DNA of 64,000 nucleotides from Phoenix dactylifera (taxonomy: Eukaryota > Streptophyta > Magnoliopsida > Arecales > Arecaceae). Under the pieces are notes generated by a model that worked only from the letters and a program-made list of their open reading frames with translations, ran no database searches and was not told where the DNA came from. The stretch spans positions 1,617,501 through 1,681,500 of the forward strand of contig NW_024067676.1 of assembly GCF_009389715.1 (NCBI RefSeq), read 5' to 3'. The translations under genes and the position numbers were made by a program. Position 1 is the stretch's first letter, and each line of letters opens with the position of its first letter. Shown one piece after another: positions 1 through 64,000 of this stretch.

Positions 1-412
1 TTAGTTGTAATCTCTTATATATTTTATATATGATGACTACCTTATAAAAAGAGATTTTAATTGTAATCTCATTTTCATCTGAGATTTACTTCATACAACC
101 TGGAATTATACAAATATGCGCTTGAGCCATTACAGTAAAACGCCGCTGTAGATTCGCACTTGGAAAGATCATGACGCTCTCAAAGAAGATGAATTAATCG
201 AACACAAAGAAAATGGACACTGCGAAGTTTCATTTTCGAGAAAATTAAAGATTCCTCCATCATAGAGGGCGAAGAAATTTAATACATTCCAAACAAAAAA
301 AGAAGAAACTTTGATGGAAACTAACAGGACAAAGAAAGAAGTATGAACGACAACATTACATGAACCAGAATACCAGATCATCATGTACGTCTGTAAACTT
401 CTGTTCTCGTCC
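1..412. other. 3' flank of the CSLD gene
   Basis: This stretch lies downstream of the CSLD stop codon (the gene reads leftwards) and probably holds its 3' UTR and polyadenylation region. It is AT-rich. Short open frames on both strands here have no recognisable domain. The imperfect direct repeat of a 'gattttaattgtaatctc'-type segment near bases 5-70 is the only local structure I see. Confidence 0.5.
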
Positions 413-3400
413 TCATGGGAACTGGAAGTTCATGATGAAGTCCTTCCTACTTCCTTTAGGAGGGCTAATGTACACCCAGAGCAAAGAGATGACGATCGAA
501 AGCAGGCCTGACCACATGAACACAATTGTTGGCACCTTTCCCCTCCTTCCCATCAACCCCTTAGCGAATGGGTAGAGATGGCACAGCACCCAGAAGCTGA
601 AGAACACCCCTCCAAGGAGCTTGCTCCATTGAGGGAATTCACTGTACATCGTCCTTGACACCCCTACTGCGATAGCTATCATGTTGATCATCATAATTGT
701 GATTGGGGGCACCATCAGGAAGCTCCACCTGACCTCGTAGAGCTCGGCATACGCATCGTCGTTGTCATCGGCCGCTGCAGGCTTCGATGTTAGAGTGAAA
801 GAGATATCGACGCCGGCAATAACCTTCAGCAGCCCTTGCAGCACCGCTGCTGGGTGAGCGCTGGTCCCTCCAATCAACCAGAACTGCTCATTCCTCCACC
901 ACTCATGCAACGTTATCCCAGACCATTTTATCTCGAGCAATGCAAGCAGGCAGAGTGTTATAGTGATGGCCAGTAGGAATATCAGGAAAGTTATGCTTAG
1001 AGATTGAACTATGAATTGCCCTGAGAAGAGAGAAACGGCTGGCAGGATGCAGTATACCAGTAGAAAGATCGACGTGAAGGGATACATTCCCACGTTGAAA
1101 TAGGCCACCCTCTGCAAGAGCTTCATCCTCCTTGTGGCAAAGAGCGCATTGTTTCTTGAGAAGAAGATCTCGACGGAACCCGTCGCCCACCGGAGGACTT
1201 GGTGCAGGCGGTCTGTCAGATTGATGGGGGCCGTCCCTCTGAAGGCATCTCGCTTGGTGACGCAGTAGACCGACCGCCAGCCTCTGTTGTGCATCCGATA
1301 ACCAGTCACGACATCTTCAGTCACAGAGCCATAGATCCACCCCACTCGCTGACCCCATTCAGTTTTGTCCTCGTAGTAGCAGGATACGACGTTGATTGCC
1401 TCGGCCACGGTTGCAGCATCCAGTGGCTCTCGAGGGACCGCAAGAGAGCCTGCAGGGCGGCCCTGCCGGACACCGGGCAGGTCTTGAAGTAGTCTTCCTT
1501 GGTACTCTGCAACTGGGATGGAAGCTACTAAAGTAGCCGAGCTCCCAAACCTCTTAGGTAGGAGCGATGATGATTCCATGTCCCCTTCTTCATTCTCTTC
1601 ATCCCCTATAGGTGGCAGCATGATTTCGTTATCCCGATCGCTCTTCTTCCCCATTGTCGGTTTCCTTAGAAAAAGCTTAATCTTCTTCCTTCCAAACCAT
1701 CCATGGTGTTCGGTGGCACGAGGAGGACTAAATCCATAAAGAGCAGTTCTCCGAAAGATGCAGCCAGTTCCGACGTACATCGGACCCTGCAGTCCATCCA
1801 TGGCCCTCATGCTGACATCGAAGAACACCAAGTTGTGGTTTGCATACCTGTCACTTGGATCAATCCCTTCAAACCTCTGAGGGAATTGAACGTAACATAT
1901 CCTGTCGCCGCCTCTATCAAGCATGAAGCACATCCCTTCTCTGAGAGCCATGGAGTTGTAGATGTAGTGATCGCAATCTAGATTCAGAATGAAGGGGCCA
2001 TTTGACATTATAGCACTGGTTCTAACAAGAGCATTCATAGCACCAGCCTTTTTGTTGTGATCATAGCCTGGCCTTTTCTCACGAGAGACATAGACTAGCA
2101 TTGGCAGCCTAATGTCGACACCGGCAGTATCGATGAGATTACGCTCGTTTGCCTCAGTGCCCATTACTGGTTCCGAGTTTGGAGGAGCAAGCATTGCCTG
2201 TTAAAAAAGATAACATAAGGTAACTTTCACTGAATTATATCTTATGATGGTACCTGAATTTTACTCAATTAAAGGTAAAGCATCAGAAGAGAGTTGATAC
2301 CTGAATTATACCAGCATGATCACCTCTAGAATGATCAGTTTCAGGCGAGAACCAAGTCCCGGGCCAATGCGAGCCATCGGACATCCAAGTAGCTTTCACA
2401 ACTTTAATGGGTTCAGAAAGGTTGCCTCCCATTTCCTCCTGCTTCTTTTTCGCTCGCAGCTCCTCGTGGGCGTTGTATGCATCGGATCTCCGCCTGATGG
2501 ATTCAGGCAGAGAATTTATCCTCACCTTGAACTCGTCATACTCTCTTTTAACCTTCCTCCTCTCTCTGACAAAATCTAGCCGGACTTTGTTCTTGAGAGG
2601 GTCGCGCTTCTGACTGAAATAGGCCTCAGGATTTCTTGGCTCTATGTCATGTTTTCTGCAGAAGGGGACCCAAATCCTTGCAAAGCTTGCGGTCTCAGCT
2701 AGAGCCTCGAAGGTTAGAAGGGATCCTCCATCATCAGATAGGTAGCAAGCTAGCTTCTCGACAGGGTAATCGACTGCAAGGATGGAGAGGATGGTGTTCG
2801 CGGTGACAAGAGGAGGTTCTTTTTCCGGGTCTGCCGTGGAGACAATTACGTCAATACCTGGTAGATCGGATCGCCCTTTGGGGTTGCGAGCGCTCGGTGA
2901 CTCGAAGCGCTCTTTCAAAACCGAGAGGTCTGTTGCTCTGTTAACAGGGCAGAGCTTGGGGAGTTGGTCAAGAAGCCATGAGAATGCAAACCAAAGCTCG
3001 CAGGCTACGGACATTCCCCAGAGCCACATTGCGTCATGGTTAGGATGTCGAACTCTCCAAGCGAGAAAGAAGCCAAGGGCGACAAGGCGAATTACCATCA
3101 GCAACCTGTGAAAGTTGACAGTGCTAAAAAGATTCACGCATCTTTCAAAACAAATAAATTTGTATCGAAGAGATCTTTCTTGTATTCAGACACTCGAATA
3201 CAGTAGAAAATTCTACTATATTATGACTGAAGAAATGGGAATCAGCTTACAAATATTAAGACTACAATATGTTTCCTCCCCCCAAAAGTGGCCTAAATGT
3301 TGTTGCCATTTGTCCCTTCTTCCGTATCATAGTTTATAGAGTAAGTAATGCTTGCTCTTGGATGATTTGAGGATTAAAGAATGGCTTTCTGATGAAAACA

Positions 3401-4783
3401 AGAGAAAATTGAGTGGCCTTTGCTTCTGAAAATCACGATAAAGAGCTCATAAATGAGCTCAAATGCACTGAAGCAAAAGCTATAAAAGATTCTTCAGGTT
3501 TATTTGTAGATCCGGGCCCTCCTCAGAAGTTTGATTGACAATGAGTGCCTCCCAGGTTAATCTATTGTAAGGTTAGGTGGAGTATAAAAATATTAGCCCT
3601 GTTATTCTCCCTCTTCTGTTCTCTTTAAGTTGATGCTGTATTTTCTTAAGCACTAACTGTTGCATCTAGGCTATATTGGATGTCAAGTTATAGTTAATCC
3701 TTTAAATTTTCACCAAGTGTAACCATATCAAAACTAGGAACCAGATTTCAATAGTTTCTTTACAAAAAGAATGATTTGCACTGCCTAATTAGAATAAACC
3801 ACAAATGACATGAAATAATGCATTAAAGGAAGACAAAATATTCAGTTCAAGTAACAATTCTTATCCCATCTACTTCAAAACTAATATTTTTACCTGTATG
3901 GGCTGAGAATCGCTTGAGATACCCCAACCTTCCTCGTCAATGGCCTCCGACTTCTTACCCCGAAACTGGGTGGCTCTTCGAACCCCTTAAATCCTGCTCC
4001 ACCGCCATGCCCATCCTTGGGCCAGACAGCATTCCCATACCCATAGGTCCCTTTTGTCTCAAAGAGCCAGCGGTTATGATCAAAGTCAGCAGGCTGGTTT
4101 GGGGCTTTGGTCGATTTTATCATCGAAAGCCTTCTTCCGCCTCTGAAATCTGCCATCGATGTCAGCGGAAGGGCTTGCTCCTCGGCCTCTGACCCCGAGT
4201 CCTCATCGGTCATGCTTCTGTAGGGCTCCTTGCACCCTGGACACTGCTCTCCACTCCCAATGCACTCCAAATAGCAGTCCTTGCAGATCACAAAGCCGCA
4301 CTCGCATGGCAGCTTCGAGCCATGCAGAAATGCAGCTCCGTCGCAGCCCTTCATCTTGCACAGCATTCCTGCGGACTTCGCCGTCGGAGGGCTATCGGCG
4401 GAGCACTCCATGACATGACCGCGGGTCACGCAGTTGAAACCACCGGTAAAGATGGTGCCGGAGATATAACTCCTTTCAGGTTGAGACTCCGTTGGCGGGT
4501 GGTCGGGGGTTGGGGGTATGTGAACGGTGTACCGGACGAATTCAGAGCTCACTTCTTCGATCTCATCCTTGGATGCGAAGCAGTACCTCGCACCACCGGC
4601 ACTCGATACCTGGCTGCTTGGCCTTGCAGCGGCTGGAGAATTTGGGTTGTTGGACAGGGAATGGCGTGGGGCCGGGCTTGTCAAGCCGATGCTCCTCCGG
4701 AGAGCCCCGTCTCCTGCTCCCTTTCCTTCAGAAGAGACCATTATGGTCACAGGAGAAGCGGGAGATGAAGCCCTTCGAGCCAT
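413..4783 (-). CDS. CSLD5: Cellulose synthase-like protein D (CSLD5-like), 3 exons, 1159 aa
   Basis: Exons on the minus strand: 4783-3894, 3105-2301, 2197-413 (890+805+1785 nt; GT-AG introns; phases close to 1160 codons with stop). The product is a Golgi or plasma-membrane family-2 glycosyltransferase making a beta-1,4-linked wall glycan. CSLDs act in tip growth, and the CSLD5 clade in cell-plate formation. Visible landmarks: Ser/Pro-rich N-terminus, [11 protein letters not shown] near residue 85, a RING-like Cys cluster at about 142-184 (CxxxxC ... CxC ... CxxC ... CPGC), SDDGG near 420, DCD at 639-641, TED at 858-860 and QVLRW at 898-902. Two hydrophobic segments follow residue 297 and about six close the C-terminus, as in the family. 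Length fits CSLD. An in-frame ATG lies 171 nt upstream at 4954, but family N-termini resemble [14 protein letters not shown], so 4783 is preferred. Clade assignment (CSLD5 rather than CSLD2/3) rests on the N-terminal motif and is less sure than the family. Confidence 0.95.
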
Positions 4784-5014
4784 TTCTTTTGGCAACCTCT
4801 GTCCTCCTTCCGCGTGCTCCCCAGAAATCAAGCAAGACAACAAATCGTGGATGGGACAAAGAACACAAGGAAAGACCGAAATCCAAGGAAGTTTCTGAAC
4901 AATCGGAAGAGCAGAGGAGGTATTTGAGCAAATGGAACGGGACCCAGATGCCAAGAAAACCTCAGGGATGAGAGGAGAGAGGCTGGAGATTCTGAGAAGC
5001 TTTTTGAAATTTGG

Positions 5015-5181
5015 TAACCGTTTGGGGCCAAGATGGGATTCAAATTGTGCTCTCCCAACGGTCAGATATGACCTTGCGGCAGCGGAAAGGCACCGACGAG
5101 AATTTCGAAACCCAACGGTCGACTACTCCGGGCGGTCCGTCGGATGGGAATCCAACGGATATAGAATGCTGTCAACGGTCG
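5015..5181. promoter_or_regulatory. Cluster of five AACGG-core (MSA-like) motifs upstream of CSLD
   Basis: Five copies of the AACGG core occur in 167 bp: 5015-5025 (minus orientation, CCAAACGGTTA), 5054-5064 (CCCAACGGTCA), 5111-5121 (CCCAACGGTCG), 5151-5161 (TCCAACGGATA) and 5171-5181 (GTCAACGGTCG). The second matches the mitosis-specific activator consensus YCYAACGGYYA exactly; the first and third match 10 of 11 positions. MSA elements are bound by three-repeat MYB proteins and drive G2/M expression. The position, 230-400 bp upstream of the CSLD start codon, fits a promoter. Function is inferred. Confidence 0.6.
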
Positions 5182-5189
5182 CATGCATT

Positions 5190-6908
5190 TGTTGAAGTTT
5201 TAAATTTGGAGACGAGGACAGCAAGGAGCCACCATGATGGCTTGGATTTGTGCTGCATGTGTGTCTTACACAACAGAACAAGTTGTAGAAGACTTTCAAC
5301 AATTCATTAAAATGTTCTGATTTTCTAGAATTTTGAATCTTGGCTGTGAGGGACTGGGGTTGGTTGGATGGATCCAAGATCTAGAAAAATACACCCAAAA
5401 AAGAGAGAAAAGCTTGGTTCATGCTTACTCATCTTTAGTAAGAAAACACTTTCTACAAGGAGAATTATCAAGTTGGATCAATAGAATTGTTAATGGCTAA
5501 AGATGTGATATCGGTTCGAAACCCTCGGCATGGCCTTTACAAGTTAAAATACATGTCACCTAGAGAAAGTTTGAAACCAAGTAAAGAATTAACTAGTTAA
5601 AGTTCCTATTTTTGGTAATTACATTTCATAATACGTTATTCAAAACTAACCAACTTCTCTCAATTATCCAAGATTAGATTGAATTCCTAACAATAATGGA
5701 ATGTAAGCTGCTAAAGTATAAGTGCAAAACCTTTGCTCGCTACCAGTTCTAATATGTGCTAGTATCGGTTACTATGTTCACTATGAAGCAAATGCTGCTG
5801 GTTAGATCAGCAAACTTAGTCAAGGATATGCAACAAAGTCAAGATTGGAAGCAATGATATTTGGTAATTCCCATTCTATTTTTATTGTAGGATCACAGCT
5901 TGTTTCAGCATGGATGACGGTATATCATTAGCAGTACAAGATCCCTATAGCAGTTAAATCTCACCAAGCAAAGTAAGATGTGAATACACTAAATGTTATT
6001 TCAAGGAATTATTTTTGATCTCAAATTAACTTTTCTTGCACTCTTGGATAGTGTTTTTTGGGCTCCTGACATAATTAAGAGTGCTGGCTATTACTTTTTT
6101 TTTTTTCCCCGAGCAATCCCTAAACAATCAAATTGCCATAGAACACAGAAAAGTCTTCAAAAAGGTGCATTTGTTTATGAAAATTCTAATTTTAACTTTT
6201 GTTTTATAATAGTTTGGTATTGAAACCATTATGCATCATAGAATTTGAAGGCAAAAGTTTGTACAAAATGAGTTCGTACATAAAATTTAACCCAAAATCT
6301 ATAGAATATACTTTTCTCTCTCACACACATGGACAACCAACCGAAAAGCATAAATATAAATAGAAATGCCCCGCCATTTTCCCTTGTTTATTTTCATTTT
6401 TTAAAAGAAATTAAGTATGGATCAATAGGAAAATGTTTTTCTCAAAAATAAAGAAATAATAAAGAATCTAATCAACCAAGGATAATAAATCTAGTCAGCC
6501 AAGGTTTCATTGTCTTTTGCTAAAAATTCATCTTGAGTTCGTCAATCAAGTATGACTTAGTGAACCATTAGCAGCCACAATGATCAGGTAGCAGCAAACC
6601 ATATTAAAATAGAATACCTACCTAATGAATTTTATATGCTTGGGTTAAATCTCAAGGATACAAAAATAGCGGAAAAAAGCTCTATTGGAGTAAAAGGATT
6701 TACAAATTAGAAGCAATCTGGTTTTTTTTCTTCTTCTTTTGTATGATTATCTCTAAATAAATTAAATGATAGATTACAAAAACATAACACACAAGATTTT
6801 GCATTGCTCCATCCAAAATTAAATCAAATTTTACATCAGATACAAACAAAAGCAACTGATTGCCAGTATACATTAAAAGTAAAAAAAAAAGAAAGATACA
6901 GTCTATAC
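5190..6908. other. Intergenic stretch without a recognised gene
   Basis: AT-rich sequence between the CSLD promoter and the tRNA gene. No reading frame with a recognisable domain is present on either strand. A short homopolymer T run lies near 6095-6107. I see no clear inverted repeat or transposon end. Confidence 0.5.
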
Positions 6909-6914
6909 AAAAAA
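6909..6914 (-). terminator. Pol III terminator of tRNA-Thr
   Basis: A run of six T on the minus strand starts two bases past the tRNA 3' end, the usual signal for RNA polymerase III termination. Confidence 0.85.
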
Positions 6915-6916
6915 TA

Positions 6917-6990
6917 TGCTTTCGTTGAGAGTCGAACTCAAGACCTCCCGCTTACTAAACGGGTGCTCTAACCAACTGAGCTACGAAAGC
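6917..6990 (-). tRNA. trnT-AGU: tRNA-Thr (anticodon AGT)
   Basis: Reading the minus strand, a complete 74-nt cloverleaf forms: acceptor GCTTTCG pairs with CGAAAGC plus discriminator A, D-stem GCTC/GAGC, anticodon stem CCCGT/GCGGG with loop TTAGTAA (anticodon AGT), a five-base variable loop AGGTC, and T-arm TTGAG-TTCGACT-CTCAA. A34 is normally modified to inosine, so it should read ACU, ACC and ACA. There is no intron. CCA is not encoded, as expected of a nuclear gene. Six A on the plus strand just beyond the 3' end form a pol III terminator. Confidence 0.97.
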
Positions 6991-8527
6991 AGGCAATAAC
7001 GGGTGACCTATTCATTTTATATGATGAATAACCACGCGAACGCGTAGAGAAATTCTTGAACCACCGGTTCTCACTCATCATCATCTTATATGATGAAAAG
7101 CAGGTTTTTCAATTAATTTGCACGGAGCCCTAACCACACACACAAAAAAAAACAAACAAAAAGAAAACAGACACAGAGCAGGCGGTTCCCTGGTGGCCCG
7201 GCGATCATTTGAGGGTGCTTTTATGGGTTTACTCATAATTGGTACAATTATGTCCTCTGTGAGGATCCGGGCACATGCGTTCACCTGCTTAACCTTTTTC
7301 ACGTCGCCTCCGACACCACGCGCAATAATATACGACGGTTGCAAGACACGCTACCAACTGAATAATATACAACGGCCTACTCAGCAAATCGTCATCTGAC
7401 ACATGGCCAATGCAAGTCGGACCCACCGGACTTCATTGTATTTCTATAGGTTGAATCAGCTGTCTTCTGTGGGTATGCTCGTACCCAATCCTTCCCTCAT
7501 CGTAGCGAAAAAAAGAAAAAAAAGCTCGCGTATAACTTGCGCCACAAGCTTGCGGTGTTGGAAGTCACTGAACCCGTCCACGTGGCGCACATTTGTTCCC
7601 CGAATTATAAAAGATAACATACTCTGCGATATTTGATCTACGGCCAGGGATTTTCCTGTGAAGTCATCTCGTCAACATTGACGGTAGATCCTTCGTTCCC
7701 ATATACATCTCCATGCATGCCCTCGGGAACAAAAAATAGCAACCATCCAGGTCCACCATAGATGGATGAAATCATTTCATGTTCTCTCCTTTTCTTTTTA
7801 GAAGGAAAAATAAAATCATTTTATCATTCATTGATACGATAAATCTGGTCTACTTAATAATTTTTTTAATCAATAAAAAAAATTGTGGGAGCCTAAAGTT
7901 AGAAGAGTTTCACATAAAATATTTATTGTACCATAAGATATCTACACTTGCTGAGGAGCATTCCAATGCAGAGAAGCTATTCCATTTTTCTTATGTTTGC
8001 CCATATTCAGACAACAAATATTAGTGCTTTTCGGATCAAACATAAGGAAGAATTTAATGGAGCTGCAGATTGGATGGCTGGTTATTCAACTAGTCATTTT
8101 AGAGGCACTATGTGGGCCCGGAAGGGAAGGGAGAGCTACTTTGGATATTCTATAACTTTTTATTTTTTTAGTCGTACTCTTGTTGTATCGAACAACTTGC
8201 ATTAGCAAATAAATAAATAAAACAACAACGACAAACATCACTAAGTAGGCCGCAATCTTTTTAGAAACTCGTCAGTTTCCCTGGAGTTTTCCTCGCGGTT
8301 CCCTTTCAGGTTCGTATCAAAGCTGTAGATATCTCGCAAACCGGTTATCCTAGATAATCTCTATGCGACAATAATCTCTGCCGTCTGATTTGATCTAAAC
8401 CAATCAGTAGACGCATCTCGGTCCGATCTCGATCCCCGCATAACAACATCTCGACCAACTTTATGCGTACTATACTAACGGCCCGTTTCCCGCAGCCGCG
8501 AGCATTCCTCGCCACGATTTGAATCTC
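6991..8527. other. Intergenic and distal Di19 promoter region
   Basis: No gene is recognised. The region contains an ABRE-type motif CACGTGGC at 7579-7586 and several AT-rich stretches. Open frames here are short and carry no recognisable domain. Confidence 0.45.
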
Positions 8528-8543
8528 GCCACGTGTACACGTC
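8528..8543 (+). promoter_or_regulatory. Paired ACGT-core (G-box/ABRE-like) elements of the Di19 promoter
   Basis: GCCACGTGTACACGTC holds two ACGT cores 7 bp apart. This lies about 190 bp upstream of the likely TATA box and 320 bp upstream of the Di19 start codon. Closely spaced ACGT cores are typical of ABA/bZIP-responsive plant promoters, and Di19 genes are known as dehydration-responsive. A third, distal CACGTGGC is at 7579-7586. Confidence 0.5.
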
Positions 8544-8728
8544 GGGCGGCATTCCCTCTTGCGGAGAACGATCGGGACTAATTATATAATTCCAAAAAGC
8601 TCTAACATTCCTGGGTCGGTGGTCTCTGCCTGTCTCTTTCTCGTCTTCTTCTCTTCTTGCTCTCCCAGGAAGCAATTGCTGAGCTCTTTCGCCGCCTTTT
8701 CCCCAAATGAGCTCGGAGCTCTCTCTCT

Positions 8729-8735
8729 TATATAT
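8729..8735 (+). promoter_or_regulatory. Probable TATA box of Di19
   Basis: TATATAT follows a CT-rich stretch and lies 134 bp upstream of the Di19 ATG, leaving room for a 5' UTR of about 100 nt. Confidence 0.55.
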
Positions 8736-8862
8736 CGCCCTTGCAAATTTTATATGAGGGTAGGAGGGATCAGTGTTGTCTTGCTTGGTTTCCGTGGCTT
8801 TTGCTTGCTCTCCGGGGGACTAGAAGCCTGGATTGGGGGAACACCGGAGGGAGGAGGAAGCC

Positions 8863-11800
8863 ATGGAGGCTGATTGCTGGAGCCGCTTCTCGGCCGCCTC
8901 GAAGCGCCACCAGTCCGTCCTCCAATCCCGATTCGGTGAGGATTGAGTATCTCTTTGTCGATTGTCTAGGTTCGGAGTTCTTTTTTGTTCCGAGTGGGGT
9001 TTCATTGGGTGTTTTGGTTTGTAGATTTGTGCCTTGGGTATGAGGAGATCGATGGAGGGGCTGAGGATTCGAGCGCAGAGTTCCGGTGTCCGTTCTGCTC
9101 CGAGGATTTTGATATCGTGGGGCTCTGCTGCCATATCGACGAAGAGCACCCGGTTGAGGCCAAAAATGGGGTATCGTTTCGTTTCTGGCCCTTACTGGCC
9201 CTTTTGAGAATTCAAGATGCACCAGAACTGCTTGGGTTTTCATGTATTAAGGGAATACAAAGTTTATTGGGGGATTTTAGTGTAAATAATTGATAAAAGT
9301 TGGGATCTTTGTTGCGTTTTTCTGGAAAAGTTGGATTATGAAACATCTTCTTGATGGGATGAACGGTAACATGGAAAAAAGTGGATTCTTAAGCGTCTGG
9401 AAGTGATATTTAGTAAGCCTGCTAAATTTTTTTGGGGTTTTAAGCGTCTGGAAGTGATATTTAGTAAGCCTGCTATTTTTTTTGGGTCTTTGAGTGTATA
9501 GCCTGCTAAATATGCCAATTTATATGGATATTTCTGCAAAGTTGCTATTTTTGTATATAGCCTCATAAAACATTTGTTTTTTATGTATACCCTTTCTTTC
9601 TTGCTTTTTTGCATATGTATCTATACCATCCAACGTACTTAAGAAATAAGCGGTTTAAAATTAAAATGACTGTAATTGTGACAAGCAAAAATAAATATTT
9701 ATAAGGTATACATGCAAATAGCAACTTTATGGCGGTATTCATGAAATTTTGCATATTTAGGAGGGTATACGCTTAAAAACCCCTTTTTCTTAAAGGTTTT
9801 CCTTCTTGTCTGATTCTGAAGCTCTTGTTTGCATTTATTTAATAGTTGGATTTTTGGTGTTTTTCTCCACTCAATAACCAGTGATGCTAAAACTTGTCTT
9901 ATAACTTATTGCTTTGTTCTGAATGATTTTAATTTTCTTCTTGTCACTCATATCTGATAAATTGATTATTTAAGATTTCCTGTGTGAGTGCGTTGTATGC
10001 TGAAGTCCAATTCACTGTTCAGTGAAAGCAATTCTTTATGCGGCCACTATGAGTGGATTCTGAGCTCCCCTTTGTTATGATACCATCTTATAATGATTTT
10101 GGTCTTTCTCATTTTAGAATTAATGAGATTCAGTTTTTTTTGTTCGTTTGCATAAGTTCTATGGTAGGATATGAATTCAAGGTCTAGTCTTGTATAAAAT
10201 CACATCAATTGGTTCTTGTTTGCTTGCGTAGTTAGAAATTTAGTATGCATATATGGTAGATCCTGTCATCTTTTTCCACCTCTTTGACAGTTGGCTTGAA
10301 GTTGTACAGACAAGCGGATATCGTTGGAATGTTGTTAGTAATGGTCTAGGATGTCCATGCTGCTTTTAGAGCTTGCTGGATGGGCAGGGTGGGACAATTT
10401 TAGACTGCAAATTAGAATGCTACTAATTGAACTTTATAGATTGCTGCTATAAATTAAAGAATTTTGTTGGATAAAAGACTGATACATGATTTTTTCTGGA
10501 ATCTATAAAAACTAACTTTCCTTTGCTTTAGTCACTAAGATATTTTTCTTTGTTTACCTTTAGATTTACCTCTTTGCTTTTAGATCTTGCTGATATATAA
10601 AACACCCCCACCGGACATCTGTTGTATATCCAAAAGGGACATTCATCCATATCCATCATGTGCCAGGCACATGAAAACATGGATGACTGTGATAAAGAGA
10701 TATAATAGGAAGTAAAGAATGTGGAGAAATGAAGAACGGCCTCTATTTTGACTGATGATTTATGGAACACAGTGCTTTTGGATGCGTGTAGGATGTACTT
10801 CATGCCAGTTTTCAATACTAATGCAGTAAAGTATGTGTTGGTGTTGCCAAAATTATTTGATGATTTTTTGCTGCTCCTGTTAAGCATTTTTTGAGTTGAT
10901 TGAGGTAGGTGCTTGGCATTAAATCTGGACAACCTGGAATTATATGTCTGAGAGCATGGGATATCTAAACTCTATATGTTGTTTACTATGTGAAAAAAGA
11001 GCGCAGTTCTATTAGTTTAAGCAAGTGAAATTCCATTTGATCTTATTGAATGACTTGAGCAAAAAAAAAAATTAAGCCATAAAGCCTTTATCACCTTCTT
11101 TGGCATGCTTCAAATCAGATATTAGTGGTTGCACATGAAAGGTCATAGATACTTGATTTAATACATATGCACTTTGATTTTTAAATTTTCAGGTACAGAA
11201 TCACATCAAATTTTAATGTATCTTGCAATCTAGAAATGCAAGTAAAACTGTGGAACTTTTTTATATGATCTAGTGGTGTTTTAAAGTTTTTGTTTTTGGT
11301 TTAAGGTGATTGCCCGTTTGATGTGAATATGACATTTTTTAGGTTATTTTGTTTATTCTGCTTTCTTAATTTTCTTTGGGGAATTGTGAGACAATCTTTT
11401 TTTTTTTTTTTACTTCTCCTTTTTTTTTTCGTTTATCATTGGCCCAGAAATAATCATTTGCAGTATTTGTCTGTTTATGTTTTAAAATTCTGCATATGTG
11501 TATTGAAACATATTGTTGCTTAGAACTGGCTTTTGTTTGTTAATGCAGGTATGTCCTGTTTGTGCATCTAGGGTTGGCACGAACATGGTTGGGCACTTAA
11601 CAGTGCATCATGCGAGTTTCTTTAAGATATCCTATCTTCTTGTCGTTGATATCATATGTCTTATGTGTAGCAATGAATATTTTTGTTTTTGTCTCTAGAT
11701 GCACTATAGTTGTTTATTGTACACCAAACCCTGCTCTACGAATCAAATTGTTAAATTGTCAAGCTATCTTTACTTTGTTCATTTTGCGCAAATGTCATGT

Positions 11801-12403
11801 TTGATTTTGAGCAGTAGGCTTTGAATTCCTTAATAATAATTCACATGCAGTGTAGGAGGAGATTCCGTAAAGGTTCATCAGGGTCGCATTCTACACTTTC
11901 TTTGTTGAGAAAGGATCTGCGAGAAGGGAATCTACAATCTCTTTCTGGGGGGTCTTCATTTACATTTTCTCCCTCCAATGCTGCACCTGATCCATTGCTG
12001 TCATCATTTATTCTTAACTTTCCAGTGGCTGATTTATCAAAAGATGTAAAGCCTGAATCCTTGAATGACAAAACTTCAGATGAGAAAGCAGTAGAAAGGT
12101 ATGAAACATTGGCATTTTCCCTCAATTATATTCTCTTTTTCATTAATGTTATGATAATTTCCATTATATTTCCAATAAGGTGGTGGTAATCCTTCAAGAT
12201 TCACTGACTTCCACTTGATTACTCTGAAAGAAAAAGTGTTTCTGTAAGATGGTGAGAAAAATGATTTGGAATTACTTTCTACTCTTTCCTGATCAATCAT
12301 TTGTTTGTATAAGGACATGGCATAGTATGTTCATAACTATAAATTGGACTTCTAAGGGGAGAAATAGTCTTATTTTCAAATGGCATTAGTAGTTATGTTA
12401 CTT

Positions 12404-12442
<39 letters not shown>

Positions 12443-15400
12443 TTCGTCTCTAGAAATGCATGCCGCCACTTGTGTCAAATAAATTGAGATCTCTTATTCT
12501 AGTGTAGTCAATTCTGGTAATTTTTTTGGTTTTGCTATGTTGATTTTTTTATTAACTGAATGTGGAAAATATTTTTTTGGTTTGTAAATGCTTTTTTTGT
12601 TTCATAGTAATTTTTTATCCAATTAGGGAGCTTTTTTGGCTTGATTGGATCTAATTACCTAGTGCATTTTCTGTGCCTCTGTGTGCATTGATTCATGTAT
12701 GCATGATAGTTCTCTTTTAATTGTAATGGAAGTCTAGTATTGTGTACAGAACTTTAGACTGTCATATTGAAGATCTTATCCACCAATATTGATTTGACCA
12801 AAGAAAAGATGACGCATTAAGGCCTCCAGTGGACTGTTAAAGCTAGATGATTTACCTTGTTTGAGCTCCTTTAAAGTATAGGAACTAATGATTACTGATA
12901 TGAGGTGCATGAACTGGCTACTCTGGCTCACAACAAATGTTATGTCTAATCTTCCGACTAGGTATGCCATGAAATTGTTTATCAGATCTTCCCATTGCAC
13001 TCCAAGTTCTGTATTTTGATCCAATCATCGTAGTTTAAGTTTTATCATGTATCTTCTTTCAGTTATAGGTTTGCTTACTTTGATGGGTGGCAAATATTTT
13101 ACGGGTCCCAATGACTTAGTATTAGAGCGCTTATTCAACCTCTTCTTCATTGCTGCAAGTGAGCATGAGATCATATATAGACATAAGCATTGTAATTATG
13201 CTTCGCGCATTGAGCTTGGATGGTGCCGTGATCCTGCTTAACCTGAAAGTCATCGTGATATTAGAGCATGATATCATCTATAGACTGATTTTACTTGCTT
13301 TTCCTTAACCTGAAGCACATCCTTTTTTTTACTTGATTTAATAAAACTTGGAAACCCTGCTTTAAATTGAAAATCATTATTCTTCTTATTTTAGCTGATT
13401 CCTTTTGAGCAACAGGTGTATATAGCTGCTCCATGTAAACTTCATGTAGATTGCTTTGCAATATCCAGTTGAAATGATTGTCATGCTACCCGTAAGTCAC
13501 CATAACAACTAATACGTGGTTCGATTTCACAGGTCACCATGCAATATCCCATTGGAATGGTAGCCATGCCACCCTTAAGTCACTACAGCAACTAACCTAT
13601 ATGTGATTCAATTTTGTAAGAGGACAGAAAGGAGTGAAAAGTCCACCCCATATCTCTGCATGTCATTTAGTGACTAATTGAGCATTTAATTTGTTAACTT
13701 TTCCTTCAGGTAGGTGATTCACTGGCTAGGTACAGCTACTTCCAATGTTTTAATGAGCATGGTCGTTTCTTCCATGGCTAACTTCCAGTTCTTGCTAAAG
13801 TACCATTATAAAGTTAGAAAAAGTTCAAATTAGAATTCAGGTGCATGGGGAATATCATCCTCATAGAGACCATTAGGTCAGTAGATTGGGAAGCAATTCT
13901 CTCGGCTAGCCATAGTTGTCAAATAGTCTAGGTGGCCCCAGACAATGGACCCTCCAATGGCCTAGGTGATTAGGCAGCCACCTAGGTGACAAAATTTATA
14001 TAAAGAATTTATACAAAATTTATAAACAATCTATAACTTCATATATTTCAATTATAGGTTAAAACATGTATTTTCTCAATAAACTGTCCACATCACATGA
14101 CAATAGAGATACATCTTTAACAATTAATGCGTGAGTTCTACTTAAAATACAATACTTATAAATCTATCACAATTTTATTGTTTTTGTTAGACTTATAGAA
14201 TGCAATTATCTATGATAATTAATGTCTTATCTCAAATGATAGAGAAGTCATTCTCTATTGATTGTGGCTGCGTTCAAATCCCATTCAAGTATACAAAACT
14301 TTCGTTTCTCTATTTTACAGTGTATATTATTGAATTTACCCTATTTGACTAGTTAGTAGTTACTCCTGTTGAGAACAATTTTCAAAAATAAAAAACAGAA
14401 TTTTCAAAATATAAAACATAGCAACTATAAAGATGCATGAGGTTGAAACCCTCCAAATCACAGCCATATTTTTTTGAGAAAAAAAGAAAACAGAGCATTA
14501 TTACTTTCCAAGGGGTGGAATATCTTGTTGGAGATCATTAGCTTGGATGTCTTGAAAACATACACCACTCACAACGATGGATGCTCATTAGCGCATCCTA
14601 AGCTCTCACTCCAAAGCTAAAGAGAAGAGAAAAAGGAAAGAAAGAAAAAGATAACCATGATAAAAAATTCCTGTTTTAAAGGGTTGGACCAAAACCCATT
14701 CCTTATGGGGTTTACAACATCAGAAAAAAGAAAAGAAAATGAAGTAGAGAGGGAGAAATAGAAGTGAGAGAGCGAGAGAAAGAGAGGGAAGAGACTCACC
14801 TTGATCAATTCCCTGAGCAGTGCTGGTTACCGTCGATCACCTTCGAGGTGAACGAGAACCAGATTGAGAGAATCTAGGATTTGAAGGTTTAGTTAGTATT
14901 AGAAGGTTCTACCCAAAAAAGGTGAGGGGGTATGTCTGGTGTGAGGTGTCTCTAAGTGACAATTGGGCTCTTTAATTACTGGGGTGAGCATTATGCATGG
15001 TAAATAGGATAATAAGAGAAATAGCAGAAAGAATTTGTCAAGAGTCTGGAGAGTGTAGCAAATGTGAAAGTTTATCTGATAAGCTTGGTAGTGAATTTGT
15101 TGTTTTTATTCTCATTTGGAGAAACCTACCTCAAAGGAATTGAATATGGAATTAGCTGTGGTATCTTCCTTATAATTGTGAAATTTAAGGAGGCTTGATA
15201 AGAAGAAAGCTCAAGCAATTAGAGACCAAGAGAATAGTGGAAAAACAAAACTAATATCCTCAGGTAAGCAGGCATAATTATCCCTCATTCCCCCTACTAC
15301 ACAAACAAGAAATGGAATACAGAGAAAAGGAACATTTTAAATTACATTCCAAATTAAGCTTCTCAATTTTTATTAATATAAAAATGCACTCTGTTTGCTT

Positions 15401-17136
15401 CCTATCAGGTCATGACTTTATTAGGACTATTAAAAAGGTGAATTTTAGGCCTCCTATTGCTCAGTCTGCACATTATTTGCAGTTTATAGGAGTATTATAG
15501 CTTTGTTTTGGCAGTGGGACCAGTACTTCCAATGTAAACTTATAACAAAGCATGCTTTTTTCTGTGAGGGTGGGCAATGGGTATTAAAAGCTGTGTAGAG
15601 TGCCATATAATTTAGAATCTTTCTATTCCTGTATGATGGATTTTTCCATATTTATTTGGACACCAGCACTTAAGCATGAGCAAGCTTTTTGATTGCCAAA
15701 TCCAAATTATTCCATCCTTCTGGTGTTCTCTATGCTTAATCTATATGATGCAGCATACGAAATCATCTTCCTGTTGGCATGTATTTCTTTTCCCCATGAA
15801 AAGAAAAAAATGGTGTCACATTCCTAACTCCTATGCGTATCTCACCACTGTAGAGGCATTAGAATTAGTCGTAGGGATCCATCCATCCCAGGCCTTCTAG
15901 ATTATCTCATTCTCGTGTCTTCCTTTGGCAGTTTTGATTGTTCTGTCTGTATTAATGCTTTTAGAACAGCTTGCTCAACTCCTGAAATCCCCAACTGCTA
16001 ACTGCCTCTGACTCAATTGAACATGGTAATGCCTTTTGTTATTCCCTAAACATCTACATTTGACAACAGAATGCAAGCACGAATGCCCTTCATGGGATCA
16101 TGCAAATTATCTGCTCATCCTTCCTTTGCAATAAAGTCCCAAGTATATTTGTTTTAATTCACACTTTAAAAGAAGGTAAGTGCTAAATTAAATTGCTTTG
16201 ATCTTTGTAATTTTCTCTGGTCTGCCTGCTGTGCTACTCTTTTTCTGTCCTCATTCTTTCAGATTTCAGTTAAATCTATTTCTGTGATCATTCAATTTTA
16301 ACCCAGTAACCCTATCAAGATGGAACCATAGGCATTTGATTTCGACCAAATTCTGTAAGTCAAATGTATAATCATTAAATATAAATGAGTTATTTATGTG
16401 TCACAAAATCACGGATGGGTTTGAGGCAGAACGAGTGCTTGGCCTTTAACCTTTCTGAGGGTTGAGGAGTGTATGAGTAAACCCTGACAGAGACCTTTCT
16501 CGGCCAGAATGTGCCGATGTAATGAAGTGCCTAAAGTTTGAACTAATGAGACCTGGGACCAAACACAACCTTTCTGAGGGTTGAGGAGTGTATGAGTATT
16601 GGAGTGCTACCTTTTATTTTGTAGCCAAACATGCCTATGCATCTAATCTTCCCCTTCCCTTCTCATGCTCAACGCCCAACACGTTATTAGAAGGGGTGAA
16701 AAAAAAACTCCTTCCTGTTATCAAAAGAAACCGGCAAGAGATGCATCACCCAGCGTTTGAGTCTTTAAGATTTTGCAAAAGGTCTAGATATCTTTTAATG
16801 CGTATTTAGCATTTTGACCTTCCAATCCACTGAGCACTTGGGAACTGCTGCTTTGCATCTTAGTGCTGAGTGAGAGTTTAGGAAATATTCAAACATCGAT
16901 TACCTACTGCTGAATTATCACCATGCTTAGACTCTGGCAAAAAAGGCTCTTTTTCCATGCATCTTGTTACCCAGTGTGCTTATAAAAGAAATTTTCACTT
17001 TATTTGCCTAACCTTTAGTTGCCTGCCTGCCAGTGTTGGGCCATCTCTATCCAAGAAAGACAAGGAGGAGAGAACTTGGAGGAGCAAGTTTGTGCAGGAG
17101 CTTGTGTTGTCCACAATATTTGGTGATTCCTTATGA
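8863..17136 (+). CDS. DI19: Di19-type (dehydration-induced 19) C2H2 zinc-finger protein, 5 exons, 217 aa
   Basis: Exons: 8863-8935, 9025-9170, 11549-11626, 11845-12098, 17034-17136 (654 nt in all). Di19 proteins are small nuclear zinc-finger transcription factors of drought, salt and ABA responses, often phosphorylated by calcium-dependent kinases. Visible: N-terminus MEADCWSRFSAASKRHQSVL; first finger C46/C49/H61/H66; second finger C75/C78/H89/H93 or H94; basic segment RRRFRK at 103-108 (likely nuclear signal); STLSLLRKDLREGNLQSL; the conserved C-terminal FVQELVLSTI. Length is normal. Intron 3 is not GT-AG: it runs from ATATCC to AC with a U12-type branch point, and only this junction restores the family sequence FFK-MQ. 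Intron 4 is about 4.9 kb. The last exon is short; it was found by its conserved C-terminus and splices in phase (AG|T, Ser). Confidence 0.93.
9389..9475 (+). repeat. Tandem duplication of a 36-bp segment (period 51 bp)
   Basis: An identical 36-bp block starting TTAAGCGTCTGG occurs at 9389-9424 and 9440-9475 in Di19 intron 2. The unit shares sequence with the ends of the adjoining inverted-repeat element, so it may derive from aborted or nested insertions. Confidence 0.85.
9484..9783. mobile_element. MITE-like element with long terminal inverted repeats in Di19 intron 2
   Basis: About 75 bp at the left (GGGTCTTTGAGTGTATAGCC ...) is repeated inverted at the right (GGGTTTTTAAGCGTATACCC on the other strand). 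Shared blocks include CTAAATATGC and AAAGTTGCTATTT. Total length is 300 bp with no coding capacity. T-rich flanks hide any target-site duplication, so the superfamily is unclear; long inverted ends would fit a Mutator-like MITE. Confidence 0.65.
11627..11844 (+). other. U12-type AT-AC intron in Di19
   Basis: The 218-nt intron begins ATATCCTATC and ends TTCAC. TTCCTTAAT at 11826-11834 matches the U12 branch-point consensus TTCCTTRAY, with the branch adenosine about 11-12 nt from the 3' end. No GT donor nearby gives the conserved Di19 reading frame, whereas AT-AC splicing joins K99 to M100 in phase 0. Confidence 0.88.
12405..12439 (+). repeat. 35-bp poly(T) tract
   Basis: An uninterrupted run of 35 T lies in Di19 intron 4, about 300 bp after the donor. 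It could be the A-tail of an old minus-strand retroposon, but no SINE or LINE body is recognisable beside it. Confidence 0.9.
12776..13024 (-). mobile_element. Remnant of a Ty1/copia reverse-transcriptase segment
   Basis: The minus strand encodes YLVGRLDITFVVSQSSQFMH, which resembles the copia signature LVGxLxYLxxTRPDIxFAVxxxSQFM near the end of the reverse transcriptase. The fragment is short and lacks the rest of the polyprotein, so it is a degraded relic in the large fourth Di19 intron, antisense to the host gene. Confidence 0.55.
13457..13620 (+). repeat. Degenerate tandem duplication of about 80 bp
   Basis: Two adjacent blocks share GCAATATCC, TTG(G/A)AATG, CATGC(T/C)ACCC and TAAGTCAC in the same order (about 13457-13531 and 13543-13620). 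They lie inside Di19 intron 4. No coding or transposon identity is recognised. Confidence 0.6.
16448..16598 (+). repeat. Exact 32-bp direct repeat, 119 bp apart
   Basis: The block starting AACCTTTCTGAGGGTTGAGG is identical at 16448-16479 and 16567-16598, near the end of Di19 intron 4. The intervening DNA is not similar to it. Origin unknown. Confidence 0.85.
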
Positions 17137-19458
17137 GGGGAATTCCCCCTTCATTCATGGTGACAGCAGCGGCCGCAGCCAATGACGATGACGCCCAAAG
17201 ATGGTCCCTGGGCAGCTGCATTGTTGCTATCATGACATGCTGGCCAGATGCCAGAAGAGGGTTATTCTGGGGGTTATATTTAAACTGTCTTATTACGGCG
17301 GAGAGAAGAGAGCATAGAATGTATTATATTATTAGTACCTAGATTTGGAGGGATTCTTAATTCCCCCTTTAGTGGGCATAGCTGTACATACATGGAAAAC
17401 TACTCGAACAGAGCTTGGTCAAGCATCTTTTCTGTTCTCCATAAAGTTTTAGACCTGTCATCTTGATTTAATGCCCTAAGCTTTTGCTCAAGATTTAATG
17501 GACTAAGCTGCTCATTCTACTGACTCTTGTACCTGACCTACTGCATGTGTTAATGCTATCCATCAGTCATATGATTCAAGCGTGTTTAAGTATGGCTCGT
17601 TTGCATGAACTGTATATTCTGGCTGGATAACTGTGGTATAATGTTTGAAATAACTGGGAGAATTTGTGCTATGATACAAGAGATATCTGAAATATGAGCC
17701 TGGTTTTAGAGGTGTATTTGGAGAGGCTGTCAACCTGCTCACTGCGGAGTTGGCCAGGGCTAATTGCCCGTAGGGGAAGGTGTTAGCCATGATGTCAAGG
17801 TGCATGGATTGAAGGACATCGATGTCTGATATAATAGCATGCCAACTTATAAAAGGTTTGAATCAATGGATCGTCTGCTTTAATAGGCTCCTAACAGCAA
17901 TTCTGAGCTGACGGAGAGTTCTAGTAAGTTGATATATGGTTCCAAGTGTGGTTAGGGAGGTAATTCCTTATACCTCTGTTGTATTTGTTTTGTTGATCTT
18001 GGTCTTAGATCTCTCGTTGTTGCCATTACAATATTTGAAGTAAACTTGTAGATCTGTTGTTATGATTAGAAATATTGGTAAGCATGAAGGGTTGGTTGGC
18101 TGACGACCGTCCATTTCGACATTGAATCTAAAACTACTGGAGTGCCACACCATCTGATTACAAGGCTAATGTTTTGCAGTCATCTGTCACCATTTTACTG
18201 TATCATCTCTCATCATTTCTTATTTGGGTTTATTCTTAATTTGAGATAGAAACGGGAGACTATCAAAATCTAGTGTAGTTATTAAATTATAGAGGTTGAG
18301 AGATTGTAGCCACAGGAAGTGCCTCGCACTTGCATGGCTTGCATTAGGCTTCAGTTAATAGAAATATCAATGGGCTAGAGTTAGGTCAAGTTGATATAAA
18401 ATTCTAGGGAAAAAGAATATAATATTGCCGGCCTCTGCACACGGCTCCTCTGTTTTAAAAAGCCTCAGATTGGCCCAGACCCGAAGTGGTCCTTTTGTCC
18501 ATCTTCGTGAACCTGGCATGTGTGACCATTGCATGAGGTTTTAAGATCACCTTAATGAAGTGCTCTCTATTTTGGTCCCAAGGTTAACCATATTACATTA
18601 TTGCCTGAGTTGTACATGCTCGTCTTCTTAATTTTTTAGAGTAAATCGGATAAATTAAACTGGTCCTAATATGAGTGTCCTTCCGAGACTTGGTTGGTAG
18701 CTGTTTGGAGGGTGAGTTGAACTTTCATTGTGTTGCAACGGGCTGTGAAGGGGTTGGTAGTAGACCAGTGTTAGGATTCTGCCTTAAAATGAGATTAAAG
18801 AATCTTGTTTTGGGTAAGTCAATGATGTATATAATGTTGAGTAACTTTGTTTTCGGGCTGTTGCGTAACTATTTGATCTTTAAAATGATAAGGAGAATAT
18901 GATAGTTTAATTGAATCTCGGTTCTTATGATTCAATATGTACAATCTCAGGCATGCAAAATAAATGTTAGCTATGACTCTTTAAACCGGCACAAAATTAA
19001 TATATATATATATATATATATAACCTATTCCGAATGCTAAAACTGGATTTATGCTGTAGTATTAACATTTCAAAAGCTTAAAGAGCAGCCTTCTTCTAAC
19101 AATTAAACGTTCAATATTCAACATGAGACAAAACACTTCATAACAGGACCAAAAAATTAGCTTAGTAAATTACCACTTCACGATGGAGAGGGAATATGAT
19201 ACTGCTCTGCTTAGTTACCCCACATGCATAATCCCAAAGCACGGTGCCAAGAACAAATTAACAAATAGCAGCAAGAAGACATTTCTCAACATTAAGGTTG
19301 ACATTCTTGAGATAGCTCCTTGCATGGAACGTACGAGGAATGTTCGATCTCCGTCATGTACCAAAATTTTCCTAGCACGTGTTTAAGTTTGTCAAAATCC
19401 GTGTGGGCCTCTCTTGTATCCTTCGTTGGAACCTCCACGTCGGAGACTGCAGCCCTTC
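17137..19458. other. Intergenic stretch between Di19 and CBP60 copy A
   Basis: It holds the Di19 3' UTR and the upstream region of CBP60-A. A (TA)n microsatellite is at about 19001-19022. No further gene is recognised; the reading frames present are short and unconvincing. Confidence 0.5.
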
Positions 19459-19533
19459 ACGCGTTTCTTTGGCGGTACCATAAGTTCAGGCGAACTGACA
19501 TGAAATCTTCCGTAGATACACTCACGCACGCGG
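19459..19533 (+). promoter_or_regulatory. Two CGCG-box (CAMTA-type) motifs upstream of CBP60-A
   Basis: ACGCGT at 19459-19464 and ACGCGG at 19528-19533 fit the VCGCGB consensus bound by CAMTA calmodulin-binding transcription factors. They lie 180-260 bp upstream of the start codon. Copy B has one such motif, CCGCGT at 35019-35024. CAMTA control of CBP60g/SARD1 is known in Arabidopsis; its use here is inference. Confidence 0.4.
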
Positions 19534-19683
19534 AAGTGTGCACTTTCCAAGCACTTCTAGCCGTTGGAAGAAGAGCTTAGCTTTTGCTTCTCTTTTTTAG
19601 GTCCGGTAACACAATTTAAATCCAAACAGGCGGAGACTTTTCTGTATAAAGCTTTCCTTCCCTGCATTTTCTTCTTCCCGCTC

Positions 19684-19689
19684 TATAAA
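19684..19689 (+). promoter_or_regulatory. TATA box candidate very close to the CBP60-A start
   Basis: TATAAA lies only 32 bp before the ATG; a second TATAAA lies at about 19643. If the nearer one is used, almost no 5' UTR remains. Copy B shows the same arrangement (TATAAATA at 35109-35116, ATG at 35147). Confidence 0.4.
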
Positions 19690-19715
19690 GATTTCCTTCT
19701 CCCTTCAACTCCACT

Positions 19716-22700
19716 ATGGCTCCAAAGCGATTGCCGCCGGCGGAGGAGGCGGAGGAGGACAGGAATAGATCTCAGATAGGGAAGCGATGGCGGGGCCTCT
19801 TAGTCCAGTAAGTATCTCGACTTGCTGTCTTGTATTCTTCTCTCTTCTTCTTCTTCTTCTTCATCATCTTTTCTTTTTTTCTTTTTAATTAAAACAAAAA
19901 GTGGAGGGTTTGCTTATATCTGTACTCTCTTGTTGGTATTTCATTCAGGGATGTTGTAGCCGAGCTCCAGCGGCTGCTTCCGGAGGAGCTTGAGAGGGTG
20001 ATTCGCAGAGTGGTATAAATTGAGCCTTGAATTGTGATAAAATGTATGATGAAATAGAAGAAATGACAAGCAACCTTTGCCAAGGAACCCATGTTGACGT
20101 GTGTTTAGTCCCACATCGGTTATTCACCGAGAAGATCTTGGGTACTTATACAGGACTAAGAAATCCAAAAAAATATCTTCCGGCTAGTCTTTTTGGGTGA
20201 GGTCCTGGGTTGTTAGAGTTAGCATAGTTCGTTGGCACCTCACCTCTGAGGGCTTGCCCACACACACCGAGAAAAGAAAAGAAAGGACAAGCAATCTTAT
20301 TATTTAGTTCGATTACTTTTTATCTTAGCAATTGAATCTGATCAATTCTTATTTCTTTAGATTATAGTCTCTATAATTTATTAAAAATGGAAGAGAAAGG
20401 AAAAACAATCTTAATAATTTAGTCTAATTACTTTTTATTCCTTTAGATTGTGCTTTTTATAATTTATATTGTGGTTGATTTAAGATACCTAGGATCATGG
20501 TCTGTTGTACCACCCCATACCATCTGATATAGAGTATACCGCACTGTACCGAGAGAAAACCAATATGAAAGTTAACTTCAAATCGGTACAGCTCTGTACT
20601 AAGATGTACCGCCTGTACCGAGGTATACCGACCTGTGTCGAGGCGTGCTAACCTGTATTAAGGTATATCGAGATGTATCGAAGTATATATAGGCCCATAC
20701 CGAAGCATACTGAGCTGTATCAAGACGTACCGAGATAAAAATTGAGAAAAATGATTAGAGAGCTAACTCGATACTGAAGCATATCGTACCATACCGTATC
20801 ATACTGAACCGATAAAGTACTGATACAGTATCTGATATCGAAATTGCAGATCTTGCCTAGGATTGTATTTAAACTTTTAAATAAGCTACAATAGGAAGTT
20901 TATATGTTATTTGGTGTTGCATCTTAATTTTTGCATTCCAAGAAGTGAGTGGCTGAGCTTGGATTTCATTGAAAGGGGTTGGTCTCATGTTTTATATTAT
21001 CGATTGCTTTTGTTCTTTTGGACTATTTATGCTAATGGGAAGTCGAGTGAAGTGGTCTTCTTTTCAAAAATTCTTTTTCTCTGGATATGTTCTTTGCACT
21101 TCCGTACATTTTTTTAGGTGTTTAGGTTTAGGTAGCTTAAGATATATTACCTAGGGGCTGTATTTCTATTTGAATCTTTTCTTGATAATTTGTGCTTAGG
21201 AGATTAATGCAGTTTCTGATATTGATTTTGCCTTATTCCCATTATGCCAAGGATCTCCTCTTGCTGTAGTTCTTATTTTGTATATCTTTTCTTAGGGTAT
21301 GTTTGGAAAATCCAATAGGATTAGGCTGAATTTTCGGTAGAATTCGGGCATGTTAGCCTGCCCAGCCCCTTTTATTTTCTAAAAGCCCGTTCTAATCTTG
21401 GCCTAAATCCCATCTATAGGCCTATTGAATTGTAACATAAAAAAAAGACCTATGGAGATCTTTTTGTTTCTCTCACAAGATTTGGGCTGGAGAGGGATTG
21501 GGTTGATATGGGCCTTACTTAAATAGACTGTGTAATCTATGGTCCAACGGGAAACCCAGCCCAGCCCTACTGGATTTCCCAAACAGGCCCCTAATGTTAT
21601 ATTTCTATCATATTTGTGTTTCTACATGCACACAAATATTTTGTCATATTTATGTTTGGACATGTTCTTTGTACTTTTGTATATGTGTTTTTTTTTCAAT
21701 GTTTAGGTTTAGATAGTTTAATATATACTTGAGGGTTGTGTTTCTATTTGAATCTTTATAATCTTTGTCTGCTAATTTGTGCTTAGGGGATGAATGTAGT
21801 TTCTGATATTGATTTTACCTTCTTCCCATTTGGCTAAGGTTCTTGACTTGTTGTAGTTCTTATTTTCTATATGTTTTCCTTAATGTTATATTTCTGTTAT
21901 ATTTGTGTTTTTACACATGCTCACACACATGAACAGATGCAACACACGCACGCATATATTTCAAGTTTCCTTTTTAAGTTAATTAGGAAGTTTAGGATAA
22001 GGTTTTAGATTTATTGTCTTTGTTGGAAGTATGGTTTTTAATCTGTGCTTCAGAGATAATTGTATTGTTGATGTACTAAAGCTTGTTTTCTTGCCTATCA
22101 GTTGCAAATATGTCCTAGTTTACTTCCTACTTTTTGTTATTTTCCTTGCATTCTTTTTAAATTTTGGAAACATATCCTTGTCTTTTCTAAATTTTAAATT
22201 GTGTTTAAATAAGTTTAATTGGAAGTTAGAATATCTTTTAGGATTTGTTGTTGATTTTTGTCTTCAGTTTGCAATATGTTCTTCAAAGAGAAATACCTTT
22301 ACCCAATATTTTGGCCTTTCCTCTCCCTGTCATCTGAGATTTGTTCCAAGTTTTGGGAACTTAGGTTGGTTGCTTCATGGCTACACAAACTAAATGTATC
22401 ATTAACTATGTTGCTTGTCATGACAGTAAAGGACAGTTTAACAAAAGGAGGGAGGATTTTTCTTGGTACACAATATAATTTGATGTATCTACATGCATCA
22501 CGTCATAGGTTATGTATTTCCTCAAAAGAAACATTTAAATATAAAATAAAAAACAATAATTTTCATCATTTTACTTAGTAAATTTGATATTTTATCCTAA
22601 TTGTTGAATAATATATTAAACATTGCACACACTGACTTTCCAGATCAATTGTGGAAGCATCATTTAAGCAGTTAATGGGATTAAATGGGTTCTTAAACAA

Positions 22701-25700
22701 TTAAGCATTATTTTAGACTGCCAAGCAAACTAAATGACTGCTCGGTCTTTAGATGGGTGTTGCTAAATAATTTAGCATTTCGGTCTTTAAACATTCAATT
22801 AGCTCTTTTAGATAAGCTTGCATCGGAATTCATATATAGAGTCCAAACTAAATCCTCGTCCTACACTAAGCAGACCCTGTCTTGTTGCATGACCACGAAA
22901 ATGAGGTGCAGTTGCCTCAATAATCCATTATGGTTATCACCCTCAATTTATGAAGACATGCAAGTGAAACTAAAGCACAGAATTTTCAATGTAAATCAAC
23001 ATCATAAATTAGATGACTGATGTTGCTTTTTCATAAGGAAATCTTGAGTGGGAGTTCTCAATCCCTTCTGAAAACTCCCAACTACATGAGACTAATGTTA
23101 CATAATGCATTTTTTGTTATAGTCTTGCAAGGGCCCTTTCTCATTGTCTAAAGTCTATTAATAATGCAGAAAAATCTTACAGGGGTGCTTCAAATATGTG
23201 GTGAGAGAAGGGTTAAAACAATGTTGGACTCATTCATTGAGATCCCTGTCCTTCAATTCAATATGTTAATCATAACTCTTCATGATGAAAGAACTCATGC
23301 ATGTAATATAAAAAGATTGGATTGAAGGAGCACTCAACCAAAAATAACTGGGAGTAGATGCACAAATTAACAATAGAATGACTTCATCTCTTTGGACATC
23401 TTCAATTATTTCATCAATGATCTTAGGTAAAATGAGGTGCTTGATACATACATTGACTTTAAAGCAGTTCACTTCCCTGACTAGCTTCTGACAAATCATG
23501 GTACTTGTAATCAGGTTCCAGAAGTACTGAAATTACTTGCCAACCATGTTCAGCCAGCTTTCAGGTACATCTTGTCTCAAAGTTCCTAGTACTTGTAAAT
23601 GTCACTCCTTGGAATGTTTCTGTTATAGCTTAAGGAATGGCACACCATTTTCCTACCATAAATTTTTATTTGTTTGTGCCTACTTGCTGCCAAATTGAGC
23701 TGACCATTGTGCATAATGCCCAGTGCTTCAAATAAAAAACCAGAGTTTTAGAATTTTGTGAATAATATGTGCACCAGAACTATTTTTTTTCGATAATTTA
23801 TTTTTAACTAGTTTTTTTGTATAAAATAAAAAGAAAACACTGTTTTTTATAGCTACATTAGTTTGACAAAGTTTACATGTGCTCTTTATATCTGTGGTTG
23901 TTGATCTGACCTCCAATTGGTACATTCTGTTTTCTGGTGTCATTCTATGTCAGTTTGGTGATTGTTTTTTTGTGACACGTGTGTGCATTTACTTCACGTG
24001 TGTTTTACCATATAGAAACCATGCTGTGATGCATGAGAACATGTTTTTTTTTTTTTTTTGCATTGTACCAGATTCGCTCAATTCATATATTGTAGCTTAA
24101 GGATAATATCTGATGCCTTTGTATGGATCATGGAACAGAATATTAATATCCAATGCCTGTTTCACAGACTACCAATCAATCAGGATGAGGAAATCAAGTA
24201 TCGTCTGCATTTTCAGAACAAGTTACCTCAGGAGATTTTCACATTCAGCAGAATTGTATCAGCAGACAGGATGGGACTTCAGATAGCTATAATGGATTCT
24301 AATTTAAAGGAGGTTATCACTTCCAATCCCTGGTCCTCAGTTAAGGTTGAGATTGTTGTTGTTAATGGTGATTTTGATCGTGATGGACAAAAAAATTGGA
24401 CGGAGGAAGAGTTTAAAAATAAAGTGGTAACTCAAAGAGGTAACAGAGGACCATTGTTGGTGGGAGAACTAGTTATTAAGCTGAACAATGGGATTGGTTG
24501 GCTTGCTTGTGCCAATTTTACAGATAACTCCAGTTGGACGAGAAGTCAGAAGTTCAGGCTGGCTGTGAGAATTTGTCAAAGTGGGAACATTGAAGAGAGA
24601 GTTCAAGAAGGAATAAGCGAGCCTTTTAGGGTAAAAGAACGCCGTCTGGAATGTAAGTTCATCTCATGTTGAATTTGTTTACCCTTTAACTACTTAAAGG
24701 TGAAAACAAAAGACAACTCATTTAAATGACTTACTATAGGAGACCAATCTTTTTGTTGGAATATATGCCGGGATGCACCATCGATATTTTGTTTCTAATG
24801 AACATCTTATGATACCACACAGGTACTATTGCTAGCAAGTTAACATCATGTTTCCATTGCATTCAGGCCCATGACTCCCTAATTGACAAGTTTGTTTGCA
24901 GTAGTGAGGTCTTCAACTGAACCATGCTTACCCATGAAAAATGTGATAATAATAGTAGTCAAAATCCAAGTTAGAAAATTAGTTTAATTTTCTAGCTAAG
25001 AAAGCTGTAATTTTATTGAAGTCATGCCACCTTTTCTCATGAAGAAAAGGGATTATGTTGAAAGTTGAAACTTTTAAGTGAATAGGGAATGACGCCACAT
25101 TTGATAAGCATGTGTGAGCATCAACTGAATCAAGTAAACTATTTCTTTTGGCTGTTTTGTTTATAATTTTCTTAGTTAAAGGTGGTTTTGCTAATGCTTT
25201 CCAGTGCAGTATTTTTATGGTTCATGGAGATCAGGTAGCTAAGTGAAAAGCTGTCATTATACTGAAAATGATATAATATCACAATAAGGTGGCTTCCAGT
25301 TGTTGTCCATTAAGGAATGGGCTTTTCCACCTGAAATGGGCCCTCAAGGATGTAATGGATGTAAAGTTGCGGCCAAGAAATAGACAATTGGGTGAAAGTA
25401 TTGAACTGCTGAGCTGATTGGTCACCAGCATGCAGTCATCTAGAATTTAAGAGGAAAGGATGTCCTAAAAGTGCAGCTCTCTTGCAATTCCTATGATCTC
25501 TGTTTTGTATAAAATATTAAATGCGGTATTGTTTCCATTTAGTATGTATCTTTCTCATACGATCAGCACACAGGCATTTTGATATCAGTTAGAAACCTGC
25601 ATGGAGAATGAACATGACGAAAGTTTAAGCAACCTGTAAGTGTGTAAGTAATTGCTCCTTTGTTTCTCTGTGTTCTCGGTAAACGGGTCAGTAACAGGAT

Positions 25701-28700
25701 TATTCTGTCTTGGAAAATGTCTTCAGATATACTGGATTGCATGTAAATAATCAGTGTAAGGACTTCATGTATATGATACATGTAAATATATGTGGAGAGT
25801 ACAACAAACTTAGACTAACAAAGACAAATGGAAAATATGATAATTATATTTCTATTAATATGGTTAGTCAACTTTGGCTACACTTATTCTTACGTTGAAG
25901 TTGTCTTGTGATAATTTCAGCAAATCAAAAGCATCATCCTCCATTGCTGACTGATGAGGTGTGGCGTTTGGAGAATATAATGAGAAACGGTGTTTTACAC
26001 AAGAGGCTTGAGAAAGGTGGGATCCATACTGTGCAGCAATTCTTACAAGCCTTCACTACGGATCCTGAATGGCTGCGAACTGTAAGCAAGTCTCCAATAA
26101 ATATTCTAGCTAAGATATTGTTGTAGGGCACGAACTTATAAAATTTTACATCTATTCTGTCAATTTTTAGTTACTTTGTGATGAAGTATCGAAGAAAGGA
26201 ATTTCAAACAAGAGGTGGGATGCAATTATTGCGCATGCTAAGGAATGTCTCATAGGCGACGAACTTTGTACTCATAATGTTGCAGGACAGAACATGGGTG
26301 ACTTTACTACATCTCCACAGGTGTTTTGATTCAGAAACTAATCCAAGAAATTGATTTATCGTGGTTCTTACATATATATTTCATAAGTCATGCAACTGTT
26401 TTCTGAACTGATCAAATTTGAGAAGTTAGTGTTAGACTCTGAGAAGTACTGGTAACTATTCAAAAGATAAGAGCTGGTAACAAGGATTATTTTATCTTTC
26501 TGACACTGCATATGAACCTGCCCACAAGCCTCATACTTTGATAGCTACTTCATAGCTCAATGTACCACTTATTTGAAACACGATAGCTACTGTCCCATAC
26601 TATCACAAAAACCTGTTTGCTTTGTTAGAGAGGTAGAACTGGAAGATCTTTAAATAGATTCATGTTTATGCTTCACTGTTTGTGCTTGATATTAGTGTAC
26701 CTGTTGCATAGCTTCACATTTACTATTTTGATACATTTATGATTTATCCATATCTAATCTAGAGTACTGGTGGATGCACTAATTTTACAACGTTGAATGA
26801 TTCCAGACTGATTTAAACCAATACATGCCAACCTCCTCTAAGGCCAAAACATGACCTTTCTACTATATATAAAGAAAACTCTAAAAGTTGGACATGAGAA
26901 GCCGGACTCCACAAAAGTGAAGCCTCTGTCTAATAATTACAGTTTTCTGGAATAGCAGGAGGTTTTTAATAAAAAATTCCACAATGGAACCTATGCTATA
27001 TAAGAGATAAATACTAAAATATCTTTGTTTCCACAAATACTAGACTTATCATGTGCAATGCATGTGACAAAGACTAGTATTATAGAATGATACTGTAGAC
27101 ACCTCCTAGTTGTCGTAATTCGTAGCTACTTGCTTCATTGACTAACTTATATCCCTATCCTTCATCTTTACCATCATCACACACCCTCTAATCCGGTATA
27201 TAGGGCTGCAACTCAAGCAGGTTGGATAAGGTTGAGGGTAAACCCTAAACCAACTCAACCTTTAAACACCTCAACCTTTACCCAATCCAACCTGGTCTTG
27301 GGTTGGGATTTCTCTGACCCAATCGTATGTATCTTAAGCTTAATTTAAGCTGGATTGGCTTAGTTGGCTCGAGCTGGGTTAGTTGGGTTGTATCATGTTA
27401 ATTGGATTAAATCAAGTTAAATAGTAAATTTAAGATAAGGGAAAGGTTTGGGAGTTGGGACATTTTTTGTTAGAATAAATACTTGTTCAATTGAGGCCTC
27501 AATTAGTCCTGAATTTTAATGGTACATTTACAAATAATTTAATATGATTAAAATATATAAACAAATAACTAATACATATGAAACATAAATTTGAATTATT
27601 TATTTTATTTAAATATTCTAGGTTGGATCGAGTTGGGTTGCGTTGAATGTCATCCCTAACAAAACCTTACTTAAGGTTGGGTTGCAATTTTTGAGCCGAA
27701 GCCCAACCCAAATTTATAAAATCTCAACCCAACCCTACCTAATGAGCAGCTTGAGCTGGTGGATTTGGGTTAGCCCAAGTTGAAACCCTACCGATATCTT
27801 CATAATTTTTTCCTTGATTTTCTATTTTATCCCTTTTTTTTATTTTTCTCATTAAAAAGCTTTTAAGGATCCCTTAATCTAACCTTAACCCTATCATAAT
27901 CACCCGATCTGACCCAATTTGACGTGATCCTACCCGATTCATCCTAACTGGTCCAACTTGATCTTGCACGATCCAACCTAATCTTACATGATTCGACTTG
28001 ATCCTACATGATCTGACCAATAGATCCAACTTGATCCAAATGATTCAACCGATCCTACCTAATCTTGCTCGATTTAACCTGATCCAGCTTAATCATACTA
28101 ATTTGATCTGGTTAATCCTTCTTAATTCAACCATTCTTACCCAATCTAAATTGATCTACATGTTTGGACCTGATTCAACCCCGATCCTGTATATCCTACC
28201 TAACCCAAGCTTAATTAACCTAGCCCTAGGGCCAAACATAACTCATACACATAAAAAGCCTAAAAATCTACTCTTAAATTGAAATTAGATCCAGCTTAAG
28301 GTCCATGTAGGCTTAGAATAAGCCCAAATTTCATAGCCTCATCAATATCATCCTTGATATCCTCACCACCTTTTCCTTAGCATAGGTGCACATAGTGAAG
28401 ATTGAGGAATATTCCATCACGTGGGCTACTTTCTTTTTGCCTCAATCCTCTTGTCCTTGGACCACTTGGGACTACTTGTTTATGAGTGTGAAAATTGGCA
28501 GTCTAGCATCCCTCCATCTCATTTTTGTGATGATTTTCCATAACTAACTCAATCCCTCATCCTCTCTCCATGTGCCATGTGCTTTCCCAAGGGCATACAA
28601 CCATTCTTGCATGAATTCCTACCTCAAATAAGGATAAAGGAGAGATCTTTTCCACAACGAACTCTCCTTCTCCTTGATGCCAAATCTGCTACACGCATTG

Positions 28701-31700
28701 GCTTGGTATTGCTGTTTTGTGTTGGGCCCTTATATCTCTCCCTAGAAATCCCTTCAATGCTTAAAACCTTTCTTGGATCTAGTCCTAACCACATCAAGCC
28801 CACTCAATTCTCATCCATTTGATCTCTTTCTCCTTCCTCTACAAAACCCTAGCCTTCTATATGTCCTCCACACCATCAATCCAAGAGAGGAGGGAAGTAG
28901 CCTTTTTCTAACATCTAGCACTTCTCTCCATCCTTGGATCATAATCTCCCTCTTCATCCCAGCCCTTCACCCAATCTTTTCATCCTAACAATCCAAACAA
29001 ACATAGATTTGGGAAACATATCCCTACAAATTCTCAATTATCCATATCATTAATTCAAGCCACCTCCTTATTAGCCAACAACTAGCTTCCACCTTATAAC
29101 CAAGTACCGAACCGGTACCAAACCGGTTCGGCTGGTTCGGCCGGGTTTCGGCTACGACGCCATTTTTTTCTGGCTGCGGGCAAGCACGAGCGTGCGCAAA
29201 AAATGCCACAGCATAGCTACAGTGGTATTAAATGCTGCTATAATGATATTGTAGCTGCACTGTAATGGTACTATAGCTACACTGTAGCTGTTACAGTGAC
29301 ATTAAATGCCGCTATAAAGATACTATAGCTGCACTGTAGCTGTTACAGTGGCATTTAATGATACTGTAGAACCACATTATTGCCACAGCGCGGAGCTACT
29401 ATCCTACGCAATTCGAAGCATCTCACGGGTTAGATTTTGCTGCCGACATATTCGGATAGGCCTCTCCACAGTTGTATTATCAGCTAGAGAACATCTCTCA
29501 AAGCTAAAGCTTTAGCAAGATTGCTTATAATTCGGCACACGTTCCTCATAGGATGAACATACAAAGACTAAGCCACCACTTGGTTAGAGGGGTGGGTTAA
29601 TGTGTCTTCTGATTATACTAATAATCTGGATATCTACGAGAGGCATTGCCACTCGGCCCGATTTTAGATATCAGTATGTATGTTGGACTTTAAAAGTATG
29701 TAATTGATTGTATCTTGATTTGAAGTTATTTTATGTTGTTCATTTTATGATTTGCATCATTTTAAAGCAATAGATGCATTATCTAGGATAAATCGGGATC
29801 ATAGAAATATCAAAAAATATCAAAAAAATTATCAAAAAAAATATCACATTAGAATTAAATTCATAGAAAAAGATCGAAAAGAAAAAGAACTACAAAAAAA
29901 ATAGGGTATGCCGGTCAGTGAACTGGCATGCCCTATCGGTTCGGCCCAAACCGATACTGAACCGTACAAGGCGCCGACCAGTATAGGTCTCGATACCGGT
30001 TCGGCGAACCTTGGTACCGAGTGTCAATACATTCAACTGGCCCCATACTGAGCGTACCAATATAGTAATAAATTGGTACCAATATGGGGTCTAGCATCGA
30101 GACGGCATACCTTGCTTTCAACTTTCATCCTCTACCTCATCCATCCCACATCCATGGCCCTCTCCCCTCCAACACCATTAAACTTAAGCCTTCTCCAATC
30201 AAGCTACCTTCAAGACAAGCAAGAAGACCTACTCCTTTGTTGGGGTTCTCTCTAAGTGGAGACCCAATACCAAAGAGGGTGGTGGAGGAAGCAGCCGAAG
30301 AACCTGGAGGCACTATAGCCTCTTTCATCTCCTTTAGTGCATTTCTTCAAGTATTTGCATTTTTTTATTTTTATAATATTTTTTGGATTATTTTCTACAT
30401 GTATTTTATAGCATCTACCAATCTAGATGTAGGCTTGGTTTCATGCTTAAACATGACCTTGGAAGCATATGGACCCTTAAGGACCTCCTTTGTTGGAAAA
30501 ATAGGGGTGGTGCACCATAGGGTCCTTCCGCCACCGTAACTTAAAACCCAACCCCAAGACTTATCCATGGTTCAAGGTGTCCTAGGCACCTTTTCTATAG
30601 TAAAAGCCCAGGTGGTGGCTCCATTAGGTGCCCGCAAAGGCGCAAATATTGTATGCAATACCCATTTAAAACATAGCACTAAATTTGCATTCCGACATTA
30701 TTTTGTCATGGAAAAATTGCAATTTGCTGTAACTTGGGAATAAGTCAGAAACTAAAAGCTTGATATTTTTATTGAGTCAACATAAACCTTGGGAAAAAAT
30801 GCTGTGATGAAATCTCTAAGAATATTGAAAATGATTTTACATTATGTCAGAGAACATTGCTACTAGGATTTTATACCATACAATCTTGCAAATATCCTGC
30901 AACAGAATTTAGCAGTCATCTGAGTTGAGATTCTGATGTAACCTAGGTTAAGGTCTTAGTGTTACAATTTTGAAGGATTACAGATGAGGTGATACAAGTT
31001 GAATCAAAGAGGAAAAAAATACAGATGAGGTGTTAAAAGACTCTCTTAGCTTTCTTCAAGATTATATCCAAACGCTACAGAAAAAGGTATTATTTCAAAG
31101 GAAGCATTCCTAGAGTTTCTTTGGTTAAGGAATATTGAGGTTTTGGTGGAATATTTAATTGTGGTGGAAGGAAAGGGATGTCGATTATGTGGTTTGAGGA
31201 AATCTATCTCAAGTCTGATCTGATTTATTTCTACTTTTGCGTAAAACTGATTTTGTAGGAGGAAAATATGTATTTTCAACTCGCTGCGAAACAACAAAAG
31301 AAGGGGAACAGTTTTTTTTTCCAGATACATGTAATAGAAAAAGGTAAACAATTGAGAATTGAAGGAAAGCAAATCTATTTCTGTGCATACCCTGGCTTTT
31401 TGGATACCTAGGCAGCTAATCCCTTAATCACCAAGGTGAGCTACTAAGGGGCCAGGCAGACCTTTGAAATTGAAGTTCTGCAATAATTGATTATATTATA
31501 AAAAAATGATAAATATATACATATAAGTAAAGCTAGTTCTCAAAAAAAAAATACTAAAAGCTTTAAATTGCAAAAAACCTAACTTATCGTAGACAAAAAA
31601 ACAGGGTTAGGTAAGACCCTTTAGCTAATGCCAATAATAAATAAATGAAAGAAGAATTTAGCTAAGAAGAGGAAGAGGAGGAATTTGAATTCTCAATTGT

Positions 31701-32990
31701 ATAAAAGAAGAAAAGATTAGGACAAAGAGGAGGAAAACAAAGAGGAGAAAATTTATTTTGAGGGATTTTGAGTGTCTTTGTTCTAGCTGGAGCTTGAATA
31801 TTGTGCTCATGCTTCCGTCTCCCTTTTGTTTATCAATTGATACAATAGAAGAGAAGAGATGGGAATATGTTAAAGATTATGGAGTAAATTGCATGATTTC
31901 TTAGATGTTGATTTTAACTTCCATATATCACTGTTGTCTTGTAGAGCTACTACCAATTTTATTATTAAAATAATTAACTGTAGAATATATAAATCAAGAT
32001 ACATACAAATGGTCACATGGACTACTAATTGTATATCAGTCACCTGCATCAATAAGATAATACATAGAGAAACCTGAGCAAGAAATTGATGTCCCAAGCT
32101 AACAAGCAGCTCATTACTGTATGTCATGGGATCTAAACAATTTGATGCCCTCCTTCCTCAGGCTCATAAAAGTCCCTGTTTATGGTTTGTGACAATATTG
32201 CTTCCTCTGAATTACACGAGACCCCGTCGATGTGGACAGCGTATTGTGCATCACAGAGAAACCTGAGCAAGAAATTGTTCTAAATATCGGCTCTCTTCAT
32301 TCAATGCATGTATTTATTTTGTTTTATAGTTTATACTCTATAAAGTGCTCTTGTAGTTCATCTTAAACAATACTATTCTCGTTTTGCAGGATCTTGTAAT
32401 GCAGATGGGTGATTTACCAGTCGGCAGCATTCCCACACCCACCAGGACAGCAACTGCTATCATTCCAGTGCCACTGAATCCTGACTACCCAGCCAGACAT
32501 TATGGTAGTTAACGTTTACTAATCTTGTGCAATATCATTAAGTTCCATTATCTCCCCGACTGCTGCTTGATTGATGTTGAAACTTCTGACAGATGAATCA
32601 GCTGCCCATTGGGGTTTCCAGCATCCTAATCAAGACCTTTCAGATGAACAGGGATTCTATCAGGTTCAGCAGCCTCTTTCCTTCCAAGCAAATAGTCCCG
32701 ACACAGCTGACATTTGTTATGGGAACGCATTTAGATCCATGCATACCAGTGGAAGGGACAGGAATATGCCTGATGAATCGGAGGTAATGTTCTTGGAATT
32801 CCGGCAGCCTGATTTTTGTGGTGCGGCTGTCCCAACATCTCCTCGGAAGTGGGCTAAGCTGATCTATGGCCTCAAATTTTGGATTTTAATGAGCAAGCAT
32901 ATAGCCGCCAGAAGGCCAGGAGTTGTGCATCTGGAGTGTCCAAACATGGTGCCAACTAGTTGCCTTCATGCACTTGGAGCAGGGTGGTGA
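19716..32990 (+). CDS. CBP60: CBP60-like calmodulin-binding protein, copy A, internally shortened (8 exons, 504 aa)
   Basis: Exons: 19716-19807, 19949-20012, 23515-23564, 24168-24652, 25921-26081, 26171-26320, 32390-32504, 32593-32990 (1515 nt, one open frame). CBP60 proteins are plant-specific, mostly nuclear; several bind calmodulin and DNA in immune signalling. Visible: basic start MAPKRLPP, central core YRLHFQNKLP ... NFTDNSSWTRSQKFRL, linker DEVWRLENI ... HTVQQFLQAF, and a basic helix RKWAKLIYGLKF ... KHIAARR near the C-terminus, the probable calmodulin site. Compared with copy B, exon 6 lacks 66 nt (22 codons) and B's exons 7 and 8 (318 nt) are absent. Both losses keep the frame, so the gene may be expressed, but the end of the conserved core (FNSIYQL ... 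LVDYCKKLAFENP in B) is gone. The intron replacing the lost exons is 6.1 kb and full of transposon sequence. It could be a neofunctionalised gene or an early pseudogene. Confidence 0.8.
20095..20290 (+). repeat. Dispersed-repeat-like segment with 'TAGTCCCACATCGG'
   Basis: The block beginning GTGTTTAGTCCCACATCGG and running through TTTTTGGGTGAGGTCCTGGG to CACACACACCGAG resembles the short 'tcccacatcgg' repeats common near plant genes (TRIM or LTR-related). It sits in intron 2 of CBP60-A. Exact ends and class are not resolved. Confidence 0.45.
20496..20855. mobile_element. hAT-like MITE with perfect 8-bp target duplication, intron 2 of CBP60-A
   Basis: The 360-bp element is flanked by identical CCTAGGAT at 20488-20495 and 20856-20863. 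Its ends are short, imperfect inverted repeats (CATGGTCTG at the left, CAAGATCTG read from the right). The interior is a degenerate array of TACCG(A/T)-type units on both strands. An 8-bp duplication points to the hAT superfamily. No transposase is encoded. Confidence 0.8.
21060..21930 (+). repeat. Direct duplication inside intron 2 of CBP60-A, split by a MITE
   Basis: A segment at about 21075-21294 plus 21592-21640 recurs at about 21660-21930: both contain GTTTAGGTTTAG(G/A)TAG, TTTCTATTTGAATCTTT, TAATTTGTGCTTAGG and TTGTAGTTCTTATTTT in order. Copy B has a single related segment near 36060-36220. The MITE at 21295-21591 interrupts only the first copy. Confidence 0.8.
21295..21591. mobile_element. 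Tourist-like MITE (297 bp) in intron 2 of CBP60-A
   Basis: Terminal inverted repeats GGGTATGTTTGGAAAATCCA at the left and GGGGCCTGTTTGGGAAATCC read from the right. It is flanked by TTA on the left and TAA on the right. An unoccupied duplicate of the same site lies about 600 bp downstream (near 21885-21900), where the flanks join as CCTTAATGTTAT. This gives direct support for the boundaries and a TA (or TWA) target duplication. It fits PIF/Harbinger (Tourist) MITEs. Confidence 0.82.
26859..27077 (+). mobile_element. Short non-autonomous Helitron-like element in intron 6 of CBP60-A
   Basis: Starts TCTACTATATATAAAG, typical of plant Helitron 5' ends, and finishes in CTAG followed by T. Just inside the 3' end is a short hairpin (CATGTGCAATGCATGTG, stem with two G-T pairs). 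The expected A before the 5' TC is T here. Length is 219 bp with no coding capacity. Confidence 0.55.
27201..27790. mobile_element. hAT-like non-autonomous element in intron 6 of CBP60-A
   Basis: Ends TAGGGCTGCAACTCAAGC and, inverted, TAGGGTTTCAACTTGGGC match at 13 of 18 positions. They are flanked by CCGGTATA and CCGATATC (6 of 8 bases alike), an aged 8-bp target duplication. The TAGGG start and 8-bp duplication fit hAT. The interior is rich in GGTTGGGTTG / CAACCCAACC motifs. Confidence 0.7.
27850..28250 (+). repeat. Degenerate GATCC-type short repeat array
   Basis: Irregular, roughly 10-13-bp units of the type (T/C)GATCC(A/T)AC(C/T)T recur dozens of times with variable spacing. It lies in intron 6 of CBP60-A, next to the hAT-like element. 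No coding sense or known repeat family is recognised. Confidence 0.6.
29101..30114. mobile_element. hAT-like non-autonomous element, 1.0 kb, in intron 6 of CBP60-A
   Basis: Starts CAAGTACCGAACCGGTACC and ends, read inverted, CAAGGTATGCCGTCTCGATG. The flanks CTTATAAC (29093-29100) and CTTTCAAC (30115-30122) share 6 of 8 bases. The subterminal DNA is dense in CCGAACCGGTACCG on both sides. The interior has no transposase. The same CAAG end type and TACCG-rich body occur in other elements of this window. Confidence 0.65.
29195..29370 (+). repeat. Degenerate tandem repeat inside the hAT-like element
   Basis: About three units of roughly 50-60 bp built from ATAGCTGCACTGTAGCTGTTACAGTG and ATTAAATGC(C/T)GCTATAA-type blocks. 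Many sub-blocks are themselves palindromic (CACTGTAGCTGTTACAGTG). It is nested in the element at 29101-30114. Confidence 0.65.
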
Positions 32991-34492
32991 GAGCTGAGAA
33001 CAGCATTTGACTACGAAGATTGCTCAAAAAAACATCTGACCAAGGAAGCAAAGAGGGATAGGAGGATCTATCTCTCACATTTTCACTGTATTTGCACGTT
33101 AGAAGAGTCGAAAAGTTGAAAATAGTAGTAATCATGCTGCAGAACTTTCAGTTTCTTGTTATATGTGTGAAATTTTAGTATATACCAGCTTCATTTCTAG
33201 TACTATTGCGGTCAATTTATAGGTGATAAAGGGACAAAAATGTTATGTAATTTGGAATAATGATTTGTATAACTTGTGTGCTACTTCAATTCTAGTTCCT
33301 TTATTTGAATTATCAGCATCCATTCGCTTCCTCTCCGGTCTTCTATTGTGCAAGTAAATGCCTTTTTTTTCCTATCTTTTGTAGTTGTGGAATTGAATGT
33401 TACCTGCAGAGTAGATAAAGATGGAAAGCTTGCTGAGCTTGGTATCAGCAATGAGGTTTTCCTCAAAGTTGGCTGTACATGCTCACATGTATCACTTTTA
33501 TTCTCTAAAATATTTTCCGTGCAATCATTTTTTATCCGAACAAGAGTTCTGTAAGAGCTAGATCTTTCTGAATTAGCATTACATCCAGATGCATCTCTCC
33601 TCAATCATATTATTATATCCAATTAATAACAATATAGTTTTTTTCGTAACTTAGATTGAATCTTAATGTCTCACAATCCGAATTTATTAGAAGGTCAAAG
33701 GAGTGGCATTTCATTTTTGGAGATCATCCGTATAAGATAAAAAAGGAAACTCCAGATATTTGCTATATTTCTTTTTGAATGAGATCTCAATTCCAACTAC
33801 GGTTTGGTTTCTATGGTTGCTAGAATTTTATTAGTGCTTGATATTCCAACAAATCCTGCTACAGCTCTGGGTATTGTTGGAATTTGATGCAAATAAATTA
33901 CCAAGGATGTCATCGGTGCTGGAATTGGACCTGATCCCATAAGTTAGATTGACCTGAACCTGTCTTCCGCCTCCATTTCATTATCCTGTTTAGCCTACAC
34001 AAGTTTAGGCTTGGCTTTATGCTAAAGCCTCTCAGGTTGTCCTCGCATGTTTGGTCTTTAATTTTGAATGGAGCCCAACCAGATTACTAAGAATCAAGTA
34101 GAACTACAGAAAGCATATTGGTTTAGCAGACGGAATTGAACAAAAAGAACATGTTACTTGAAAGCAGAAAGGATGGGATTGTAGTTATGAGCCTTCTCAT
34201 AAAATGATCCGAGCTTCAATTCTTTGCTTTCACATTTTCAGCTTTTTTTCATTTTCTGTCTTTTTTTTTTTTTTTTTTTTGTGGATTGTAAATAATAGAA
34301 ACAATCAATTGAGCTATAAATAACTGACCTTTCTTGGCCGACCTGCAGACAGAGCAGACGGGTAAGATACTCCTATTGGCACTTTCCACTATTTGAGATT
34401 TAAAATTAAAACTTGTAATGGATTTGGAACAGGTTTGGAATTTCCCCCCTCCCGAATTTCTACTACCCGAAATTGATTATATATAATATACA

Positions 34493-34540
<48 letters not shown>

Positions 34541-35018
34541 GATTTTATAAAAATATATATGGTAAGAGATGTTGAATGTTAAATTTTAAGGATATCTAAC
34601 ATCTATATTTATCACTAAGTTATTTGTGCTTAGATTGTTTTCCAAATTATTTATATCTATTTTTATTTGATGTTATTTATTTATTTTTTTTTGTAATTTT
34701 AGGCTGGGTATCTGACCCGACCTGTTATTCAATCCGAAAAAGAATTAATTGGATGGATGTGCAAACCCGACGAATTTATTTATTTTTTTATGGAATGAAT
34801 TTGAATTTTTTTGATAAATTTTTAACCAAAATTGGGATAGATTCAAATAGTGAGATTTTAAATAGATTTGGGTTGGATAAATTTTACAGGTATCCTATCC
34901 GACGATATGCCCAAAAGTCCACCATCAATCATCCTTTCTTTATGTTGAAGTACAGTTTCCAAGTACTTGCTAAAAAAGTACTTCGCCGTTGGAAAATCTA
35001 TGCTTTGGATCATTCCCT
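32991..35018. other. Intergenic stretch between CBP60 copies A and B
   Basis: Contains the 3' UTR of copy A, a (TA)n tract at 34499-34535, a T run near 34261-34280 and, at about 34690-34905, an AT-rich block with CCCGAC/GGGT motifs that may be a decayed transposon. A plus-strand open stretch at 33387-33475 following TTTTGTAG looks exon-like but belongs to no family I recognise. Confidence 0.45.
34499..34535 (+). repeat. (TA)n microsatellite
   Basis: About 18 uninterrupted TA units in the spacer upstream of CBP60-B. Confidence 0.9.
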
Positions 35019-35108
35019 CCGCGTTCCAATATTCCCATAAGCGCGAAGCCAACGACTTCTTGCACTCTGAGAACGTTCCATGCTCCTTCCCTCGTCTCCA
35101 GTCTCCTC

Positions 35109-35116
35109 TATAAATA
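35109..35116 (+). promoter_or_regulatory. TATA box candidate of CBP60-B
   Basis: TATAAATA lies 31 bp before the ATG at 35147, mirroring copy A. If used, transcription would start only a few bases before the start codon. Confidence 0.45.
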
Positions 35117-35146
35117 TGGCTTTCATCGCTTTCCCTCCGATCAGGC

Positions 35147-38100
35147 ATGGCTCCCAAGCGGCCCCTCCCTCCGCCAGAGGAGGCGGAGGACGGCGGCAGA
35201 TCTCGGGCTCTCAAGCGATGGCGGCCCTTGGTCCTGTAAGTGCCTAGGGTTGGGGTTCTATTCCTTAATTTGCTACTAAAGTTGCTGATCCGTATATCTT
35301 TCTTGATTTCAGAGAGGTACTGGGTGAGCAGCGCTTGCAGCGGCTCTTGGTGGAGCTCGAGAAGGTGTTTCGCAGAGTGGTATCAATTCGATCTTTGACC
35401 TCATCTTTAGTGTCAGCTCAAGTTGTATTTCTTTTGTTCTTTTTTGTTTCTGATACGTCCTTGTGATTTATGTGTTTAAGATTATATTTAGTTTGAGGTA
35501 ATTAGGATTGTGCGGGGTAGGTTAGAGTGGAGGTTAGAAAATAATTTAAGATTGAGTTTGCATCCTGGGTTCCAATAAATGGCCAGTAGGTGCACGGATT
35601 TCTTAGAAAGGTGTTGATTTCTTGATGTTTTATATTAAAAAGAGCCAACATTTCTCTTGATTTCACTCATATTGCCTTTGTCCCTTTAAATTGTTCTTTT
35701 GTTGTAATACGTTGTTGGTTTTACATTTTTTAGGTTGTGGTTAATTTAAAATAAGTAGGATTGTTTTCAAGCAAGTCAACAGTAGGAGGTTGGATTTCCA
35801 ACTTTTTGAATTTCTGGATTCCAAAAAATGGCTGCCAACTGGATTGATTCCAAGAAATGGCTAGTAATGAATCTTGGATTTCTCAAAGACAGGTTGATCT
35901 CTTGATGGTTTATGTTAGTGGGAAAATTTCGTTCAAAGGATAACTTTGTGACTTATCTTCAGAGTTGTTATTTCAATTATTCTTATTGTTTGGCACTATT
36001 ATTGCCCAATGTACATTTTTTATTGTGTTTAATGTTGGTAGCTTGACATATGGTTGGAGGTGTATATCTGTAATCTTTGGCTGGTAATTTGTGCTTAAGG
36101 GATGAATGAAGTTTCCGCTACTAATTTTGATTGCTTCCTTTTTTATCTAGACTCTCATGTTGCTGTAGTTCTTATTTTTATATCTTTTCCATACAATTAT
36201 ATTTCTGTTGTATTTGTGTATTTTATATTTTTCAGTCTGCGTCTTGTTAAGGTAATTGGGAAGTTTAGGATAAGGCTTGGGATTTTGTTTTGAGTTGGGT
36301 GCATAGGTTATAACTTGTGTTTCAAGGATATCTGCATAATGTTTTTTTTCCAAAATCTAGCCTTACCACTTCCCTATCATCTGATATTCATATTAAGTCT
36401 TCAGAAATTTGGGTTGGCTGCTCCTTTGTTGGACAAACTAAATGTACCGTCGATTAGATTGCTTATCATGACAGCATAGGTCAGGGCTGACTTAAAGAGG
36501 GATATTTTTCCCTTAATACACACATGATGTTATACACCATGTAGTCCCTTTAAAGTGCGGTTCTTAACCATTTTAGGTAGCCTTTTAGGCAACCTTCCTT
36601 TGGATTTCATATATAAAGCCCAAACTAAGTTTAAATTCTACTGTAAGAAGACCCTGGTCATGTGCATGTTGCTCCATAAGTCAACTATGACCTCAACTCT
36701 CACCTTATGAAGACATTTAATGGGAACTAGAGAATAGAATTTTTAAAGAAAACAGCCAATATACTAAACTATATAAAATATCTTACCTTCTGTTGGTTGT
36801 TATTGCTATTGCTGATTTTCCATATGTAAATCTTGAATGGAACTATGGAAGTTCCTGATCTCTTTTCAGAAAATTCACAACTAAATGAGATTGTCATGCT
36901 AAAAAAAAAACAAAATATTGTTTCTCATAATATCGCGGAGGAATCTTTCTCATGATTCAGAGTTAATGAATATACAACAAGATCACATAGGTTTGCTTGA
37001 AATATGTGGTGTAAGAAGGGTTAAAAACAATGCTGGGCTCTTTCATGCAGACCCCGATCCTTAAAACATAGAAGGGTTAAGGATATATGTTCATGATGAA
37101 ATAACTCATGCATGTAATATAATAAAATGTTGTTGAAAGCAAGGATTTAAGTGCCACTGCTGCTGGGTATACCAGCAAATATGCCATGTCATTCCACAGC
37201 TTAAAAAAATAAAATAGGACTTAATAACCTTTTCTTATTTAAAAAGTACTTTAAAAAATAATTGATAGGTGTTATGCCAACCATGCTGTGTGTCTATACT
37301 AGCACAGCACAGTATGCACCAGCTGCCATGGATTGGCATGGGCCAGCATTTGAAATCTTGGACAGAAGGAACACAACTAATAACATCGAAAAGTAGAGAT
37401 GCATAAATTAGTAATAGAATTAGTTCTCTTTGGAAATTGCTAACTGTTTGGTTGATGATCTTAGCTAAAATGAGGTACCTGGTATATACATTGAGTTTAA
37501 AACTGTTCATTTCCCTGACTAGCTTCTGATAAATCATGTTACATTTTGTGATCAGGTTCGAGAAGAACTAGTGACATTATGTGCCAATAATGTTTACCAG
37601 CCCAGGTACAATTTGTCTCAACGATTGACGCTACTTTTAGGATCCATAATCACTTTAGGATTTGAACTTTTCTCTTACGGTTCAAGGGATGACATGCCCA
37701 GTTTCTTGCCATATATTTTTTGTTGATTTATCTTCTTGCAGCTGAAATGTGCTGAATATTGTTCACTATGCCCAATGCTTCAATATTAATATACTTTTCT
37801 GTTACAGTATAATTATGAACATATTTTTTTATAATTTCAATGGAAAGTATTATTTTAAAATTATTGTTGGATACATAAAAATTACTATAATAACTAATAA
37901 TTATTATAAAATAGATATTGTAAAATAGTTATAGTATTATTGTGATATTATATATAGATTATAATAAGAATCATTATGATATAATCAAGGTTTAAAGTTT
38001 CGGCTGAAACAGATTGGCTTTGGCCAAAACCGGTCCTTAGTTAACCAGAATTTTCAATTTTGGATAGTTTCGGTGGTTTGGCCGGTTTAGGTAGTTTTAG

Positions 38101-41100
38101 TAGTTTTGGCCAAAACTAACCGAAACTATATTTTTTTAGGTTAACAACTAAAAAAAATTAAAATTTTTCTAAAATTAACAACTCTGCTGGTTGCACCTAC
38201 ACCAGAGTAGGGTGAGCAGCCGTTGTATCAAAAAAAAAAAAAAAACTGCAAATGCAATAGTAGCTATTTGGTTTTATGATATTCAAATAGATACGTAATC
38301 CTGCGAATGATCTAGTAAGGTCACCCCTAAAAATAATTGTCATATTACAAAAATTATGTATCATTACCTTGACAAATATATATTTTATAATATATTGTTA
38401 TCGTCACTAATAATTACTACTAATATTATTATAGTAATATTATATATTCTATGATAAGAATCATTAAAATACAATAATAATAATTAAATAATTATATTAT
38501 AATCATAAAAATAATTATGCTATTAAATATTTATTATAACATTAGAGCAAGAATTATCATATTAATTCTATATTTAGATAATAATATTATTAAATACATA
38601 TCGATTATTATAAAAATAGTTATTATGGTAATTATTTCAGTAAAAAGATTCACTATTATAGAGTTAGATATACTTTATAATCATTATATATCTATGATAT
38701 TTATTTAATTATTATCATATTATATATTATTTTAATATTATATATAAACTATAATGAGTCATTATAATCAAATAATAATTAAATAAGCACATCATGATCA
38801 TAATAATAGGTGCAGGCCTTGACGCAATGATAAGTCTTCTTTATTGTGATCTAGGTCATCATAGGTTCAAAACATAGAAACAATCTCTCTAAACATGGAA
38901 GTAAGGTTGCATACATCTGACCCTCTTTAGACCTTACAGTGGCGAGTCTTTTGTACATTGGGATACCCTTTTATGATCATAATTATTTTATCAAATAATT
39001 ATTGCAATATTATAATAATTATTATATCAATATACTTTTCTATTATAGTATAATTATGAACATATTTTTTTATAATTTCAATAGAAAGTCTTATTTTAAA
39101 ATTATTGTTGGATACATAAAAATTACTATAATAACTAATAATTATTATGAAATAGATATTGTAAAATAGTTATAGTATTATTGTGATATTATATATAGAT
39201 TATAATAAGAATCATTATGATATAATCAAGGTTTAAAGTTTCAGCTGAAACAAATTGGCTTTGGCCAAAACCGGTCCTTAGTTAACCAGAATTTTCAATT
39301 TTGGATAGTTTCGGTGGTTTGGCTGGTTTTAGCTAGTTTTAGCAATTTTGGCCAAAACTAACCGAAACTATATTTTTTTAGGTTAACAACTAAGTATATT
39401 TAACATTTTCTAAAATTCATCATGCAACTGAATTATACATTTTAAGGTTCTACTAGTCTGGACAAGGTCTAATTTTCTATAAACTTTGTTAATGGCATGT
39501 AAGATGCAATCATAATTTGTGCCTTTAATTCTAAAGAAGCAAGCAACATTATAAGGTGTAGTAATGGTGATTGTGAACTATCCCATCACTATCCTCATCA
39601 GCATCAATTCTCCCACCCAAGTCATAATGATACTGATTTGCATGCCCCCCCCCTGCAATAGCATGTCATATTAAATTGATATATATACTCAATTTTGTAC
39701 TCTTATATACTTATTAACTTCTACAATCAAGTGATATTTGGTAATTCATGCAATAGATAAGTACAATGAATTAAGCTTCATTATAGTTTAAGTCTAGCCT
39801 AAAATTGCAGAAATTATATAAGTTTTGATTCTAGATAACTTAAAACACAATAACATGATACAAAATAACTTGCCTTGATTTTTTTTTAAATTCTTTGTTA
39901 ATTTTGTAATTTTCCTGGTCTTTTGGCCAAAACTCTGAAATTCAGTGGGAATTGTTGAAATTGTCAAAACTGCCATTGCCAAAACTACCCTAGGGATCGA
40001 AACCGAAGCTGATCCGAGTTATAAAACCTTGGATACAATAATTATAATTAAATAAATATATGACAATCATAATAATTGTTATATCGTTAACATTATAGCA
40101 ATAATCATTACAGTATTATACTATTATAAAATTTATTTGATATTATAATAGTTATATACTATTATAATAATAAATTTATACATTATTATGTATTTATTAA
40201 AATAATTAATATTTATTTAATATGTTGAAATTATATAATATTAAATCTCAGTGGTTGGAGAGTGGTGTGGGGACTCATTTTAGGGCTGGTTACAATTGCT
40301 TGAAATCTTTAATAGGAACATGGACAGTTTCGCCTGTAGTTCCAATTACAAGATTAGACCATTTTTTGCACTTCAAATGCAGCCCAGAGTTGCAATTGTG
40401 AGCATCCAAACTTTTGTTTTGGATGTCTGCAATTCATTTGCAACTACAATCTACCCAATTGCAAGCAAACCAACAGTCCCTGAGAGTAGAATAAGAATAC
40501 CTCACCATAAAAGTGCTATTATTTGCCTAATGGCAAATATTATCCTGGGAAAGTAAGATGAGCATTTTATAGTAGACTGAAAAATCCTGCCAGTTTATTG
40601 TTGATATTGTGAAGTGCGGCAAATCTGAATCCTATATCCCAAAGGAAGTCTGTGTCTTCCTTTAAAAGATCAGCAACCTTAGCTTCTTTCTGCATACTTA
40701 GATTGTACAAGGACCTTTGAGTAATATGTGCATATTTTTGATAACTTCACATGTTCCTAGTTTTCCTGTAAAAATATTCAAAAAATATACCTTTATTTCA
40801 GCAACATGTAACATTGCTACAGTTCACATATACTAGCTCTTAGTATTTGCAGTTGTTTTGCTGATACCTACACATGGTAGGTTTTTCATTGACATTATTT
40901 ATATCAATATGGTTATCATCTTTTATGGCACATGTGTGTGCATTTTCTTTCATGAGTGCCTAACTATATAGAACTGTCATGATGCATTAGAAGAATGTGT
41001 TTTATTTTATATCATACCAGAATTCCTCAATACACGTCTGGGAGCTTAGGAATAATAACTGATGTCCTTGTTTGGGTCATTGAACAGTATTAATTTTTGA

Positions 41101-44100
41101 TGGCCATTTTTATGGACTGATCAGCAATCAGGACAAGAAAATCAGGTATCGCCTGCATTTTCGGAACAAGCTACCAAAGGTGTTTTTCACATTCAACAGC
41201 ATTTTAGCAGAGGATGGGATGAATCTCCAGATAGCTCTAATGGATTCCAACTTAAGGGAGGTTATCACTTCCAATCCCTTGTCTTCGGTTAAGGTTGAGA
41301 TAGTTGTCATTGATGGTGATTTTGTTGGTGATGTACATGAATATTGGACTGAGAAGCAGTTTAAAGATCGTGCTGTACCTCCAAGAGATGGTAAAGGACC
41401 ATTGCTGACAGGAGAGTTGGTTATTAAGCTGAACAAAGGTGTTGGTGATCTTGCTCATGCCACCTTCACAGATAACTCGAGTTGGACAAGAAGTCAAAAG
41501 TTCAGGCTGGGTGTGAGACTTTCTCAAAGTGAATGTTTTGAAGATAGAGTTCAAGAAGGAATAAGTGAACCTTTTAGGGTAAAAGATTGCCGTGGGGAAT
41601 GTAAGTTCATCTCCTCTTAATATTTTTACCTTCTTAATTTTTTTCTATACGACTCTGAAGGTGGGAAATGATAAATTCATTGGAATAAATAATGAAAACA
41701 ATTTCATCTCTATGTTGCAATATATGCCAAAACATGCCATAGATACCCTGTTTGCAATGAAGAAGAACAACTATATGATACCACACATGCAGATAAGATG
41801 TTACTAACACAGTTAATGCCCTCATTCATTAGCATTGATGCTCATAACTCGATTAGTTAACAAGGTTGTTTTCAACGATTGGGCCTTCAATTGAACTAGT
41901 TTATCCACAAAAAAATGTCACAAATAATAATACTAGTCAAAGCTAAAGCTCAAAAAATTATTATATCATCTTAAAACTTTTGTTTTTCTACTTAATGGAG
42001 TTGTTATTTTGTTATGTCAATTTTATCTTTCTTCATGCAAAAAAGGGCAGAAAGAAATAAGAAAGAGATTATTCCCTTAGAGCTTGTCCAATACCAGCAA
42101 TACTCAAAATGCATCTCCTTCGCTCGCGGGCTGCCTTGCATGCAAGAGAAGCGCTATTGGCGAGTTTTGTTTGCTTTGTCCCTCTTGACGTCGCTGGTAA
42201 TCCCAACTCGTATTAGCTATCGAAAGCCATACTTACCTTCCTACTTGCCACAAGTAATCTTAGCGTATACATTGTTAATTATTATATTCCAACTTCCAAG
42301 ACTTCATTCATAGATAAAGGTTGAGACTATTGAACCTGTCATACATAATCTGATACATTGATGCCTTTTTAATTTTAATTTCTCATCTAGATTTTTCAAG
42401 TTAATATACTGAAGCTTTGTATGTGGCAGTACCAGAAAACCATGTTATATGTCTTTGAATAATATGGACTTCTACATTTCACGATTTCCAAAAACGAAAT
42501 TACTGTGTTAAAGGACATCAAAAATTCAAGAATCAGTATAATTTTGAACTATTGCCTGGTCATGTGTTGCCAAACAGAGAACACTCTCAATTACTAAATA
42601 CTAGAATGTAATCACTTCTGTTTGTCCAAATCATACACATAAAAAGAATTCTTTGAGATTTGGTCATGTTTTGTTGAAGTGTGTGGAGCTTATGGTGGCA
42701 ATATTTTTTTGCTTTCGGCTTTCAGAACTGTCTGGATCTTGCTTTGATAAAAAATTTATATGTTTAATCCCTATGAGATAATTATGATTATAACTAAATG
42801 GCAGATATTCAAAGCTACCCTTCAAATATGAAAAGCTGGCATGTACTCGTCAATCATCTATTTTTTCTTGTTTTGCCCATGAGTATTTTGCCCCTTGAGT
42901 AGGGACACCTCTGACAGGTGTGTGCGAACATGGTTAAATCGAGTAGCCAATGCCTTTGGCTGATCATTTTGTAATTTTGTGAATTTAGAGGTGGTTTGGC
43001 AAATGTTATCACAATAATTTTATGTTTTATGGAGATCAGGAAGCTAACTAAGAGGATCTCATCATATTGGAAATATATAATATCAGGTCTATGCAGCCTT
43101 CCAGTTGTTGCCAGTGTAGTAAGGGATGGGCTTTTCCACCTGAAGTGAGCCCTCAAGGGTGTGATGAATATACAGTTGCAGACTTGATCAAGAAATAGGC
43201 TATCAAGTGACAGAAATTAAACTGGCTGGATGATTGGTTACCAGCATGCAGTCATTTTCTATGAAATTACCCTGTAGCATTTAGCATTACTGAATGCATC
43301 ATTGTTTCTATATACGTTTCTCATGTGATAATCATACAGTCACTTTGTTATGATATCAGTTATGAAACCTGTACGGAAAACAAGCATGATGCAAATATTA
43401 TGCAACTGTTATTTGGACAAGTAGTTGGCACCATTGTTTCTTGGTGAAATGGTTTTCAGTGACATGATCATTCTGTCTTGGAGAATCTCCTCAGTTATAT
43501 TGGATTGCATTACTGCAATTAGCATACAGACTTACATTACATATGATCCATGTAGATATGTGTCGAAATTGTCTCATACAGATTGAAATTCATAAGCATT
43601 ATCTACAATAAACAGTAGATGTACAAATACAGACGGAGAATACGATAAAAAAGAATGAATAATATGGTAATACAACTGTCAGTCGTACTTACTCTCACAG
43701 TAAATCTATCTTGTGGCAGTAAATCAAAAGCATCATTCTCCATCACTGACCGATGAAGTATGGCGTTTGAAGAATATAATGAAAGATGGTATATTTCATA
43801 AAAGGCTTGTGGATGGAGGGATCCATACCGTGCAGCAATTCCTACAAGCCTTCACTATGAATCATGAAGGGCTGCAAAGTGTAAGCAAGTTATCTCATAA
43901 ATTTTAGCTAAGATATTCTGGTAGCATGCAAACTCAAAATAAAAGTTCACTACTTTTTGCTTCCAACTTTTAGTTACTTGGTGACAAAGCAAAAAAGAAA
44001 CAAATTCCAAACAAGAAGTGGCAAGGAATTCTGTCACACGCTCAGAAGTGTCCTGTAGGCAATGAGCTTTATTCATATAGTGTTTCAGGGAAGAATTTTG

Positions 44101-47100
44101 TGCTCATTTTCAACTCAATATATCAACTCCTTGGAGCAAAATTTGATGGCCATTATCACTCCATGGGTGACTTAACTGCATCTCAACAGGTGTGTATTTA
44201 GATTCAGTAAATTAATCCACGATATTGACTCATCATGGTTGTCCCATGTCTCTTCATCATATTTCATGCAACTGTTTGTAGAACTTGAACTTGATATTAA
44301 GTTAGCATGAAACTGCCAGTTGAGAAACACCAGTAACAAAAATCATTTTTTCATTCTGGCACTGCACATGCACCTGCAGTCAGGCCCAATATAATGACTG
44401 TTTATCCTTCATATCTCGGTATAGCACTTACATGATTTTTTTTTTGAGAAAATACATGAAAATGTTTAGTGTGCCATGCCACGTGAATCTTCACAAAACC
44501 TGTTTGCTTGGTTAGAAAGGTTGTACCAAAGAGAGTTGAGTTTGGATTCTATTGCTAGAATAGCTGCTGGAGTCCTAATCTAACAAACCAGATATTCTTG
44601 GGAGAAAGATAAGCCAAATAGCTTCTGATATCTGAAGAACATTTAGTAAAATCTCTTTAGATGGGGAGTGGGGGACAAAAACCTTCCTCTTTCTTTCATG
44701 AAATCCACCATATCCCATTCTATCTCCCTACATCCACTGTCTTTGCCCCATGGCTCACCTCCTTTCCCTTTGCAACAGATCTACCACTATAACAACTGCC
44801 ACTGTCCAATCTTTTCCCTCCTCTCTTCCCTCTGCTATTGCATCAACACTCAAAAGAACTTGTCTCTTCCCTTTGCTTTCCAATAGTTTGCTTCTGTTGA
44901 GAGTTGGTGCATCATTGAATTAGTGAGGTGGACTGGGGAGGCAATGGTGTGATGGGGTTTGGCAGAAGGGAAGAATTGAGAGAAGGTTGCTTTAGTAGGT
45001 TCACAGGTCCAAATGGGCTGACAACAGCTAACACCAGGGTGGAGAATATAGCTTTGCAAGCTACGATGAGTAAGTGGTATTGTGATTTTGTGCATGGGGG
45101 AGAAAGAGCTTTTTTCCCTTTTTTACCTCATGGAGAGGGGGGTATGAGTTCTTACAACATCCATGTAAGTTTTCTGGCAAGAAAAAAAAAATCCTATGAT
45201 TTTATAGTTACCTTACGCTTATCATATTTTTTGTATTCTAGTTTGTAGTAGTACCCTCTTTATTTTCTTTTTGGAGACTAAGATGGGGACAGACAATTTA
45301 AAATTCCGAGTCAAACACTGGACAGCTCCCAATGTATGAACGGAGAACCTCCCCCGAAATGGAGAAGGGCTGCAATCACTGAGGCTATACCCAATTCGCA
45401 TTTTCTGCTAGAAGTTTTGTATGTTTATTTGAAACACTGTCATCAATTTTCTTGCAGAAATTAGTGGACTACTGCAAAAAGCTTGCCTTTGAAAATCCAA
45501 ATGACATTCATATAATGGTTGACAACCTTCCCCAGCCCATCACTCCAATAAAGGTTCCTTCAGTTCCTGGATCAAGTTCATTGGACCCACAAATCCCATA
45601 TAATAATGGTGAAAATCATGGTAGGCAGACTCAGGATCTTTTTTGTTTGGGCAGTATTATTATCTTTGAATTTTTACCTCATACTAATTAGTTAATATTT
45701 TTAACTTTTAAACTTTGGACAGATGAAGCAACTACCCAAGTTGGTTTGTGGCATCAACCTAATGCACCACACAATAAGAATTCAAATGTTTTATTCCATG
45801 CAGAAGATATTTCTGTTGAGGACAAGGTCCATTCAATTCAAGAGTCTTCTTCCTTCCAAGAACCAATAGTTTCTAATGTAAGTGATATTTTTACTAAATT
45901 ATATCGTGGTCTTTGCATTGGCTAATGACTAGGAGATATTAAATGATCAGGGATTGCAGATATGGATTGATCTTAGCATTAGGATATAGACGGCATAACA
46001 GGCAGCTCTTTCCTTAATATAGTTTTGATGTCAATATTTCTTTAAGCAAGTTCATTTATGAAGCACCTACCTGCTAGTGAAATTCAGCATGGTGCATGTG
46101 GCTTACTTGACTAGTATCAAGCATATTCTCCTATAAAAAAGTCCTAGTATAGATTCTTGTTTACGTCTCATATCAGTGTGTAAGCTGAATTGCTGCATTT
46201 GCATTATTTTGATGTGTCCATCCTGTACCCTGTTTAATCTATATTAACATACAAAACACTAAAATTTAAAATATGGAATTAGTTTAATTCACATTGACAC
46301 ATGCCAAACCCTGCATCATGTTGATAAGGCCACAAGGCTACACTTACATTGTAAATATAATAACAATATGCATTATGCATTTAAACATAGTAATAAATTT
46401 GGTATTCAACATTATTGTCGTGGGAAAATTTGCAATTTTTTAAAACATGGGAATATGCCAGAAATTAATGAAAGACACCAAAAACAGAATGGATATATTT
46501 TTAAAAAATCCAGAGTTATTCATGAAATATTCACCATATAATCGTAAAAGCTTGATATTCTTCATCAAGTCAACATAAACTTGGGGAAGGTCTATAGTAC
46601 TTGGACAATTTTACATTAATCCAGATAAGAATTTTAAACCATGTGACTATGCAGATACTCTGCAACGGTATTGGCAGTCATCTCAGCTCAGGTTCTGATG
46701 TCACCCAAGGATAAGAACTTAAGGCTACAATGTTGAACAATTAGAGATGAGATGCTGAAAGATGCCAATAGCTTTCTTCAAGATTTTATTCTGACATTAC
46801 ACAAAAGGTACTTGTACAAAGTATTATTAGAATTTCTTCAGTTAAGGAATATCAAGGATTGGTGAACTCAAACACAGACTAGAATCTTTTTACTGAAAGG
46901 CAAACTCAGGATGTACATGGCCCTCTAATTGACCTACTACTCTCTAAAGGCCCTTTAAGTAGTGCCAATAAATGAACAAACTAGGTGGGGAACGTCAAAA
47001 GTAAGGAATTTGAATTCTCAACTGTCTAGAAGAAGAAAATATTAGGACAGAGGAGAGGATTTAGTTGGGGGATTTAAATGTTGTTCTGGCTGGATTTTGA

Positions 47101-48475
47101 ATATTGTGGCTGTACTTCCTCATACCTTTTTGTTTTATTAAGTGATATGACACAGAAAGAGAACAGAATATGTTAAAGAAAAGAAAAGCTAATTGCATGA
47201 ATTCTATATGATTCATTTAATTTTTTATATAGTATTACTACAAGTTCTTCATAAACATAGTAGCTATGTAGTACATATAACTCAGGTTAATATACATAGG
47301 TATAATCATAGACAATAGATGAACTGCTTACTGTATGTCACTCACCTGCTTAGGCATCAAGCAGCTAATAAGCACGAAGGCAGTCGCCTTGCTTGGTACT
47401 CGTATTAGCATAAGGTACCTGTACAACCGCTGATGACAACACCATTTCAGTTCTGCTCTTGTTTTCAAGATCGGGTTTTAATACAAAAGTCTGTTAAAAG
47501 GAAAGGATAAGGCATGGAAAAGGGGGGAAGGTTTTCTATAAAATTCTTTTAAATGTAGCAACAAAACTTAAACTTCATATCCAGAATAACCCTGATAAAA
47601 GACAAATCTTATAACAACTTATGTAAATCATAACTTGAGCAATAGCTTAAATGCAGTCAGAATATAGCAATACAAGATAAAGAAACTAATTTGAAATATT
47701 CCACTAGATTGTAACTTTGTATCATTCTACAATTAGGGTACTGAGATTTCATCATATCACAAAATGTGCTTGATTTATGTTTGTTAGCAACAATGTCTCC
47801 AATGTATTTTATGGGACCCTCTTGATGTGGATAACATATGATGCATCGCAGAGAATCTTGAGCAAGAAATCATGCAACATATCATCTCTCTTCATTTGAT
47901 ATCTATCTTTATTTTGTATTATAGTTTATACAGAACTCTTCCAGTTCATCTAAAGCAATATAATCTTTCTACAGGGACTTTCAGTTGGCAGACTGATCCG
48001 ACCAGAGCCACAGAATTATGATCACCCAGCCACATACACTGGTAGTTAATATTTATTTCTGTCATGCAATATAATTACTTCCCGAGTCTCCCAGACTGAT
48101 GCTTAATCGATTTTGAAACTTCTGACAGATGAATCAGCTGCAGATATGGGTTTCCATCAACTTCCTCAGGACATTTCCAAGGAGCAGGACTTCAGTCAAT
48201 TTCAACAGCTTGCATTCTTCCAAGGAAACGTATCCCCCATGAATGACATTTTAGATGCGCGCTTATTCGGAATTGAGTCATGTACTGGTAGAGTGGATGA
48301 ATACATGCCTGATGATGAGTGCGAGGAAATGGTCTTGGAATATTTGAAAGCTGGTATCCCAACATCTCCTCGGAAGTGGGTTAAGCTGATCGCTGGCTTA
48401 AAATGTGGGCTTTCAATTAGCAAGTACTTGGCTGCAAGGAGGACTGGAATTGTGCATCTTAGTTCCAAACAGTAG
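35147..48475 (+). CDS. CBP60: CBP60-like calmodulin-binding protein, copy B, full length (10 exons, 596 aa)
   Basis: Exons: 35147-35235, 35313-35379, 37556-37605, 41125-41600, 43720-43880, 43974-44189, 45458-45620, 45723-45877, 47975-48041, 48129-48475 (1791 nt). The order of the family is intact: basic N-terminus, core YRLHFRNKLP ... TFTDNSSWTRSQKFRLGVRL, DEVWRLKNI ... HTVQQFLQAF, then FNSIYQLLGAKFDGHYHS and LVDYCKKLAFENP (end of the conserved CBP60 domain), an acidic variable region, and a basic amphipathic helix RKWVKLIAGLKCGLSISKYL at 563-582 followed by AARR, the likely calmodulin-binding site. It lies head-to-tail 2.2 kb downstream of copy A and shares introns with it. The acceptor of exon 4 used in copy A (CACAG) is TATGG here; the next AG, 9 nt on, restores splicing in frame at the cost of three residues. 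Which CBP60 clade it belongs to cannot be decided from sequence alone. Confidence 0.9.
37788..39417 (+). repeat. Two near-identical 390-bp direct repeats in intron 3 of CBP60-B
   Basis: Bases 37788-38176 recur at 39029-39417 with only scattered differences; similarity decays in the last 25 bp. Each copy contains the same AT-rich flank followed by a hAT-like left end (CAAGGTTTAAAGTTTCGGC). Because the flank is copied too, this is a segmental duplication and not two insertions. About 850 bp of unrelated DNA, including a SINE, separates them. Confidence 0.9.
38805..38972 (+). mobile_element. Au-type SINE in intron 3 of CBP60-B
   Basis: A 168-bp tRNA-derived retroposon, flanked by a perfect 11-bp duplication ATGATCATAAT (38794-38804 and 38973-38983). 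Its body follows the plant Au SINE: a tRNA-like head (GACGCAATGATAAG, then TCATAGGTTCAAAAC), then AAGGTTGCATACATCTGACC, TTTAGACCTTACAGTGGCGAG and GTACATTGGGATACCCTTTT with the short T tail of this family. Several substitutions mark it as not very young, although the duplication is intact. Confidence 0.9.
39227..40031. mobile_element. hAT-like non-autonomous element in intron 3 of CBP60-B
   Basis: Left end CAAGGTTTAAAGTTTCGG and inverted right end CAAGGTTTTATAACTCGG, flanked by GATATAAT (39219-39226) and GATACAAT (40032-40039), 7 of 8 alike. The left subterminal region is a palindromic set of GGTTTCGGCC / GGCCAAAACC motifs. Length is 805 bp with no transposase. A second copy of its left end sits at 37986 within the direct duplication. 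Confidence 0.72.
45258..45396 (-). mobile_element. tRNA-derived SINE-like segment, intron 6 of CBP60-B
   Basis: On the minus strand the block starting near 45396 reads GGGTATAGCCTCAGTGATTG (box A-like TRGCYNAGYGG) and, about 30 nt on, GGGGAGGTTCTCCGTTC (weak box B). It ends towards an A-rich stretch. The 7-mer ATTTTCT occurs on both sides and may be a residual target duplication. Copy A lacks this intron, so no empty site is available. Confidence 0.5.
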
Positions 48476-48808
48476 TGCCAAGCAGCTGTCTTGGCACACT
48501 CAGTGCTGGGTCCTGGGAGCTTAGAACAGTATCCAACAGAGGAAGCAAAGAGGATGGAACGATTTATTTTGTAATTGCATAGTATCTGAATGTTAGTAGA
48601 GTGGTAAAGTTGAACATGGTAGTAAGCAGTTTATTGTTATAACATTCTTACTTATGTCAGGTTGTTTCTAATAAAGTGGGTAATTTGGATGATGCCTCTC
48701 TCTTTTGGGGATATTGAGCCGGTCCTTGGTGAGCCAGAGTATAATTTCTAATGCCAATTGACTGAAATATAACACCTGTCTAGGTTCCACCGTTTGTTTG
48801 ATTCCGAG

Positions 48809-49021
48809 TCAAGATGGCAATCGGGTCGGGTTGGATCAAATACAGGTCAGGTTGGATATATGATAAATTAAAAATTTGTCAATTCGAACCTAACCTATTA
48901 ATTAAATGGGTCAAAAAAACATTTCGGAACATGCTCATTCTAGTAAATAGGTAGTCCACTCCGATTTACAATAGATTAAAACAAGTTAAACGGGTTAAAT
49001 GTTTAAGCAATGCCACCCCTA
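48809..49021. mobile_element. hAT-like MITE downstream of CBP60-B
   Basis: 213 bp. The left end TCAAGATGGCAATCGGGTC and the inverted right end TAGGGGTGGCATTGC share ATGGCA/GTGGCA at the same offset. The flanks ATTCCGAG (48801-48808) and ATTCCCAA (49022-49029) agree at 6 of 8 bases. (G)GGGTTGGAT motifs near the left and GGGTTAAAT near the right are typical of the TAGGGGTGGCA hAT MITE type. Confidence 0.7.
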
Positions 49022-49029
49022 ATTCCCAA

Positions 49030-50926
49030 TCCCTTATCTCTAAATCCTATTCATAGTCACGAGTTCAGATCATAATTTGGAATTTGAAAAGAAAATCCAA
49101 AAAAATTCAAAAATAGTTCTGATTACAAAAAATAAAATAAAATATTAAAATTAAAATAATACGACTTTTTAAAATATTTTAAATTTATTTATTTATAAGT
49201 ATAGCCGTATAGGAGAGAGAAAAATAATAAATGACATCAAATAAGGATGCATGGCATCATTAATTTGTAATACAAAAATTTTAAATGAGTCACAAATAAT
49301 TCATGAGTAAAACATAAAATTTATGTATAATCCAAGAATAACTTGGTAGTTCAAACTTGTTTGCCACAGCCATTATGCATGCCTGGAGCTTTGACTTTAC
49401 CAGCATGTTTGCTCGACCTCATGGCTCTCCATAATCCATTGACCGTCCGCTTTTATTCACGACCGGCTATTGATATTAGCCTTCTTATAAACATTGCATC
49501 CGAGCTTCAAACTTTTGCCTTATCATCTTTTTTTGTATTTCTTTATCTATTTCTCTTTTCTTTCTGAAGTGTAAGAATGCAGATAATGAATTAAGTTATG
49601 AATTACTGACACTTCTGGACTGGCCTGAAAGCAAACCAGGAGGGTGAGAGAATCCTCCTCTTTGGCACCGATCAATACCACTATCCATGCAACAAACAGA
49701 AGAAAGTATTTTTGCCATCTACAACGAGGGAACAAGGCCCTCAATCTCTTGTGCCATGGGATAAAAAGAAAGCCTGGAAATCTCTCATCTTTGTCTTATA
49801 AGCCTTACCTTCCACTTGGCACCTTTCCACTAACCGGCCTCTTTCCACCAATGCCACCGGAAACAGGAATCCTCCCTGGCTGGCGCATTGTTTGGCCAGG
49901 CCCATTCGACACTTCTCGAGATGGAGATTGGATGAGGGACGTCCTGGTGCACAGAGGAGGAAAGAAAACCATTAAAACATTATAAGTCCAAGTTAGTTAA
50001 AGACATGCACCTCAAATTTCAAACTGTGGGCAGAGTTAGTTAATTAGTTATTAATTAATGAAAAGATCAAGCTGTGGTTTAAGATGCAAAAACAGCAAGT
50101 CCTTTCATTGTATAAATGAACTTTGAAGTGATAATCAAATCGTTTAAACCTTGCAATCGGAAAAAAAAAAAAAAGGAGCAATATTTTAGGCTGTTCTTAC
50201 AGGAGCAGTTGCCAGTTCATAGCACTGAATACAGTCCAAGGATTCAGATACATGGATTGCTTTCGTCTCTTAAAATGTGCTGGTTCAGATTGAGGATGAT
50301 GTGGTAAAAAAAAAAAGGAATAAGATGAGTAACTCCAAGGAAGCATAATAGCACTAGTGGAGAATCTAGCAGCAGAGAGTTGACTGAGATGGCATGCATA
50401 GTGCAACAAAATCTGAGAAGATTGTATTAAGTAGAGTGGCTCAAATTTCGGTCAATGCATCAAAAGATGGAATGCAGATCTAAACCAGAAATGGGCGGGC
50501 GGAGGTCTTAATTAATTTTTTATCAAATCTGATAGCGTTACTAGTGCAGCACTTGATAAAAAATGCATGGTTAACTAAGGTTACAATGATCTGCATTGTT
50601 GGAGGTAGATCAACAGATTCCATCAAAACAGTCCCTAACAAATAGAAATATCTGCCACCTGAAATAAGCAATTTTTAGGAAGCTCTCTATCTCTGAAAGA
50701 AGTTCTTCTGTACTATCTTGGAGTACAAGCAAAAATCAATAGAATTAGAATTAGATCTAACTTCTTTAGAATGACCAGTTATGCCAATAACAGAATTATG
50801 TTAGGGACAGTTTCAGTTTCATATCAGAAATCAGAAGTTCCAATTTCATATCAGAAATCAGATTCTATCTTATTTATAGTCATTTTGGATTTATAAGTAT
50901 AAAGAAGTAACTTTATCACAAATGGA
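49030..50926. other. Intergenic stretch between CBP60-B and the kinesin gene
   Basis: The two genes converge here, so their 3' UTRs lie at the ends. The middle is AT-rich with A tracts near 50161-50175 and 50307-50319. The open frames around 49343-49985 have no recognisable domain. Confidence 0.5.
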
Positions 50927-53900
50927 TTACCCGACATGCAGACTCTTTATTGGCTTTGTTTGAGGCTTCTTAATCCTTGATCCTACTGCACTGACTGCCG
51001 CAGTAGGTTTCGGAATACTAAACTGCCATAGCATATCTTGTTCTGAAGAATCACTGGCCGCCAAATCCAGATCATCTGAATCATCAGATGCTACAGACTC
51101 AGCCTGATTTCTATGCTGTTCATTGTAAATTCCTGCATCAGGACTAATTTTTTTATAAGAATAAACAGCGGGTTGTGTGTCATCTCCTTCTGAATCTCTT
51201 GGGGAATCTTCAACCCCTATGACAACCTCATGCTTGTTAATTATGACCTTGTCGACCCACTCTCCAGAACTTGTTTCTTTGTCATCCATCTTCTGGATTA
51301 CAGGACAGCTCTCTGGCCATGGAGAAGGATTGGTTTCCATCGATAACTCTTGGATATCATAGTCTGCCTTCTTTTGCATCAGTGCAGAATTGCTCTGGAA
51401 CTAACTCAGATACAGACAGAGGCAAAACAAAGCAAGAACACGATCAGACTGAATATTTGATAGTTGATACTATGTTATACAGAAAAATTTCCACCATAAA
51501 GCTCAATAACTGGTAATATATTAGTTACATGGACATCAATAAAAGCAAATGGTGATATTTAGAAGGAAATAAACAGGAAGTAGGCAGTTTTTTACATTAA
51601 AAAGCACTTACATGAGTCACTGAAAAGATTGCATACCCTACATTGCAAACCATATGCAAACTTCATCGGAAAGTTATCTACTTACTGTTACCTATTTGCA
51701 AGTAAACACTAAGCTAGATAATATGCACAAGAAGTATTGTCAGCGACTCAGCATTAACTAGACAACCTTCTTGACATATTGCTAAGTTGACTGATGGTAC
51801 TATCATTTAGCTGCTACTATCATTTATACGATCAGAGATAACTCTCAAAACAAGGAAGTTTATATGATGTTAGTAACCTTTGTAAAAATGACTACAGTAA
51901 ACGGGCATCCACTTTTTAGCCAGGAGAAATAGTAACCATCATGGATTTTGGACCAAGATCCTGAAATGGCCAGGGAGAATCGTTACATCTTCAGCTCTCT
52001 GAATGGAGATGGTGAAGGAAATTTTCTATGAAAAATCCATAACCAAAATCCATTTCTACATAGAATATTTATTATTTGGGTTAAGTCTTCTTCTTCTTCA
52101 AAAAAAAAAAAAATGCAGATGCACCGAATGCTTAAAAGTTTGTCAAGTCAATTCTATATCATGATTTTTCCTCAAAATGAATCTTGTAGTTGCATCTGCT
52201 GATAGTGTCAGTACAATGTTAAGCACACATAAAGATGAACATTAAGCAGTCCGTTCTGACATAATACTGGAAGTCTACCCTGCATTGCAATTAACATAAA
52301 ATGCAATCATAGAGGATTTATCATCTGATGATTATGCATGAATTACGAAGTCCAAATCACTGATGTAGAGTTACCATTTTAACAGTATGATTACCTCTAT
52401 GTTTCCAACATCCTCCATTGGCTGTCCGAATCTTGGAAATGATGGTGAGCTTGCACCAGACTTCATCCTGTGTATATCAGGGCTGGACATTGTACTTCTT
52501 ACGTGTTCAGTTTCTCCCTCTCTCCTAGCCAATGCTGCCTTAAGACTAGCTATCTGAAACAAAGGGAAGAAAACATTATCATTCAGAAAGGTTACAAAGC
52601 AGTGTAAATAAAACAATGTGCAGGCTGTATCAACCAATGCAGCTCAAGAAATGCAATGAAGGCAAAACCTGCTCTCTGAGTTCTTTGATTTCTCCATTAT
52701 CTTTGTTTTTCTTGGCAGCGCCTAGCTCAACAGTGGCAACCCGCTCAGCAAATTTGAGAGTGCCTATGGTCTCACCAATGGCATCTACCTCTGGGCTTAT
52801 GTGGACAAACATCAGCGTTTTGGCTTGCCCTCCTGAATATTAAAAGATGAAATTTAATCCTGTCGCAACAGCAATACGATAAGATCGTCAGATAAGATCT
52901 AAAATATCTTATCTTACCAAGAGAATCTTGAAGTAATTGTGTGAGTTTGCTATTCCTGTAAGGTACATGTGTGTTCTTTTGGGCAAGGGCAGATATTACA
53001 TCTCCTAATGCTGAAAGAGATTTGTTTATATGTTGTGCCTCCTTCAGCCTGTCTCCTTTGACCTTGGATTTATCTACTCTTTCACTCCCTGCCAAATCAA
53101 CTAGATGCATGCATCCTCGAAGAATGTTCCCAGAGGTCAAGTCTCTTCCTTGAACATGAATGGTGAGGCAACTGCAAATAAATCCATCAGTAATGCATAT
53201 GGAAGAGGAATTGCATCTAATTACTATTTGAACAGGAAACATTAAATTTAAATCCAAACCAGTGAGAGCGACTGCTGCGGTCATTCATGGCTGTTGAACT
53301 CACTGCCCGATTTTTTTGACCAAGATTCATCAATTCGATAACATCAGAAGTTGATGCAACAGGGACCAAATTTGCATCGGGTACATTAAGTCCTTTTTGT
53401 GAGCTGTTACGAATTTCTAATGTTTTTACACATAAAGGAAATCCAGCATGTATGAATTGTGGAGAAGTGAAGTAATTGAACAGCATTATAAAAGGAAGCT
53501 TAGTAAAGCTAAAGCATTTGCTGTTACGTAAATGATATTATACAACATTATTTTAAAAAATAACAACACACAATGCATTTATGTATTAATTAAAATATTT
53601 TTCCTCGTCTTCTTTTAAGAAAAAGGTTTTAAATAAAGAAAATGAGATAGTTCAAAAGGATATCTTCTGTTCCCGCCATCATTTGAAAGGAGATCTCTCA
53701 CTTGCTCATTATATATCTCGATCATCTGAACAGCAATCTCATAACAAAATGTGTCCGTTCTCTGTTCTGAGATATAAAACAGGTCATTTAATGCCCTATA
53801 ATTTACACCAAGAGCTTCCTCAGTAAGTTCTTTAGGTCCGCTCTGCATAACAGAATTAAATCAAATCAGTCTAGATCCATTATGATGCTCAAAGTTTCAT

Positions 53901-56900
53901 ATGGTCAAAATTTTAATGCTTGGGTATGGGTTTTGTCAGTCCTCACCATTGTATACGTTTTTCCTGATCCCGTTTGGCCATATGCAAAAATACAGACATT
54001 GTAACCATCAAGAACTGAACGAATAAGAGGTTGGGTGTCTGAAAAGACCGCTTCTGCATTGATACAAGAAGAGTGTAATGCTCGGTGGTTAAAGTTATAT
54101 TACAGATGACTAAGTAGAAACAAAAAATAGTCTTCAAAAACCTTGAGTTGCAGTTGGGCCAAAAACTTTATTGAAGGTAAAAGTTTTATGCCCTTCTTTG
54201 CAGTTCTTTGCAGGGGTCATGACTGTAATATTTCCATCATCAATACGGCTGAGAGTGCTCATGCTACCAAATTGTCCAGGAAGAAAAGGTCTCACACGGC
54301 AGTAAACCCTAATGTTTCCTAATAAAGGATAAAATAATTTTAGTATAGAAATCCAACTTTTCATAAGAAAATATAAAAGTTCAGAAGCTGCCAATGTCAC
54401 CTTTAAGATCTTGCACTTGATTGTATAATTTTCTGTTTTCCTCGAGAACTTTATGATAACCTAAAGCAGCATGGGCAAGGATCTGCAAACGCTTGCCTAT
54501 TTTGAAAAGAAAAAGAGCCATGACAGTAGCACTAACAATATCTGATGACCAATAAATGCTCAACATAATGTCCAATCTTACCAAGACTGCTAAACTCCTC
54601 AGAGCATTGTGATTTCATGAACTCCATGCCGGCTCTAGTCATGTGAAGGGCATGTTTCAGTTCCTGTAAAAAGCATCATAAAACATCAATATAAATAAAC
54701 AGATCTGATCATCAAAGTTATCTTCAAATAACAATATCATAGCAGATTATACCTGAATCTCTCTTTGTTGTTGATAAACAATTATGTGTCGCTTTTGAAG
54801 CCTCTCATTTAGAGTATCTTCATCCTTCGAGCAGACATGAATTTTATCTACCATATCCATCTAATACAATGAAATTACTATGCATTTAAATTACATCCAC
54901 ATTCATGTTGATCCATATTGATATCTAATATATGATGGAAAAACATTTAAAAAGACACGCTACACTATTGAAAATATTCAAAAAGAGCTTGAAATTGAAT
55001 TATTACATGAAATTGTATTTCCCATACTTAAGCATCAAGTAGCTTTGTGGAATACAGATCCACAACCTACCTTCATTTCACCAGAAGCAGAAGAGACCTC
55101 CATCAAAACATTCATCTCAGAGAAGGAATTATTGTCATCAGTGTTGTCATCAATCAAGCCCTAAGATTAATTACATCAAACCCAATTATCCTTTTCATAA
55201 TTAAGCATCAAGTGGATGCTTTTTTTGAAGTGAAGATCCAATGAGTACCTTTGTTTCATCAGAAGCAGATGAATCCTCTGACAAAACATCCTGTTTGGAG
55301 AGACAATCGTTGGAGATATTATCATCTGCCAGGTCCTTCAAAGTTGTTTTCACCTGTCAAAGTTATGCAGTATCATTATAGATAAATGTGGTTATTGATG
55401 GAGCTCCAATTGTCCTAAAGTATAAAACATATCTTCAATTGAAGTATAAATAAATGAATAACATAAAAATGAAAGTAGGCCTACCATCTCATTTTGGCTT
55501 GCAGTACGACGCTCAAATTCTTTCATGACTTTACTTAACATTGATTCTACAAGCTACAAAAGGGCAAAAGAATTTTTCATCAAAAAAAGAAGCAGCAAAA
55601 GTGTCTTATTTCCTTTGTGTCCAGTGATAATTTCAATCAAATAGCATGACAAGCATATCCTTACCATTGGAACTTCGTCAGGCTTCTTATCTGATAGAAT
55701 AGTGCGGACAAGCATATTCAGAGAATGTGATGTTGTCTGTGAGCCAACAGAGATTGCTTAGCTGAACTGGGTATGAGCAAATTAGTACAATAAATCTAAC
55801 GAGATTCAGCTTACCAACCATTTCAGTTGATTCTATTGAAAAGTCTGCACTTAAGTTCTGCTCCAGTGATAAGCCATCCTGGAATTTGTCACCTGCTTGG
55901 GTCCTAGACAAGGAATACATGAAAGGTTCCGAGTTTTTGCTTACGAAATATTTCCCTGTGCTGGCGGGTTTCAACACTCCACCATATTTCCAGGAAAAAT
56001 TTCTGCCTTTCTGTTTACATTCATGGTAGGACCTAAGAGCCAAGACACTGTTAACTACCCTTGAGCCTTTACCTCCCTGTAATTTCATCCAGAATATAAA
56101 AGAAAACATGAAGATCATGCATGGAGACTAAGTAGGCATGAATTTTTTTCATTTGAAGACAAAAATTTGGCAGATATCTATATACAAAAAAAGGGTCACA
56201 TTTTCATGCAGTTTAAGAATAAACTGGACCCACAAAGCATTACTAAAGAACGCAATGCCATTGACTGGGATGAGAGGGGTGGGGGGAGGAGGTCAGTTAT
56301 CAAGATTTTTTTTTCTTGGAAAAGAAGAAGCTTGTCACTTCTTTAAAGTTCAAAACTAGGATTGAAGTACAACAAATTCTCCTGATTGGCTAACAAGTTC
56401 AAAAACCCACCTTTTGTAGATCAGATGCCTCGAATGTGGGGAGACCCATCTCTTCGAGTGCACAAAGAAAGTTCCTTAAATTTTCAAAGTACTGATATGC
56501 TGACAAAGCTGCTCCATCTGGGAGAACAGCAAAATCTGCAGGAGCTTCTACCACCTGGACATTATAATCATAAGGAGATATAAAACATATCACCAAGGAA
56601 CATCGACAAAAATCGAACAAAAGGGGGGAAAAGAATCATAGCAAGATCTAGTATGCCCCAATCCATTGAACCAACCTTTGGCACTGCACCAGGATGAACC
56701 TTGTTGAGCGCATTGCAAAGAATTATCCCATTTCTCAAACCGATTCTGAATTCCTCCTCGGAAGGCTCTTCTGGTAAATCTTTAGCACCACCAATGACCC
56801 CAACCATCTTCCTCAACCACCCAGCTGCCTCATACCTTCTTGTCGCTGCCATTATAAATTAAAACCAAAGAATTTTATTCCCTTATTCTTCATCAATGAT

Positions 56901-57265
56901 TACTTGGTATTTAAGTTCAGAATTCAAATCTTTGTATTGAAAGAGAGGGAGAGAGAATTATGTCGAGGATGAAATTAAAGAACATAAAGTCGACAGAACT
57001 TCTTATCTTATTACATAGCAAAAATTTCTTGAAAACTTATTTCACTATAATTGACAAAACAGAGCATTGCAAAAGCCAGCCATTGGATCACGAAAACTAG
57101 CCTATTTTTCAAATATTGAAACAAAGAACAAATGTAAATCGACCCACCTGCTTCCTCTTCCTTTCTTGAAGCCAAACTGCTGTCGCTTAGCCTCGAATTA
57201 TGCTGATTCATCACGTTCTCCACCGCCGACGCCACTGATACAGAAAGAATCCCCTCCGACGCCAT
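50927..57265 (-). CDS. KIN14: Kinesin-14 with N-terminal calponin-homology domain (KCH type), 19 exons, 1001 aa
   Basis: Exons, minus strand: 57265-57148, 56845-56676, 56554-56411, 56076-55815, 55756-55665, 55553-55485, 55353-55249, 55160-55071, 54860-54753, 54663-54582, 54496-54401, 54318-54142, 54053-53947, 53842-53664, 53421-53260, 53171-52918, 52832-52669, 52553-52395, 51394-50927 (3006 nt). KCH kinesins are minus-end motors that link microtubules to actin. Visible: CH domain at about 40-155 ([15 protein letters not shown] ... [18 protein letters not shown]), coiled-coil-prone linker, neck [11 protein letters not shown] at 446-456, P-loop GQTGSGKT 530-537, switch I NDRSSRSH 646-653, switch II DLAGSER 679-685, [12 protein letters not shown], then an acidic tail. 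All introns are GT-AG except the one between 53664 and 53421, which is AT-AC. Exons 7 and 8 are tandem duplicates. The start [19 protein letters not shown] matches the family; an in-frame ATG 30 nt upstream is less likely. Confidence 0.94.
53422..53663 (-). other. U12-type AT-AC intron inside the kinesin motor domain
   Basis: On the minus strand the 242-nt intron begins ATATCCTTTT (perfect U12 donor) and ends GTAAAAAC. TTCCTTTAT ends about 10 nt before the 3' splice site and matches the U12 branch consensus except for one base. Only this splice joins NR(R) to [16 protein letters not shown] in phase 2, the expected kinesin-14 sequence. Confidence 0.9.
55028..55353 (-). repeat. Tandem duplication of one exon with flanking intron (kinesin exons 7 and 8)
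   Basis: Exon 7 (55353-55249) encodes a peptide ending [13 protein letters not shown]. Exon 8 (55160-55071) ends [13 protein letters not shown]. Both start with L(A/I)DDN. The following introns also share TTAAGCATCAAGT(A/G)G and GATCCA(A/C) blocks. Both exons have lengths divisible by three (105 and 90 nt), so the duplication lengthens the linker without a frameshift. Confidence 0.8.
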
Positions 57266-60200
57266 AGCCTCACTAACAAATCCACCCAAAAACAAACCCC
57301 AATAAAATAACAGAAACCCTTGCCCAATTCAAATCAAATTCACCATTCTCTAATCATTCCAGCCCCCAAAGAACTCCAAAGGAAAAAACACGCATAGAGA
57401 GAGAGAGAAGGGGAAAAATAAGGGAAAGCTACGATTTTGGAGAGAAGGGAAAACTGAAAAAAGAATCCCGATCGAGGAAGAGAGCCACCAGAACCGAATC
57501 ACCCCAGATTCAAGAATTCCCCACCATTCCGGCCCCAAAAAACACCGGGAAAAAAACCAGAAACCCCGGCAAAAGGGAGGGAAAGCCCTGATTTTGGAGG
57601 GACGGGGGTGGAGGGATGGCTCTCGGGGTTACTCCTCCGCCATGGGGAGGGGGTGGGGAGGCGGGGAAGCAAAAAGGAAAGAGAAGGGGAGCTGAGAGGG
57701 GGGTGCTTTCGGCCCCTCTTGTTTGGTGGCTGGCGGTCTCGGCAAATTAAAAAGGGAGCGAAAGGAGCCTCCGTCGGAACCTCTCGGCTCGGACCGAGGC
57801 GGTTCTTGTTTGATGGAGGGAGCTACTTGTAAGAGAAAAAAATGACGAGGACTGGCTTGGAATTAAAACATGGCCAGGTACAGCGATTGCTAGCCCACAC
57901 ACTTCTGGCAGCCCGCATGATCTCATTAAAAAAAAAGACCAAAATATACTATTTAGATTTTTTAACCCTAATTCCAAAATTTATTGTGCATAGCCAATAT
58001 AAGACTAAACATACACCTGCACATTCTCACACACTTTCTCTATTTAATCTCTACAATTTTTGCTAGGTTAAAAATATAAATCCAATTCGGTCCAATCAAA
58101 TCTAATCATAAATATTATGATCGGTCAATGGTCAGCCTTTAAAGGGTTTATGTTTATGTTGCGGTGTCTTCTAATCCACATAGATTATAGACTGAATCCA
58201 CTTTGATACTATTTGTAACTACTTAAAATCTTACCTAAGAAAACTAGTTGAAAGGTATTATGTAGCTTACCCAAGGTCTATCCAGTATATAACTAATGTG
58301 GGACTAAACACACGTCTGTACAATTCTTCATACTTCTTTATTGGTGGGCTAATTTAGTTATCTTTGTGTCACTTATTGGCTGGGTTTATGAGATTGTTTT
58401 GTTTCCCGACAAATAGGGTTAACTAATTTGACTAGAGAATCGAGCTTTTCTTTACAGGTTTAACGAATTTTTATTGGCTTTATACCGCCCCTCATTATCT
58501 TATTGGTTCCGAGTATATGTGAACAACTATCTAATAATGATTTTTGTAGAAAGAAGTTATTGAACATGTAAATTGGTGCTCCATAAGCATGCCGTTCAAT
58601 AATTGCAAGCACTCATCAATATATACTTTTATTCTTTTTATATTTTTGACATATATATATAGCGATTTAGGTTGGCAACAGTGATTTAATGGCATACTTG
58701 TGTGGTGATAATTCAAAAGGCATTGTATAAAGCTTTTTATAAATGGAGTTCTCGTTAGGGTTTCGTTTTTCCAAGCTATGTTAGGGTTTGACTACTAATG
58801 CTGGAACATGGGATTTGGAATGGATATGAAATTTGACATGGTTGGTCTAAACCAAGTATATAGAGCTCTATTTAATTGATTGGCTGATGTGGTGGGGGAT
58901 GATGTGGTGATCTATTTTTCTCCATCATGTTTAATGCTATTATTATATTCTCTCCTACAAATTCCCAGGAATGTAGGGGTTGTATTACCATAATATCAAT
59001 GCATGAAATGGTTGAGGGATGGCAAGTTGAATTTGTTTTCCATTAGTATTACCCATGAGATTTTTTGTGGGGCTTGACTACTTTTGGACAATGCCAGGAG
59101 TGCTTAGTGAGATGAGCAATGCTCTAGCAACTCACAAGTTTTACTCAACAGCTGTAGAGTTTTCTGTTGCTCATTTTGAATTGGCACCATGCAATCTGCC
59201 AAATAATGGAGCAATAGAAAAGCTCAGTAGCTACTAAGCAACTTTTTTGAGTGCAATCTTCAAATGAAACCATTTTTATAGTAGGACTCATTAGAGATGG
59301 ATCATGTTATTTTTTGGATAAGAAGAAAAGTAAAAAGTACGATAACGAAAAAGTCCTTCGTCCTACACTCGCTGACTTCACGTCGACCTAAAAAAAAAGT
59401 AGGAGGTAAGAAGTACAAATTTCACCTTCTTTTTATTGGAAAAAAAAACTACTTATGATTTTTTTTCTAGCACAAGGCCAAGGTTTTTTAGGGCTTGAAG
59501 GCCTAAATTAGTGTGTTAATATAGGCAACTTGATTGCCACCTTGAATATCTGTTAAGGCTTGGATTTGACCATATCAATTGAAAGGTTAAGCACAAGTCA
59601 TTTTTCCATATAAACAATTATCTTAAGGATCAACATGTTATCAGTTATGGAATATTTTATAACCAACTTTGCACCAACCAATGGAACTTTCAAAACCTTA
59701 AGCATTAGCCGATAAGTTGTCACTAATGCATTCTTGATTATGCAATGCAAACTCAACTTGTTATGGAGTATATTTTGATCCGAGGGGAGAAATTTAGGAT
59801 TTGTTGGCATTCATCCATGCATGTGTGTATAGCGTATGTACATATGCGCGCATATATATATATATATATATCGGTATTAACAACATAATATCGATATTAA
59901 TGTGTTAGGCAATTATTAAAATTCATTGCTTAATATACAACATATATTGAAGATGCCGGTATTGATATGTTCGGCTATCATTAAAGTTAATTGCTTAATG
60001 TGCAATCAAAAATTTAGCTGTAGAAGTTTTCTCTTTATTGTAATTTATTATATTGTCATATTACATTTCAAAAGCAGTCAGAAAGAGAAGAAAAAATTGT
60101 ATCCCATGCATTATGCATATTAAATAAATAGCTATTCTTTTTTGGTAACTTGTTAAAGAATGCATTGAAATACAACCGTCTTTCTCTTATAATTTTTAAC

Positions 60201-62759
60201 TTGTCCCCAAAAAAAGAATGTTAATAGACTAAAAATATTTTCTAAGAATAAATTCCTACCTTTTTTTCTTGAAATATAATTGTCATTCTCTTATAATTTT
60301 TAACTTGTTACCAAAAAATAAAAATATGCAATAACTTGTTAAAAAATATCACTTTGAAATATAAATAAGACTAGCAAAAATAAGGCACAACAAGTCATAT
60401 TGAAAAATATGGAAACCGGATGCCCTTCGCTTGGTTTGCCCGATGGAGTCGCCATCTGGTCTGTCGATACTGAGGTGGTGCTGGGATGATGTACTCACAT
60501 ATGGGTGATGAACCAGTAAGGGAGCCCATGGGTTGGAGAGGGTACGTAAAAATTTGCGGCCTATATCGAACATTTTCTGGTGGAAAGGGAGCCCAGTGGG
60601 GGCTGCTACGTGGGTATGGTTTCCTCTCCCCCCTCCTATCTTTTACCAAAAAAAGAAACTGTATTCTCTTTTGCTAACAAGTTGAAGAAATAATTAAAAT
60701 ACACCTATCACTATAAAGAAAAAGGTTTAAAGTCTTGAATGTATTTGGTGCCAAATTTGGCGGTGTATGAAGCGAGTTTATGTAGACTATTAATCTCCAA
60801 CTAAAGAACGTTTAGTCACCAAATCTAATAATAGATATTAGATACAACTATTTTTGGAAAAACAATAAATACACCCATGTTTGGTTCAAGAATAAGAAAA
60901 GTGGAGCGGAAACAACTATTCTGTTTTTCTTGAATCATTTATTTCTTGACTGGAATAAATTTAGGGTAAGGGTATTTTTGTCCATATAAAGGTATCAAAA
61001 GGAATAAAAGAGGGGCTTATTCCAAAAATAAATGTATTCCGGCCCTCTTTGGAACGGTTCTTTTGAGATTAATAAATTTAATCAGAATAATTATTCTTCC
61101 ATTTATCCTTGCTTTTTTTTCATTTAGTAGGAATAAGACTTATTCCAAGCTTAGGTCTCTCTTTATTATTTAATCTTCAACCAGAAGCATAAGGAAGACA
61201 TGGAGGTTTTAATCTCCCCATTTGCCTTTCTGCATCCTTTTATAAACCAATTGTGAAAGAAATCACCATATAATTAGCCATGTATTCTCTATACTGCTAG
61301 AACCATTAGCCTTTGAATAACCCTAAAATTGTCTCTTTATTGTAAGGTTATGCTTGGTTTAATAAAAAAATGTGGATTAGCAACATTCATTCCCCTTGAA
61401 GTAACTATTTCACAACTTATTTTTGTTTGTGTTTGAATTTCTAATAGTCTCTAGAATAACTTAGGCTATAGATAATTTTGTCCATAGAATAGAATAGAAT
61501 ATGCATGAAGTTATTCCAGATCACCTTTGGAATAACTATTTAAGAAATAAGCAAGCATTACCAAGATTACTATCCCTCCCTTATTCTTGCTTTTTAAACC
61601 AATTTAATAGAAATAAGGCTTATTTTGATTTTTTTTTCCTTGAATACTAAGAGTATGTTAATCCAAGTTAAAAATAAATTACCACGAACCTTCATAAAAT
61701 ATTGAATTGATTAGATGGCAATGTAGGTAACTAAATATTGCCAAACCTTCTTCACAAGGATCTATAATTCAGTGACACATGATCATATTGGATAACCTAT
61801 ATTTCTATCTACTAATTTGTTGATATTTTTCTCTCTTCTCTTGCTAACTTAATTAAGTCAATTTTACATGAAGGTGAGACTTGAAGGTTAGATATAAAGC
61901 CTACAATCTCCAACAATGCATTGTACCAAAAATCTCTAACACCAAATTCCAATCCAAGTAGCTCCAAGAGCCTTAAAGGTGCACTCTTACGAAGGTGATA
62001 AAGTATCTTTATAGTTATGCTAGAACTTAGTTCATATCATGCCTTTAAGTTTAGGGGATTAGGGTTGAAGTATTAGAGAACCTTCATATATTTCAAATGC
62101 ATACCTCCTTTGAGCAATAAAGACTAATTAAAATTTATTTTATATAACATCACTTAGATTTATATTTAGAATATATATCTAGAATTTTTATTTTATTTTT
62201 TATTATTTCATGATGATGATGGTTTGTCTAAGGATGCCTTTGAAATGGATTAGAATATCAAGGGGGAAATTTTTGCAACATCTAGATGTAACACCCTCTT
62301 ACAAATAGAGTAAAAGGCATCACCCTCCAATTGGATTCCTTATTCCATTTAGAAGGGTGCCACTCTTTTGGGGTTCCATCCTAGGTATCTAAAAAACTAC
62401 TTGAAAGAATAGGAGAAAAAGGATTGAAGAAAGTAAATATTGGCTAACGGACGAATATGCATAGTCGGTCCTAAATTGATGAGATAACATAATTGCCTAT
62501 TTATTTCTATTAAAACATAATAAAAATCTCCAAAACCTAAGACCTCCATGTGGCTCTCACATGGAGAAGAACCTTATAAAAAAAAATGGTATCCCCCCTC
62601 CTCCAACATCGATATATTTTTTTCTGCATGTTTTGTGCCTAAGATCAACTAGAAAAGTAGTATACCAGCCAACCCCACCCTCCTACCAAATCAACATCTC
62701 TATATATTTTTTCTTACAAGTTGTGCCTAGGACCTAGTGAAAAAATAAAGCACCATGAC
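57266..62759. other. Long gene-poor region upstream of the kinesin gene
   Basis: The first 600 bp should hold the kinesin 5' UTR and promoter (purine-rich, GC-richer at 57600-57800). Beyond 58 kb the DNA is AT-rich with no recognisable gene. It contains decayed MITE-like pieces with GTTTGGTT ends and AATAAG motifs (about 60870-61180 and 61340-61640), a repeated TTCTCTTATAATTTTTAACTTG block (about 60180 and 60288), an (AT)n run at about 59850-59871 and a relatively GC-rich patch at 60405-60640. Confidence 0.5.
59850..59871 (+). repeat. (AT)n microsatellite
   Basis: About ten AT units preceded by GCGCGC in the gene-poor region. Confidence 0.85.
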
Positions 62760-62815
62760 ATGCATAGAGAGTGTGTGTGTGAGAGAGAGTGGGAGAGAGA
62801 GAGAAAGAGAGACAA
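62760..62815 (+). repeat. GT/GA-rich microsatellite
   Basis: A (GT)n run passes into (GA)n-type purine repeats interrupted by GGG and AAA. Confidence 0.85.
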
Positions 62816-62827
62816 ACGGACGGACTT

Positions 62828-63179
62828 GGAAATGCTAGATGTATCTCCACTTAGATTCCATCAGATCTAGATCAAACAATGAGATATATGTGATCTATTA
62901 CCTCTAAATTGCTTATATACTAAAAAATTATGTAATTTGGAGACTTTTATCCTATACATCAAGTGGTCAAAAAATTAGATAGTTTAAATAATATAAAATA
63001 ATATATTTTTTGTCGCTTGATGCATAGGTTAGAGATCTCTAAATCATATGAGTTTTGGTGAATAAACAGTTGTGAGACAGTCGATCACGACCAATAGCTC
63101 AAATCATCGATGTGAACCCCCGTCGTCCGATCTAGATCTCACTAAATCTGAGCATAAAGCCTCTTGAGTGTAGCCAAAT
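62828..63179. mobile_element. Fold-back MITE-like element
   Basis: The two halves are inverted copies. AGATTCCATCAGATCTAGATC near the left matches, inverted, AGATTTAGTGAGATCTAGATC near the right. Further in, CTATACATCAAGTGG..CAAAAAA matches CTATGCATCAAGCG..CAAAAAA. The centre is an AT-rich loop of about 40 bp. The element has no coding capacity, and I could not define a clear target-site duplication. Confidence 0.65.
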
Positions 63180-63454
63180 ATATCTATCCATCCATATATA
63201 TAAAGAGAGGGACATACATACAAACATACATACATATTCATCTGTAATATATATATATATATGCGTTTGGAACATGACTCATCTCCTCCCTAGTGACTTC
63301 CCCTCACCCAACACAAATTTAAGTTTTATTTAATTTAAACATCACTACATGTTGAATGACAAATGTTCCTTCCAATTAGCTCAAACCTTTTAATTATATC
63401 TCTCCAATGATAAGAATGTCAGGCACATATCTCATCATTAACTCACCTTTCCTT

Positions 63455-63460
63455 TATATA
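63455..63460 (+). promoter_or_regulatory. TATA box candidate for a gene starting at 63607
   Basis: TATATA in a CCTTTATATAGC context lies about 150 bp before the ATG at 63607, a usual distance for a plant promoter with a 120-nt leader. Confidence 0.35.
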
Positions 63461-63606
63461 GCTATGCATTAAAGTTGTTAAGCATTCTACTTTGTTTCCA
63501 AGGCAAAAATATCTCATTTGTAATTTGAAAAGAGGGGGAGAGAAGGGCAGCACATCAGTGTCAAGCAATCAGTTAACTATTACTAACTTACTTTATACAT
63601 ACCACA

Positions 63607-63641
63607 ATGGATCTGAAATTGAAGACACTGATGGTAGCCTC
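63607..63641 (+). CDS. Possible first coding exon of a gene running off the window
   Basis: ATG opens a short frame, MDLKLKTLMVAS, cut by a strong GTAAGT donor at 63642 after 35 nt. It follows a TATA box and an AC-rich leader at sensible distances. The hydrophobic run could begin a signal peptide. There is too little sequence to name a family, and a chance ATG with a donor remains possible. Confidence 0.3.
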
Positions 63642-63679
63642 GTAAGTTGAATGCCTTTTAGCTAGCTTTGCCATAATTT

Positions 63680-63960
63680 TAAGCAGCATTTGGTTATGGA
63701 TTAAAAATGGTCTAAATGAAATAAATATTCATCTACTTCTCTTATTCCACTTTAATTTATTGAACACAAAATTAGCCTATTTATTTTGAAGTTAAACTTG
63801 ATATTTTAAAAATAAAGTTACTTTTTCATGTAACTCAAAGTAAATTACTCCATCTTACATGGTGGAGTAATTTATTCCGAAGTAAAGAGTGTCAGAAGTA
63901 AGTTGTTCCATTCACTCTAGGTTTAACTTACTTCTCAATTAAATGCATCCTTATTGTTGT
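63680..63960. repeat. AT-rich inverted-repeat (MITE-like) segment
   Basis: At 63841-63874 TAAATTACTCCA and TGGAGTAATTTA form a perfect 12-bp hairpin around a 10-nt centre. Weaker symmetry extends outwards (AAGTAA and TTACTT motifs on each side). It may be the core of a palindromic MITE inside the first intron of the putative gene at 63607. Confidence 0.45.
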
Positions 63961-64000
63961 CATCCTTTCCATCCTATTTTTGACAAGCTGGGAAAATTGG

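Follow-up and report, generated by a model that had tools for sequence, protein, structure and literature searches.

CBP60g and SARD1 turn on salicylate-dependent immunity. Two genes of the CBP60 family, A and B, occur in head-to-tail order in the date palm within the window, i.e. the whole stretch of 64,000 nucleotides from Phoenix dactylifera contig NW_024067676.1 that was analysed. B is full-length, while its upstream neighbour A encodes a shorter protein that is interrupted by internal losses. This raises the question of whether A is a misdrawn gene model, a decaying duplicate or a working protein with a role of its own beside B.

The models of both genes were reconstructed from the window sequence (Table 1). 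For B, 569 of 569 aligned residues are identical to the date-palm protein P0001, annotated as 'calmodulin-binding protein 60 D-like isoform X2 [Phoenix dactylifera]', an isoform without B residues 158-184. Exon 4 of B is preceded by the acceptor gatcag (41125), which keeps the frame, and B contains no AG at the place where A has cacag (24168). Intron 3 of B carries a direct repeat of ~395 bp (37783-38176 and 39024-39417, 95% identical, with a spacing of ~850 bp). A segment 3' of A (34186-34374) matches a segment 3' of B (49474-49656) at 69%, and this match suggests a tandem unit of ~15 kb. Comparison of the window with itself at E 1e-8 revealed no third CBP60 copy.

Table 1. Coordinates of genes A and B, of the segments that distinguish them and of the neighbouring genes, in window positions.
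Feature	Position	Strand	Basis or detail
Gene A, CBP60g-like without Calmod_bind_C	19716-32990	+	open frame of 504 aa, 8 exons, 7/7 introns GT-AG
A exons	19716-19807, 19949-20012, 23515-23564, 24168-24652, 25921-26081, 26171-26320, 32390-32504, 32593-32990	+	
A exon 6, 22 codons short relative to B	26171-26320	+	alignment of A, B and P0007
A intron standing in for B introns 6-8	26321-32389	+	deletion point 26640-26647
A-private insert, ~3.8 kb	26873-30651	.	alignment break relative to B 46360/46367
A exon 7, homologous to B exon 9 and extended by 8 codons at its 5' end	32390-32504	+	gene models and alignment
A last exon with basic amphipathic helix (A residues 455-480)	32593-32990	+	1-5-8-14 pattern, charge
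Gene B, full-length neighbour	35147-48475	+	596 aa, 10 exons, 9/9 introns GT-AG
B exons	35147-35235, 35313-35379, 37556-37605, 41125-41600, 43720-43880, 43974-44189, 45458-45620, 45723-45877, 47975-48041, 48129-48475	+	
22 codons of B exon 6, missing from A and P0007	44097-44162	+	alignment
B exon 7, no counterpart in A	45458-45620	+	163 nt
B exon 8, no counterpart in A	45723-45877	+	155 nt
Neighbour gene, cellulose-synthase family protein	413-5122	-	
Neighbour gene, Di19-type zinc finger	8970-9290	+	
Neighbour gene, kinesin	50900-57000	-	CH-like stretch below the Pfam cut-off

The largest difference between the two genes is the absence of B exons 7 and 8 from A. This absence had been proposed in an earlier note on the locus and is borne out by the rebuilt models and the intron alignment. 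In B, the two exons span 318 nt and are bounded by phase 0 on both sides, and A exon 6 continues into the next exon in phase 0, so that the reading frame is kept, as the note had claimed. Homology between the introns of the two copies stops at A 26639/B 44526 and restarts at A 26648/B 46131, so that 1,604 bp in B (44527-46130) have no match in A. The single deletion of ~1.6 kb that had been suggested thus fits one intron-to-intron gap, and its breakpoints, formerly placed at about 26640 and 26690, are refined to these positions.

Searches of the whole A intron (26321-32389) detected no relic of the lost exons above chance. The best local score was 14.5 for exon 7, equalled by 78 of 100 shuffles, and 13.0 for exon 8, equalled by all 100, while a retained exon used as positive control scored 106. 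Likewise, the lost pieces of B gave best E values against the A intron of 1.1 (exon 7), 1.2 (exon 8) and 0.40 (exon-6 part, see below) with tblastn, and of 0.11, 0.37 and 0.15, respectively, with blastn. It is extremely unlikely that the gene model is at fault and that further A exons lie between 26320 and 32390. The intron is 6 kb long and its model derives from genomic sequence, which would allow for such an error, but it holds no relic above chance, homology closes on both flanks of the gap, and a second protein, P0007, has the same junction of exon 6 with exon 9. By these alignments and searches, the absence of exons 7 and 8 from A is confirmed as genuine and not as a missed relic.

The assumption of only one loss was not borne out. 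There are two in-frame losses, since A exon 6 also lacks 22 codons of its counterpart in B (66 nt when counted by codon, one base fewer in the BLAST alignment). The best score for a relic of this piece in the A intron was 14.5, equalled by 19 of 100 shuffles. In all, A has no counterpart of B residues 323-344 and 354-459. The eight extra codons at the start of A exon 7 encode DLVMQMGD, which is absent from B and matched in P0007. Within the private insert in the A intron, positions 29395-30015 belong to a dispersed repeat, of which the genome contains many copies at 75-81% identity (best 40 of 1348 candidates scored).

In Pfam searches, A contains the Calmodulin_bind N-terminal domain PF07887 (residues 80-226, 172 bits) and the central domain PF20451 (residues 240-310, 81.9 bits). 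PF20452 (Calmod_bind_C) is not detected in A at E up to 1 and scores 62.1 bits in B, which has all three domains. Because PF20452 is absent from A and present in B, A is, by its domain profile, a domain-losing derivative of the CBP60 family and not a standard member. The lost exons had been described as the end of the conserved core followed by an acidic spacer, and this agrees with the disappearance of PF20452 together with a linker, whose part encoded by exons 7 and 8 contains 14 acidic and 6 basic residues. Also in line with the earlier description, the putative calmodulin helix at the C-terminus is still encoded in A, with W, I, L and M at the 1-5-8-14 positions and a net charge of +5 over 24 residues. 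The predicted model of the A-type protein comprises a beta-sandwich and central helices at high confidence and no ordered C domain, while an ordered C domain with a helix-strands-helix arrangement is present in the B-type model.

An SH2/STAT identity of the lost C domain was considered and dropped, with a Foldseek rmsd of 16 and profile searches that were empty or weak. Foldseek aligned STAT6 (4y5w_D) with the B-type model over 379 columns and with the A-type model over 163, and with a different STAT (6qhd_B) the A-type model still aligns over 253 columns. The VIA matches cover the N-terminal domain only. A profile of the C domain retrieved nothing from PDB sequences, and from Pfam only its own two families and weak rows with a single member.

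The retained parts allow for the alternative that A is functional without acting as a brake on its relatives, and that it serves a different or weaker programme, e.g. as an ancestral splice form without exons 7 and 8 that was made permanent. This is unlikely. The phase 0-0 block of B exons 7 and 8 and the retention of PF20451 and the C-terminal helix in A are consistent with it, but the exon-6 loss does not lie at an exon border and splicing alone therefore cannot produce the form seen in A. Furthermore, no B isoform that skips exons 7 and 8 was seen, and P0001 differs from B elsewhere.

The date-palm genome search yielded 14 PF07887 rows, which correspond to 12 loci without stops, including A and B, and one stop-bearing locus with two rows. 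When all 12 open loci were placed in one tree, the ten others divided into four b-f-type, one CBP60a-like and four SARD1-like loci and the CBP60g-like locus L010, which stands beside Asparagus; A and B make up another CBP60g-like lineage, which also includes Musa and Typha. The 12-row clade of A and B with the Lupinus and Vigna 60G proteins is supported at 99/99, and a 19-row CBP60g-like clade has an SH-aLRT of 99 in a rapidly built tree, the outgroup of which does not hold together. Inside the CBP60 tree, A pairs with P0007, and B, Elaeis and Cocos stand next to them. In these trees, which contain no Arabidopsis sequence and in which the labels CBP60 G and SARD1 are the depositors' names, A and B are nearer to CBP60g than to SARD1, CBP60a or CBP60b-f.

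By hmmsearch, the half of the C domain that exon 6 encodes was clear in ten of the 12 open loci and weak (E 0.48) in the CBP60a-like one, and A gave no match. The protein of the CBP60a-like locus, P0074, is listed with PF20452 despite this weak value. The exon-7 half is uninformative as a genome-wide test, being clear in only five loci and weak in two. The broken locus L014 (C3:7993900-8003800) and the open locus L011 (C1783:14400-24300, on a 45 kb contig) have identical exon scores and may represent two alleles or the outcome of a recent duplication.

In the available part of a cotton survey (PMC11049924), exon numbers and motifs are described as conserved in the family. A resembles the CBP60g/SARD1 factors in that it falls with CBP60 G beside the SARD1 clade and keeps PF07887 and PF20451, but differs from them in having neither PF20452 nor the linker behind it. 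Among the best-matching open-licence papers, there was neither a study of palm CBP60 proteins nor a natural CBP60 or CBP60g without the C domain.

Comparison with relatives indicates that A lost the exons, as had been proposed, since they are retained in Elaeis (P0002), one Cocos copy (P0004), Musa and Asparagus; a gain in B is thereby ruled out. P0007, which derives from a single contig of 1,739 nt, has the exon-6 breakpoint of A, the junction of exon 6 with exon 9 and the eight-codon extension of exon 9. Five more residues are missing from it just before the exon-6 breakpoint, and its frame appears to enter the last intron and so to end before the last exon and the helix. The contig should be a transcript, because 397 codons from several exons fit on 1.7 kb. 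As P0007 has the same junctions, the domain-less state is, on this comparison, old and not a quirk of A alone; P0007 is known as a protein, in which genomic loss and skipping of exons 7 and 8 look alike.

The clade of A and P0007 is supported at 100/100 with all columns, 98/96 with the retained core and 96/83 with PF07887 alone, and in the PF07887-only tree the path from A is slightly shorter to Elaeis than to P0007. The larger clade of A, P0007, B, Elaeis and Cocos reaches 100/99 with all columns and only 81/79 with the core, where A and B agree at 155/234 sites. Since core agreement is 164/234 between A and P0007 versus 209/234 between B and Elaeis, with no significant difference in rate, the A/P0007 split looks older than the split between Phoenix and Elaeis, although hidden paralogy may contribute.

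Among the matches listed, 192 proteins were surveyed (one search gave 120 of 277 matches and two scored the top word-sharing candidates), and eight of them lack PF20452 (P0007, P0019, P0145, P0166, P0178, P0179, P0184 and P0190). The junctions of A were found in P0007 only, out of the six examined (all but P0184 and P0190), and the protein-database matches listed include none of A type from Elaeis or Cocos. P0145 (Colocasia esculenta, partial), for which PF20452 is likewise not among the matches listed, is interrupted by a separate internal gap that follows the HAQKC helix. It retains a stretch resembling exon 7 as well as a basic C-terminal helix, and looks like an independent loss. In the annotated Cocos nucifera protein P0003, exon 6 leads directly into the counterpart of B exon 8 in another frame (MKQLPMLVCGINLMH) before the frame returns to normal. 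Exon 7 looks lost or skipped here, which would be a distinct lesion in this domain unless the annotation is at fault.

An old loss does not by itself distinguish a working gene from a decaying duplicate that is weakly expressed or silent and whose deletions are steps of decay without function. Ka/Ks between A and B (NG86, 480 codon pairs) is 0.40 for PF07887, 0.43 for PF20451, 0.55 for the last exon and 0.84 for the short exon after the junction, in a pairwise comparison that does not separate the branches of A and B. Decay would be consistent with the overall value of 0.52, the private insert and the slightly higher number of private changes in A than in B (50/35, 52/37 and 43/31 at all sites with three outgroups), a difference that was not significant in any of 15 relative-rate tests. 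It would also agree with the database matches listed, which include the B protein and no A protein at 277-882 aa or 218-695 aa.

However, the frame, start, stop and all seven introns of A are intact, both losses are in frame, and their junctions are common to A and P0007. Under neutral drift, A would remain stop-free with a probability of 0.052 at a divergence of 0.05 substitutions per site, of 0.004 at 0.1, and in none of 2,000 runs at 0.2, which makes such survival unlikely at 0.1. In addition, the core of A is as near to Musa as that of B (76 versus 72 of 143 residues, and 41 versus 39 of 71). Decay without function is therefore a somewhat unlikely explanation, and A is probably an old CBP60g-like gene that is still protein-coding.

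A possible role for such a protein is suggested by work on Arabidopsis, which offers a published precedent for the dominant-negative action that the earlier note had raised as a possibility. In the accessible part of Qin et al. 2018 (PMC5993538), residues 211-440 of CBP60g activate transcription, and an artificial C-deleted CBP60g shows no activation and suppresses native CBP60g in protoplasts. Because this construct is dominant-negative, A resembles a natural version of such a protein: both keep the core and miss the C-terminal region needed for activation. A differs from the construct in being natural, in its internal deletion and in the retention of PF20451 and the C-terminal helix. The C deletion in that paper is not said to share the boundaries of A, and PF20451 of A may lie inside the activating 211-440. 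Related behaviour is described in excerpts of two further reports: the cbp60b mutant is dominantly suppressed by a CBP60g variant with weakened activity (PMC13354941), and in rice disease resistance a homologue that lacks a part associates with its full-length relative (OsCAMTAPL/OsCAMTA3, PMC11084498). Like OsCAMTAPL, A is a part-lacking homologue beside a full-length relative, although the families are unrelated.

A has lost Calmod_bind_C in frame, through the 22 codons of exon 6 and, via the 1.6 kb deletion, exons 7 and 8, and has retained the DNA-binding-type core and the C-terminal helix. In the proposed mechanism, the A protein would still bind CBP60g-type promoters with poor activation, and could compete with B and other CBP60g/SARD1-type proteins as a built-in brake. 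This reading of A, as an old, probably coding CBP60g-like gene that lost its C domain in frame and acts as a competing brake, is assigned a probability of roughly 0.45.

The same region of CBP60g raises the alternative that A serves as a decoy or as a copy that effectors cannot bind. The fungal effector VdSCP41 requires CBP60g 211-440 for binding, according to the part of PMC5993538 considered above, and part of the putatively corresponding region is gone from A. This alternative is very unlikely, as no palm pathogen effector is known from this analysis to bind it.

Returning to A as a competing brake, it is possible, if doubtful, that palms keep an ancient CBP60g paralogue with the architecture of a laboratory dominant-negative, which would restrain salicylate-type immunity, adjoin an activator and lack part of the effector-bound region. 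If true, A would represent a natural brake that arose by domain loss after tandem duplication and whose reading frame was preserved in two diverged lineages, and it matters as a gene of a crop palm.
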